From Cladocopium goreaui (lineage: Eukaryota; Sar; Dinophyceae; Suessiales; Symbiodiniaceae): a stretch of DNA of 64,000 bases. The DNA lies in the NCBI GenBank assembly GCA_947184155.2, contig CAMXCT020000904.1, positions 122,004 through 186,003 of the forward strand, read 5' to 3'. Each line of letters starts with the position of its first letter. The first letter of the stretch is position 1. Position numbers and translations under genes: made by a program. The notes below the pieces were generated by a model. It did no database searches. It saw nothing but the letters and a program-made list of their open reading frames with translations, and was not told the origin of the DNA. Positions 1-64,000 of this stretch are shown here, in pieces.

Positions 1-486
1 ATTAAAGCTATGATATAATCTCTAGTCCATAATATATACATATATAATCATATATAGTCATATATATACATATATCCCAAAAGATAGGTGAATTCGTACC
101 ACAAGCCAACTCAACCACCCTGCGGGATTTCGTCAGGCGATGAAGCCTTCCAAAGGATCGAGGCAAGGGCGAAGCCTTCCTGAGTCATGGGGGTTCCCCA
201 TAGATGGTTTATTTCATTGAAAATCCGAAACTAATATGGATGAGTCATAGGGGTAGCCCTATTTTAGGAAACCTCCATATGGAGAAGAAATGGAAACATA
301 TGAAAAAGTTGTGGCAACATGTGGAAACAATGGGAGAAATATGAGAAATCGAGATGTTGAACAAACAGTTTGGATTTGAGCAACCAAAATTGTAAAGGAA
401 GCGGCAAGCAAGACCCATGTTTCACCCATCCCCTGACGGTAGTCATGTTCGACCTGTAAAGCCTTATCACCATGCAATGAACTCAA

Positions 487-599
487 CTGGTTGGTTGGTG
501 GTTTCGAACCATGGAATTTTAATGACTTTCCATTCAGTTGGGAATAAGAATCCCAGCTGACGAACTCATATTTTTCAGAGGGTTGAAACCACCAACCAG
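487..599. repeat. Small inverted-repeat element (MITE family A), copy 1
   Basis: A 113-bp element starts CTGGTTGGTTGGTGGTTT and ends with the inverse, GAAACCACCAACCAG. It is flanked by a 4-bp direct repeat TCAA (483-486 and 600-603), which fits a target-site duplication. The interior contains GAACTCATATTTTTCAG, which recurs in the copy at 13,231. It has no coding capacity, so it would be non-autonomous. Confidence 0.75.
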
Positions 600-603
600 T
601 CAA

Positions 604-2119
604 TATAAGAATTTGGTCACGCTCAATCAATACATTCAATACATATTGAAAAGAAATGGCTCTGTTCCTTTCATAATCGGAATGGAAGGGTTTCTCCAAT
701 CTATGGTACACCCTTCAGCTGCGCCAATGCATGGGATCTTAACAATGCGAAAAATCTCCAAATGTCTAGAGCACTTGTATTTGAATGGAAAACAAATTGA
801 CAGTCCAAAGGATCCATATATCATACTAGTGGTGAATACTAGTTGCAAAAAAAAGTAAACCTTATAATTCATATTCATTCATAAACCATCCCCCATGACT
901 TCACAGAAAACGGGCAGTAAACATCACCATTGATGTTTATGACTTTGAGTTTGCCACATTAGTTGTAGCTCCACACCCACAATGCACCTGTCGCAACGGC
1001 CAGAGGTTCGCATTTGCTTCTGAAGAAAGCAGGCATGGCTTTCGGGCAGTCTCGGCAGATGGGTCTGGGTGGGGTACAGTACCCAAAATTCCAATGCATT
1101 GTCAGAATTTTTCTATATATTTGTCATGTAAATTTCGCAATACGTCATCATGTTTCCCTGTTTCCCAGGGATTGCATTAGGACAACCCCAGATGGACCGT
1201 GCGGCGTCACAAAAAAATCCAGTACCAAAGGACGCTTGTGTGAGCAACTCATATGAATTGTATGAATTGCCTGGCAGAAGTAGGTGAGTAATCCTTGATG
1301 TTGTCAGTTGATGGGATACAGATATCTACATATATCATGTATATACATGTATATGGCCGTACATACCATCATAATATGCCATAGATAATTATGATATGGA
1401 TTGTACATATATTATGTATATCATGTATATACATGTATATACATAATTATCCCGAAGTCGAAAAAAATTGGCATGTTCAAAGATATTCCAATAATCACCC
1501 ATCATTAATCATCATCATTAAATACCAGATACCATCATAATACCATCATTAATCACTAAATACCATCTTAATACCATGGTTAGACTGATGTTTCTTTTTG
1601 ATTATTTCCACAATCTACTGGACTCCAGGGTGCACCAAAAAATCGTCGCCACGTCAGGCAGATGCTGAAGGAACGCTGAGCTCAAAAGCGAGCGGCCCCG
1701 GCGACGGGACGAGGCGACCGATCGAGATGCAGAACGCGAATCGTAAACCGTGGTGAAAAATGGTGATTTAACCAGCAAGAATAGGGATTCAACCAACAAA
1801 AATGGTGATTTAACCAACAATAATAGGGATTCGACCAGCAAAAATAGGGATTTGACCAACATTAATTGGGATTGATATAAAAAGCAAATAAAAGCTGTCA
1901 TTCCACGAGCAAAAATTGGAAACAACTCAAAAAAGGTGCTAAAAAAAGTGAGTTCGAAGGTGTGATGTGCAGACACCAAGTTGTCATCCGAAAAATGTCA
2001 GAAAGAGCACTGGTTTTGGGGTCCCTCATCTTACGAAACCCTCAAATTGGAAAAATGTCAAAAATATAGAATGGGCTAGCGCCCGGGTGCCGCCGACCCC
2101 CCCTATTTGGGGGGTCCTG
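604..2119. other. Noncoding stretch with an AT-rich palindromic patch
   Basis: No credible gene is seen. Positions 1321-1450 hold repeated TATACATGTATAT-type palindromic AT-rich sequence. Short frames here lack coding character and no RNA gene was recognised. Confidence 0.5.
1755..1878. repeat. Degenerate ~25-bp minisatellite
   Basis: About five imperfect copies alternate GGTGATTTAACCAACAA with AGGGATTCAACCAGCAAAA-type units. The run is A-rich and noncoding. Confidence 0.6.
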
Positions 2120-2120
2120 C

Positions 2121-2276
2121 AGAGAGAGGGAGAGAGATAGATAGATGGATGGATGGATGGATGGATGGATAGATAGGTAGAGAGATAGAGAGAGAGAGAG
2201 ATAGACAGATAGATAGATAGACAGTTGGATAGACAGATAAGTAGATGGAGAGATAGATGGATAGATAGCTGGATGG

Positions 2277-2308
<32 letters not shown>

Positions 2309-2382
2309 GGAGAGATAGATAGAGGGGGAGAGAAAGATAGAGAGGGAGAGATAGATAGATAGAGAGGGAGAGATAGATACTC
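2121..2382. repeat. GATA/GATG/GAGA microsatellite
   Basis: A long run of GATA, GATG and GAGA tetranucleotides lies directly before the 96-bp satellite array. Serine/leucine/isoleucine-rich frames on the minus strand are translations of this repeat, not genes. Confidence 0.9.
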
Positions 2383-2580
2383 CGACGGCATCCGACGGCA
2401 TCAGCGGTTCAGTGGGTCAGTGGCGCGTCGCTTCCGGCGGGCCGTGCTGAGGTCGATGGTGGTACATGGTGGGACAGACATGGACATATATGTTTTGATA
2501 TGCCCCAACATGCCGCAATTCAATTTGCCACACAATGTGCAATGTGTATGCAATGAGTATGACGCTACAAATTTGAAGTC

Positions 2581-5500
2581 AGGCTTGAACCACCATAAAA
2601 GGACAATGCCGGGGCTGGCAAACGGCATGGGAGCTGCAGGGAAGCATTTGGGGGGTTTTGCGGGCTGGCAGACGGCAGGCTTGAACCACCATAAAAGGAC
2701 AATGCCGGGGCTGGCAAACGGCATGGGAGCTGCAGGGAAGCATTTGGGGGGTTTTGCGGGCGGGCAAACGGCAGGCTTGAACCACCATAAAAGGACAATG
2801 CCGAGGCTGGCAAACGGCATGGGAGCTGCAGGGAAGCGTTTGGGGGGTTTTGCGGGCTGGCAAACGGCAGGCTTGAACCACCATAAAAGGACAATGCCGG
2901 GGCTGGCAAACGGCATGGGAGCTGCAGGGAAGCATTTGGGGGGTTTTGCGGGCTGGCAAACGGCAGGCTTGAACCACCATAAAAGGACAATGCCGGGGCT
3001 GGCAAACGGCATGGGAGCTGCAGGGAAGCATTTGGGGGGTTTTGCGGGCTGGCAAACGGCAGGCTTGAACCACCATAAAAGGACAATGCCGGGGCTGGCA
3101 AACGGCATGGGAGCTGCAGGGAAGCATTTGGGGGGTTTTGCGGGCGGGCAAACGGCAGGCTTGAACCACCATAAAAGGACAATGCCGAGGCTGGCAAACG
3201 GCATGGGAGCTGCAGGGAAGCATTTGGGGGGTTTTGCGGATTGGCAACGGCAGGCTTGAAACCACCATAAAAGGACAATGCCGGGGCTGGCAAACAGGCA
3301 TTGGGAGCTGCAGGGAAGCATTTGGGGGGTTTGCGGGCTGGCAAACGGCAGGCTTGAACCACCATAAAAAGACAATGCCGGGGCTGGCAAACGGCATGGG
3401 AGCTGCAGGGAAGCATTTGGGGGGTTTTGCGGGCTGGCAAACGGCAGGCTTGAACCACCATAAAAAGACAATGCCGGGGCTGGCAAAGGGCATGGGAGCT
3501 GCAGGGAAACATTTGGGGGGTTTGAGGGCGGCAACGGCAGGATTGAACCACCATAAAAAGGACAATGCGGGCTGGACCAAACGGCATGGGAGCTGCAGGA
3601 AGCATGGGGGGTTTTGCGGGCGGGGGCAAACGGCAGGCTTGAAACCACATAAAAGGACATGACGGGGCTGGCACAAACGGCGTGGGAGCTGCAGGGAAGC
3701 ATTTGGGGAGGTTTTGCGGGGCTGGCAGACGGCAGGCTTGAACCACCATAAAAGGACAATGCCGGGGCTGGCAAACGGCATGAGCTGCAGGGAAGCATTT
3801 GGGGGTTTGCGGGCCGGACAACGGCAGGCTGAACCACCAAAAAAGACAATGCCGGGCTGGCAAACGGCAGGGGAGCTGCAGGGGGAAGCATTGGGGGGTG
3901 TGCGGGCTGGCAAACGGCAGGCTTGAACCACCATAAAAAGACAATGCCGGGGCTGGCAAACGGCATGGGAGCTGCAGGGAAGCATTTGGGGGGTTTTGCG
4001 GGGTGGCAGACGGCAGGCTTGAACCACCATAAAAGGACAATGCCGAGGCTGGCAAACGGCATGGGACCTGCAGGGAAGCATTTGGGGGGTTTTGCGGGCG
4101 GGCAAACGGCAGGCTTGAACCACCATAAAAGGACAATGCCGGGGCTGGCAAACGGCATGGGAGCTGCAGGGAAGCATTTGGGGGGTTTAGGCTTGGAACT
4201 ACCATAAAAGGACAATGCCGGGGCTGGCAAACGGCATGGGAGCTGCAGGGAAGCATTTGGGGGGTTTTGCGGGCGGGCAGACGGCAGGCTTGAACCACCA
4301 TAAAAGGACAATGCCGGGGCTGGCAAACGGCATGGGAGCTGCAGGGAAGCATTTGGGGCGTTTTGCGGGCGGGCAAACGGCAGGCTTGAACCACCATAAA
4401 AGGACAATGCCGGGGCTGGCAAACGGCATGGGAGCTGCAGGGAAGCATTTGGGGAGTTTTGCGGGCTGGCAAACGGCAGGCTTGAACTACCATAAAAGGA
4501 CAATGCCGGGGCTGGCAAACGGCATGGGAGCTGCAGGGGGGCGTTTGGAAGGCTCCAAAACGTAGNNNNNNNNNNNNNNNNNNNNNNNNNNNNNNNNNNN
4601 NNNNNNNNNNNNNNNNNNNNNNNNNNNNNNNNNNNNNNNNNNNNNNNNNNNNNNNNNNNNNNNNNAGGCTTGAACCACCATAAAAGGACAAGGCCGGGGC
4701 TGGCAAACGGCATGGGGGCTGCAGGGAAGCATTTGGGGGGTTTTGCGGGCTGGCAAACGGCAGGCTTGAACCACCATAAAAGGACAATGCCGGGGCTGGC
4801 AAACGGCATGGGAGCTGCAGGGAAGCATGTGGGGGGTTTTGCGGGCGGGCAAACGGCAGGCTTGAACCACCATAAAAGGACAATGCCGGGGCTGGCAAAC
4901 GGCATGGGAGCTGCAGGGAAGCATTTGGGGCGTTTTGCGGGCGGGCAAACGGCAGGCTTGAACCACCATAAAAGGACAATGCCGGGGCTGGCAAACGGCA
5001 TGGGAGCTGCAGGGAAGCATTTGGGGAGTTTTGCGGGCTGGCAAACGGCAGGCTTGAACTACCATAAAAGGACAATGCCGGGGCTGGCAAACGGCATGGG
5101 AGCTGCAGGGGGGCGTTTGGAAGGCTCCAAAACGTAGGCTTGAACCTCCATAAAAGGACAATGCCGGGGCTGGCAAACGGCATAGGAGCTGCAGGGAAGC
5201 ATTTGGGGGGTTTTGCGGGCGGGCAAACGGCAGGCTTGAACCACCATAAAAGGACAATGCCGGGGTTGGCAAACGGCATGGGAGCTGCAGGGAAGCATTT
5301 GGTGGGTTTTGCGGGCGGGTAAACGGCAGGCTTGAACCACCATAAAAGGACAATGCCGGGGCTGGCAAACGGCATGGGAGCGGCAGGGAAGCATTTGGGG
5401 GGTTTTGCGGGCGGGCAAACGGCAGGCTTGAACCACCATAAAAGGACAATGCCGGGGCTGGCAAACGGCATGGGAGCTGCAGGGAAGCATTTGGGGGGTT

Positions 5501-8290
5501 TTGCGGGCGGGCAAACGGCAGGCTTGAACCACCATAAAAAGACAATGCCGGGGCTGGCAAACGGCATGGGAGCTGCAGGGAAGCATTTGGAGGGTTTTGC
5601 GGGCTGGCAAACGGCAGGCTTGAACCACCATAAAAGGACAATGCCGGGGCTGGCAAACGGCATGGGAGCTGCAGGGAAGCATTTGGAGGGTTTTGCGGGC
5701 TGGCAAACGGCAGGCTTGAACCACCATAAAAGGAAAATGCCGGGGCTGGCAAACGGCATGGGAGCTGCAGGGAAGCATTTGGGGGGTTTTGCGGGCTGGC
5801 AGACGGCAGGCTTGAACCACCATAAAAGGACAATGCCGGGGCTGGCAAACGGCATGGGAGCTGCAGGGAAGCATTTGGGGAGTTTTGCGGGCGGGCAAAC
5901 GGCAGGCTTGAACCACCATAAAAGGACAATGCCGGGGCTGGCAAACGGCATGGGAGCTGCAGGGAAGCATTTGGGGAGTTTTGCGGGCGGGCAAACGGCA
6001 GGCTTGAACCACCATAAAAGGACAATGCCGGGCTGGCAAACGGCATGGGAGCTGCAGGGAAGCATTTGGGGAGTTTTGCGGGCGGGCAAACGGCAGGCTT
6101 GAACCACCATAGAAGGACAATGCCGGGGCTGGCAAACGGCATGGGAGCTGCAGGGAAGCATTTGGGGAGTTTTGCGGGCGGGCAAACGGCAGGCTTGAAC
6201 CACCATAAAAGGACAATGCCGGGGCTGGCAAACGGCATGGGAGCTGCAGGGAAGCATTTGGGGGGTTTTGCGGGCGGGCAAACAGCAGGCTTGAACCACC
6301 ATAAAAGGACAATGCCGGGGCTGGCAAACGGCAGGGAGCTGCAGGGAAGCATTTGGGGGTTTTTGCGGGGCGGGTGTAAACGGCAGGCTTGAACCACCAT
6401 AAAAGGACAATGCCGGGGCTGGGCAAAAACGCATGGAGGCTGCCAGGGAGGAAGGCATTTGGGGGGTTTTGCGGCTGGCAAGACGGGAGGCTTGAACCAC
6501 CATAAACAAGGAACAATGCGGGCTGCAAACGGCATGGGACGCTTGCCGGGGAAGCATTTGGGGGGTTTTGCGGGCGGGCAAACGGCAGGCTTGAACCAAC
6601 ATAAAAGGACAATGCCGGGGCTGGCAAACGGCATGGGAGCTGCAGGGAAGCATTTGGGGGGTTTTGCGGGCGGGCAAACGGCAGGCTTGAACCACCATAA
6701 AAGGACAATGCCGGGGCTGGCAAACGGCATGGGAGCTGCAGGGAAGCATTTGGGGGTTTTGCGGGCTGGCAAACGGCAGGCTTGAACCACCATAAAAGGA
6801 CAATGCCGGGGCTGGCAAACGGCATGGGAGCTGCAGGGAAGCATTTGCGGGGTTTTGCGGGCGGGTAAACGGCAGGCTTGAACCACCATAAAAGGACAAT
6901 GCCGGGGCTGGCAAACGGCATGGGAGCTGCAGGGAAGCATTTGAGGGTTTTGCGGGCTGGCAGACGGCAGGCTTGAACCACCATAAAAGGACAATGCCGG
7001 GGCTGGCAAATGGCATGGGAGCTGCAGGGAAGCATTTGAGGGTTTTGCGGGCTGGCAGACGGCAGGCTTGAACCACCATAAAAGGACAATGCCGGGGCTG
7101 GCAAACGGCATGGGAGCTGCAGGGAAGCATTTGGGGGGTTTTGCGGGCGGGCAACGGCAGGCTTGAACCACCATAAAAGGACAATGCCGGGGCTGGCAAA
7201 CGGCATGGGAGCTGCAGGGAAGCATTTGGGGAGTTTTGCGGGCGGGCAAACGGCAGGCTTGAACCACCATAAAAGGACAATGCCGGGGCTGGCAAACGGC
7301 ATGGGAGCTGCAGGGAAGCATTTGGGGGGTTTTGCGGGCGGGCAAAGGCAGGCTTGAACCACCATAAAAGGACAATGCCGGGGCTGGCAAACGGCATGGG
7401 AGCTGCAGGGAAGCATTTGGGGGGTTTTGCGGGCTGGCAAACGGCAGGCTTGAACCACCATAAAAGGACAATGCCGGGGCTGGCAAACGGCATGGGAGCT
7501 GCAGGGAAGCATTTGGGGGTTTTGCGGGCGGGCAAACGGCAGGCTTGAACCACCATAAAAGGACAATGCCGGGGCTGGCAAACGGCATGGGAGCTGCAGG
7601 GAAGCATTTGGGGGGTTTTGCGGGCGGGCAAACGGCAGGCTTGAACCACCATAAAAGGACAATGCCGGGGCTGGCAAACGGCATGGGAGCTGCAGGGAAG
7701 CATTTGGGGGGTTTTGCGGGCTGGCAAACGGCAGGCTTGAACCACCATAAAAGGACAATGCCGGGGCTGGCAAACGGCATGGGAGCTGCAGGGAAGCATT
7801 TGGGGGGTTTTGCGGGCGGGCAAACGGCAGGCTTGAACCACCATAAAAGGACAATGCGGGGCTGGCAAACGGCATGGGAGCTGCAGGGAAGCATTTGGGG
7901 GGTTTTGCGGGCTGGCAAACGGCAGGCTTGAACCACCATAAAAGGACAATGCCGGGGCTGGCAAACGGCATGGGAGCTGCAGGGAAGCATTTGGGGAGTT
8001 TTGCGGGCTGGCAAACGGCAGGCTTGAACCACCATAAAAGGACAATGCCGGGGCTGGCAAACGGCATGGGAGCTGCAGGGAAGCATTTGGGGGGTTTTGC
8101 GGGCTGGCAAACGGCAGGCTTGAACCACCATAAAAGGACAATGCCGGGGCTGGCAAACGGCATGGGAGCTGCAGGGAAGCATTTGGGGGGTTTAGGCTTG
8201 AACCACCATAAAAGGACAATGCCGGAGCTGGCAAACGGCATGGGAGCTGCAGGGAAGCATATGGGGGGTTTTGCGGGCTGGCAAACGGCA
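2581..8290. repeat. 96-bp tandem satellite array (~57 visible units)
   Basis: Head-to-tail units start AGGCTTGAACCACCATAAAA and end near GGCTGGCAAACGGC. The period is 96 bp (for example 2581 to 2677). Two main variants differ at GCGGGCTGG versus GCGGGCGGG. Two zones (about 3234-3900 and 6340-6560) carry many small indels, while the rest is highly homogeneous. Because 96 is divisible by 3 and the unit lacks stops in several frames, very long frames run along it: all three minus frames and at least one plus frame. That argues against any single one being a gene. The plus strand is G-rich, with four G-runs per unit. A scaffold gap interrupts it at 4566-4665. Confidence 0.95.
4566..4665. other. 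Scaffold gap (100 N)
   Basis: Exactly 100 N, the usual placeholder for a gap of unknown size. The ~275 bp before it (4290-4565) reappear just inside the following contig (4861-5136), including the unusual end GGCTCCAAAACGTAG, so the joined contigs may overlap. Confidence 0.97.
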
Positions 8291-8645
8291 GGCTTGAACT
8301 CCCTGAAAAACAGATGGCAGGGGCATGTAGCTGTAAGAGTTGTTGCCTTGGAGGCCTGCAGAAGCGTTTGGAGGGTTTCAGGCCGGTCAAACGGCAGTCT
8401 TGAACTCCCTGAAAAACAGATGGCAGGGGCATGTAGCTGTAAGAGTTGTTGCCTTGGAGGCCTGCGGAAGCGTTTGGAGGTTTCAGGCCGGTCAAACGGC
8501 AGTCTTGAACTCCCTGAAAAACAGATGGCAAGGGCATGTAGCTGTAAGAGTTGTTGCCTTGGAGGCCTGCGGAAGCGTTTGGGGGGTTTGAGGCCGGGCA
8601 AACGGCAGTCTTGAACCCCCTGAAAAACAGATGGCAGGGGCATGT
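8291..8645. repeat. Second satellite, ~106-bp unit, four copies
   Basis: Units begin at CTTGAACTCCCTGAAAAACA (8293, 8399, 8504; the variant at 8610 reads CTTGAACCCCC), periods 105-106 bp. They abut the 96-bp array without a break. The two ends of the unit (GGCAGNCTTGAAC and GGAAGCGTTTGG...CCGGNCAAACGG) match the ends of the 96-bp unit, while the middle is unrelated. This is therefore a chimeric relative of the main satellite. Confidence 0.85.
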
Positions 8646-10575
8646 AGGTGTAAGAGTTCGGCAGGAGCATGTAGATGGCTGGGGCATGTATAGCTGGCAG
8701 AGGTGTTGCCTTGATGGCGTGTGCCTTTGCTTGCGACCCGAGAGCCAAGTTCCACACCTCCGGTGGTCCCAGGCGCCGCCCCTGCCTTGGCAAAGGCCGG
8801 GGTCGGCGGATATAGGATGAAAAAAAAGGAACATATGAAAAAAAAGAACAATAAACTGAGTTGGTGATGTCCAATATGTTCGATGTTCAACCATGTTCAA
8901 GCCCCAAGAAAGGATTATCATCCTAGATGGCTACTAGTGTTGAAATGGATTGGAATATGCTGAAACAACAAGGCAATAAACCAGGAAAAGTCTTCGTTAT
9001 GGTTTGCCGAAAATGTTGATAGATAAAGGATCTTGTCCAAAACAATTTGTAGGTGTTTGGCTATCGAGCCGCCTGGGTTTTGCATGGACATTTGGTACAT
9101 GAAAATGATTGGTTTTGACAGTTGGACATCTTTTTTTGACAGTTGGAAGATAGAAACCAATTGAAAACCAGTGATTATTATAAAGAGAAGCCCAGTGATT
9201 AGTTTTTCTTATATAAATCAAAACCATCATGGTTACCTGTGATTCATATGACTTTCTGGCCGAGATCCCGGTAAAATCCTGGTCCCTTTGCCGGCTGAGC
9301 TCTCAGTTCGGCATAGTTGACACGCAGCTGAGTCGAGATGCCCCAGCTGCTAAATTCATGCTGGGACACGGCGCGCGACATGGATTTCAACGATGCTGGG
9401 AAACAAATAAACCTGGGAAAAATCAGCATTGTCAACAAGTACATCATCAAATCAGATGGGGGGTGCAGCGCTTGCTGTGTTGCTTTGATTGGATGGTTAA
9501 AGCGTCATCATCACAGCTTGTCATTGCAGCTGAGATGGCATTGCTAAGTCGAAAGGCTGTAGATAAAACAGTTTGAGGGTTTTTCCATGTGATTTTCGAG
9601 CTGAAGGGCTTGTCAGTCACTTGAACAATATTGATATGTAAAGTCAGTGTATCACCCAAATGGAATGAATTGTTTTCAGACAGTTGGCACGACTACAGAC
9701 ACACATATCACTCCAACACGTTGGACAATTCAAAACTGCTGCATATCCCAAGCATCTCTCCCTAAAGTTCTTGGGAAATGTTGGAACCCCTGATCGGCTT
9801 TCCACAGAAACTCTCACTTCAGACTTGGAAAAAAAGGAGCACCAGCAGCCTGCTATCCATTCTTGTGAAACTACAGTTCCAATCTGGCTGCTTCGGACTC
9901 AAGCAGGGCGGGAACAATAAGCACGGCTCATGAACACCATTCTCCAACACGAAACGGGAGAAATGAGGTTGGTTTTCCTTTTGTATATGCATATGTACAT
10001 ATATGGCTAGATTGTTGGCCCTCCCAATTTGAAGAAACACCCACATTGGCCACTGAATCGCCCCAGTGGCCATTTCACACAGTACTTAGATGGGCCCTGG
10101 CATTACTTAACTGATTTGTAACTGGGTTATAACTGGTTAACTGGTTAAATAATGGATTAATGGATATTAATGGATTGTCATCCAGGTACTAACTAGTAAA
10201 TAGTCCCATGGCGCATCAAAGCATCGGATTGAGATCCATTGCTGCGGTTTCTTGCAATCAGTGAACCAGCATGCTGCGGAGTCGTAAAAGATTGAGCGTG
10301 CTGCCCATGCATTTCCGTCAGATCATGTGCAAAGACCCAAATAGATCCAAATAGTCTATTTCTACAGTATATAACCATGATATACCATGATTCTACGATA
10401 TTCTAAGATATTCTAAGATATTGATGATATTATAAGCTTGTAGATTCTACGATAACAACTCATTCAGCTTGTTCTTTCACCTCCCTGCGGTGAAATCTCG
10501 AACTGGAGCCGCCAGGCGGCTCAGACCTTGATCGAAAGTATATGGCGATTGCGGTTGATCAATGTTGATCAATGT
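8646..10575. other. Noncoding stretch, no gene recognised
   Basis: Only short, overlapping, compositionally unremarkable frames occur on both strands. I see no splice-consistent coding segment, RNA gene or mobile-element terminus. Confidence 0.5.
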
Positions 10576-10677
10576 CTGGTTGGTGGTTTCAAAGATTTGT
10601 TATTTTCCATTTCATATATGGGATAATCCTTCCCATTGACTTTCATATTTTTCAGGATGGTTAAAACCACCAACCAG
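10576..10677. repeat. MITE family A, copy 2
   Basis: A 102-bp element starts CTGGTTGGTGGTTT and ends AAACCACCAACCAG. It is flanked by AATGT on both sides (10,571-10,575 and 10,678-10,682). It shares terminal arms and the TTTCATATTTTTCAGG core with the copies at 487 and 13,231. Confidence 0.75.
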
Positions 10678-11081
10678 AATGTTGATTAGGATTCTGGAGG
10701 CCAGTTGATCATGCTTGTATTCTAGGAACCCCAAGGTACTCGAGCACTTTTAAGTGCTTGGCCTGACATAACAAATCGTGACTTTGAAGACAATGCAACG
10801 AAAACAATCTGGCCCATGCCGGGGTTGTCTCAGAACAATCCATCTGAAAAGAGGTACCCTTGTTGGAAAAAGAACAAAGTAGAAGTACCACATGATGCCA
10901 CGACCGCCGTGCTAGGGCACATCACAATTCCCAGCGCCGCGGATCGGGGCGTCATGGCTACTCCTGCCATGTTCGCACGTCAGGTGCGGTCGTGGTTGGG
11001 AAATCCACCGGTCGTCGGTCCAGTGTTGTCAACGGCAAAGCACTGCCCTGGTGTTATTAAATGATCAGCCGGATTCAATGA

Positions 11082-11090
11082 TTCGATAGA

Positions 11091-11127
<37 letters not shown>

Positions 11128-11151
11128 TGATCAGCCGGATAGATAGATGGA
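11082..11151. repeat. GATA/GACA microsatellite
   Basis: Seven or so GATA units are followed by GACA units, then CTGATCAGCCGG and more GATA. Confidence 0.9.
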
Positions 11152-11319
11152 TAGTGTGTTCAGCCTGATAAGGTGAATCCGTTTGCTTTAAGATCGATCT
11201 TGGATATTGTGCTGGAACGTTCTAGGATGTCTTTTTGCAGTCCAGGCAGCCATGCATTGGGAACTGGTTTCTTCTGAATCATATCTGTCAAGGGTTTGCG
11301 GTTCCCGCAGGATTGATAC

Positions 11320-11560
11320 ATGTATAGTATATAGTATGTGTTATAGTATGTGTTATAGTATGTTATATTATGTTATACTGTATTAGAATATATTATATTG
11401 TATTATATTATGTTACACTGTATCATATTATTTCATCTTATGACATAGTATTTTATATCATATTATATCATATTATATTATATTATATCATATTATATAT
11501 TATATTATATTATATCATATTATATTATATTATATCATATTTTAATATATATTCTATATT
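11320..11560. repeat. TATAT(T/C)A microsatellite
   Basis: About 240 bp of near-pure A/T with TTATATTATA and TATATCATAT units. The Tyr/Ile-rich frames over it are repeat translations. Confidence 0.9.
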
Positions 11561-12227
11561 CTTCGGGACCCCAAACCACCCTTGGTCGATTCCCAGGCCG
11601 CAAGGGGCATTGGACGCACTGGACTTTGGTCGCGAAGTGCGCCAGGTATGGCCACTTTACTGGGCCCTTTGGGGAACTGTGAAACCAAGGATATAGTATG
11701 ACAATGATTATGATATAGTATGAGAAATATCATATCTATGGGAGTATCTAATATTATATTCGGATATGATAGATCTAACAATAATATGATACATATAATG
11801 GTTATATAATGGTGATATCTAATAAGTGGCTAATATCATATGATATTATAGATATAATGGCTAATAATTAGCTACAACCGGCGAATGTTAAATTAATGAA
11901 TAATATCATGGCTGATATGACAAGTATGAGATACTGATATAATGGGGATATCAACTGGGGACTCAACCAACACAGGCGGCTACAAAACCGGCGTTTCTGT
12001 GGGGATAGAATAGGTATGGAATGGGAATACGATGGGAATATGATGGGAGTATGATGGGGGTATAATATGGGGCGTGGTTTTCACATGGTTGACCTGAGGT
12101 CCCTAAAAACAGTAAGGATTTCAACATAGATGGCATGTGAAGCCGAAAGTGAGCCATTTCAACATGGCCGCCGTCCCCAAACGTGGATGAAAATCGCATT
12201 CCCGTCCCGTTGTGGGTCGGTTTCGTT

Positions 12228-12321
12228 GAACCCAGCGAAGATTAGGTCTTTATATGTCTTTATCATGGTAGATGATGATTAATGATGATAAAGACATATA
12301 AAGACCATATTCGCTGGGTTC
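12228..12321. repeat. Fold-back element, 94 bp
   Basis: The arms GAACCCAGCGAA and TTCGCTGGGTTC are the ends of inverted repeats of about 40 bp, including GGTCTTTATATGTCTTTATC and its complement, around a short ATGATG-rich loop. The whole unit would form a long stem. Confidence 0.8.
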
Positions 12322-12540
12322 TATCATTAATTGGGTTTCATCATGATGATTTATCATTGATGATTTATCATTGATGATTAACTATGTTTGTGATATGTTG
12401 ATTGCAACTAACGATGTCCTCATCAAAAGCTAGTGGCTATGGTGGGGTTTGGCTCAGGTTCAGCATTGCAGGATGTGCAAGATAGAGATTCGCCCTGAAA
12501 CTCTCGCCCTGAAACTCTCAAGAAGATAGGGGAATGAGTA

Positions 12541-12737
12541 GTTGATAATGGATAATAGTGTGGGTAAAACATGGTCAAACAATATCAAAAACCATCCCCC
12601 AGTCATCACCATTTTTATAGGTGGTATGTTTACCAATCCTGAGTCATGGGTAGCAAACATGGCATTGTTTTCCCCAAATGGGTATCATGTAAACCTATTT
12701 TTACCCACACTATCCCATTATAATGCCCATTATCAAC
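12541..12737. repeat. Inverted-repeat element, ~197 bp
   Basis: The left arm starts GTTGATAATGG and includes AGTGTGGGTAAAA. The right arm contains TTTTACCCACACT and ends CCATTATCAAC. The interior is unique. The termini are imperfect and no clear target duplication was found. Confidence 0.55.
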
Positions 12738-13048
12738 CATCATTAAGCTTTATTATGGTAGATTAACCATCATTAACCCACATTATTTGAAGGTCTTTAG
12801 ATGTGCAAATCTGTTGCTGCGCCTCCATTTTCGGCGCATGCGCCGCAGGCAAAGGTGGCCTTGGCTGGCCGCAGGGTGTTCGCGGCATGAAGTGCCCCTG
12901 TCTCTGGTCATGTCACGGGGTTGCGAAGTGGAAAATCACCACTGAAAAATGGGGAAAACAAAGGGAAAGTCTGGGAAGTTGCAGGGAAAATGATGATAAT
13001 CCAGCAACAATGGGCATATAACTGGGATATTCCATAGGATCTACTGGT

Positions 13049-13125
13049 ACCCTATGGTTATTTAACATAGCCATGGAAAATGGCCCAGAAATGGTGATTT
13101 TCCATGGCTATGTAGTGGGATTTAA
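13049..13125. repeat. MITE family B, copy 1 (shortened)
   Basis: The left arm is GGTTATTTAACATAGCCATG and the right arm CCATGGCTATGT. It is shorter inside than the copies at 14,144 and 61,339. Ends are approximate. Confidence 0.65.
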
Positions 13126-13230
13126 TATCATCAATAAGCTATCGAAAATCCCCATTTTCAGTAGGTCAACCATCGATTCCAGGCCGCTTTGATCATGGAG
13201 GGAATTCCTGCGTTGCATTTGCTATTTCTG

Positions 13231-13336
13231 CTTGGTGGTTTGGAACCATGCAATTTATTTTTCCCCATCAGATTGGGGATGATGATCCAATCTGACGAAC
13301 TCATATTTTTCAGGGGGTAGGTATACCACCAATTAG
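13231..13336. repeat. MITE family A, copy 3
   Basis: A 106-bp element starts CTTGGTGGTTT and ends ACCACCAATTAG. It is flanked by an 8-bp direct repeat TATTTCTG (13,223-13,230 and 13,337-13,344). The internal GACGAACTCATATTTTTCAG is shared with copy 1. Confidence 0.8.
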
Positions 13337-14143
13337 TATTTCTGCTTTTGTTCATGTAAATATCAAGCTTTGATCATTCTGGTGCTGCAACGTTGCAGGT
13401 ACAACTTGTTTCCACCCTTGGATTTTCTGGCATATTTGAAGAGGACCCAGATTGATGTGGCCATCAGTCTGGATTCGTTGCCACACCGGATTCAACCAGG
13501 TCGATTTATTCAGAGATCTCAGCTTCAGAATGGGGACCGAAGCAACTTGTTATAGGATGGTATAAGGTCATTTGTTTTCATTTGTTCAAAGTTCTTGGGG
13601 ACCACAGATTGGCTCCTTCTTGGTAGCAAAGCATGGAAATTTTGAGGTAGACAATGAAGCCATTCAGATAGATGAAAGTAGTCCCAGTTCCATTGGGAAT
13701 CTTTAGGGGGCATCTCATCAAATGGTATCATGAGACATGCACAACCCATCGTCAAGAATCATACCCAATAGATGATTAGATGAGCTTTGTTGCCAGCTTT
13801 CGCTGGTGTCCATTCTGGCTGGCAATATCCCTCCATAATCAATGGCTTATACCTCCATATGTCCCTGTTATTTTTGCTTAATCATCGACAGGACGAGATT
13901 GTGGAAGGCTTCTTGGAGGTTTAGTTCCACTTAAAAGGTAGGTAGGTATGAATCCTATCAATATAGTTCCACTAATGGATTCCCCTATTAAGTTTTCCAT
14001 ATATCCATGGATATAGTTCCACTTAAAAGGTAGCTACATGATATATGGTCATAATCCTATGGCCGTTTTTTCCCAGCTCTTGGCTATACCCCAACGTGAT
14101 CCATGAACGTCAAAGATCCAACTATTGTTACCATATTTGCATC

Positions 14144-14245
14144 TTACCTTCTGGTTATTTAACATAGCCATGGTATAGATGGCCCATAGAAATAGATGGT
14201 TTACCTATTACAAATGGTGATTTTCCATGGCGAACTGTTAAATAT
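14144..14245. repeat. MITE family B, copy 2
   Basis: It starts TTACCTTCTGGTTATTTAAC and contains a core shared with the copy at 61,339 (GATGGCCCATAGAAATAG). The right arm (CCATGGCGAACTGTTAAAT) is diverged. Confidence 0.7.
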
Positions 14246-14960
14246 TCCCATTATCATCCAATTAATGTGACCATGTGTGATGATAACGATAGTACTATAA
14301 GAGGATTATTACTGTACTTTGATTTTTACTACAATGCTACAGTACTAGAATTACTATCATTTCCCATATTTCTTTGATTATTCAGTCATCAAGTGTTACT
14401 TTGACTACTACATAAGGTATATATATATTTGTTATATACGATGATAGTACTTCATATAAGTTAAAATATGCTATAGTTACTATTATATTCTTATTACTGT
14501 TAATATTACTGTTATATTGCTTATTGCCAATAAATACTGTTAATATGTTCACATATAACTACTATGATTGATTATTGCCAATAGTATCCAATAGTGATTA
14601 TTTTTCGCATTTAATTTTCACATATATTTAGTATCATTATTGCCAATAGTTTCTATTGGTCGGATGATTGTTACACTATCATTATTACTATTGGATATTT
14701 ACTATTCATATAATTTACTATCATCATTACCTGGAATTACACTATCAATCATCACATGTGGCTCATTGATAGTAAATGATTGCTAATCATCATATGTCTA
14801 TCAATAGCTAATCATCCTTACCTATAATTTCTACCCCAAATCGGCTCAGAACTTGCCTCGAGTTGGCCAGGATCCACGTGGCCTACCATCCCGGCCGAGA
14901 AAGGACCGAAGTGGCCAGGCGAGGGATCCGGTGGAAAGCTTCGGAATGCTCAAGATATGG
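14246..14960. other. AT-rich noncoding stretch
   Basis: Rich in ACTATCATTATT-like tracts. Nothing functional is recognised. Confidence 0.5.
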
Positions 14961-15155
14961 TATCTATATATGGGTGTATAATGTAGATATATATATATAT
15001 TTATTTATTTATTTATGAGTGAGTGTGTGTGTGTGTGTTTAGATACAGATACAATATGATATCATGATACATATACATTTATACATATTATAAGTGATAC
15101 AAATCTATGTGTATAAGCTATATATACATACATATATATATAGATGGATAGAGGT
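14961..15155. repeat. TA / TTTA / GT microsatellite cluster
   Basis: Successive TATATATA, TTTATTTATTTA and GTGTGTGTG runs are followed by ATACA-rich sequence. Confidence 0.8.
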
Positions 15156-18100
15156 ATAGATAGACATACCGGAAATCGGTGAAGTCTAGAGCTTGCTCTA
15201 GGTCACTGAATGAGAAGATAAAGGAACACAGGCCATTTGGGTTCGTCTGGGTAGCCATTCCATCCCAGGTGCCCAAAACCTCAGTTTCCCCATGGAAAAT
15301 TGCCATACTTTGCGGAGAAATCTCCATGTCTAAGAAAAGTCATGCTCTGGGGGTAAAATTTCAATGCTGCTTCCTTTTTCACTGATGTTCTCGGCAGCTC
15401 GTTTCTGCTGAGGAAACTCATCATGCACATGACCTCGGAGTGTCTTGGCGCTGGAATTGGCGCTGGAATCAACGGACGTCAACCTTGGATGGATTATACC
15501 CCAAGCAGTTTTTTGCTTTTGCAGGGTATCCAAAGGTTTCATTTGTATCCTCTATATTGGTCAAAGGATCACAATATAAAACTAACTTTACCTGCTCGTG
15601 ATATCAGCTTATCACATGGAATCTGGATCCCTATCTATATTGGTCAAGAAAATATACAATGATCAGACAATAGCTATGTTTGCTTATTGGTTATCTTCCC
15701 GCCAAATCATTCGAGCTGGGATCACATCCCCTGTTGACATGAACCCACCCATGAAACGGACCGTTCTCAACCTGCCAGCATTGGTCAAATTGTTGTTTAT
15801 TTTCCTATAGCAGGGGATAATCATCCCCTTATGGATACGGGTTAATATACACATTATATCCTGGGAAATGAACCAACTGATACTAACATATTAACCCATA
15901 TTAACCCCATTTAACCCCTAGAGACCTATTTGAATTGAGGAAAAAGGAACACGCATTATATTGTGGCTTACTTGGAGGCTCACCTCGCTTAGTGGCTGAC
16001 AAAACCCCAGTTTTTCAGTCGGGCTGAGTAGGGTTCGTCTAGTTATAACTGGGGTCATTACAAAAAGTGGGGTGAGTCATACACTATGAGGAATCCCTAA
16101 AAAAAAGTGGGCTGAGCATCGGCCGAGGCGCACAAAGAAGCGCTGGCCGAAGTTGGAGGCTGTTTTTGGTTGCTGTTTTTGTAAACTTTGGCGAAGATGA
16201 AGTTGGCGTTTTTGTGTACAACCATCAACATGGGGATTCAACCATGAAACTATGGGATAAGATGGGGATAGCATGGAATATAAACGGAATTATATGGATT
16301 TATGGGATGTAGCAAGCCCCAAAAAGAAGCAGAAAGACTTATTTTACCATTATCTGAGGATTGGATTTGACTCTTCTGATTTTTGTTTGAGGCTGCTGTA
16401 GATATGGAGGCTGAGTAATCATAGCAAGAAGCATGTCATGATTTCAGCCCTATGGGGGGGACATTGGTCTGGTGCTTCGAAAAAACACTTGCAGGTATCT
16501 CAAAGTTCAAAGTTCAAATGTTCTGGGTCCCTGCATTTTCCTTTCTTGAACGTACCCAACTTGACTGGCAGTGGGCTTGCGGTTAGAACATGCCATGGAT
16601 ATCATGGATGCCAGGAGCACATCCAGTTGGGTTAAAACTCCAGGCTCCTGAAAAATTCGCAGATTTCTGATCAGCTAGACTTTAGTTTTAAAACAATCCA
16701 TTCTTTTTGGGGCATCAACCTCTTGATCTGTACACAAATCATCAAACCATTTCAGTAGGTACTCAGTTTTTGTGGATCTGGGAACCTGGAAGACTTGGTG
16801 GTCGCTTATTTTGTTGACGTCTTCCACACAAGTTTGGTTATTGAGTACAAGTCAAAATTAAGGATCCCAAAATGGGACCACTGTACATTTTTCACGAGAA
16901 TTATTATGATTAAAAAAATGTAATCTGTCATGATGTTGACACTTTGGAAAGGGAAAGTCTATGTTTTGTCATAGTAACTACTAAAATTAGAATAATTTGG
17001 ATATGTTCAACCACTTTGTCCAAAAAAAAGGGATGGTACCTTGGAAATCGGCCTAGTCCATGTTGAGCATTCACCAAAGGCGATAAGATCCCCCTAAGGT
17101 TGGCTGTTTCAAGGGACACTTCACTACAACCCCGAGCTATAACAGCCATGTTGGTTTGTGAAATATCAGCCATTTTAACTGCTCAAGTCCCAGGGTTCCA
17201 AACTGCTCATCATTTCATCATTTTTCCATCCATAAATTGGACATCAAGTTCAGCTCAGAGTCCCTGTTATGAAGTAGCTACATAAATTTTAGCTGGTTTT
17301 TGGCTGGTTGGTTGCTGCCAAGTTGTGCTCATAAATTTAACATCCTTCGGCATTTTGGCTGGTTTGTGTCGCCTTTTGTCCCAGGAACCGATGTTCATCC
17401 CCAAAAAAATAGCTGAATTTTCTGTTCATCCTGAGGCCAGCTTCGAGCTACTGGGCCTGGTGCTCAGAATGCGCCAAACTGGACTTCAAGGCAAAAAACT
17501 TGTAGATTCAATCAGTGAACATTGAATAGCTAGATGGATATATGATGATATATGGATAGGCAGATAGAAAATGATAGAAAGATTGATGGACATGATAGAT
17601 TCATCAGTTAGAATTTAGTGACCTATCGATGAACCCTCTGAGGCTATGACGCTCCTGCCACCATCGATGTGGAGATGCTGGACGGCCGCAAGAAGCGATT
17701 TCTGGCGCAGCCGGGCAGATCTTGCATCGATGACTATGGAGTGTATCGATGTGCATTTGTGTGCATACATAATCAGGTAGATATCAATGACTTATGACTT
17801 GACTATTTTTGTATATAAATATATACTGTAATTCTACCACAACCATTAATGTATAGCATATGTACTTTTTTGCAGTAATTATATGTATACGTATGTTTAT
17901 TGTATATAGATATGGTTCGTGCTCCCTTCCCTCACCCCGGGTAGGGCGTTGCAGCTGAAAATTCTGACTCTGACGGGCAAGCTTTTTGCAATCAACATAA
18001 TTTGGAAAAACGGAGTTGGATGAACATTGATGAACTGATGAACATGAATTATGAGCAAAAACCATTGATACTTCTAGAATTTGCAGGGTGGAATAGCAGT

Positions 18101-18219
18101 CGTGCAGCAATACATATATATATATATACCATTTCTATCCATTTATCTAGTCATTTGTTTGACTGGAATCAGGATCCATAGTGGGCTGGTTTGGTTGAAA
18201 TCACCCTTAGCACTTCGCT
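15156..18219. other. Noncoding stretch, no gene recognised
   Basis: There are many short overlapping frames but none has a recognisable domain or clear start and stop context. No RNA genes were recognised. This is the outer flank of the large block that starts at 18,220. Confidence 0.45.
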
Positions 18220-18350
18220 AATTATAGGACCGGATAACCCCACATGTTAACAACTTCTCCAGACTTAGACTGAGCACAGAAAAGCAACAAGGGAAGAGGA
18301 AGTATGAGAGTGATGGAGGGGTGATGGTGGGTGAGTTTGTGTGTATGTAT
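18220..18350 (+). repeat. Left terminal inverted repeat
   Basis: About 130 bp beginning AATTATAGGACCGGATAACC and ending GGGTGAGTTTGTGTGT. Its reverse complement occurs at 60,016-60,145 with about six mismatches (roughly 95% identity by eye). Confidence 0.85.
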
Positions 18351-18420
18351 GTATGTGCATGTACAGGTGTGTCACTTTGCTAGTGCGTTAACGATATGTG
18401 TACCGGGTGTAAGAGGCAGT

Positions 18421-18488
18421 TTGTCAGTGAGTGAGTGAGTGAGTGAGCGAGCGGGTGGGTGGGTGGGTGCGTGAGTGAGAGAGAGAGA

Positions 18489-18533
<45 letters not shown>

Positions 18534-18640
18534 TGAGAGTGAGTGAGTGAGTGACAGTGAGTGACAGTGAGTGAGTGACAGTGAGTGAGTGACAGTGAGT
18601 GAGTGACAGTGAGTGAGTGACAGTGAGTGAGTGACTGAAG
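18421..18640. repeat. GTGA/GAGA microsatellite
   Basis: GTGAGTGAGT, GAGAGTGAGA and GACAGTGAGT units follow the left inverted repeat. Confidence 0.9.
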
Positions 18641-18779
18641 AGAAAAGAGAGAGAAAAGAGAGAGAGAGGCTGAGTGGTGGCGTGGAGTTAGTGTGAGTGT
18701 TGTTGAGGAGTGTTAAGTGAGTGTGAAAGTTGGTTTTAGTGAGTTGAGGTTGGTGAGTGAGTTAAGTGATGAGTGAGTT

Positions 18780-18986
18780 GTGGTGTATGTGAGTGTGTAT
18801 GTGAGTGTGTATGTGAGTGTGTATGTGAGTGTGTATGTGAGTGTGTATGTGAGTGTGTATGTGAGTGTGTATGTGAGTGTGTATGTGAGTGTGTATGTGA
18901 GTGTGTATGTGAGTGTGTATGTGAGTGTGTATGTGAGTGTGTATGTGAGGGTGTATGTGAGTGTGTATGTGAGTGTGTATGTGAGT
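18780..18986. repeat. 12-bp minisatellite TATGTGAGTGTG
   Basis: About 17 nearly perfect 12-bp units. Being a multiple of 3, the repeat is open in several frames; these frames are not credible genes. Confidence 0.95.
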
Positions 18987-19682
18987 TGGTCTTTTAAGTG
19001 GTGTCAAGTTGAAAGTGTTGTCCCTTTTCGTGTGTACCTTTCTTGTTGTACCTGTTCTGTTTGTCCCATTTTAGTGTGTACACTTTTCTTTTTTCATTTG
19101 AGTTTGTCTTTGACTTTGTTTTGTTAACCTGTGCCCGTGTGTATTTGCGTGTTTTTTCTTTTCGCTTGTGCTTTGGTGGGTGCGTATTTGTAGTGTGTAT
19201 GTGATTTGTTTTTTTGTGGGTGTTGTATTGTGTTTTACTTTTGGCTGTGTTTATTTGGAGTCAGTTGTTACTTTCGTTTTGTCTGGTGCCGTTGTGTACT
19301 GTTCTTTTTTCCTGTTCCGTGTGTTTACTGTGCCCGTGGTTCCCTGTGCTTGTTTCCTTTTCTTGCCTTTTCCCCCACCTTGGACGTGTGGGGGTTTTTT
19401 GTTTTTAGTTTTTCTTGTATCCACGCCCCCTCCTCCCCGTCCCCTCCACCTTCACCTCACTCACGCACCCACCCAACCCCCCAACCCCCACCCAACCTCA
19501 CTCACTCCACTCTCAACTCACTCACCCTCCATTCAACTCACTCCACTTCCACTCACCCCCACTCCACCCTCACTCTCTCCTCACTCTCTCTCACTCACAC
19601 TCACTCTCACTCACTCTCACTCACTCACTCACTCACACTCACTCTCACTCTCACTCACACTCACTCACTCACACTCACCCTC
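18987..19682. other. GT-rich then CACT-rich low-complexity DNA
   Basis: T/G-rich sequence to about 19,400, then C-rich CACTCACTCT microsatellite (about 19,440-19,682). No gene is supported. Confidence 0.6.
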
Positions 19683-19686
19683 ACGT

Positions 19687-20240
19687 GCTCTGCAAGGGGT
19701 CGGATGTACGCCCTGGCGTCCCTTGGTCTCCGCTGCTTTTTGCGTGGCAGGCGCGGCACTTGCTGCTCTGCAAGGGGTCGGATGTACGCCCTAGCGTCCC
19801 TTGGTCTCCGCCGCTCTGTCGGTAGCTTTTGCGTGGCAGGCGCAGCACTTGCTGCTCTGCAAGGGGTCGGATGTACGCCCTGGCGTCCCTTGGTCTCCGG
19901 TGGCTTTTGCGTGGCAGGCGCAGCACTTGGTGCTCTGCAAGGGGTCGGATGTACGCCCTGGCGTCCCTTGGTCTCCGCTGCTTTTTGCGTGGCAGGCGCA
20001 GCACTTGCTGCTCTGCAAGGGGTCGGATGTACGCCCTGGCGTCCCTTGGTCTCCGCCGCTTTGCCGGTAGCTTTTGCGTGGCAGGCGCAGCACTTGCTGC
20101 TTTGCAAGGGCTCGGATGTACGCCCTGGCGTCCCTTGGTCTCCACCGCTTTGCCGGTAGGTTTTGCATGGCAGGCGCAGCACTTACTCTGCAAGGAGTCG
20201 GATGTACGCACTGGCGTCCTTTGGTCTCCGCCACTCTGCT
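19687..20240. repeat. 78-90-bp GC-rich minisatellite, seven copies
   Basis: Units start CTCTGCAAGGGGTCGGATGT (near 19,687, 19,767, 19,853, 19,930, 20,010, 20,100 and 20,187). A 12-14-bp segment around TTTGCCGGTAG is present in some units and absent in others, which explains the variable period. It is GC-rich compared with its flanks. Confidence 0.9.
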
Positions 20241-20392
20241 CTGCTCAGGTCATGCTGTTCAGGAGCAGGGCACGGCGATGTATCAACTCAGCTCATTCAA
20301 ATTGATTGCTTGTCAGCATTGTCAGCTTATCATGGCTTCTTTATTCATGACTTGTCTGCTCAGGTCATGATGCTGGTCTATGGCACTTGGAC

Positions 20393-20592
20393 CACTCACT
20401 CTCACTCACTCACTCACTCCCTCTCACTCGCTCACTCCCGGCCTCCCTCTCACTCTCTCACTCCACTCACTCACTCACGCTCACTCACTCACTCACTCAC
20501 ACTCACTCACTCGCTCACTCTCACTCGCTCACTCTCACTCACTCACACACACCACATTCACATCACTCGCTCACAGTCTCACTCACTCACCT
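20393..20592. repeat. CACT microsatellite
   Basis: About 200 bp of CACTCACTCTCACTCACTCG-type sequence immediately before the left direct repeat. Confidence 0.9.
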
Positions 20593-20607
20593 GTGCATGC
20601 ACATACA

Positions 20608-21132
20608 CACACTAGACAAGAATGGATCATTATATGATCCGGCAGGAACTGAATCCTGAAACGTGCAAACCAGCCTAGACCATTTGTTTTACGTTAGAGA
20701 CTCTTGTAGTACTTCTCGAAACCGAAGTAGAACATCCAATATTGTCCAACAGAGTTCAAACCAGATTCCAACAATACATCGGCGACATGACAAGGCAAAA
20801 TAATCAAAATACAATCGGCGACGTGGCTCGGCGAAATCACAAATACTGTCGGCGACATGGTTTCGGCGAAAATACAGATTGTGGCAACCGTGGAGAAATA
20901 AAATCATGGTGTTGGGGTACTTGGCTTAGCCCCTCGCCATTCACACGCAATGATTGCAAAATAATGAATACGACAGCTTGTTCAACAGTTCAAAAAATCG
21001 CAGGTACGTTTTCACTCCCATGCTGTCTGGTCTTCGTTGGCCAGGACAGACAGTCATGGGTTCCTGGCCCCCTGCATAAACAAAATTAACATGCCGAAGT
21101 TTTACATCTTTACAGATGGGACACACACACAC
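20608..21132 (+). repeat. 525-bp direct repeat, left copy
   Basis: It begins CACACTAGACAAGAATGG and ends in an (AC)n run. It matches 59,501-60,024 in the same orientation with only about three or four differences seen (AGAAATAAA/AGAATAAA, CACTCCC/CACCCCC, GCATAAA/GCGTAAA and the AC-run length). Internally it holds three TCGGCGACATGG-like motifs and a GGATCATTATATGATCC palindrome. A 72-codon minus frame is open across it but shows nothing recognisable. Confidence 0.92.
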
Positions 21133-21238
21133 CCTGCCGTAGCAGGGTTTCATTTTTGGAAGAAATTAGCGGTCGGTCGTGTCAATGCATGAGCTGATGT
21201 GAACCGTCAGAGGATTGATTTACAAATGTGCTCTCACT

Positions 21239-21937
21239 CTATTCAGAAGCGGAACTTGGAGCCTGCTGCGGGATGTGAATCGCATCGTGAAAGCTCATGC
21301 GTGTCACCATTCTCCATGTATCATCAAGTTCGCCAGATGCCGTCGCTGTCGTCAGAGCGTCTGATAGTTGTCTGGCAAGATCAGGGATAGTGGTAACTTG
21401 TCCTGTTTCATCTGGTGACCCAGTCGTCTGAATAGGTACATGATGATAAGGATTGATCCCATGTAGTAGAGGAATTTCGAAGTGATGGCGCCAATAGTCA
21501 GCAGTTTGTAAAGACCATTCCCAATTGCCAGAGAGGCCGTAGAAGAAATGTTCCGGATCGCGACATTTGGAGATTCCCGATGTTGGTATCTCTTCAATAA
21601 AAAGCTCCCGGGTGTTGTTGGAGTGTGTAAAGATCTTGAAGTGGATTTGGTGGACTACTCTTGCCGAGAATTGTGAGTGGCGGTGAACGTGGAAAGGTAA
21701 AGGATCTTGTGTCGGGAAAGGTACTGCATGTTGAGGAGGAGCTGTATATGTATCACTCGTTGCCCCAATGGCTGGGTCGGTGGGTGTAGTCGTTGGTTCA
21801 CCATGTGTCGAAGGAGTCGACGTCGTGGTGGGAGGGGCATCGATAGTACTTGCAGCAGCTGTTGTAGAGAGGGTACCACGAGTCGAAGAAACCGGCCATG
21901 CCAATCCCGCTGAACTTGCGTCACGCTTGTTTTCCAT
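21239..21937 (-). CDS. Hypothetical protein G1 of the minus-strand array
   Basis: This frame of about 232 codons starts at ATG 21,937 (MENKRD). The first third is Ser/Thr/Pro-rich and looks disordered; the rest is globular-looking. A segment LQTADYWRHHFEIP resembles LRTTATQWRQYYDVP in the gene at 22,907, which suggests paralogy. It is the last gene of the array, ending 107 bp from the left direct repeat. About 210 bp separate it from the next gene upstream. No family is recognised and no membrane segment or signal peptide is evident. It is probably an accessory gene of the element; function unknown. Confidence 0.6.
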   Translation of the reverse strand: MENKRDASSAGLAWPVSSTRGTLSTTAAASTIDAPPTTTSTPSTHGEPTTTPTDPAIGATSDTYTAPPQHAVPFPTQDPLPFHVHRHSQFSARVVHQIHFKIFTHSNNTRELFIEEIPTSGISKCRDPEHFFYGLSGNWEWSLQTADYWRHHFEIPLLHGINPYHHVPIQTTGSPDETGQVTTIPDLARQLSDALTTATASGELDDTWRMVTRMSFHDAIHIPQQAPSSASE

Positions 21938-22148
21938 GGGTGAGACCGTCAATCAAAGGAAAGTGTGAAGATCAAAAACTGCGGGAACAAAATGTCACGT
22001 CGTGATGACAAGGTCAATCAATACGTTGTAAGGTAAAGCATCAATACATTGAATGATGAGACGAAAACTAAGCGACAAAACTTTGAATCAACAACGAGGT
22101 GACGAAAATCTCTTCCTTTGCCATTCGCCAGATCCTACACTCATACAG

Positions 22149-22745
22149 TTAAGGTAAAATGACACCTTGACGGGCTTTATGGCATTGTAGTCGTAACACG
22201 AAAGGTTGTGATGTGCCAGGGACCAGCCAAGTGGATTCAATGTAGTTGTACTGTCGGATGCGCCATTCTGGTCGATATTCTTCCAGGAGTTGTATGATGG
22301 TCCAATCGTTTGGTACTTGAAAAACATCTCCTTGGAGATCAGCATAGCGAAATTCCAAATCAGACGGTACCATGTGAATGTCCCACTGGGTACGTAGGCG
22401 ACTGGTCAATGCAGTATGTAGATCTCGAAATGGTAGGATGCCAGCTTCATCCGGAAGAAAATGGCGAGACCAGGTGAAAAGAGCTTCAAGTTCTCCCGCG
22501 CTAACGTTTCTGAAGTTGAAATTGGCAAGGACACTGTATAAGGCGTGATCAGGTTCACTACGATGCGTCAGTTCCTGCAAAGGAGAGTAATCCACCAGGA
22601 TCAAAATGGGTCTGTAGGGAGGTGGCTCAATGTCTCCTGGAAGGCAACCTGGTCCTGCAAGCCATGCTGCCGATCTAGTCCCGGTAGGTGTGGTAATTTC
22701 CGATGTAGCTCGATATGGATGAGGACGAGAAGAAGATGGGGCCAT
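22149..22745 (-). CDS. Hypothetical protein G2, paralogue of the 23,845 gene
   Basis: A 198-residue protein from ATG 22,745 (MAPSSSRPHP). After a short Pro/Ser-rich lead comes a domain of about 140 residues that lines up with the product at 23,845-24,483: RPILILVDYSPLQEL against RPVILQLDLKPMQQL, W-x-IH in the middle, and LLEEYRPEW against ILNWYYPAW near the end. No known family is recognised. It lies in line with neighbours on the same strand, with gaps of about 160-210 bp. Intact as read. Confidence 0.65.
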   Translation of the reverse strand: MAPSSSRPHPYRATSEITTPTGTRSAAWLAGPGCLPGDIEPPPYRPILILVDYSPLQELTHRSEPDHALYSVLANFNFRNVSAGELEALFTWSRHFLPDEAGILPFRDLHTALTSRLRTQWDIHMVPSDLEFRYADLQGDVFQVPNDWTIIQLLEEYRPEWRIRQYNYIESTWLVPGTSQPFVLRLQCHKARQGVILP

Positions 22746-22906
22746 GGCGGCGGGATGAAATAAACGGTGAATAACTAAATGGGGCCTAGGCTGCGAAGAA
22801 ATCGAGGAAGATGAAGAACAGAGTCACAATAATAAAACAAAAGTGACACGTGCACAAAGTTGAAAGAATGGAACAGCATTCTTTTGACGTGTATCAGAGC
22901 GAGTCG

Positions 22907-23561
22907 TTACACGCTGGAGTCCGACATATCCATAGGGCCAGGTTCTTCTGGTGGTACTTGTCTGTGTAAATCACGTGGAGGGGTCGTAGTGATATTGGGA
23001 TGGAGAGTTCGACTAATTGGTGCCGGTGGTGAGGATGGTGGCGTAGTTCTCCATGGTGGCCAATATAAAGATGTGGGTGTACCTTGTGAATGATGTTGAG
23101 CGGAGCGTCCCCAGCAGGATTGGAGAATCCGAATCTGATCGGGAATGGCCACATACGGTTGTTCAACATGTACATTGTTGTGGTCAGGATGTGGTAAAAC
23201 AGGAAACGAGGTTGCCGTAGACGAGGAGGACGAAATAGTGGGTACATCATAGTACTGTCGCCATTGGGTGGCAGTGGTGCGTAGTGTAGTCTGATCCATG
23301 GTAAGATGGAGGTTCTCCAAGAATGTTTCCAAAGGTCTCCAGGTTTCTCTTCCATCGTCTGTTCGTTCCAAGATCCAAAGTTCATCAGGTCGGGAAGTCA
23401 AAGGGTAGGTGATCTTTTTGATAAAAAGTAGTATGAACGGTGGTAGAAGTTGGAATCATTCTGGCCATACGAGGGATATATGATGCCGAAGAAGGATCTT
23501 CCATCTGTTGAACGGGAGCAATCGGAGTGGTAGACGTGCTCATGGACGATGAAGGTAACAT
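22907..23561 (-). pseudogene. Hypothetical protein G3, one frameshift
   Basis: Starts at ATG 23,561 or 23,543 (MSTSTTPIAP), in line with the Ser/Thr-rich starts of its neighbours. The frame then breaks at a run of five A near 23,420, where the reading continues one frame over (PLTSRPDELWILERTDDG) to the stop at 22,907. The break may be a sequencing indel or real decay. The segment LRTTATQWRQYYDVP resembles G1. The C-terminal part is Pro/Ser/Thr-rich. Function unknown. Confidence 0.55.
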
Positions 23562-23844
23562 CCAGTTCGAGTCAGCAGGAAGGTCATTTATCATGAACGA
23601 GATGAATGAGTACGGGTAAAGAATCTGAAGCCAAAATTGTCGAAGCAAATATGAGAAAGGTAGGGGTGAAATAATGCAAACAGACGCAGGACGGTGTACA
23701 AAACAAGGATCCGAACGTAAGGGGATCAGCAAAAGTTGGAAAAGGTGAATTCACAGGGTGAAACGACGACGAGGTCAAGCGACAACTTGATTTTCCTTCT
23801 TTGGTTAGCAGTTTGTCTCAAAAACCATAGCCTTTGCTCAGGAA

Positions 23845-24483
23845 TCATTCGGCTCCAAGCAGTACTGGGTTGGATCTGGTTGCCGTAAAGAAAGGATGTC
23901 CTCGAGGAATAACTTGAACATGTACAGCCAGACCAGTATCATGTGGATCAGGGTGAGGTGCCAAGGCGAGCTGTGAACACTCACGAGAGGTGAAGGCATC
24001 CAGGTGTTGATGAGTCTTCCAAGCGGGATAATACCAGTTCAAGATATCCAAGATGGAATGGGGAAGGTCGTCAAGCATGTGAGTGCCTTGATCAGTATCA
24101 ATCATCATGTAGAAGTCCGTGGTCTGAAGGTGAATCGACCATCTTTGTAAGATTGTGTCCTTCACCAAGGTCTTTAAGTCCGAAACAAAATGGCTGCTGG
24201 CGTAGTCCGGGTAAATCACCTTGAATGTCTGAAAGAGGCTGTCATATGTTGCCGTTGAGAGGTTGCCTGCGACCTTGGGTGCCAAGATGTTGAAGTACGG
24301 GTTTTTGTTTGCAAGTTGCTGCATAGGCTTCAAATCCAGTTGCAGAATAACGGGTCGATGTGGTGTGGTAGATGGAGGTGTCCAACCTGGTGGTCGATGA
24401 AACGGGGAGATACCTGTCGAGGAAGACGGTGCCCGGGTCGGAGAGCGAGATCGTCGTGAAGGTGAAATCTCATCCCGGGCCAT
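23845..24483 (-). CDS. Hypothetical protein G4, paralogue of the 22,149 gene
   Basis: A 212-residue protein from ATG 24,483 (MARDEISPSRR). The N-terminus is Arg/Ser/Pro-rich, then follows the same ~140-residue domain as G2: RPVILQLDLKPMQQL, a central DLKTLV...W-x-IH, and ILNWYYPAW. The rest is a tail of about 45 residues. It is intact as read. The arrangement G4-G3-G2-G1, with G4 like G2 and G3 like G1, points to duplication of a two-gene unit. No family is recognised. Confidence 0.65.
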   Translation of the reverse strand: MARDEISPSRRSRSPTRAPSSSTGISPFHRPPGWTPPSTTPHRPVILQLDLKPMQQLANKNPYFNILAPKVAGNLSTATYDSLFQTFKVIYPDYASSHFVSDLKTLVKDTILQRWSIHLQTTDFYMMIDTDQGTHMLDDLPHSILDILNWYYPAWKTHQHLDAFTSRECSQLALAPHPDPHDTGLAVHVQVIPRGHPFFTATRSNPVLLGAE

Positions 24484-24744
24484 GGCGCGTTGCAGACAAT
24501 ACCGATCCAAATGAATGCGAAGACACATAATAAAAATGGCTGGCTACAGAAATTGCATAGAAATAATCAGGCAGGGTAGATCAACCGTGTGAAGTGATGG
24601 TGAGACAAACACAACCCAATAACCAAGGTAATAAACATTGTCAACTGTGCAACAGCATGGTGAGACGAACGTAGTGCAAGGCCCAAAATTGTGAAACGAT
24701 ATAGCTGCAAGTCTTTTCCGATGTATAGAGATGCGCTGCAATGA

Positions 24745-25377
24745 TTAGCCAAAGGTGTCCTTGATCTGGTTCCACATGGATCGAACATCAGCTTCGGTTT
24801 TGCCCATCTTGGTAGAAATTACCCGCCAGGAGAATCTGGATCTCTCATCAGATTTCAAAGTTCTGAGTTTTTGTTTTTCTTCCGATGTCCAGGTAGTCGA
24901 AGGACTCGGGGAACGTGATGGCGATTTGCGTTCAGTGCGGCGGCGCTTGGTAGGGGCCTTGGGAGTAGCTTTGGCCTTCTGTTTACGCTTCGGAGGTGTG
25001 GATGCCGTTGACGAAAGCTTCGAAGGATCTGGAATAGCATCGGGTGGTGGTGCACTAACATGTTGGTGGGGCTCCGGAAGATTGTGTTGCAGCAGGTCAT
25101 CCATGAAGGCTTCCTCTTCATCAAGATCCGGTGGAGGAAAATGTGCAGCGTCAATGAATGCATTGGTAGGAGCCGAATATTCCGGCAATAGGCCATCGGG
25201 TTGGTTCCAAACTCCGGTGCTGGGTAGTGGCGTAGGTTCAATGTTGGGAATGAGGGTAGGAGGAAGTAACGCCATAGCCCGGTGTAGGAGAAGGTATGCA
25301 TGATGAATATCGTGGAGAAACTGGTAGAATACTGGCTCTTGAAGCGGAATTGAGGTTGTAGGTGAAGAAGAAGCCAT
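24745..25377 (-). CDS. Small protein with C-terminal Myb/SANT-like domain
   Basis: 210 residues from ATG 25,377 (MASSSPTTSIP). Residues ~90-155 are acidic then Lys/Arg/Ser-rich (KRKQKAKATPKAPTKRRR), a likely nuclear-localisation signal. The last ~50 residues have the spacing of a Myb/SANT or trihelix fold: TWTSEEKQKL, then FSWRVIS, then VRSMWNQI. Such folds usually bind DNA or histones. It lies directly downstream of the reverse-transcriptase gene on the same strand, so it may act in DNA targeting or expression of the element. The family assignment rests on pattern only. Confidence 0.6.
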   Translation of the reverse strand: MASSSPTTSIPLQEPVFYQFLHDIHHAYLLLHRAMALLPPTLIPNIEPTPLPSTGVWNQPDGLLPEYSAPTNAFIDAAHFPPPDLDEEEAFMDDLLQHNLPEPHQHVSAPPPDAIPDPSKLSSTASTPPKRKQKAKATPKAPTKRRRTERKSPSRSPSPSTTWTSEEKQKLRTLKSDERSRFSWRVISTKMGKTEADVRSMWNQIKDTFG

Positions 25378-25559
25378 CGCGCAGGGTCGAACTTGTCCAG
25401 AACAGTATGAACGAAAGCGAGCTGAGAGTGAAAACTACCGAGATGCAACAGGCATAGGAATGTGGTAAGTGTGTTGTCAGTGCATGCCAGTGGCAAGAAA
25501 TAAACGGAGAGGTGAAACGTGAAGAGTGAAACGGCACAGCGAATCGGCAGCAAATGATT

Positions 25560-28176
25560 TTACCACAGCGAAGACGTGTGAAGATAACGCCGAATCGGTT
25601 TGGCAGCAGCTGTTAAATCGGATTCCGAAAAACCTGCAGATCTGTACAAACGATGCAATGCTGCAAAACCTCGAGATCGTTCGGGGGTGGGGTGCGCGCA
25701 TTTGGCGACCAGGAAAAGTCGGGACACGAATCCAGATAGTTGCACAGCCAAAGGTGATGCCGAAAATGGTGCCATGACCTGGTTGAAGTCGCGTGGGGGG
25801 CTGTAGCGTAGTGCAAAGGGTTCGAACTCGATACAAAAGCCCAGGAACTCCTGATCTGGCTCCGTTTCCAAGATGATTGGATTGCCGTAGAACTCCGGGT
25901 GCAAAAAGTTAGTGAAGGAGATGTCATAGTCCCAGGATGGATCCGCCAGGCAAAGTCGGTTGTCCACATAGCGAAGTAGGCGAGCAGAGAGATCCATAGT
26001 TGACAGGGTGGTGTGGTATAGGTTCGGTACCAGATCTCCTCCGAGAGGGCGACGACCATCATGCACAGAGCTGGGCTCAGAGGGGAACCCATAGGTGAGC
26101 CTCTGATTTGTTCATAGACTGAAGTGCCGATGGAGAACTGGGTCATCTTCAAGGACATCCGAATGATGCGTTCAATGTCACGGATGAAGATTTTCCGGGT
26201 CACGTTCAGAGTGCGGCACGTGCGTCCTTTGACAACGTCACCTGTATGGTTACCTGTCGTGGCTTTCACGGAGATGATCTCGTCGGGGTCGGTGTTCATG
26301 ATGGAGGACAGGAACTTCAAGGTAAGTAGCCAACTGTCGATGAACCGATCGGAAGAATCCAGCGAGGTCTTGATTGTAGATACGTGGTGTAGGTAGGCTG
26401 TCAAAGTCAGTGTCTTTGAGGAGCTTGATGAGGTCAAATACATCTCCTTTTGCCAAGTTGCGGGGAAAAGCTTGAGGTAATAAATGATAGATCATCTTGG
26501 CAATGCAGTTCAACATGGGTCGGAAAGGCGCAGTAAAGAAGCTAACAATAGGTCTTCCTGCTAGGAACTGCTTTTTCCTTTTCGGTAGGACGTAGGCATT
26601 CGGTAGGTCGCGGCCAGCTCCAAGAGCCCAAGGATATGATTTACCAAACTGCTTGGTGATATCGGCGAGGGTCTTCTCGATGATGTGGTTGGGGCTATCG
26701 TCCATTTTCCGAAAGACTAATGGATCGGCGAAGGTCTTGGTGAGACACTGGTAGTAGATCATGGGGCAAAAAATCCGAAGGGATGTAGCCCGTTTGTCCT
26801 CATTGTGAAAGATGGCCTCCGAGAAGAGTTGCTTGAAGCGTGTAATGTCCTTGTGGGTGATGTGGTTGTGGAGTGAAGAGTGGTGGGATTGGATAGACCT
26901 GTGCCAAAGTTCATCAAGGTGTACTTTTGGTAGTGACGGAAGTGAGTTCCTCCGAGTCCATGTCTGCAAAGCTAAACGGAGTGATTTGTAAATTTCGTGG
27001 GATGGTGGAAAGATCTTGTTTTGAAGTGAACCCGTAGCAATAGATGTAAAAGGTGCATCGGCAAAACGTAGGTTGTCTCCGTCGAGGACGAGGTGTTGAT
27101 CGGGTTGATGAGAAGTAGGTGAATGTTGTCGGAGGACTGAACATGCACACTTTGGAGTCTCGCCGTCAGCCCATCGGGTAGCCGCTTCCTTGTGATTGCA
27201 TAAACTGTCCATGACTGAGGGGAATTTTGTGAAGACAATGCCTGTGGAAGGAGTCTGTAGGGTGGTGTTGTAGTGCTTGGTGTGGTGGACGTGGGCAGTG
27301 AGAAGTTGTCGAAGGTGACGAGTCCAGTCTGTAGCCAACAGCCAAGGTGCCCGAAGTGGAACAGGTTTTCGTACTCGTTTGGCTTTCCAGAAGGTCAGGG
27401 CCCGGTCGATGGCATTGATAGCATAAGAACGTTGAGGTTCGCCCAGGTTGTTGGCAAGGCGTCGAATGAAGTAGCATCCAGGTGGGCCAATCTCATTGGA
27501 GCGGAGTCGTTTTTCCATGTGAAATCTCTTGACCGAATTGCTACCAAGGTCTTGGATGATTTGCCAAAGCTGAACTCGGCGACCAAATATGGGACTCTGT
27601 AGAGCTTGCCGTACTCGTGTAGGGGTGGACTTCCATCGTAGTTTGCGCCACAACGAGTAGAATCCAAACTGGCGGGAACCCAAAAACTTGGTCCGCGGGA
27701 TGAGTCCCTTCCGGCAATTGAAAAATTGATAAATAAACGGAGTATTCAATTGAGGTTGCCACAGTTGAATTAAGGCTTTGTTCCAAAGCCCAAAAATTGG
27801 ATTTGTTGGTGTAGATCGGAAAGACAGACCACATCCAAAAGTTATCGAATCGACAGCAAAACCGTAGGGCAACTTTGGCCAATACGAATTTACTCTGTTG
27901 CACCTGAAGGAATTTCCGATAGCGGGAGTGTTCACGGTCCAAAACAAAAGAAGAAGTGGAACCCACATAAAACTTCGGTTGGAAAGTCGCAATATGGCTG
28001 AAACGAACATACACCGCTTGAGGGTGTTTGAAACATTGGAGGGCGACTTGCAAGTCATCCCAAGATGTGCAAAAGAAAATGCGCCTCAACGGAGTGCCTT
28101 TCAACAAGGCCCGCAGTTTCGAATTAGCGCGTGGATGTAATAATACATACTGTCCCATCAATGCCGTTTGGATCAT
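25560..28176 (-). pseudogene. Penelope-like element: N-terminal GIY-YIG nuclease, then reverse transcriptase (three frameshifts)
   Basis: Likely start at ATG 28,176 or 28,158. The N-terminal part has a GIY-YIG endonuclease pattern: VYV, then FYVGSTS, an Arg in DREHSRYRK and the catalytic Glu in WALEQ followed by ALIQLWQPQLN. After a linker comes a reverse transcriptase: KRKKQFLAGRPIVSF, motif A QDLAGFF, motif B RGSPMGSPLSPA, motif C YVDN, then EFLGFCIE. Breaks lie near 27,780, 26,345 and 26,020, each restored in another frame, so this copy is inactive or mis-sequenced. GIY-YIG before RT is the permuted order described for Naiad/Chlamys-type Penelope-like elements; classical ones carry it at the C-terminus. 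The second catalytic Asp of YVDD is Asn here. Confidence 0.8.
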
Positions 28177-28320
28177 TCGAAAAGCAAAAAAGACATCAAC
28201 AGAGGGGGACAAAGTGAAAGGGGTCAACAAAGCAAGAACAAGAATACATGAGTGTGTAACGGCAAGAGTTCGGATAATCCGGGCTGCTGTTGAGCCAGAG
28301 GAATTCAAATACGAAGCTAG

Positions 28321-28661
28321 TCAGGAGTGCATCAGCATGGCTACCGTCATGACCTTGAGGACAATCTCATCCGTGGTTGCATTCTTGTGTTTGCAAGGAT
28401 CAATGCCCATCGCTACAATGGCTCTCTGGAGCGTCTTGGCCGCGTCATCCGGTTGCTGTTGCCACCATTCCAGCACTTTCTCCAACTGCTTCTCCAAAGT
28501 ATCTTGTTTGTGTTGAGGAAGTTTCAAGTCCTTCAACCATTTTTTGTACTGGGTCTCGGTCAGCGAGGAAGGTTGGTTGTCCACAAGCCAAGAATTGACG
28601 GATCCCGGAGAGACCAGTAAAGACGAAGGGTCAAACAATGTTTGAGTCGATGGTTGTCCTT
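28321..28661 (-). pseudogene. ORF1-like gene, 3' part (after the copia insertion)
   Basis: Open from just inside the copia body (in-frame TGA near 28,665) to the stop at 28,321. It includes LTETQYKKWLKDLKLPQHKQ and TLEKQLEKVLEWWQQQ, a helical, coiled-coil-like end. It lies immediately upstream of the reverse-transcriptase gene on the same strand. I read it as the C-terminal part of the protein whose N-terminal part is at 35,124-35,960; the copia body sits between them. It probably corresponds to the ORF1 or nucleic-acid-binding protein of the element. Function is inferred from position only. Confidence 0.55.
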
Positions 28662-31600
28662 GTCAACGCTGAGGAGGCGGAAGCAGATAGATACAAGAGG
28701 CTGTACCGGTCGGCATGCTCTGAGCGTGACCATGTGATCAGGAAGAATGACTCACTGAAATTATCACTACATGATGCTAGTTGGGCCATGAGATCGATGC
28801 CAGCATCATGGAGCAGAGCAGCGCCCAGTGCCGCGGTACCAGCACCCCCATCTGCTGTGCCTCCGACAAGCCTAGCTCCAAGAACAAATGCACCCACTGG
28901 TAAGACTCCTTCCTTTGCAGTATCGATTTCAACACCTATGGGTACTCCCAAAGCATCATCATCAACAAAGAATCACGATCCTGCTCTACTACCACCACCG
29001 CCAAGTGCAAATGTTGCCATCGGCCACAAAGCCAACAGTGAGGTTGACGATCTTCGTGAAAAGCTTCGTCGATCTGAAGAACAAGCTCAGCAAAACTATG
29101 ACGAGATGAAGGAGTATCAGAGTTGGCTAGAACAGGTTGAAGAAGGGCAAGAGTCTATGAAAGGCAGTAAAGCCCCTGAGTTCGACCCCGTTCCTGACAA
29201 TCCTCCTGGACTTTGGGAAGGGAAAGATGGCAAAGATGCTAGTGTTGCAAACAGTGATGTCGGTCAAGATGGCAAAGACTGGGTAACTAGAATATCCAGA
29301 AAGGAGCACGAGAAGGTTATCGTCAAACCATGGCCTAAATGTCAAGATCTTGATGTATGGCGTTCAAACGTCGTGCAAGCAGTATGTGTTGCTTCAGGAG
29401 ATCCTGACACAGCGGCGTGGAGAAGATGGCTATCTCCTGCTCTACTGCCCAATCCCGACTATGCTGAACTCGCTGACTCAGGTGAATTCCGCTTCCAATC
29501 CATTGACTCCAAGTTATCCATCGCCTTGCAGAACATGGTGGACGCCGCTGGCGAGACCGCATCAGAGGTCAAGGTCCGGATTAGACAAAGGAGTCAAGTA
29601 CTGGGAAAAGAAGGGAATTTCCTTATGGGCAGAGAGATATTAGCAATGGTGCTAGATCATTTCAGAACAACATCGAAAGATGAAGTCTTGTTCAATGCCA
29701 GCCACATCTACAAACTGCAGTATCGTGGTGACAAAGAGATGGACAAATTCCTCCATGCTTGGATTGAGATTATCGCAAACATGAAAGCTGAGGATATTCC
29801 ATCTGACAACACACTACGTGATCATTTATTGAGGAAGATTGATGGATCCCAGGCATTGCATGTCGACCTCACGATCTTCAAAGGTAGGGACAATGATGAC
29901 AAGAAGAAGTCATATGGTGAACTGTTGGAGATCATGAAGAAGCACATAGCTCGCGCACGTGAGGATCGGAACATTGCGGCCAGGGACAAGTTTGCCACGG
30001 ACTACACCAATCTTGGTAAGCCTTCTACCCCAGCACCAAAGCCAACGGCTCCAGCACCTACACCAAAAGATGGCAAGACCGGAAAGCCAAGTGCCCCAGC
30101 ACCTAAAGGTAAGCCTGGAGCTCCCGTACTACCTTCCGGCAATCCCAAGAGCCATGGCAAGGGGAAAGGCAAGGGTGGCAGGAGATCAAGATCACCTTCT
30201 ACAAGAGATCCGTCCAAGACCTTTTGTCACTTCCATTTCAACAAGGGCAATTGCAAACATGGTGACAAATGCCAATACAGCCATTCTCAATATCATTGGG
30301 ATAGGAGGAAGGACAAAGGTGGTAAGGGCAAGAATGGTAGATCGGCCACTCCGAGAAGATCGCAGACTCCTGGTGGAAAGAAGGACCGAAACTGCTACGG
30401 GTGGTTGAAGGGAGATTGTCAGAAGGGAGACAAATGTACCTTCAAGCATGATCCAAGCATGAAGGGCAAACGAGCGGCACCTTCGACAAAAACGACTGAC
30501 GCCAAAGCCACTCCTGCATTGGTCCGCGAATATGACGATGACTTCATCGTGAATGCTGTGCCAATTGAGAAGAAGAACAAGATGCATGTCAAGTTCAACG
30601 ATCATGTGGAGACTATCAAGTACGTGAAGCCTGACTTTGTGGAATGTTCCAACCGAAGGCCAAGAAGAAGCTTGTCCAGAGCTCAGAAGAAGTCATTGAC
30701 GTGCAGAACTACCAAAGAAGTCATGGATGATCAACAATGGGTACTACAATCCAAGTTGGGCATGACAAGAGCACGTGCAATTGGCATATTGATGGATGAC
30801 TTTGGTGAATACTCTGATGTTGACGAAGTACATGTTATCCTGGGACCCAAAAGTGATATCAAGCTCAAGATCAACAACATTGAACATCTGGAGAACAACT
30901 CTCGAGCTGAGATATGTTACGAGGAAGTTATTCCTCATGTTCCAGGACAATATGGCCGTCGTGATAACGTCATGTGCATCACTATGCCGATCGAGCTCAA
31001 GGACCGTCGTTTCATTATGGACTCTGGTAGTGGTCATGATCTTATCTCGTCTACCAGGGTGGATCGGATGGACATTGACACATACCAAAGTGACCGAGTT
31101 AACTTCCACACTGCGAATGGCATCACATCCACATCTACTATGGTGGACTTGGACTTTGACACATTCAATGAACCTGCAAGGGCTCATGTGTTGGAAGATA
31201 CCCCATCTGTTCTGTCATTGGGAAAACGATGCATGGAACAAGGTTACACCTTCGTGTGGCCTAATGGGAGAGAGCCCTACATGATCAATTCTGAGGGTGA
31301 CAAGATTGGGATGGAAGTTCATGATCTCATCCCGTATGTCTACCTCGGGGCTAAGGACTATAGGCCTACACCAGACCATGAGGCTGAGTTAGTGATGAAA
31401 GTGTTGGGTCTCATGGGCAACAATCCAGCATCGAGAACGATATATCTTGATGGCGAGAGTGGCGATGAAATGTCCGAATCAGATGATGGAGTTGGTACAT
31501 ACGTCGACGGACCAACGAAATCTCCGAGGAAGACGAAGAAGAAGAAGAAGAAGCGTTCCAGACGGAAGACCGTTCCTGTGGCAGCTGGTGAAGGGCTCGA

Positions 31601-34211
31601 TGATGATGATGATGGTTATGAGCCATCCGTCCGCGAAGATGAGCCAGGAGACGATGATGTTCACGTTGATGAAGTTCCTGGCGCGGACGAGGATAAAGAT
31701 GATGATGACGATCGAGTACCAGCTGATGATGATGTTCCAGAAGATGATCAACCAGACGAAGACGAAATTGGTGTTGAACATGGACCACATGAAGAAGAAG
31801 ATGATGAGGATGATATCGATGTTGATGATCCTGATGGAGGAGTACGATTGTCAAAGAGAGGTACCCTGAAACACGAAGCTCGTACTCTTGAACACTTGTT
31901 GACACATCGATACAAGAACCCCTACTGCAACTCTTGCGTAAGGGCCAAGATGAAGCACCACAAGACCTATCGAGGTGCATTTCGTCGAAAGCTTACCAAG
32001 TTCGGCGACCTCATCACCTTTGACTTCATGGATACTCGCAAGACGACCAAGTTGGGCTACGACACGGTTAAGGAGATTCTTGTCATTCGAGATAGGTACA
32101 CCGGCATCATTCAGAGTTACCCCTCTCCGACCAAGAACACCGAAGATGTTGTGAGAGCGGTGAAGTATTTCATGGGAAGACGAACCATTAGAGAAGCATA
32201 CTCCGACAAAGCCAGACAGTTCGTCAAAGGCATGGAGGCGCTCAAGATTCCCTTCGATCACGCACTGCCGGGAAGACCTTCGACAAATTCTCTTGCCGAG
32301 CGCAACAACCAGTTCGTCATTGCAACCACTACAACATGCCTACTCGAGGCAGGACTACCAGCATGTTTCTGGAAGTTTGCCATACGATGTGTATGTCATC
32401 TACTCAATGTGGAACCTGGTGAAGACGATGTGAGTGCATGGTGTAAGCTCCATGGCGCCGAGTTCAAAGGTGACCAGATCCCTTTTGGTGCATTGGTTTA
32501 CTTCAAGCCGAGTGGAGCCAGAGCCAACGAACAAGCTCACAAGTTCGATCCCAAGGGCATCCCTGGTGTTTTTGCGGGCTATGAAATCGCCCCAGGCGTC
32601 AACTGGCGAAGGCAATATATGGCATGGGCATTGTCTGACATGACGAAGCAGAACTACTCGTTCAATGCTAAGACAATCATTGACAAGCTACGCCATCCAC
32701 ATCTCACTGAGAAGATCGAAGTGCACTTGCCATTGACGTTCCCATGCAAAGACATCTATGAGAAGGTGAACACGACATTGGAAGGGTTGGCAGTGAAAGA
32801 TCGTCTTGAAGGATCACCAGATTTCCTTGAAGATCAACAAGACGATGACGATGATGATGGAGACGACGATGATGAAGGCGATGGTGATGACAAACCCAAG
32901 AAAGGGAAGATCACCAACCGAGTTGAACATCAAGAAGAAGAGTTCGATCGCCTTATGGGGGAAATGGACATCAAACTCGACAAAGAGAAAGAAGATGGAG
33001 TCGAAGCTGTCGATGGACCTCCTCTACCTCCTCCTGACGGTGAACCTCCTTATGATGGACCTGAACATCACTCTATGGGCAAACCTGGTGACGGCATCAT
33101 CTACCTCAGCGACATTGGTGAGCATGTCAAGCTTGACAAACGTGGACGACCTTACCGTGTTGGTCCAGATGGTCGCAAAGAAGTACGAGGGTCACCAAGG
33201 CCAAAGAGTAGCTACAGTCCTGAAGAATGGAGAGCGCTATCTGCCAAGGAGAGAGATGTCATCATTCGTCGTGGTAAACTTGAAGAAGAAGCTGAGAAGC
33301 TCAAGGAGATCAAGTTGAAGAAGGAGAAAGAAAAGAAGGCCAAGGCCGAGATCTCCGAGAAGAAGAAGCATGATTCAAGTTCACTCAAAGATCCAGCCAA
33401 AGATGAAAGCCGAAAGAAGAAGAAAAAGGATAATAAGAAGTCGAAGGAGAGCTCAGGCAAAGATGGTGGCAAGGACGCTGCTGTCGGTGTGGAGACGCTC
33501 CGAGGAGAGTGGGAACGTATGTCTACGCCCCACAATCCGATGACGAGACTGAACCACAATCGAGATCGCAACCCATGGGAACGTTCGTCGACGCCCCATG
33601 GAGCAAGTGATCTCATCGACATCAAGAAGTTCAATGCCACCTCTCCCGCGACTCCCAGTGAAACGAGTACCAACGTCCCAAGTGATGATGATGGTCAAGA
33701 GTTCTTGAATGAATGGGATGAATGGTCCGAGCATGAAGTTGGAAGAGGACCAAAAGCTCACTGGGAAGATGTTCACTATGACTTCAACACTGGAAAAGTC
33801 ACGACACCTGCTAAGGCTGCACCAACGGCTCCTACCTCAAAAGACTCCGACGGCAAGTCCAAGGTCAACCACTTCGTGAGTTCGATTCCTTGTATGCCTT
33901 GTGTTCATCAAGACCTTGAGCATCGTGAGAAGTTCGGTCAAACTGATGTGAGGTTTGGGAAGTTGTTCAATGCGATGGTCTCACGGCCAGTTGGTCGTAA
34001 AGAGATGATGGAAGACCCGGACGCCAAGGCTTCTATGAGGAATGAGTGGTTGGGACAGCACAAGCAGGGAGTCTATGATTTCTCCATTATTCGTGAATAC
34101 GATGCTGTGGGCAGAAGCAAAACGAGAAGGAAAAGAAGTCCACATGGCACGAGTTCACGGCATTTGTGTCGAAAAGAACTATCAGCTACCAAAGGGGAGC
34201 CCTGGACGTAA
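28638..34211 (+). CDS. Copia Gag-protease-integrase polyprotein
   Basis: 1857 codons. Residues ~20-170 are Pro/Ser-rich then coiled-coil-like; the Gag core follows (~200-460). Two CCCH-type zinc fingers lie at ~530-550 and ~586-606 (CHFHFNKGNCKHGDKCQYSH and CYGWLKGDCQKGDKCTFKH) where most copia Gags have a CCHC knuckle. Retropepsin has FIMDSGSGHDLIS at ~795. A very acidic Asp/Glu linker (~980-1070) precedes a HH-CC zinc segment (HLLTHRYKNPYCNSC). The integrase core has Asp in DFMD, Asp in SDKARQF and Glu in LAERNNQ. The frame breaks near 34,115, and the reverse transcriptase continues one frame over. ATG 28,638 or 28,650 may not be the ancestral start. Confidence 0.85.
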   Translation: MFESMVVLVNAEEAEADRYKRLYRSACSERDHVIRKNDSLKLSLHDASWAMRSMPASWSRAAPSAAVPAPPSAVPPTSLAPRTNAPTGKTPSFAVSISTPMGTPKASSSTKNHDPALLPPPPSANVAIGHKANSEVDDLREKLRRSEEQAQQNYDEMKEYQSWLEQVEEGQESMKGSKAPEFDPVPDNPPGLWEGKDGKDASVANSDVGQDGKDWVTRISRKEHEKVIVKPWPKCQDLDVWRSNVVQAVCVASGDPDTAAWRRWLSPALLPNPDYAELADSGEFRFQSIDSKLSIALQNMVDAAGETASEVKVRIRQRSQVLGKEGNFLMGREILAMVLDHFRTTSKDEVLFNASHIYKLQYRGDKEMDKFLHAWIEIIANMKAEDIPSDNTLRDHLLRKIDGSQALHVDLTIFKGRDNDDKKKSYGELLEIMKKHIARAREDRNIAARDKFATDYTNLGKPSTPAPKPTAPAPTPKDGKTGKPSAPAPKGKPGAPVLPSGNPKSHGKGKGKGGRRSRSPSTRDPSKTFCHFHFNKGNCKHGDKCQYSHSQYHWDRRKDKGGKGKNGRSATPRRSQTPGGKKDRNCYGWLKGDCQKGDKCTFKHDPSMKGKRAAPSTKTTDAKATPALVREYDDDFIVNAVPIEKKNKMHVKFNDHVETIKYVKPDFVECSNRRPRRSLSRAQKKSLTCRTTKEVMDDQQWVLQSKLGMTRARAIGILMDDFGEYSDVDEVHVILGPKSDIKLKINNIEHLENNSRAEICYEEVIPHVPGQYGRRDNVMCITMPIELKDRRFIMDSGSGHDLISSTRVDRMDIDTYQSDRVNFHTANGITSTSTMVDLDFDTFNEPARAHVLEDTPSVLSLGKRCMEQGYTFVWPNGREPYMINSEGDKIGMEVHDLIPYVYLGAKDYRPTPDHEAELVMKVLGLMGNNPASRTIYLDGESGDEMSESDDGVGTYVDGPTKSPRKTKKKKKKRSRRKTVPVAAGEGLDDDDDGYEPSVREDEPGDDDVHVDEVPGADEDKDDDDDRVPADDDVPEDDQPDEDEIGVEHGPHEEEDDEDDIDVDDPDGGVRLSKRGTLKHEARTLEHLLTHRYKNPYCNSCVRAKMKHHKTYRGAFRRKLTKFGDLITFDFMDTRKTTKLGYDTVKEILVIRDRYTGIIQSYPSPTKNTEDVVRAVKYFMGRRTIREAYSDKARQFVKGMEALKIPFDHALPGRPSTNSLAERNNQFVIATTTTCLLEAGLPACFWKFAIRCVCHLLNVEPGEDDVSAWCKLHGAEFKGDQIPFGALVYFKPSGARANEQAHKFDPKGIPGVFAGYEIAPGVNWRRQYMAWALSDMTKQNYSFNAKTIIDKLRHPHLTEKIEVHLPLTFPCKDIYEKVNTTLEGLAVKDRLEGSPDFLEDQQDDDDDDGDDDDEGDGDDKPKKGKITNRVEHQEEEFDRLMGEMDIKLDKEKEDGVEAVDGPPLPPPDGEPPYDGPEHHSMGKPGDGIIYLSDIGEHVKLDKRGRPYRVGPDGRKEVRGSPRPKSSYSPEEWRALSAKERDVIIRRGKLEEEAEKLKEIKLKKEKEKKAKAEISEKKKHDSSSLKDPAKDESRKKKKKDNKKSKESSGKDGGKDAAVGVETLRGEWERMSTPHNPMTRLNHNRDRNPWERSSTPHGASDLIDIKKFNATSPATPSETSTNVPSDDDGQEFLNEWDEWSEHEVGRGPKAHWEDVHYDFNTGKVTTPAKAAPTAPTSKDSDGKSKVNHFVSSIPCMPCVHQDLEHREKFGQTDVRFGKLFNAMVSRPVGRKEMMEDPDAKASMRNEWLGQHKQGVYDFSIIREYDAVGRSKTRRKRSPHGTSSRHLCRKELSATKGEPWT

Positions 34212-35124
34212 GTTCAAAGGAAGAGGCGTTCTACTTGGAAACCAAGTGAAGAATCAGCACTGGGAAGCCGCGTTCTTCCAAGACCTCGGCAACTCTCCAG
34301 CGACATTTGAAGCCTCCCGATGGGCAGATTTCTATGGTTGTATCCCCGGTCACAATGTGAAGTTGGCAGATGCTATCCAGGCATATATTCAAGCGAGGCT
34401 TACAGGACCTCCTTGTTGGGTCGAACTCCCTGAAGATGCATGGCCGGACGACGTTGACATCCGGAAGTTCAGAAGACCGGTAGTGCGACTTGTCAAGGCA
34501 CTTTATGGTCATCCTGATGCGGGCACGATGTGGGAACAACATTGTGACAAACATGTCCGTGAAGTTGGTTTTATGCCAGTAGGGGAGGAATGGCCATCAA
34601 TGTATTTCCATAAGGAACTCAAGCTTTTGTTAGTCATCTATGTGGATGATCTGAAGTTAGCTGGGCCAGCACAGAACCTCACCAAAGGATGGGAGATGTT
34701 AAGGTCTAAGCTACGAATTGAACCAGAGACTGATTTGGGTCTCTATCTTGGTTGTTTGCTAAGCAAAGGAACCAATCGCCTGCATGATGGCACAGAGGTC
34801 ACAACCATGACCTATAATATGGAGGGTCTTTTAAAGCTCTCTGTTGAAAAGTATCTTGAACTTGTTGGGAAAGATACCAAGTTAAAACAAGTCTCAACAC
34901 CTAGTCTCCCCGAAGAGACCAAGCAACATAAGTCGCGCGCACCAGCACCTGGGGATCCTAAACATGCAGTTCAATGTCCCTGGTGTTCCACAAAGTTCGA
35001 TCCTGGATCGTCGGTTGCCTTACAGCCCGATGCCTCCGATTCTCGGCCGGAATCTGTTGAAGTCCAACGAGGTGCACTTGCTCCTCATGCTGCTAGCATC
35101 TTGATGAAGCTTCTATATGCAGCA
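34115..35124 (+). pseudogene. Copia reverse transcriptase, truncated before RNase H
   Basis: The RVT_2-type domain continues the polyprotein after a one-base frame change: KFKGRGVLLGNQVK, DLGNSPATFEASR, motif A around DAIQAYIQA, KALYGHPDAG, and an intact YVDD at 34,639-34,650. A Cys-pair segment (CPWCSTKF) follows, then the sequence stops being copia-like after LMKLLYAA. The open frame runs on to 35,160 through antisense ORF1 sequence. The lack of RNase H and LTR means this copy could not move by itself. Confidence 0.8.
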
Positions 35125-35960
35125 TTGTCAGCGGAAGGTTGGGCTGGAAGCCAAGATTGAAGTAATTGGGCAACCTCTTTGGCCATGTTCTGAGTGGCTT
35201 CCTTTTGGTTCACAAATTGGCCAGCAGAGCGTGACTTGAAAGTAGCCAGCTTGTCCAAGTCCACGTTTCGTGTGCGTAGTTGTGAGACCAATTCAGCAAT
35301 AAATACTGTGGTGCCGATGTTGTCAAATGGGAGAACGAAGGTTTCTCTGCCGTAGGCGATACGGCGGAGCCATGTATTGTGTAATCCTTGATATAAGAAC
35401 TTCCAGAGTGGGACTTGTAAAGGATCCATACTTTCGATGTCTTTGTAGCTGGAGAATCGACTTTGGCGGATTTTGGACGGAAAATCCAAACCATTCACCT
35501 TGTTGGAGTCGTGAAAGTCGACGTCAGGTTTCCAATGTTCCACAGGGGGAATTTCGATAGGGCGACAAGTGTAGCCCTCCTGGATCGGCGAAGTTCCCAT
35601 AGGTGATGACATAGGTCTCGGCGATCTCGGGGTGAGATTGTGTCTTTGAGGTGTAAGGTTTGCATTGTCCTGAGGTTGTTGTAAAAAGGTTGGAGGTGTA
35701 GGTGGGAAATGTGGTGTTGTCGGAGTCCACGTGGGGCGTGTTGAGAACGATGAAGTCAAAGGTGGTGGAGGAGGTGCTCCAGTTGGATGCCAAAAAGGAC
35801 GAGGAGTCGCCATTGCATAGTGCATAGGTCCACGAAACGTAGGTACCCCTGGATGCCAATCATGATGAGGTCGTCGAGGAGTGCGTGAGCGATCGGATTG
35901 TGCCGCAGGGATATCCCGTGATTCTTGGCTGAATTGAGAAATCAAGCCCTGGGACGCCAT
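35124..35960 (-). pseudogene. ORF1-like gene, 5' part (before the copia insertion)
   Basis: Starts at ATG 35,960 (MASQGLISQF). Residues ~20-130 are Pro/Thr/Ser-rich and disordered-looking. A more conserved-looking part follows: VPLWKFLYQGLHNTW, RETFVLPFDN, FIAELVSQLRTRN, and KEVAQLLQSWLPAQPSAD where the copia body begins. The frame would otherwise stop inside copia at 35,085. Its continuation lies at 28,321-28,661. Family not recognised. The upstream gene at 36,449 is about 490 bp away. Confidence 0.6.
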
Positions 35961-36448
35961 GGTGTAGACAGTAGCCAAGGGATGCTCGAACGAAGAAAGA
36001 ATAAGCCAACTGAAATATGCGGCAAGGGTGAAAATACAATTCGACAAGGGTCACAGGCCCATTTTTTGTGTGAGACATGATGTATAGTGACACTGTGGGG
36101 TGAATGGCTTAGCCCCAGCCATGGTCGGGACATTGACGTGAAGCTTCTCAAAATATCAAAGTGTGTAAATTGTGAGTGTGTCTCACAGGGTGCTCGGCTT
36201 AGCCCCAGCCATTCGATCGAGTGTTCGCAACGAAGAAAAGAATACGCAGATTATAAAAATTGAGAGATAACATCATTGAGATCGCAGGCAGCAGGTCAAA
36301 CGAATTTTGGCGGAAGAAGTGGCGGTGAATACCGAGATGTCGGGAGAAGCATTGTTGCTCCAAAAGGTCGGTCGGGGCCACTTGGCTCAATAGTGCTCGT
36401 CATTGAAGCCAGCACAGGTTTCAAAAATACTCCTCAATGATGTAGTAT

Positions 36449-38664
36449 TTACCAGCGAGATCTGTGAGAGTCATACGCTGAAGTGTAAGACCGAGAGGAG
36501 CCTTCGCGATGTTGATCTCGAGCACGGCCTTCACGGTAGGAATAAGAGTTGCCCCGATGATCATGCGTGGAATCGTCCCATGTTGAATTGTTGTCCCAGT
36601 AATGACGGCTGCGGTCTGGCATTGCGTGATCCGAGGTCTCATAGTGGGTGGCAGCTGCTCTGGTGTGGGTGGTCGATGGTGGGTTGGAAGGTGCAGGTGT
36701 ATCGGTGGTAGTAGCTGATGGTGCAGGTGGTGCATGATCAAGTGGTGGGTCTTCTGGAGGTTCGCGTGGTGCCGTGGCAGTTGGTGCATGTGCGTCTTGT
36801 GGATTTCGGGTAATCAACCCTTGGAAAACCGAGTGAGTAGAAGCGACATAGCATACTGATGCGCAACTGGAATTCATTGCCGTAGCACCGTCTTTTCCTC
36901 TGGCTATGCCTTGTAGAGCGCACAAACGTTGGATTTGGTCGTTTCCTCCAGATTGGGCTCGCATGCATTTTGGGGAGCGACAAATGGCCAGCAGGCCGGA
37001 TGGATTTTGTCCTTTGCCAATCTTGTAGAGCTGGGAGGTGCAAAGTTTGACTGAATATGCTGGTAAGTCATCGATGTCCGCAATCTCAGAGGACATGCCG
37101 AAGAATCCGTAGCACGGGTATTGGGTCGGGATGCCAGCTTCGTTTTTTGTCCAGCTAGCTGGGCGTATGCAGTCTTCAGCAAGAATTTTGGCAACTGATT
37201 CCCAACTCGTTTTGTGATAGCTCAGGTAGGTGCCCGCGTGTTCACCACGATAGATAGGTTTTTTGGGTATAACCCCGTTGGCACCGTGATGGTCAGCAGG
37301 TTCTCCGGCTCCACATAGAAGGCCTGTGTTCTTCTTGCCAGACTTAAGTCAAGTAGTCTTGCTTGTGCGAAGGCCTTGGCAATGTTCATGACAGTGGCCT
37401 GACTGGCTTTGATGAAAATGAGGTCATTGTTCATGGTACGATAGGGTTTGGCCAACTGATTGAACATCTCATCAACGAAATTGTTGAAGAGGATTTTGGT
37501 GGGCTGGTCAAGTTCAGTACGAAGTGATACTATATGATCACGGTCCAGTTCTGTCAGGCATCGTACTCGTTGTGGGTCTTCAGCAGCCGAAAGAAGTTCG
37601 TCAATTTCGATGTCATTTTTGTCGAACTGTGAGATTGAAAATGCTTCCGCTGCTGCCTCCGAGGTTTCGCTGTCGCCATCAGGTAGACGAAAAGCCACGG
37701 CTCCCAGTGGGGCGGTTGCAGGTGCCGGTGGATGTGAAGGTGGGTCAGAAGGTGGTGGTCCAGGAGGTGATCTGGGGCGATGGGTGCCACGGCGATGAGT
37801 CTCTGGATAATCGTTGTTGTTCCAATTGCCCCAGGAATCATCAAAGTCCGGTGTGGGAATGAAAGCAGGATCCGAAGGACGTGGTGCTGGTCTCAATACA
37901 ATTTCATGGCTTCGATGGTGACGACGGGGAGTTCGTGAGCGTGGTGTAGGATGTGATCGGTGTCGTCGATGAGGTAGTGGTGAACGTCGTCGGGGTGGTG
38001 AGCGTTGTCGATAAGGGGAAGGTGTTCTGCGATCCTTGGGATGATTGGTGGTGGATCTGTGTCGAGGAGGGGGAGACCGAGGTCGTTCTGGACGGTGACG
38101 TGAAGGTTGTCGGCGATGGGCTAGTGCAGGCGATCGAAGGGAACGTGATCTTCTTGTCGTCCTGGATCTGGGTCTTCGCGGTGGTGATGTCGAAGGAATA
38201 GGAATGGGTGCTGGTGGAGTCTCTGAAATAGTGTGGTCCGGAGCGGTAGGCTCAATGGGTCTGGCTTTCGGGGCAGGTGGAGGCAAAGGCGTTGGTGGCG
38301 TCGCAGCGGGCAATGGCGGTGGAGGTGCAGGGCCAGTCGGTGGTCTGTCTTGTTGAAGAAGCTGTTGACGTTGTTCTTGAAGACGTTGGGAGTCAAGGAT
38401 CATCTGCTGTTGGGCTTGGATAAGACGAACAGATTCCGCAAGCTGTTGAGTCGTAGAGCCCAATGTTGCCAAGTCCGGTTGAATTGAAGGTGGAGGTGTA
38501 TTCACTGGGGCTGAAGGAGCATCAGTTGATGGGGTCGATGGAGCTTTCGGAGCTGAGCGGCGTGTTTTTTGGGTTTCTTCTCTGATCGAACCTTTGGGGC
38601 TGCTTTGACTGCCGTATGTTGAGGGGCAGCTGGAGGAACTGTTCACCAAACGTAATGTGCTACC
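36449..38664 (-). pseudogene. Arg/Ser/Pro-rich protein with a conserved C-terminal domain, one frameshift
   Basis: No clean ATG: the frame opens near 38,664 (EDPGNQGSTLRLVNSS), possibly after a short 5' exon beginning at ATG near 38,777. It has a Gln-rich coiled region (QQQMILDSQRLQEQ), then an SR/RS-like stretch of about 110 residues (RRPRSRTTRRSRSLRS), then an acidic and helical part. Near 37,230 the frame shifts and continues YLSYHKTSWESVAKILAED, then YPCYGFFGMSSEIADI. It ends in an Arg/Ser/Tyr-rich tail at 36,449. The H-x-T...W segment faintly recalls ADP-ribosyl- or phosphotransferase folds, too weakly to name it. First gene of the Penelope-like array. Confidence 0.6.
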
Positions 38665-39075
38665 TTGGTTCCCTGGGTCCTCTATAAGGTAGGTTTGGGT
38701 TATTGAAGACAGAAATAAACAAAAAATAGAGTTGATACTGCAACGCTGCTGCCTTTTGTTTTCCTGGGTTTTCCATGTTTCTCATTTTTTTAAAAAAAAA
38801 TAATGTTCAAGGTTGCTCGCAGAGCATCCGTGTTGAACACGATGGGTACGACAAACGTTTTCAAGCAAAAAGACAGTGTTTTTTCTCTAGGGTGTTTTCT
38901 TCACTTAGTGTATTTCGCAAGGACAACGCATGACAAACGATTGTTTACGTAAAACAAAACTCCAGAAATTATAGTTAGTTCAATAATAAATGATCTATAT
39001 TTTTTTAATTATTATATGTTTATATAATTTTATATTTTATTGATATGCTTTCCTCCTGGCAAGAGCAAAAGAGAG
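38665..39075. other. AT-rich spacer between the two gene clusters
   Basis: Poly-A/T tracts (for example 38,790-38,805 and 38,990-39,035) and no coding segment. GACANNTGTC sites begin exactly at its right edge (39,076). Confidence 0.5.
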
Positions 39076-39441
39076 GACATATGTCAAAGTTTTGTGTCAA
39101 TTGTCACAAGTAAGCACAAGTAAACATGTGTCTGTATACCCTGGCCTCGAAACATTACCATCCAACCTCAGGTGAAGCAAGTGGAGTTGGAATTATGTTA
39201 TCTAAGATTTTGCATATTCTCGTAGCATTCACAAACACAAGTATCAAAAAAATCCTGAGTTTCGCCTGCAAGGACAACTGTTTTTACCCAAGAACCCTAT
39301 GATGAGATCAAACACATGATGCTTGACATGTGTTGAAAATCTAATTTGCAGCAGTTGCCAATGATTGGGAAGACAGAAGTTCTCCATGTCGTGCAACACA
39401 CTGCATGCAGGCAGCTGGCACAAGTGTGAGACAAAAGTCAC

Positions 39442-40871
39442 TCACACATGACGCAGCCGCAGAAACTCCGATGCAAAAGTCTGGGCAACACTTGACCCAA
39501 ATTGTGGAGTGTAGGTACCTGACTCCTCTAGCAGGTCCTTCCTCCCGGTGAAACTTCGGCCATCTTCACTTCGAGTCACCAGTTGCTCACCGGACAATTG
39601 TTCCCTGGCTGGACAATCTCTGGACAGTTGAAAGAAGCACGCTCTGTTTGTCCATATCTGCAGCGGCTTCTGAGTGGGGCCAGCAAATGCTCCAAGATAA
39701 GTCTTCACACGATGGGCCTTCACAAATGACAACACTGACCTCATAGGAAGACACTTGTGCAAACACGTGTTGTCCGGCTGCTCCAAGCAGACCATGATGC
39801 CAATGACACACGACACAAGGAACATCATGGCTGCTACCTGCATGTGGCTATTGCCAGTCCTGACAAATGTCCTTGTGGTGTCTCCCCACCACTGGTTCCA
39901 GCCATACCTTTGGCTTTGCGCCAGACATAATATGACAAATGAAGAACAAGGTGGTCCAAGCCAACAAAGACCATGTTCACATATGCTCATGAGCATATCC
40001 ATCCAGAGACGAAGGCCACATGTGTCGAGACAACTGTGCATATGTGAATGGATGATGTCAAACCCAGCTCCTTCAAAGCCTGCTTTGATCATCTCCTTGG
40101 TCAAGTTGGCTGCGCCACACCAGTACTCAACAAAGTGGTGGAGATGATGTGAACACTGGAGCCTGTTGGCAAAAGCACGCTGGCACAGGAGTGACAGCTT
40201 CATCGCAAGGTCTGTAACTGATCGCAGACATGGGTACAGTGAGTCCAGGAGAGGTGGCCACATCTTGATCGCATTCCCACCAGACACATGAAGATCATGT
40301 GCCAAGAACCGAGAAAAGGTCTCCATCAGGAACGACGACATTTGTGCACACCTGCAGCAGTCAGGGTGGGCAGCCAGGATAGTTTTGAAGACACTACTAA
40401 GTACTATAGTATTAATTAATTGTGATTGTCAGAGCAAAAAACTGTTTAAGTTTCTTTGTTACGTTTGTTATTATTCAACAACATGATTATCAACCCTGGC
40501 CTGTTGAAGGAAGAGTAGGGCCAGGCATCCTCATAGCCAAATGCAAGAGCTTTAGCACATTTGTCCACAAATGGGTCAATTGGCAAATCGGTCACAGCTG
40601 CAGCTGCTGCATTGGCACTTGTTGCCTCATGCATTTCAGTGACACCTGATGCCTCAGTGCCAGTGCCAGAAGAGCCAGCATCATCATGGACACATGTCTC
40701 GGTAGCAGCATCCACCTCCTTGTTTTGCTGACACTTGTTCTTCTTCTGACACTTGTTCTTCTTCTGCTGTGGAGGTGCAAAGCCAAAACCATAGACAAAT
40801 GGAAGAAAGGTAGCTGGCCACATCATAGTCCGCTGCCGGCGCCTTTCTGCAACTGCAATTGATTTCCCCAT
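39442..40871 (-). CDS. Methyltransferase-like protein, two exons
   Basis: Exon 1 runs from ATG 40,871 (MGKSIAVAERRR). It is Lys/Gln- then Ala/Thr-rich and ends PYSSFN. A GC-AG intron (donor CAG|GCCAGG, acceptor CTGCAG|GTGTGC near 40,350) joins it in frame to a ~300-residue exon. That exon has HFVEYWCGAANLTKEM then GAGFDI, like a SAM-binding motif I, and WLGPPCSSF, like the Pro-Cys motif of C5-cytosine methyltransferases. CLEQPDN follows. No full methyltransferase motif set is evident, so activity is uncertain. It is the last gene of the motif-rich cluster. Confidence 0.6.
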
Positions 40872-41183
40872 GGCCGCTTTCAGGGGAGGAGTGAAATTTA
40901 TACTCAAGATAATAGTCAGTGATCAGTGACCAGTATCCAGTGGAATTTCGAAAATTATGCCATGATTTGATATAACATGGTTTTTCCAACATGAATACAA
41001 TTACATAGTTGTTTGAAACAGTTTGACATATTCACGTAAAAAGCTGCGGGCATGAAACTCAATCTTAAAACAAGTCCAAGACAAGACAAATTCACTCAAA
41101 GTCTTGTGCATTCATTCATTCAAACTTGAGGCATTTTTTTAAGCGCAGCAGCATACATGTGCGAGCCATTGCAACACACTTGT

Positions 41184-44100
41184 TCAAGGACGCTTAGGAT
41201 ACTTAGTAGGAGGAGGCATCTGTGCGATGACCTCTCTTATCACAGCAAGCATGCTGTCTGAGACATGTCCAGGCTGCTGCGCTTGATTCGGATCATCGAG
41301 TTCAAAGCCAGGCAAATGTTTTGCCAAATCCCAGCGCTCCCAAGCTTCCTGATGCAACTGCTTCAGAGCCTCTTCCCAGGACATATGTTGAAACGCCTTG
41401 GAGCGAGATCCACCTGGTCCATAAGCAGCCCACACATGTCCCTCTCGAGGCTTGATCTTAAACTTTACGGTGAAGCGGTGGGCCTTTTGGTCCAAGCCAA
41501 ATGACATTCCTGGAGGCGCCAATCTCTGAAGGATTGCAGGTGTGAAGTGCTCTCTTGGCGACACAAGTACCACATGACGCCTCCTCCCTGCTTCAGCTGC
41601 AGCAGGTTCTGCTGGAGGTCCTGCTGCAGGCTCTGCTACAGGAGCAGGACCTGCAGCAGGCCCAGCTGCAGCATCAGACACTTCTTCCTCATCCAGCTCC
41701 ATGTGCAGCGGCTGATTTTCCTCATGTTCCTCCATGTGCGGCGACTGATGTTCTTCATGTTCCTCCATGTGCGGCGACTGATGTTCCGCATGTTGCTCCA
41801 TGTGCGGCGACTCATGTTCCTCATGTTCCTCCATGTCCGGCGACTGATGTTCCTCATGTTGCTCCATGTGCGGCGACCTATGTTCCTCATGTTCCTCAGC
41901 GACTTCGGGAAGCAGTGCTAAGGGCACAGGCTCAGAAACAGATGGTGCTGGAGGTGGCGCTGGTGCTGACACCTGTTCTGGACGATCGCTGGATTGAGGC
42001 TGAACTCCACGGCCTCTGCCTTTGCCTCTGGCTCTGCCTCGTCCTCGTCCCCGACCTCCTCGGCCTCGACCAAATGCTTTGCGAGAGGCAATCTTCTTCT
42101 TCTTTTCCTCCTTCTCCTTAGACGAGAATGTTTGAAATTAGTTATTTCTAAAGCTTTCTATTTCACTTCATTTTGACTAATTAATTTGAGAAATCTAGTC
42201 AGCAACCAAGATTCATTTTTTTTCTCCTCCTTAATCTCTGCCCACTTTCTCTTCATAGCAGTTCGAGGATTGACAAATGTCTTGATGTCGCTAAACTCTT
42301 GTGCTTCATCCTTATCCAGCCCCTCCAGCAATGATGCAGCTAGGTCGACATTTGTCACTGCATTCTTCTTCTTTGTTTTTTTTTCGCTGCTGCTTCCTGA
42401 CTTTTCACAAACTCTGTGAAAGTTGCATCCCCAAGCCGCTCACAACTGCGGGTAATCAAATCAGCTCGAGACAACTTAACAGGATTGGGCACCCCCAGTG
42501 CATCAGCAATGATGACCAAGTCATTGTAAGTCAAATTGACCGACTGGCGAAGGGCTGCCTGCGGCAAGGGTTCAAATGGACGCTGTGGAGACAGTAGTAC
42601 GCCAACACCTTCCTCCAATGATGCTTCTGCATCTGCTGCTACCCAGTCATTTGGGTTGAATGGAAAGACAAATGACCCCCCAATGGATGGATTGGTGCTG
42701 AGCTTGTAGGTTTGAAACCTGTCATGATGACCATGTTCCTCCAACGGCCACACCATAGTTGCCCAAAGTCGATTGCCAAGGCTGAGAACAGTTGTCTCTG
42801 TGGACAACTGTGACAGAAGTTGACCAGGAAAACACATGACAGAGTTCAGACCATCCTGCAAGTGCAGCCCAAACTGATCAAAGAAAAGAAGATTTTTAAG
42901 TAAGTCTATTTGAGAATTGAGGAAACAATGCCAGCAAGCAAAAGATGCTCAATCAAAATCCAAGTGTCGTCAACTTTGACATTTGTCTCCGCTAAAGTAT
43001 GTTCAGTGTAAAATCGAATCCACTCCCATGCAGCATATGATTTCCCATACTGTTCCTCATTGACACTTGTCCATGATTTCTTCTTCATGATGTTGCTGAA
43101 AGATTTGGGAAGACGATGATAGCGGCTAGAAAAGATCTTGCGACCATACTGCTCATCAGCAGTCTGTCGCTTGCCCCATTTCTGGACGAATTCCTCTTTA
43201 GTCAACTTTCCCACATGGAATAGCTTTCTGGAACTGAAGACATTGCTGTTCATGACACATGACTGCACACGTGGCAAGGTCATCTTTTGGTTCGGGTGAC
43301 TCTTTGCCTCCACTCTCACCGCTTGATGACAATCTTCGACGATCTTGTTGTCGGGCAAGACAGTCAAGACACCCTTCAAGACAAATGTTCCAGGGACACT
43401 TGTTTCGTCCCAGCCACTCTGCTCGAAAAGGGCACACGATAGCCTGACAGGGGTGCTGAACAAGAATTGCAAGTCAGGGACAATTTTAGCACATTTGTCC
43501 GACTGTTCCGCCAGATTGAGAAGCCGCCAGTCTCTCCTCATCACACGCATGGCTTCCTGGCGATGATCGACACATGACGAGACAAGTCCCACAAAGCACT
43601 CAGGAGCTGTGCCATACCTTGACATTGTCCATAATCTTCTTGACAGGACATTTGACGCATATTTGAACACAGTTGCTGCTAGGTCATCATCATCAGTTCT
43701 GCCTTGGTGCACTTGGTAGTACACCAACTTCTTCAGAGACCGCCAATCATACAGCGTTTTCACAATGGCCAGCAAGTGATCATCTTTGTACCAAGACAAA
43801 GCCCACGTCATGAGTTGCTCAACTCCTTGCTGGGGGGTTTTGATCTCAGAGACTTGTTCCGTATACCAGGTCCAGCAAGGTCGGCTGACCAAGAGCATGA
43901 TACATGCAGTCTCATGGTTGACATATGTCAAAGCTCGATGTAGCAGTTTCAAGCCCCCCAGATCCCCTTTGCACTTTTGAAATTTTGTATTTACTTCTTC
44001 AGGGGCTGGCAGCCCCTCATCTTCAAAGTACCAGTGCAGAAGGCAACGTGTGGCGAAAAACTCTTTGAGCTGTTGGTGTGCACACTCATGCCAGGCGAAC

Positions 44101-46975
44101 CACCTGCCTGGTTTTGGTAAGCCCTTTTTGGCTAGAAAGGATGGCAACTCTGACATTTGATTCCACAATTCTTCATCTGTTGGTGTCCTGCCAAAATCAT
44201 CTTCAAAGTCCAGAGCCATGAGACACTTGTACCGCTGGAAGTGCTCCGAGTCCTGCTCCAAAAGTTTTTGCACAACATCATCAGCCACGAGTTTTACGTT
44301 GGATGATTTTTGAATGGTGTTTAAAAAAAACATAAAACTAATATGATAAGATTTGCCTTGAGTGAGTCCTCCATGACACATGTATCAAAGAAGTTGGCCA
44401 GGAGATCATACTTTTCGTCTCCAAAAGCCCCAGAGCCATGTGGCTTATAGTTGACTGACCAGGCATATGTTGTGGCTAATACAGCCTCGTTGAACTTCGG
44501 GTCACAGCCATTGGACAGTTTCAAGTCTCGAATCAGTCTGTGCACTTTATCACAGTGACAGTGTACAAGCAGATTGCGGTGTTGCAAGTAGGCCAAGCCT
44601 GCCTGGGCCACAATGTTGCACCAAAGAAACAGGTCAAGGGGAAAATAACCATACAAACGTATTAAAACAATATACATGTATTCTGCATTTACATATAATA
44701 TACAATGAATGGCCACATGTCATGTGTCATAAATTCATACTTTTATGAAACCTTCCCATTTGATATTGCTGCTAAGAAACAGCACCTACACCGCCCTGAT
44801 CAATCGAGACAGTGAGGATGGGTATATCCATAGCCTTTGACAAATCTTGGACATGTGTCTCACCAGTATGGACATCCTTGATCAAGACCTGGTTGCCTTG
44901 GACAATCCTCTTCTTGTCTGGACTCAGCGGAGACAAGTACATTGACAAAGGTGGAGTAAATGCTGGAAGTGAGAGTCGCCCCCGTGAAATGTGCCACAGC
45001 TGATGTGAAAGAGCAGCTAGAAACCTGTAGGCAGCCAAACGTTCAACTTTGCGTGTGGCGGCCAGAATCTCGATTTCCGGCTCCAGATCAAACTCAAGTG
45101 GGGCAATGACTTTGGATCTAGAGACATGTTGAATCGGGCAAAGAGCACAACTGTCCATCTCGTGAGAGTAACATATGCTGACAATTGTTTCTTTTTGACT
45201 GTGAGTCGAAGCATCAGTCACCATGTTGATGTGTGGAATATTCAGGAACCCAGTTTTGACCTTCCCGAAATAAATTCCCAGCACTTTGCGGTTCCAGTAC
45301 TCAACAGAAGACGCTTGTGCACCTCCTTGAACTTCATCACTGCGCAACTTGGCGACAACTGACAAGCTGCAGTTCTTTTCCCGAGCTGCTTCCAGCATGG
45401 TCCATATTGAGTCTGGGTGCACCAACACATGTGACTCATGAGTTTTTGTCGGTCCACTTCGACGTTTCCTGGTGGATGACACTTGTGACAAGAGTAGATT
45501 GTAATTGGTTCATCTAAATAAACCCAACATAAAGAAAGTGAAGCCAAAATTTGATCAAAACAACTAGCTGAAGTAACATGGCTAGTTTCTTAAATTTTCT
45601 GGCAGGAGCAGCTTGTTGTGCTTGATGTGGTTGTTCTGGGGTATACATGTGCAGCAAAAACTGATCCATTGCAGTTGACACAAATGTCGCCATCAAATCT
45701 TTCAAATCCTGGAGCAGCTGTATTGACATTTGTCCCAGAACCGCTTTCTGCCTGGAGCGTCTAAAGCGTTCCAAAATAGCAACAAAAATGGTAATATCGA
45801 CAACATGTACCTCCTCTTGCCAATCAGATGACAAATGTCCAGCATTGAACATAGCATGCCACTCCTGAGACCAAGCTGTAGCAATTCCTCTATGGACACT
45901 GCGAAGAAAAGCAGCCAATGCAAGATTCCCAGAAGAAGTCACCAACAAAGTTTCACCTCGATTCGCTGGAAACTTAACCTGCACTCCAGCAACAGCACTC
46001 ACCCAAGGCATCACCATGAAGCCAACTGCCTTCAAGTAGGACAACAGGAATTGAGCTTTGGCCTCCTCCCGAGCTCTGTTGACAAATGTAAACAGGCAGA
46101 TCACCAGTGCCAAAGAAGTGCAGAGATTTCGGTCCAGTAGGCCTGGCCTCCAAGCAAGGCTGATTGGTTTGGCATCACCAAAATCCAACAAACACTTCAC
46201 TCCGGCATGAACACAAAATATTGAAAGTGTATCCGGCTAATTTTAAATGATAGGTTCTTACTAATAAATAAGATTTTGGAATCAACATTTCAGAAACCCC
46301 TACCTGGCGACAGCTGTCCTCAAACTCACATCATTCGAAGCAAAAGCTTTGTTTGTTACCGTCCCAAGAAGATCTCGGTAGAACTTGTAGGAACCTCTCT
46401 TCTCATGCCCCTTTTCCCGGATGATGTCATAGAAGTACGCTATATCCCAGTGAATGCGATTAGCATCAGTGTTGTCAACATACCCCACAGTGCTTGGCAG
46501 CTGAAGGTTGTTGAAGACCATGAGTCTTGCATCATCCCGCACCATAGTAGCAGAGCACAGGGGACAAATGAGACAACAGAAACAAAACTCCTGAACCACA
46601 ATTCAGCTACAAGAACACCATAGACATACATCAACACAATTGCAGACTAATTGACTTCCTTTGATTCAACTGAAGCGCATGCCATTGCATCAAAGGAAAT
46701 GCATAATTCTCAGAATCAAACTTGCTGATATAGTGGAGCTGCTCGCCATCAGCCTGTCAGCAACAATAATAAGAATCAACATTATTACATGACAATAACT
46801 TGACTTGTGCTGCCACACTCACAAAGCAGGCTGATTTCACAATTCAAGTGATCCAATGTTTTCAACTCTTCGCAGTGAAGCCAAGCTCTCATAATTTAAG
46901 ATTGCCTGAAGGCATGTCAGCTGCTGGTGCTTCGAACAGGGTGCCTCCCCTATAGTACGAGATATTGCGGTCAAC
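41184..46975 (-). CDS. Large multi-exon protein of unknown function
   Basis: About ten exons by frame and splice-like borders: ~46,975-46,890 (DRNISYYRGGTLFEAP), 46,740-46,680, 46,570-46,300, 46,200-45,590 (FMVMPWVSAVAGVQVKF), 45,480-44,790 (NIPHINMVTDASTHSQKE), ~44,620-44,345 (KVHRLIRDLKLSNG), ~44,310-42,930, ~42,865-42,380, 42,355-42,190 and 42,125-41,184. One internal donor looks like GT (GGCATT|GTTTCC) with acceptor GATCAG. The C-terminal exon has an RGRG-rich stretch (GRGRGGRGRGRGRARGKG), six 11-residue acidic/His repeats and a final domain including VWAAYGPGGSRSKAFQH. No family is recognised. The 5' end is uncertain. Well over twenty GACANNTGTC-type sites lie in its exons. Confidence 0.65.
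41695..41905 (-). repeat. 33-bp coding repeat, six copies
   Basis: In-frame repeats of 11 residues of the form MEEHEEHQSPH in the last exon of the large gene, with small changes (MEQHAEHQSPH, MEEHEENQPLH). Highly charged and probably disordered. Confidence 0.85.
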
Positions 46976-47221
46976 TGCACAAATGTCACAAAACAAAATT
47001 ATATAAACAATAAAACATCATGTGCTTGTTCACACAAACAAAGGAAACATAGCAACTATGCCATCATCATTCACTTAGACAGATGACCACAATATGCAAC
47101 CCACAGCACCACAGAAACATGCAGCACAAATGACTTCCCCTCAGGACATATGTCAGACCATGATGCCAATGACACACGACACAAGGAACTGAACAGATGA
47201 CCTCAGCCAAAACAGATGACC

Positions 47222-48809
47222 TCAGCCAAAAATCTGCTCGATCTCAGTCTCCATAGCAGTCTCACCTTCGGCCTCCACAAGCTCCCACTCAGACGGCACA
47301 TGTTCCATCTCCGACTGCCAGGTCCTCTCACACCTCATCGGGCAGTGGTGCAGAGGGATGCCGCCCGGACGTGAGGCCCTCCACTTTGACAGGCACTCAT
47401 TGTGACACACATGTGCACAAGGCAGGGCTGTCACCGACTCTCCCACTTGGACCTTCTCCAAGCAGATGGGGCATGGATCTGGCTCCTCTTCGGCAGGCTC
47501 TGACACATGTGCTTCCACATCTGACGACAGGCTGTTGTCACTCTCATCATCAGACATGGCATCTTCACGTGGAGGTGGGCGGGCAGCAGCCTTTGACTGA
47601 GCAGCAGGGACAGGTGTTCCAGGAGCACGACGATAAGCTCGAACAGGAGTGCAAGGAGGTGCTGGTGTCAGGAGTCCCACCATGTGACACAACTTGCTGC
47701 ACAGATGTCGCAGCAGGCTGCACATGTGTCACAGGGGCCACTGCAGTTGCTGGCTGGACTGTCGCAGCAGGCTGCACATGTGTCACAGGGGCCACTGCAG
47801 TTGCTGGCTGGACTGTCGCAGCAGGCTGCACATGTGTCACAGGGGCCACTGCAGTTGCTGGCTGGACAGTGACAGGTGTCCCATCAGCTTGTACCAGCTC
47901 TGGGGGCTGCACAGGGCTGTCTTGAGGTGGTGCAAGCCCAAACATCTGACCAACATCACCATTCCCTGTGGACACCTCTGCCACAGTGCGCTTCTTCTTG
48001 GCCTTCATCCACGAATTGTCCTGATCAGTGCAACATGCAGAACAGCCCATATCCCAATATGATGTTTTCACTCAGCCATGTAATGTGAAACCAAAACATC
48101 AAAACACAAAATATTTTCAAATTCATTTCGAGTGTCCCAGCCATGTGGATAGGCTTGCTGCAGGACAGCATCATCACATGGAGACAAAGGTAACTTGCTC
48201 ACAATTGTCTCAATGTGTGCTTGGCCACAGGAGATCGCCCGAATCCAGCAGTTGAAGAGATCTGTGTATGTCACCACACCTGAGTCGGTCGGGAAACTGA
48301 CTTACTCTATCAGTAAATGCATAGATTCACATTAACATAATAAAAGCATTATACTACCACACTACCAAAATACACTATAAGATACACACCATGGCACGAA
48401 GATCATTGATTCGAGTTGTAGGGTTCAACCGGGTACACATGTACACAAGGGCCAGGAGACCAGTGTTGCTCAACGCATGAGTCATGCTAGGGTCCAAGTC
48501 TTTGCAAAGCCATTCCAATCCCTCTGACAAACGACACCGAGGTGTTTGACGCAAAAAGGTCACTGAAGAGGAAATCTTGTCCTGGACACCTGACCCAATC
48601 ACCTGTCCCCTCTCTGGTAGTGCACGACGCTCCTCCTGCTTCTCCTCCTCTTTCTTCTCTTCCTTCACCTCCCTTTCATCCCCCGATTCCTCATCAAGAG
48701 CTGGTTGCTGCATTGCCATCTGTGCCATTTGGGGCAACATCATCATCAAAGGGTTCATCATCATTTGCTGCTGCTGAAGCCTCTGACGCTTCGATGCTGA
48801 CATTGGCAT
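47222..48809 (-). CDS. RING-finger protein, about three exons
   Basis: Exon 1 from ATG 48,809 (MPMSASKRQRLQQQQMMM) is Met/Gln-rich then acidic/Lys-rich, and includes GLEWLCKDLDPSMTHALSN. Exon 2 is at ~48,300-48,075 (TYTDLFNCWIRAISCGQAHI). Exon 3, from ~48,010, has three 18-residue Pro/Ala/Thr/Val repeats, then an acidic stretch and a RING-type zinc finger: CPICLEKVQVGE, LPCAHVCHNECLSKW, HCPMRC. RING domains usually mark E3 ubiquitin ligases. A frame change near 47,680 is either a further small intron or an indel. The stop is at 47,222. Confidence 0.65.
47700..47870 (-). repeat. 54-bp coding repeat, three copies, each carrying the palindromic motif
   Basis: Three nearly identical 54-bp units (18 residues, containing VAPVTHVQPAATVQPA). 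Each unit holds the 9-mer ACATGTGTC with core ACATGTGT. Confidence 0.85.
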
Positions 48810-48814
48810 GGCTC

Positions 48815-50830
48815 AGTACAGATGACAAATCAGCACAAAAGAGACAGGTTCCACGAGGACACTTGAATTGACCGAGATCGCTGCACATACCCCACAAATC
48901 AGCACAAGTGTCCAATGGTTGTCCATGCGTTTTTTTTTGAATTCTATATTTTTTTACTAGTGTTTTGAGATCATTTCAGAACTTTTGAGAGATTTTGAGA
49001 AATTTTGAGAGATTTTGAGAGATTTTGAGAAATTTTGAGAGCTTAGGCTCAAACACACATCCTCTGCAACCAACAGGAGATCCTCACTCGGGTCCACACA
49101 TGTCCACATACCTGAAAGGTTCAACCAGAAAGGACATCAAGTAGATCAAGATGAAGTCAAGTTGAGACATCTGTTGAGACATCAGTTGAGACATAAGTTT
49201 CAAGCGACAAGTGCAGGACTGTCACACATGTTCACAGCATTGGATTGTTGCTAAGAAGCAGCACCTACACCACCCTGACCAACCAAGGCAATGACAATCA
49301 ACCCAAGTTGCACTCAAAATGCCATACAAGGTAAGACAGCTGTGCAGGAGATGCTACAGGACATGTGAATAGTTGACTATGTAGCATGTCAGGACATATG
49401 TGTCACACCCACTTTGTCATTTTTCACATAAAATACAAATCAGCAAACAGGTCTCTTCACCAGAGGTGCAGGACTTTCCAGGCTCCAGTCCATGGTGTCA
49501 TGGCAGTCAAGATGCTCCATCACCTGCAATCAATAAGTATACACGAATGCACTGAAACTTCAGTTCCAGACTCATCAAACCAGAACATGACACAGATTCA
49601 GACACATTTCAGAACATGACCACACCTGTCGCTGGATAGTTTCATGCCAGCCAGACAAATGTCCACTTCGGAAGGGTCCTGGAGCCCTCCGCCAACTGCA
49701 GAACTCAGTGTACCACAGGAGCAATGATAATGTAGATGTCATATAATATATGACGATTCTATATTTGCATTTTATGATACTTTGCATTCTATTATTTGCA
49801 TTATAGATTCATTGATTACAACCTCTTCACTCAAGCATGGTGTATTTCCATGTCATGGCGCTGAGTCCTGAGCACTATTGCCACCAGTAAAGCACCTTGG
49901 GATAAAATTGATGCACAAGTGGTCAATTACACAAGTCTACAATGGGCAATTGACACATGTCACAGAATCATTGACTCAGAGAGAGAGCTCCAAAGAGACC
50001 TTTTTTTCTCCAGTTTGGGAAGCGGAATGTCACTTATGATGCGAAGTGACAGCAAAATGACCCATCCAGCAATCTGTCTTGACCACCATGAACCAAACAA
50101 ATTTTCAACTGTGTATGCCTGGAGGATTAAATTTGGACATGTATATTCTTATCCTTATCGATATATATTATTTAAATGTATATAACAATAATAATAATAA
50201 TATATATATTATATTGAACATCTTGCACATTAAGACACATTGCTGGTTTGATCAAACAATGTCAGACAAATGTTGACAAATGAATCCCTTGATAGATATT
50301 GACAAATGTTCCTACCGGGAAGCTAGGTCCAATTGTCTCAGCTCTCTCAGACAGTTGTCTTAGTTCGAGTGTCAAAGCAGACAAGCACACCGAACTGCAG
50401 CAATCAAATCATGCAACACAAGGATTCTGATGAATTAGAAGACACATGTTCAAAATGCAAAAGAGCAAAATACAAATATAATTAAATGAGGCAAGGTACC
50501 CAAATTCGACGCGAAGTAGCGCTGATCCGAACGTCGAAAACGAGGGTTCCGGAAGAGCAGCTTGAACCTGAGACACACGAGCCATCAGCATATACACAGG
50601 AAAGCTCAATTTGGACATATGAAACATTTGGACATATGAAACATTTGTGCACAACAAGTAGCAGCAGCTTCACCATGCGAACTCTTCCAAGCTCGAAATC
50701 TTGAAGGTTCCAGAACAATTGGATGGTGCTACTGTAGATCCCATGGTCCTCCATGATCTCAGTCCTTAGATAAGTCACAAGTGCCAGGAGTGATAGACAC
50801 AAGTTCTGAAACACATGTCAAATGAATTAG
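48815..50830 (-). pseudogene. Exon fragments of an unrecognised gene
   Basis: Coding-looking segments on the minus strand: ~50,814-50,655 (EIMEDHGIYSSTIQLFWNLQ), ~49,690-49,629 (DPSEVDICLAGMKLSSD), ~49,535-49,465 (VMEHLDCHDTMDWSLES) and ~49,300-49,245 (GQGGVGAAS). The middle two duplicate exons of the gene at 50,857; the last duplicates an exon end of the gene at 41,184. No start, stop or continuous splice path can be drawn, so this may be a decayed mosaic. A TTTTGAGAGA-rich run lies at 48,960-49,030. Confidence 0.4.
49305..49690 (-). repeat. Exon-pair duplication, copy 1
   Basis: About 385 bp closely matching 52,110-52,515 in the same orientation. It spans two short exons and the intron between them (shared CAATCAATAAGTATACACG). 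It differs by scattered substitutions and a small indel near 49,500. Confidence 0.85.
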
Positions 50831-50856
50831 TACAGTCATTAAAGTTGAAAGCCAAG

Positions 50857-53800
50857 CTACATCACTTCATCTGGAATGTCGAATTGTGGGATCTCCAGCT
50901 CCTCTTCGGACAAATGTGGCTCATCCTCCTCCTCCTCATCCTCTATCACCTCCACATAGTCCTCCTCCTCTGACACATGTCCCACTGACACACGTCCCTT
51001 GCCCTTCCCCTTGCGCCACGGGGGGGGGCACCCCCGGAGGGGGGGGAGGAGGCGACTCCGACACTTGTCGCTTCTTTCGCCAGGAGACGCTCTTCGATCT
51101 CGCACGGCTCTTCGATCTCGCGCGCCTGGCTCCACCTGCAGCCATTGGAGGTGAAGGGGATGACAAGAAAGGGATGAAGTCATCATCCACCATCATCCCA
51201 TCATCACCATCATCACTATCATCCACATCATTACCATCATCACCATCATCACCATCATCATCCACCTCCATGCATCCCCAACCTCCTCCGACAATTGTAC
51301 ACTCTTCATCATCCTCCTCAAAGGCCGAGGTGTTGACATGTATCCTTCTTGATGACGCCGAGGCAGCCTTCGCACTGGCCCCCAAGAACTCTGTCCCCGT
51401 CTTCTTCTTGGGCATTGCCTTCACCTTGGCCTTGGGCATGGCCTGCAAGTGGACAAAGTGACAATTGTGAGACATATGTCAGCAGCAACATCCAGCTCAG
51501 ACACATCAAACATTCAGATGCTATTCACATCAGTTTGCAAGACTTGCTCAACACAACAATACAACTGCATTTGCAGCCTTAAGTTAGTTTCACAGCAGCA
51601 GCAATGACAAATCTCTAGCCTTGGGGGCTGGTCCGACAGTTGTACCACTTCTGACTTCCTCGATGTAGGGGACCAAGTGGTCAAACCTGGGCAACATGAC
51701 ATGGGTTATGCAAAATGTCAATCATTACACAACCGTTTGTTCCATTTGAAGGGTACTTAAGCTAATTTTCTCCAACAGTGAAGTCAAATTCAAATTTGAG
51801 CACAGTGTGAAAATGAATCTAATGCAGCCAGAACACCCCTCAAAGTAGCCATTTCTGAATTGACAAATGTATTGGTTGATGTACTCAGCTGTGAATCTCT
51901 TGAAGTCGGTAAACTCCACATCTGTCGTATTCAGCAGCTGAGTCATGCAATCAACCCAAGACATATCTCCTCGCATATAGGCGTGACACATCTCCACATC
52001 TTGTTGCCAGTTCGTGCTTGTGGATTGGATGCAGAGCACAGGCTGACACCCGATGGCCTTAGGTTGAAAAGAAATGAACAGCTGCATTGAAATACATCAG
52101 CAGCAATCTCAATCAAGAGCCAAGTTGCAATCAAAATGCCGTACAAGGTAATAGCGCAGACAATTGTACGGTGCCATCCAGCTGTGCATGAGATCCTGCA
52201 GGACATATGTCAATAGTTGACTATGTAACATGTGTCAAACCCACTTTGTCATTTTTCACATAAAATACAAATCAGCAAACAGGTTTCCTCACCAGAGGTG
52301 CAGGACTTTCCAGGATCCAGTCCATGGTCTCCATGAAGTCAGGATGCTCCATCACCTGCAATCAATAAGTATACACGAATGCACTGAAACTTCAGTTCCA
52401 GACTCATCAAACCAGAACATGACACAGATTCAGACACATTTCAGAACATGACCACACCTGTCGCTGGATAGCTTCATGCCAGCCAGACAAATGTCCACTT
52501 CGGAAGGGTCCCGGAGCTCGCCTTAATGAAGTCAAGAGTTTGAATTCAAACTTGCCCAACATTCCTGCATGACTTGAAGATGATTTTACAAGCCAAACAC
52601 ATGGGGCAATGGAATAGTACAGCCAAGGGACTCCACTGGCATGCCCAGGTCAACCCGGTGCCACTCGTTCGGGGACATGAACTGACACATGTCTCCAACG
52701 TTCTTCATCCAATGTTCCGACACATATTCCTGCAGGAAAGAGGCTATCATGCATATCAAACACTTAAACCAAAAAATGGCAAGAAGTACCAATCAGTTTC
52801 CTCAAGGCAAACCAACACAAAAAGCAAAAAGCAGTCATGCACAGCAACATCAATCAGTCCTGACGCATGTTCTGCCATTTCTTGCCCTGGCCGTATCCCG
52901 CAATGACCACTTTCTCTGGCCACTGCACAATCTTGTCCCGGTTGTACCGGGAGGACAGTTGTCCGATGCAGTCCGGCAGGACACTTGTTTCAGCGGCATT
53001 GCGGACAATCTCAGCCAATGGCAGTGCGACCGAATCAAGTCAGACAGAAGGGAAACAACAGGTGATCCATCAGAATTGAAACAGACGATGCACTCCCTAT
53101 AGATACTTTGAACGTCTGAATGTTTTAGATAAATATGCTGCCAAGTTACTGTTCTGATCTCATCCAGGGTTTTTCCACGGAAGAACCCATGATGGATTTG
53201 GAGCCTTAATCACAACAAGTCAGACACTTTCAATGCCCTCAATCACAGGAAAAGGCATTATTCAAGACAAATGTGACAGCTATGAATTTTTCTGAAAGTG
53301 AAAGGCAGATCTGAGAACCTGTCCTTTTGACATGCCGCCAGGTTGATGTGAGGGTCCAGCTCGTGACATCGCCCTTCTGCTCTTCCGACAGTTGTCCACA
53401 AAGCTCCAATGCCCGGGCCGGGCTCAGCAGCGAGAGCAAGTAGATGGCCTGATCCAGAGAAGCACAGCATTCAACAATGCAGCAACTCATCACATTTGAA
53501 CAGTGGCAATAAGCAAGAAGGCAAGACAAAATCATAAAAGCAGACATGGCACTTGCTGGGCTTTCCTGAATCAAGATCTGATCAATGCAGAATTGACACA
53601 TGTAAACTGTAAACTTCTCATCAGTGACAATGTAGCAACTGCAAACAGTGTGTCATTTAGAAAGAAACTTGAACAGTTCAGTGCACAATCTGGCAAGGCT
53701 TGACTTGAGGTTAAGACAAGAGTCCGGTGCCCTTCAAGAGCCTCTCGCTCTGATTTAGATAGTGCCAGGGAGGGCAGAGCCACGCTATTGCCCGAGGACA
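50857..53800 (-). CDS. Multi-exon protein of unknown function with acidic and RS-like C-terminus
   Basis: Probable start ATG 53,800 (MSSGNSVALPSLALSKSE). Supported exons: ~53,455-53,330 (LSPARALELCGQLSEEQ), ~53,020-52,860 (AEIVRNAAETSVLPDCIGQL), ~52,735-52,610 (EHWMKNVGDMCQFMSPNEW), ~52,515-52,455, ~52,357-52,295, ~52,066-51,855 (QSTSTNWQQDVEMCHAY), ~51,690-51,600 (RFDHLVPYIEEVRSG) and ~51,445-50,857. The last exon has a basic start, an Asp-rich stretch, an Arg/Ser segment (RRARSKSRARSKS) and an acidic end finishing PDEVM; within it the frame changes over a Pro/Gly tract near 51,030, by splice or indel. No family recognised; exon joins are unproven. Confidence 0.5.
52110..52515 (-). repeat. 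Exon-pair duplication, copy 2
   Basis: The second copy of the 49,305-49,690 segment, inside the gene at 50,857-53,800, where its two exons fit a continuous series. Confidence 0.85.
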
Positions 53801-54949
53801 TATGAAGGCAAATGTGACAAATGTGACAAATGCAAAGTAGCTGTGAAAGTAGCTGTGAAAGTAGCTGTGAAAGTAGCTGTGAAAGTAGGTGTGAAAGTGA
53901 GTGAGTCGATCGACAGTGCATCATCATTTTTCAGTCATTAGAATTATATCTTTACTTGTCATCATTTTTCATTATAACCTTATATTGTCCACATGTATAT
54001 GCATTTACTCCGAAGAAATGTTTGCTTGACATATCTGCACGACATTTCATAGGTCTGAGTCGGAAAATGGCAAACATTGTCAATGTCAGATGTCTCACAT
54101 GCATCAAACACTTCAACGAAAGACTCTCTGAACAAATTAAAGTCTTGACTTTGCTAGTTCAGTGAGCTGTTGTATTAACTAATCATCATGTCCCAGGTTG
54201 GTGATCCAACTTGAGCTTGGCACCACTAACCAAGAACTTGCAGAGAAGACAATGTATAGACCTTGATCAGCCTGGCAGCAGATTCCGAAAGAACTGTATG
54301 GAACAAAGTGGAAACCATTTATTAAACTCTGGAGCTACTTGGATATGTCATATTGAACAGCAGTAGCCAAGATCTAACTAAAATAAATGCCATAAGCTTG
54401 TGGACACATGTCACAGTCACAAGTCTCATAAGACCACACCTCATTGGTAAGAGCCTGGGCACAAGAATAAGTTTGATACAAGTTCAGACCCAGTGAATCA
54501 GTGAATCAGAAACGACACAAGTAACACCTAACTAAACATCATCATTCACTGGATTCTTGACTGAGCTCTCCACATCTCCAAATAGTTCCACACCTTGGCC
54601 AGCAGGAATTTAAACATGTGTGACATATATAAAATAAAACTGCTGAAAGATCTTGACATCAAGTTCATATTCAGACAAAAGTTCGGAACAACATTGAATC
54701 ACAAGTGTGTCTTTGCTTCGTCCTGTTTTTTTGTCCATCCGATCCCCTGACAATTGCTCATGCCTCACAGTCTGTCGCTACTATCGACCACACACAGACA
54801 AACTAGGCATAATTAAGGCAGAATAACAGACAACTTGGCACCATTGGTGCAACATGACATGTGTCTAACAAAAATATCACCATTTTCAGTGACATTTGAC
54901 ACAGTCACAGCACATAGCAAAGTACATATGTGCAATATACAAAAAGACA
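53801..54949. other. Spacer with dispersed palindromic motif, no gene recognised
   Basis: No coding segment is supported. Next to the gene start is a short run of GACAAATGT and of GAAAGTAGCTGT repeats (53,810-53,900). Core ACANNTGT sites continue, so their density does not depend on coding sequence. Confidence 0.5.
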
Positions 54950-55631
54950 TTAGACGCAATCATCTTCCACCACTTGAGTGTCATCCCAATCATCACCATA
55001 TTGAGGTACAGTTTGAGGAATCTCATCATCACCATCATGACAACGGAAATCATCAGGTGGCTCAACCTGGGAATCTGTAACCCACTCACCATGACACATG
55101 TGACCACCACGAACTGGAGAATTCTGAGGCCCCACTGGCTCTGACACATCTGCATCCTTCTCCTCAAGAAACGCATTCGACCTTCTGAGCGACTTGCATG
55201 GCGACTGGAACGAGGGACAAGTCTTCCTCTTACCCTTGCCCTCAAGAGTGCCAAACACTTGTACAGATTTGTTCGGGCCACGCATAGTGATGGTAATATT
55301 CCATGGTCCATCCTGACTGATGACAAGAGTTCAGAAACAAATTGAACTCTACAATGATATATTGTGGGGAATCTACTGACATATGAGTTTCAACATTGGG
55401 CATCCACAAAAACAAAATTCTTGTCTTAGATGCAGCATGTGCTAAATGAAAAAAACATGAAATATTGTCACTGACGAACATCAGACCAGGGACAGGCAGC
55501 GGCTCAGCATCACTGACAAGACATCTGTACTCACCTGTGCGCCACTTGAGGACATCCATGACACTTGTCCCCGTCACCTTTTCCCAACCCTTCTGCGTGT
55601 CCCCCTTGGAAAGAAGATCAACTGTCGCCAT
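54950..55631 (-). CDS. Small two-exon protein, unknown
   Basis: Exon 1 from ATG 55,631 (MATVDLLSKGDTQKGWEK) through VMDVLKWRTG. The second exon (~55,310-54,950) reads DGPWNITITMRGPNKSVQVF, then a basic stretch (KGKRKT) and an acidic end (DDWDDTQVVEDDCV). The join is in frame if the donor is CACAGGT|GAGTAC and the acceptor TCAG|GATGG, that is a non-canonical GA-AG intron; a GT donor one codon earlier would shift the frame. No family is recognised. Confidence 0.5.
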
Positions 55632-56332
55632 GGGACACAGCTGACAAATGTAACAAATGATCTGGGCGGGACAAATGATTTGTGGTGAACTGCGCCTGGG
55701 CCACAAAGATAACGCAGGACATAACAAGTGCTGCAAGAATATGTTTGTATAACAAGTGAGGACCATGATAACTGGTGTCAAACAAGGCATCAGCTCCTAG
55801 TGAAGTTGAGCGTTCCCAATATTGAGGCCTGCACTGCTCCACACACCCACAGAGCACCTGGCACACGCTTGGCTAGTAACAGACACATGTGTACACTGGA
55901 ACTACTGGAATGCAAGGGTTTGGATGACTTGCCAAGCTTTCATGATGATTTGATGTTCCGCCCTGCCCCCCTTGACTAACCCAAATTGAGTGAAACAAAC
56001 TACCAGTAGTGTTTGAACACAACACTCCAGATTGAAGCAGTAAAGACATATGTGATACTTGTACTAATTGCAGTACCTTTGACAGAACTGAACCCCTACC
56101 TTTTTTTCAGCTCGGGATTCGATTTTTCTGTGACCCACACATGACGCACATGACCAGGACAAATGATATAAATCAAAAAAGCCTTGACATTTGACAGTTT
56201 GTTTGAATGCAGGTTTTTGAAGTTGAAAAACTAGCATCAAACCAAACTGGAGATGTCCCAGTATGTGACAAATGTGACAATGGAAGACCTGAGCGTCAAT
56301 GATGGACAAATGTCTCAGTACGGACAAATGTG

Positions 56333-57612
56333 TCAGCGCATATGCACGATCGGTGGAGCAGGTGCAACAGGAGGGACAACTCTATCCAAATCAGCAGGCT
56401 TCAAGTAGAGCCCCCATGCCTCCAACGACACTTGTCCTGCAGGGAGGCCATGCTGAGACATGGAAATTGCTGTCACTGCAACTTTTTACAGTAGTTAGTT
56501 ATCAAACTCCATCAAAGCTATTTTTTATCATGTCTCAAAACCCCAAAAACCAAACAATCACACATGTCATGTATCACCAAACAATCACACATGTCATGTG
56601 TCCTAAATAAAAATACTGCTGCTGAGGGAAGGCACCTTGATGTACCAAAAACGTGTGCTCCTGGTTGTAGGACAACTGTACATGAAACAATTGTCCCCGA
56701 TACGGGACAACTGTAGTCTGGCATGGGAGGCGCTCGTTCAGCCATGACACATGTGCACTTAAGCTGCGCCCCCGTGGTCGGCGCTGCCCCCCTGCCCAGT
56801 CCAATGCTCTCGCGACGAGACAGTTGAAGGCAGTCCTAAGGGCAGAAAGCAGAATCAGAAATGTGACTTATATTACTTAGAATCATGTTTGGATCCCTAT
56901 GCCCCACTATAAATACCAAACACTCTTCAAGGAAGAGTTCAAGAAAACAATAATGAATGAACAACAAGTCGCTCCAGACAAATGTGCCGCTTGGCCTCCT
57001 CCACATTGATGGCAAATGCTCCTGGGTCATAGTGCCTTAGACAACAGTTTGTCCAGCAAGACCTGAACTCAAGTCATAACAAGTTCTTTCTGAACTGAAT
57101 GAAACTTCACAAATATCTCACAAATAATGTGTAAACACTAAAATTCAACATGCAGGAACATTGCGCAACTGCTTCAATTCAATATTCTATTTGATCAAAA
57201 CATAAAACAAAATAAATAGAACCCAAGTTCAAAACGAGTGACGGCTTGTGGATTTGGCCCACAGCTTCAATCAAGAGGTTGTTGGACAAATGTACCGCCA
57301 ATTGTAGCCCCCTTAGCCATCAAACAATTGTCATCAATGGCATCCCCATGAATTAAGAAACAACACCGATACCAAAAGAAAGACACAAGTAGTAGAATCA
57401 TTTCACATTGAAAATCCACTCTCAAAATATAAAATGCTGATAAATAATAAACAAAAAACTCCCGAAGATCTTCTCGAGGATTCGGGTTCGCACTTGCCAT
57501 CTTGCGAACAACGAATTGGGTGCCCTCCTCACCCATCCCACACAGGTACTCAAACACAAGTTCTGTGGACACCTGTGAGTCCATTTGGCGTTCCACTTCA
57601 CCATGACGAGCC
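56333..57612 (-). CDS. Multi-exon protein, unknown
   Basis: Probable start ATG 57,612 (MARHGEVERQMDSQVSTE). Supported exons: 57,612-~57,450, possibly ~57,340-57,280 (NCLMAKGATIGGTFVQQ), ~57,045-56,955 (DPGAFAINVEEAKRHICLER), ~56,830-56,630 (ALDWAGGQRRPRGRSLSAHV, then VQLSYNQEHTFLVHQG) and ~56,446-56,333 (VSLEAWGLYLKPADLDRVV, ending APPIVHMR and stop). No domain is recognised. It is the first gene in the motif-rich cluster in the direction of transcription. Confidence 0.5.
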
Positions 57613-58422
57613 ATGACAAATGACGACAAATGACGACAAATGACGACAAATGTCGAGTCAGCCGGGACAAAACAGCGAAGTCAAAACTCTTGGGACAGAT
57701 GTCTGCGGTGATCAGCCAAGATATCAATATTTGAGTGGCAACTGCAATGATCAATGACTGGAATGAGAGGTAATTAAAACAGAATCCCTAAAATACAGAC
57801 ATGTGGGCAGCTAGCCTAGAGAGTTGACACAGAACCCATCCCAATGCCCAAGACAAGTCAGTAACACCTGTGTCAGTGACCTTCACGATGAAGAGGTGTT
57901 GATCAAGTTCATGACGAAGAGAAACCAAGAGCAGCGGCAGGGCAAGACGGTGGACAAGTAAGGAAAACAATGTAACTAGTAAGTATGTATTTTGTGGACA
58001 CATGTCACCATTCCCCATGTCTGTATTGGGGATATGTTAATTTTGCATATGCATATGGGATAATCAACCAGAGGATATCAAATATTTCAATTTCATGTAT
58101 TCATATCATATGATATCATATGAATATATAGTTTTAAATAACATAAAGTCTCTGCAAACAAAATGTGGCAAAACAAAACTGTAGCTGCAAACAGTTGACT
58201 TGAAAAGAAAACAAACATGTGGGTGACGTGATCTTGTTCGATTAAGTTTCCTTATTCAAAACTCATTTTTTCTCAAAATTTCTCTTTTTCCCAAGTTTTC
58301 TCATATTTTCCCATGTTTTCCCATGTTTTCTCATTTTAAAACTCTTTAAACCTCAAAATTTCTCAATATAACTCTTGAAAAAACCTACCCTATCCAGAAC
58401 CCACCTAGGTCAAGGTAGCACA
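57613..58422. other. Spacer; the motif-rich zone ends here
   Basis: Holds four tandem ACAAATG(A/T)CG sites (57,615-57,655) and the last full palindrome at 57,997. From about 58,020 the sequence becomes AT-rich, with TTTTCTCA and TTTTCCCATG repeats at 58,255-58,380. No gene is seen. Confidence 0.55.
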
Positions 58423-58974
58423 TTACAAGTGGTGAACTGTTGATGTCGTGGTAGCCACTGGTGGAGGTTGAAGAACTCGAGGTGGGTAAGGTGATCCTGG
58501 TAGAGGTATGGGTGGTGTGGTCAGTGTCTGAGCTGGAGCCGGAGCGGTTGGCCATGTCGTTGGGAAAGCCGGTGCCGTTGGAGTTGCAAAAGCTGGTGAA
58601 GCGGAATGGAAGGTAGTTGTGTCGGGGGCCGTTGCAAGGGAAGTGAATGACAGAGGCGGCATAGTGGAAGCTGTCGGCTGGGGCGAAGTCGAAGAAGGCC
58701 ACGTAGGATGTAATGCCGAAGGTTGTCCAAACAAATGTTCAACTGGCGTTGGTGTGGTTCCGGGCATGTGAGGTGGATTGATCGAATACTGTTGTGGTTC
58801 AATAGGGTATGCAGGTTGAGGAGTTGAGGTCGGAGGTGGTGCTGTTGTTGGCCATGTCATAGTTGGTCTGGGTGTAGATGCAATAGAAGCTGATTGCGGT
58901 GGCCACGTCAAAGATGGAGTCGCAGGCTGCGGCGTGGTAGGCCATGACGTCGGAGGAGTAGTCCACGGGTACAT
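58423..58974 (-). CDS. Pro/Thr/Ser/Ala-rich protein
   Basis: 183 residues from ATG 58,974 (MYPWTTPPTSWPTTPQ) to a stop at 58,423. Low complexity throughout, with repeated TWP and PTT motifs and no globular part. Its composition resembles the N-terminal third of the ORF1-like gene at 35,960, so it may be a fragment or relative of that gene. It has one ACAAATGT site and otherwise belongs in character to the left-hand array and not to the motif-rich cluster. It stands about 530 bp from the right direct repeat. Confidence 0.5.
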   Translation of the reverse strand: MYPWTTPPTSWPTTPQPATPSLTWPPQSASIASTPRPTMTWPTTAPPPTSTPQPAYPIEPQQYSINPPHMPGTTPTPVEHLFGQPSALHPTWPSSTSPQPTASTMPPLSFTSLATAPDTTTFHSASPAFATPTAPAFPTTWPTAPAPAQTLTTPPIPLPGSPYPPRVLQPPPVATTTSTVHHL

Positions 58975-59500
58975 CGCTCAGGTAGAGAAAAACTACAATG
59001 GAAAGTCACACAACAGGATTCACAACAGGATTCAGTTCCTAAACCTAAAGGTCGTGCGTTGTGCCAATCCAGGCCCGTGTTCCAGTCAGCCACAAGGGCA
59101 TAAAACGGCCTTCAAGTTCCAACGAATTAGGTGCACAATATGTTTAACCTCACCAGACAACCAAAAGAAAGAGACCACACCTGGAAGGCGTGAACCTGCC
59201 TTTATTCCTTGTCATGCCATGAAGTCAGGTGAGTTTCGAAAATAGCTGCAAAAAACGGAGGTTTCAGGCTGTTCAGAGCAGCTTCACTTGAAAGAGCGCA
59301 GATCACTGGGATCCCTGGGACATCCGGAGCAGCAGGAGATCTCAAAATGGCTGAAAAACAGCAAGGCCATCTGTTGCACTTTACTTAAATGAATTACTAG
59401 TTCAAAAGTGTAAATTCAGAATTCAGGTCAGTCGACATTGACCCCAACTGGGGTTGCCTCAAATGGCCCTATGGCACCATGTCGGAGTCACCATAGGAAT
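58975..59500. other. Spacer before the right direct repeat
   Basis: Unique sequence with no supported gene; CACAACAGGATT is repeated at about 59,008-59,035. Confidence 0.5.
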
Positions 59501-60024
59501 CACACTAGACAAGAATGGATCATTATATGATCCGGCAGGAACTGAATCCTGAAACGTGCAAACCAGCCTAGACCATTTGTTTTACGTTAGAGACTCTTGT
59601 AGTACTTCTCGAAACCGAAGTAGAACATCCAATATTGTCCAACAGAGTTCAAACCAGATTCCAACAATACATCGGCGACATGACAAGGCAAAATAATCAA
59701 AATACAATCGGCGACGTGGCTCGGCGAAATCACAAATACTGTCGGCGACATGGTTTCGGCGAAAATACAGATTGTGGCAACCGTGGAGAATAAAATCATG
59801 GTGTTGGGGTACTTGGCTTAGCCCCTCGCCATTCACACGCAATGATTGCAAAATAATGAATACGACAGCTTGTTCAACAGTTCAAAAAATCGCAGGTACG
59901 TTTTCACCCCCATGCTGTCTGGTCTTCGTTGGCCAGGACAGACAGTCATGGGTTCCTGGCCCCCTGCGTAAACAAAATTAACATGCCGAAGTTTTACATC
60001 TTTACAGATGGGACACACACACAC
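59501..60024 (+). repeat. 525-bp direct repeat, right copy
   Basis: Same orientation as 20,608-21,132 and about 99% identical. Its (AC)n end runs straight into the right inverted repeat, whereas the left copy is 2.3 kb inside the left inverted repeat. Confidence 0.92.
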
Positions 60025-60145
60025 ACAAACTCACCCACCATCACCCCTCCATCACTCTCATACTTCCTCTTCCCTTGTTGCTTTTCTATGCTCAGTCTAA
60101 GTCTAGAGAAGTTGGTAACATGTGGGGTTATCGGGTCCTATAATT
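60016..60145 (-). repeat. Right terminal inverted repeat
   Basis: Reverse complement of 18,220-18,350. It reads ACACAAACTCACCCACCATC at the inner side and ends GGTCCTATAATT. Confidence 0.85.
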
Positions 60146-60164
60146 GAGTGATGTGTGTGTGTGG

Positions 60165-60242
60165 TGAGGAGGGAGAGGAGGACGGGAGGAGGACGGGAGG
60201 AGGACGGGAGGAGGACGGGAGGAGGACGGGAGGAGGAAGGCG
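60165..60242. repeat. GGAGGACGGGA minisatellite
   Basis: About six units of a 10-11-bp purine-rich repeat just outside the right inverted repeat, with G-runs on the plus strand. Confidence 0.9.
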
Positions 60243-61338
60243 GAGCGGATACAGGACTAAAATCAAAAAACCCACACGTCAATGTGGCGAAAATCATCCG
60301 ATAGGCTTAGGTTTTGACAATGCACCCGGTGAATGATGTTCACATTTGATAAAGCCTGAGGATAGTCTAGGGATGGGTCAAAACAAAAGAATTTTGATAT
60401 GAATCTAGGGATGAACATCCACAACTATCAGCTAGTTTGATACTCACGAGGGTGCCACGGGATCTAAAGCCATGCTGTTTTGGTATGTGTTCACGATGAT
60501 CCGTGTTGTTATTGGCCCTCTTACTTTTACTGTTGTCGTTGTTGTTGTTGTTGATGATGTTGATGTTGATTGTTGTCTGAATTGTCCATTGAGAAAAGTC
60601 CGAGTTGGGTGGCTCTGCTTGTGACGGCAGCATTTGTATTATATTTACTTGTTTTCTTCTCAATGTTGCTACTGCTACTGCTGTTGGATTCGATTGTGAT
60701 ACTCCGGTCGTATCGGTGTTTTGATAGCTCAACTGGAGCTTTCCATAAATGGGGCTACCCCAAGAGCTGGATGGCTTATTTGCTGGAAAATTCCTGCTAA
60801 AAATGGATGATCTAGGGGTACCCCTATGACTCAGGAAACCTCCAAATTCACATTTTGCTTCACTGATGCTGGGAACTGCACTTCCTGTTGGCACTTGGCT
60901 TTGATTGTCAAGAAGCATGGATCAGAGCAGAATCTGACGAATCAGTTGATGTGCCATTGCCAACTAAAGTAGGATAGTAATCCCCAAGTGGAAAATATGA
61001 GGATTAACATGGATTTTCACAAGCAATTTTTAAAAAATAAGTTGTCATCTATGTGTCATCCATGGGTTTGTCTGAAAAATCTTGGTTGCCCAAAATGACA
61101 CAATTTGGCCATGGCCATTTGGGGGTCATACCATGTTATACCTCATTTTCAGACACGCCCAAGTGTCAATTTTTGGTCGTTGGTTGAAAAAAACCTCATC
61201 CCAAAGAAAAATGTTCATTTTACATATTTTACACCCCGGGCTATACTTTTTCTAAAACACATCCCCATGTTTAACTACGATGATGCAACTGTGGTTACAT
61301 CTCCATGTTTTCTCATCTGCATTTCATATTGTTGGATA
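60243..61338. other. Noncoding flank
   Basis: No gene recognised. Contains GTTGTTGTTGTTGATGATGT-type repeats near 60,535-60,570 and a GGGGTACCCC palindrome near 60,815. Confidence 0.5.
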
Positions 61339-61451
61339 TTACCCTCCGGTTATGACTAACATAGCCATGGTATAGATGGCCCATAGAAATAGATGGTTTA
61401 CCTATTTAAAATGATGATTTTCCATGGCTATGTTAAATAACCAGATGGTAA
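61339..61451. repeat. MITE family B, copy 3 (best preserved)
   Basis: Starts TTACCCTCCGG and ends CCAGATGGTAA. Inverted arms of about 30 bp include AACATAGCCATGG and CCATGGCTATGTT. The core GATGGCCCATAGAAATAG is shared with the copy at 14,144. Confidence 0.75.
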
Positions 61452-61739
61452 GTTGGTTATATATCCCATCATATACCGATGATATACCCATGAAACCATC
61501 ATGTTCATCGGTTAAATTAAATCACCAATGGAAAATCCCCATGAAACTGGCTATTTTTTTTCTATACTTAGTATCTTCCTAGAAAATATCCCACATCAGA
61601 TTCCCCCAAAAAATATCACCATTAACCTCGGAAATCCCGATGCCAGGCTGAACATTACAGCACTCGAGAGATGCAGGTTCCGTGGGAGCTCGCTTGGTCC
61701 AACGAATCCACAGGGAGTTCAGCTTTCACTTCTAATAAT

Positions 61740-62042
61740 ATACAGTATATATATATATAGTTGTGTACAACACTATGTATATTTGCATGTGTATGTACAT
61801 ATGCATATGTATGTATGTAATGTAACGTTATGTAATGTAAGGTAAGGTAAGGTAATGTTATGTATGTATGTATGTATGTATGTGTATATATATATACATA
61901 TATACACACATATACACATATGTATATGTATACCACTGTGTATACATATATATATATACATCTACATATATTACGCAACGATGTAATTACGTATATTATA
62001 TATACATTAAACAAATATATATAATTATATATATATATTAAG
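61740..62042. repeat. TATA / TATG / GGTAA microsatellite cluster
   Basis: Successive TATATATA, ATGTATGT, GTAAGGTAAG and TATACATA runs. Confidence 0.9.
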
Positions 62043-62204
62043 TATATATAGAACAAAATTGCCATTGAAAGCAGCAAATTGATGTGAAATCATTCTCAGA
62101 AAAATAATGAGTTCACTAACCGAAGGACATCATCGACACTTGGCAGTTCGAGGCCCATTTGGAGCACATGAAGGCGCTGCTTTCCAGTGAAATGAGAGAT
62201 TTTT

Positions 62205-62274
62205 TGTTCCTTTTTGGTGAATAATATTAGCAGGAAATTGATGTTTATTCCTTATTATTCACCAAAAAGGAACA
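62205..62274. repeat. Perfect 21-bp hairpin
   Basis: Positions 62,205-62,225 (TGTTCCTTTTTGG...) are an exact inverse of 62,254-62,274, around a 28-base loop. It may be a fold-back element or a strong RNA hairpin. Confidence 0.8.
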
Positions 62275-62825
62275 ACATATTTCACCAAACAAGATGCTTA
62301 TTAGTTGTTCCAGTGAATCGTTTGACGATGCTCTTAGTTTGAAAGATTAGCAGTTGATTCTTTAGCATTTTGATAACCAATCCTGATGAAATGGAAACAG
62401 GACCCACCATGCCCAAATCATGCGACACGAAACGAAAGGAAATTGTCAAGGGTTTTGGTTCAGTGAAACCATGTGCTTTCTGACACGCAACAAGCTCCCA
62501 ACAAAGTGGTTGAAGTCGCTAGCTTCACTGTAGGTCTGAGTTTGGTTATTATTGTAGGCACAAGTATCCTTGAACTTTATGGAGAATAAAAGCATTTCTG
62601 GTCATCAAATTCTTGTGTCAGGAACATAGTTTGGAGCAGAAAGATGAAGACGATTAGAAAATAAAACGCAACAAAAACAATATAGATAATAGTGTTCAAA
62701 GAAATTATTGCTATATCTTTATGCATAATCGAATTCTTACTACAAAATATGTATATATATATATATACACATTGTTATGTCTAGTATCACATATTATCAA
62801 TGGAAGTTTCGAAGTCTAAACTCCC
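62275..62825. other. Noncoding stretch
   Basis: Nothing recognised apart from a TATATATA run near 62,750. Confidence 0.5.
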
Positions 62826-63490
62826 AGATACCAAGAAATAGAAGTGCAGAGAGTAGAGAAGTGAAAAAAATAGAGAAGTGCAGAAAGTGCAGAAGTCAAG
62901 AGAGTAGAGAAGTGAAGAAAGAAATGACGATAGTAGAGAAGTGAAGAAAGTAGAGAAGTGAAGAGACTAGAGAAGCGAAGAGAGTAGACAAGTGAAGAGA
63001 GTAGAGAAGTGAAGAAAGTGCAGAAGTGAAGAGATTAGAGAAGTGAGAGAGTAGAGAAGTGAAGAAAAGTATAGGAGTGAAGAGAGTAGAGAAGTGAGAG
63101 AATAGAGAAGTGAAGAAAGAAGTGAAGAGAGTAGAGAAGTGAAGAAAGTGCAGAAGTGAAGAGAGTATAGAAGTGAGAGAGAAGAGGAGTGAAGAAAGTG
63201 CAGAAGTTAAGAAAGTAGAGAAGTGAAGAGAGGAGAGAAGTGAAGAAAGTGCGAAAGTGAATAGATTAGAGAAGTGAGAGTGTAGAGGAGTGAAGCAAGT
63301 GCGGAAGTGAAGACAGTAGAAAAGTGAGGAAAGAAGAGAACTGAAGAAAGTAGAAACTTGAACAGAGTGCAGGAGTGAAGAGAGTAGAGAAGTGAAGAAA
63401 GTGCACAGGTGAAGGGAGTAGAGAAGTGAGAGAGTAGAGACGTGAAGAAAGTAAAGCAGTGAAGAAGGTGAAGAGAGTAAAGAGAGCATA
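62826..63490. repeat. Purine-rich GTAGAGAAGTGAAGA minisatellite
   Basis: About 660 bp of irregular GAAGTGAAGA, AGTAGAGAAG and AGTGCAGAAG units. The plus strand is almost all purine plus T. The Ser/Leu/Phe-rich minus-strand frames are repeat translations. Confidence 0.9.
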
Positions 63491-63600
63491 GTGCAGTCGA
63501 ATTGCTCGTGAGGGTGAGTGTGGAGCGGGAGGAATCGCACAGAAGTGCATAGTGCAGTCCAATTGCCTCGTCAGGGTAGGTATTGAGGGTTACGATTCGC
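63486..63600. repeat. ~60-bp tandem duplication
   Basis: GCATAGTGCAGTCGAATTGC is followed about 62 bp later by GCATAGTGCAGTCCAATTGC, with CTCGT(G/C)AGGGT shared. Unique noncoding sequence follows to the end, where a GAGA microsatellite begins (63,969). Confidence 0.7.
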
Positions 63601-64000
63601 ACGAAACCCTTTGTTTTCCCGCACAAAGTGCGGACGTATGGAACCTTCTTTGCACATGTTTGCAAGAGTGGCGTGGATCACGTTCGAACGCGTCCTCCAT
63701 GCTAGAGTTAACTTCAGTCGTGCAGATCGCAGTGGAATGGATGCGCCATGTTCTTGCTTGCTGCGGTGTTTGACGCAATTCCATTGTAATTTGCAAGCCG
63801 GTGCTTGGACACTGTAGTGGACTTAACTTCGTCAGGGTGAGTCTTGGGGATCAGCACAAAGAATGAGATGTCATGATTCAGAAATGTCAAGAACATATGC
63901 TGCCAAGAGCAAGAGATGTCAGGGGAAAGCCGCATCAAGACAAAATGGAGGCGTTGGAAAAGGATGTCAAGAGAGAGGAAGAGAGAGAGAGAGAGAGATG

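Follow-up and report, generated by a model that had tools for sequence, protein, structure and literature searches.

The motif-rich part of the window (the whole 64-kb stretch of Cladocopium goreaui DNA that was analyzed) is, judging from its ends and its copies, the interior of a large DNA transposon with terminal inverted repeats (TIRs), here designated D. Its dispersed palindromes can best, if tentatively, be read as binding sites, specific to each family, for a protein that the element would encode and that would resemble the VANC proteins in behavior, with element-wide self-activation or anti-silencing as the likeliest role.

Motif saturation and the structure of element D

By exact count over the window, 121 of 128 ACANNTGT lie within 39,077-57,998 and 7 in the remaining ~45 kb; all 33 full 10-mers, GACANNTGTC, fall between 39,076 and 58,006, with 0 elsewhere. 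The original prediction of about 113 cores and at least 32 10-mers in this domain, with about six cores outside, was thus true, if slightly undercounted. It had proposed comparison with shuffled sequence, and the counts do lie far above those of 200 dinucleotide shuffles of 39,076-58,006, in which ACANNTGT averaged 11.9 (maximum 21) and GACANNTGTC 0.66 (maximum 4). The 8-mer reaches 6.1/kb in D and 0.37/kb (75 in 205 kb) in control loci, namely L005, next to the window, plus the first 10 kb of each of 20 contigs chosen by number. Genome-wide, the full 10-mer occurs 16,083 times in 1.166 Gb and its reversed pattern 12,187 times, so there is no genome-wide saturation.

All 16 central dinucleotides are present, as expected of a freely varying center, with the AA/TT and CA/TG classes commonest. 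Beyond the 10-mer there is just a weak G/T preference in the flanks, and in a test for shared sequence of the kind left by a MITE-like copied repeat, the flank logo approached background past ~2 bp of the motif core; the view that no copied repeat underlies the motif therefore stands, no flanking sequence having traveled with the sites. An iterated palindromic profile broadens the motif to G[A/t]CANNTG[T/a]C, with ~202 sites against an average of 54 in five shuffles at the same threshold. Sites are spaced a little more evenly than at random (CV 0.83; null 95% range, 0.835-1.17), and analysis of spacing in D found no helical phasing.

TIR alignment and a genome-wide end pattern place D at 38,643-58,435 (~19.8 kb), with ends TCACCA...TGGTGA. 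The TIRs are imperfect and approximate in extent (38,643-38,703, forward; 58,375-58,435, reverse), and the flanks, read by eye, carry a 5-bp target-site duplication, ACTGT, at 38,638-38,642 and 58,436-58,440. The sharp edges first reported at 39,076 and 58,006 hold as limits of the sites; the element itself ends ~430 bp further out on each side, in sequence without an exact 8-mer. D is nested in an LTR element, R (20,608-60,024), whose LTRs (20,608-21,132 and 59,501-60,024) are 99.4% identical and whose reverse orientation was taken by eye from a primer-site-like sequence, TGGTGACTCCGACATGG. R was considered as owner of the motif and rejected, since 21,133-39,075 holds just 4 ACANNTGT.

Copies of the D end pattern number 82 in the assembly (control pattern, 0), and by eye these ends pair as 16 full-length and 9 short inverted copies. 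Among ten full-length copies (D and nine fetched), a 5-bp duplication was seen by eye in six (D, C325, C1367, C1791, C2141, and C5837) and not in C152, C2663, or C5981; the right end of C885 lies outside the sequence read. A scripted test for exact duplications adjoining CACCA recovered one in 1 of the 9 fetched copies. A 7-8 bp duplication was dropped, as TCACCA ends with 5 bp suit the flanks of the ten copies better. Between D and two diverged copies, substitutions in site cores and in the rest stand at 3.0 versus 4.2% and 3.3 versus 3.5%; on these small numbers the sites are not clearly better kept than the rest.

Coding capacity and sites within exons

The ORFs of D discussed here all lie on the reverse strand. 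A candidate transposase gene is built around a 491-aa ORF (42,906-44,381; LPDNKIVED block), which holds the conserved exon, and an exon preceding it (44,321-44,716; HCHCDKVHRLIRDLK) located by tblastn of homologs. Upstream, an ORF at 44,772-45,491 is taken, by eye, to be the exon that carries the first candidate catalytic residues (VTDAST, SIDQG), and another at 45,514-46,200 is, also by eye, a likely further exon. A C-terminal exon (42,355-42,861) is suggested by homolog P0124 at 25% identity; it gives a weak Rho_N match (E 0.025, short of the cut-off) and looks SAP-like by eye. A candidate N-terminal exon (48,375-48,809) resembles by eye the start of EukProt model P0123, and tblastn of homologs gave no match there. 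Conserved D/E blocks are visible by eye in the candidate transposase, which has no significant match in Pfam, NCBIfam, or PDB; the structure model of its 491-aa protein is poor (pLDDT 43). Searching with the joined exons (894 aa) returned four homologs, all previously found, and one conserved peptide pattern matched 62 stretches in viral contigs, 0 of them relatives.

Three other ORFs deserve mention. One (47,222-47,725) encodes a RING finger (zf-RING_2, E 1.1e-8). Another (41,184-41,972) combines acidic repeats with a C-terminal stretch that by eye is AP2/integrase-DBD-like, giving no significant library match for that stretch, and is a candidate motif binder. A third (39,442-40,341) has, by eye, C5-methyltransferase-like blocks (CGAANLTKEMIKAGFEGAGFDI, GPPCSSF, LEQP).

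Site density is equal in six exon segments (30 in 2,865 bp) and the rest of D (172 in ~16 kb). Short tandem arrays occur in D, some containing the motif or a near-motif; three such 54-bp units (47,706-47,867) fall within a single counted exon segment. Eight ORFs hold 31 sites against ~6.5 in synonymous shuffles (300 per ORF), three exceeding every shuffle and five equaling the maximum. Under sites, the residue is the same in 22% of 162 comparisons with eight homologs (50-59% identity), versus 56% of 3,230 elsewhere. Because density is equal in exons, sites exceed synonymous shuffles, and the residues at sites are variable, the conclusion that the motif behaves as a DNA-level recognition signature is supported. 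That part of the earlier recognition-or-modification reading survives; what it missed was the TIR transposon with its copies and the motif variants of its relatives. A word that runs through conserved exons on residues the protein can spare implies a DNA signal strong enough to shape coding sequence.

Motif variants in distant relatives

Besides D and its derivatives, the assembly has distant relatives of the transposase-like gene at 45 or more loci, and motif content was read at 4 of 45; loci with transposase relatives total 79. None of these four (31-33% identity to the candidate transposase) shows the saturation of D, and three carry a variant word: L029 has 26 ACANNAGAC in 8 kb (0.76 expected), and L026 and L027 have 12 and 11 ACANNTGAC (0.88 expected). 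In L028 no motif of this kind occurs. For each of four variants, all 21 control loci stay at or below 5 per 10 kb. Variants were judged by count against controls, as top rank in a word search is weak proof by itself: simple-repeat words in control loci, and in L031 with its AT-rich repeats, often score higher, and the word shape ranked, XXXnnYYYY, was picked with D and L029 already in view. Masked in the ranking were the 12-bp arrays of L026 and L027, which are local tandem repeats, and the microsatellite-like repeats of L028.

The D word and these variants share the frame ACANN[A/T]G[A/T]C, and the relatives' forms (AGAC, TGAC) are non-palindromic. Variants of families are not fully exclusive, since L026 is mildly enriched for the D form itself (5 ACANNTGTC versus 1.2 expected) and the TGAC form numbers 31 in D, where 2.2 would be expected. 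Of the 45 places in the genome with paired TGAC sites, 10 fall within 20 kb of a transposase relative (0.12 expected); these ten are not all independent, and three are at C599, a locus whose sequence was not read. As the pair pattern is no commoner (45) than its control (74), location alone is unusual. Around the relative at C2:1,110,881, nine listed AGAC pair places, some of which overlap, extend over 21 kb.

Possible readers of the word

Under the preferred reading, each family would maintain a short word of its own, densely repeated to provide binding sites, and would encode a sequence-specific reader. This protein may coat or mark the entire element, allowing the element's own machinery to separate self from host DNA; its likeliest use would be self-activation or anti-silencing along the whole element, as with VANC on VANDAL transposons, and word and binder would be expected to change together as families diverge. 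Of the four roles originally suggested, binding sites for an encoded, putative factor fit best. The accompanying hint of an E-box is weak, the central NN being unfixed and the relatives' variants non-palindromic.

VANC proteins recognize short motifs within the VANDAL transposons that encode them, related VANCs using different motifs (PMC5735166), such as YAGTATTAY for VANC21 and AGTTGTCC/AGTTGTAC for VANC6 (PMC5735166; PMC10398659); the motifs are tandemly repeated in non-coding sequence and avoid coding DNA (PMC5735166; PMC10398659). D resembles VANDALs in that a DNA transposon body carries many copies of a short motif and related families have different ones, a family-specific repeated motif being found in D and, with variants not fully exclusive, in three of the four distant relatives read. 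In the dinoflagellate element, unlike the Arabidopsis one, the sites are scattered and for the most part not in tandem; they are missing from the last 430 bp and reach the same density in exons as elsewhere. Tandem repeats were not found in L029 either. The VANDAL binder is known, whereas binder and effect are putative in D, and the likeness is one of motif pattern. Weighing against the preferred reading are the candidate transposase with its poor model and no significant library match, the lack of the motif in L028, the incomplete exclusivity of the variants, the TGAC form without genome-wide excess, cores not clearly conserved, and the avoidance of coding DNA by VANC motifs.

A broader and more speculative proposal is that giant dinoflagellate transposons each write a family variant of ACANNWGWC over the whole body, exons and introns alike, to be read by a co-evolving element-encoded protein as a 20-kb self/non-self address code. 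Family-specific repeated words are already documented in VANDALs of Arabidopsis; here the word also occupies conserved exons. Because one genome holds D copies, derivatives, and relatives, some with other variants, co-evolution of word and reader is open to direct test there by computation and binding assays. If true, the proposal would offer a way into the question of how dinoflagellates, whose chromatin is unusual, separate selfish from host DNA.

It is less likely that a host chromatin or DNA-binding protein reads the sites, the element having been selected to recruit a replication, condensation, boundary, or silencing factor. Dense scattered sites would suit a coating protein, and the relatives keep the frame ACANN.G.C, which a group of related host factors might require. 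The Iroquois/TALE homeodomain site, too, is the 8-mer ACANNTGT, although it belongs to an animal regulatory context and Pfam scans of ~20 D ORFs found no homeodomain. Different variants per family within one genome fit family-encoded binders better than a single host factor, and the 10-mer is just 1.3 times as frequent genome-wide as its reversed control.

Rather unlikely, in turn, is a role in the cut-and-paste step, with the transposase itself binding at many internal sites. Ac and En/Spm are known to carry subterminal arrays of transposase sites, likewise short repeated recognition sites in cut-and-paste elements; motif variants track the transposase family, and the one short derivative read with D's ends keeps 6 ACANNTGTC (0.52 expected). 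That derivative is, however, far from saturated (1.7 versus 6.1 ACANNTGT/kb; no full 10-mer), and in contrast to the subterminal sites of Ac and En/Spm, the ~430-bp ends of D are its site-free part.

Self-marking by modification is improbable. Here the methyltransferase-like protein of D (39,442-40,341) would modify the palindrome for protection or recognition; modification sites are usually palindromic, and retroelement-borne DNA methyltransferases are known in dinoflagellates. The ORF, however, beyond the blocks seen by eye, has no significant match in Pfam, NCBIfam, or PDB, and the relatives' variants would not be palindromic targets. Another base mark, 5-hmU, is without a sequence motif in Breviolum minutum (PMC11071213).

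A functionless mutational origin, through insertion footprints, indel repair, or spreading short tandem duplications, is very improbable: three of the five sites (some degenerate) at matching places in an internal duplication (49,337-49,690 and 52,160-52,522) differ by indels, and arrays such as the 54-bp units contain the motif or a near-motif, yet the insertion or indel hotspot so hinted was not upheld between copies of D (3 indels at sites versus 4.1 expected; 2 versus 2.6), which leaves the suggested repeated small insertions unsupported, and the sites lack copied flanks and sit where the protein tolerates them.

Two further systems invite comparison by pattern. Papillomavirus E2 binds palindromic dimer sites scattered, as in D, over a selfish genome, with the difference that those sites are fewer and mainly regulatory. 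Bacterial DNA uptake sequences likewise saturate a stretch, genes included, with one short word; the word of D, in distinction, goes with a transposon family.

A dispersed palindromic word and its transposon

The original prediction of a motif-saturated stretch at 39-58 kb was borne out by exact counting. Of 128 copies of the palindromic 8-mer ACANNTGT in the window, 121 lie inside 39,077-57,998, and all 33 copies of the full 10-mer GACANNTGTC fall within 39,076-58,006. Dinucleotide-shuffled versions of that stretch average 11.9 and 0.66, respectively. When gapped palindromes built from two 4-mers (spacers 0 to 8) are compared, GACA-2-TGTC is unrivalled (33, runner-up 10). A profile gives the broader form G[A/t]CANNTG[T/a]C, and the flanking sequence adds little information.

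The domain is bounded by the inverted repeats CACCAAACGTAATGTGCTACCTTG and CACCACTTGTAATGTGCTACCTTG, and belongs to a 19.8-kb DNA transposon, D (38,643-58,435). D's end pattern has 82 matches in the 1.166-Gb assembly at up to two mismatches, while the reversed control has none. Pairing these ends by eye yields 16 inverted pairs spaced 19.8-25.2 kb, D included, and nine spaced about 3.45 kb; one of the nine, L032 (C1341:149010-152520), is a 3.44-kb short derivative with D's ends and a mostly unrelated interior. Flanks inspected by eye in D and nine fetched copies show that full-length copies end TCACCA...TGGTGA; six of the ten have a 5-bp target duplication, three are mismatched, and one lacks a right-end reading. 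A scripted test for exact duplications adjoining CACCA found one in nine copies.

D has 36 ORFs of at least 100 aa, 24 on the minus strand. The protein collection yields 20 homologs of the 491-aa ORF (42906-44381, minus). In the genome itself there are at least 92 matches, with 87 of 260 candidates scored: 50 fall at 27-38% identity and 42, counting D, at 72-100%. Together with neighbouring exons it reads, to us, like a DDE-type transposase (the candidate transposase); there was no significant library or PDB match, and the structure model was poor. D also encodes a RING finger ORF, and a C-terminal exon matches Rho_N weakly. Two further ORFs look methyltransferase-like and AP2-like, with no significant library match for either.

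The motif is a DNA-level signal that runs through coding sequence. Profile sites number 30 in 2,865 bp of exon and 172 in the remaining ~16 kb, an equal density, as judged from six exon segments (five from tblastn of homologs, one from an ORF), one of which holds a 54-bp tandem repeat with one site per unit. Eight D ORFs contain 31 exact 8-mers against about 6.5, the summed means of synonymous shuffles; the count lies above all 300 shuffles in three (the 491-aa ORF, 44772-45491, and 39442-40341) and equals the shuffle maximum in the other five. Against eight homologs at 50-59% identity, residues of the 491-aa ORF that a site touches are identical in 22% (162 comparisons) and its other residues in 56% (3,230 comparisons); the sites were thus fitted in where the protein tolerates them.

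Most D sites persist in two diverged copies (blocks at 84-95% DNA identity, long blocks near 94): 22 of 27 in one and 19 of 25 in the other. Substitutions in site cores versus the rest (3.0 vs 4.2% and 3.3 vs 3.5%) are not clearly lower; these rates are compatible with drift in dead copies and give no positive sign of selection.

Variant words in related elements

Four of at least 45 loci of distant relatives, at 31-33% identity to the candidate transposase, were examined over 8 kb each; ACANNTGT occurs there 6, 1, 0, and 1 times. Variant words, named by their last four bases, share the frame ACANN[A/T]G[A/T]C. L029 (contig C1813) carries 26 ACANNAGAC, distributed over both strands and not arrayed in tandem; 205 kb of control loci predict 0.76, and shuffles average 1.4 (maximum 6). 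ACANNTGAC occurs 12 times at L026 and 11 times at L027, two of the latter within a short tandem array, against 0.88 expected, and ACANNTGTC five times at L026 against 1.2; at L028, no variant word is in clear excess. Counts of TGTC, TGAC, AGAC, and AGTC in the 21 control loci reach at most 5 per 10 kb. In D, the TGAC form, one mismatch away from the element's own word, occurs 31 times (2.2 expected). Near the transposase exon, L026:5133-5883 and L027:5263-5803 contain 12-bp tandem arrays (ATGCCAGATAGA), whose predicted product could be an MPDR-type repeat.

Genome-wide, the pair pattern TACANCTGACN{0,30}ACANNTGAC has 45 places, all listed, and its control 74, so there is no overall genome excess. 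Ten of the 45 TGAC pairs lie within 20 kb of a transposase relative, versus 0.12 expected from 79 loci with a match (binomial 6e-17, which overstates independence, since C2059 and C3702 are near copies, with three of the four C3702 places duplicating C2059 ones, and one C2059 place is inside the stretch that yielded the word). The three C599 places flank a relative outside the set of loci read earlier. For the AGAC pair pattern there are 198 places (120 for its control); among the first 100, with a satellite at C102 set aside, nine of 41 have a relative no more than 20 kb away. All nine lie at C2:1,095,289-1,116,577, some overlapping. This C2 element shares sequence with L029 and is therefore a further copy of that family, not an independent case. 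The satellite itself (C102:976385-977374) tandemly repeats the 10-bp unit TACATCAGAC, which is the AGAC version of the transposon's word; its contig has none of the candidate-transposase matches listed. A 12-bp TGAC array lies at C2135:56281.

Possible readers and precedents

What is observed is a transposon, its copies, a dispersed word and, in some related elements, variant words. A family-encoded protein would read each word, and the effect may be anti-silencing, packaging in dinoflagellate chromatin, or base marking. Service in the cut-and-paste step may also apply but fits less well: no exact site falls in the outermost 430 bp of D, and the short derivative L032 contains six ACANNTGT over 3.5 kb but lacks the full 10-mer. 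Its ACANNTGTC count is nonetheless 12 times control (6 vs 0.52 expected). A host protein might read the words instead, but several separate readers would then be required.

For a word read by a family-encoded protein, the nearest precedent is VANC on VANDALs, where related proteins recognise different short motifs within their own transposons (PMC5735166; PMC10398659); D's sites differ in being dispersed and continuing through exons. No sequence motif is seen for 5-hmU in Breviolum minutum (PMC11071213). The GACANNTGTC string was not found in the literature searched, and titles and abstract openings on dinoflagellate transposons mention no such element, with subscription papers and preprints mostly outside coverage in both cases; the ACANNTGT string occurs in ten papers, eight of them with titles naming an Iroquois factor.

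The nested host element and local repeats

D sits within LTR element R (20608-60024), whose 525-bp LTRs are 99.4% identical, indicating that R, and D inside it, are recent. R nests D alongside a Ty1/copia-type gag-pol (28638-35160, plus), around which a search for 12-bp direct repeats found none. The best-named match to a gag-pol ORF in the window, 89% identical across 34% of the query, is labelled Cladocopium goreaui, and the host accordingly looks like a dinoflagellate of the Symbiodiniaceae. An ORF at 24745-25377 within R has a Myb-like domain (E 3e-4, narrowly missing the Pfam cut-off). Inverted repeats of ~140 bp, 94-95% identical, flank R at 18211-18352 and 60013-60155, and on this sequence R seems to be enclosed by another small TIR-like element. 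Within D, 10-bp periodic arrays (TTTTGAGAGA and TTTTCCCATG) occupy 48963-49041, also matched in the short derivative, and 58262-58334, just inside the right end. Elsewhere, 2580-8299 is a 96-bp minisatellite of ~59 units, in which three minus-strand frames are very long, open for up to 2,118 aa.
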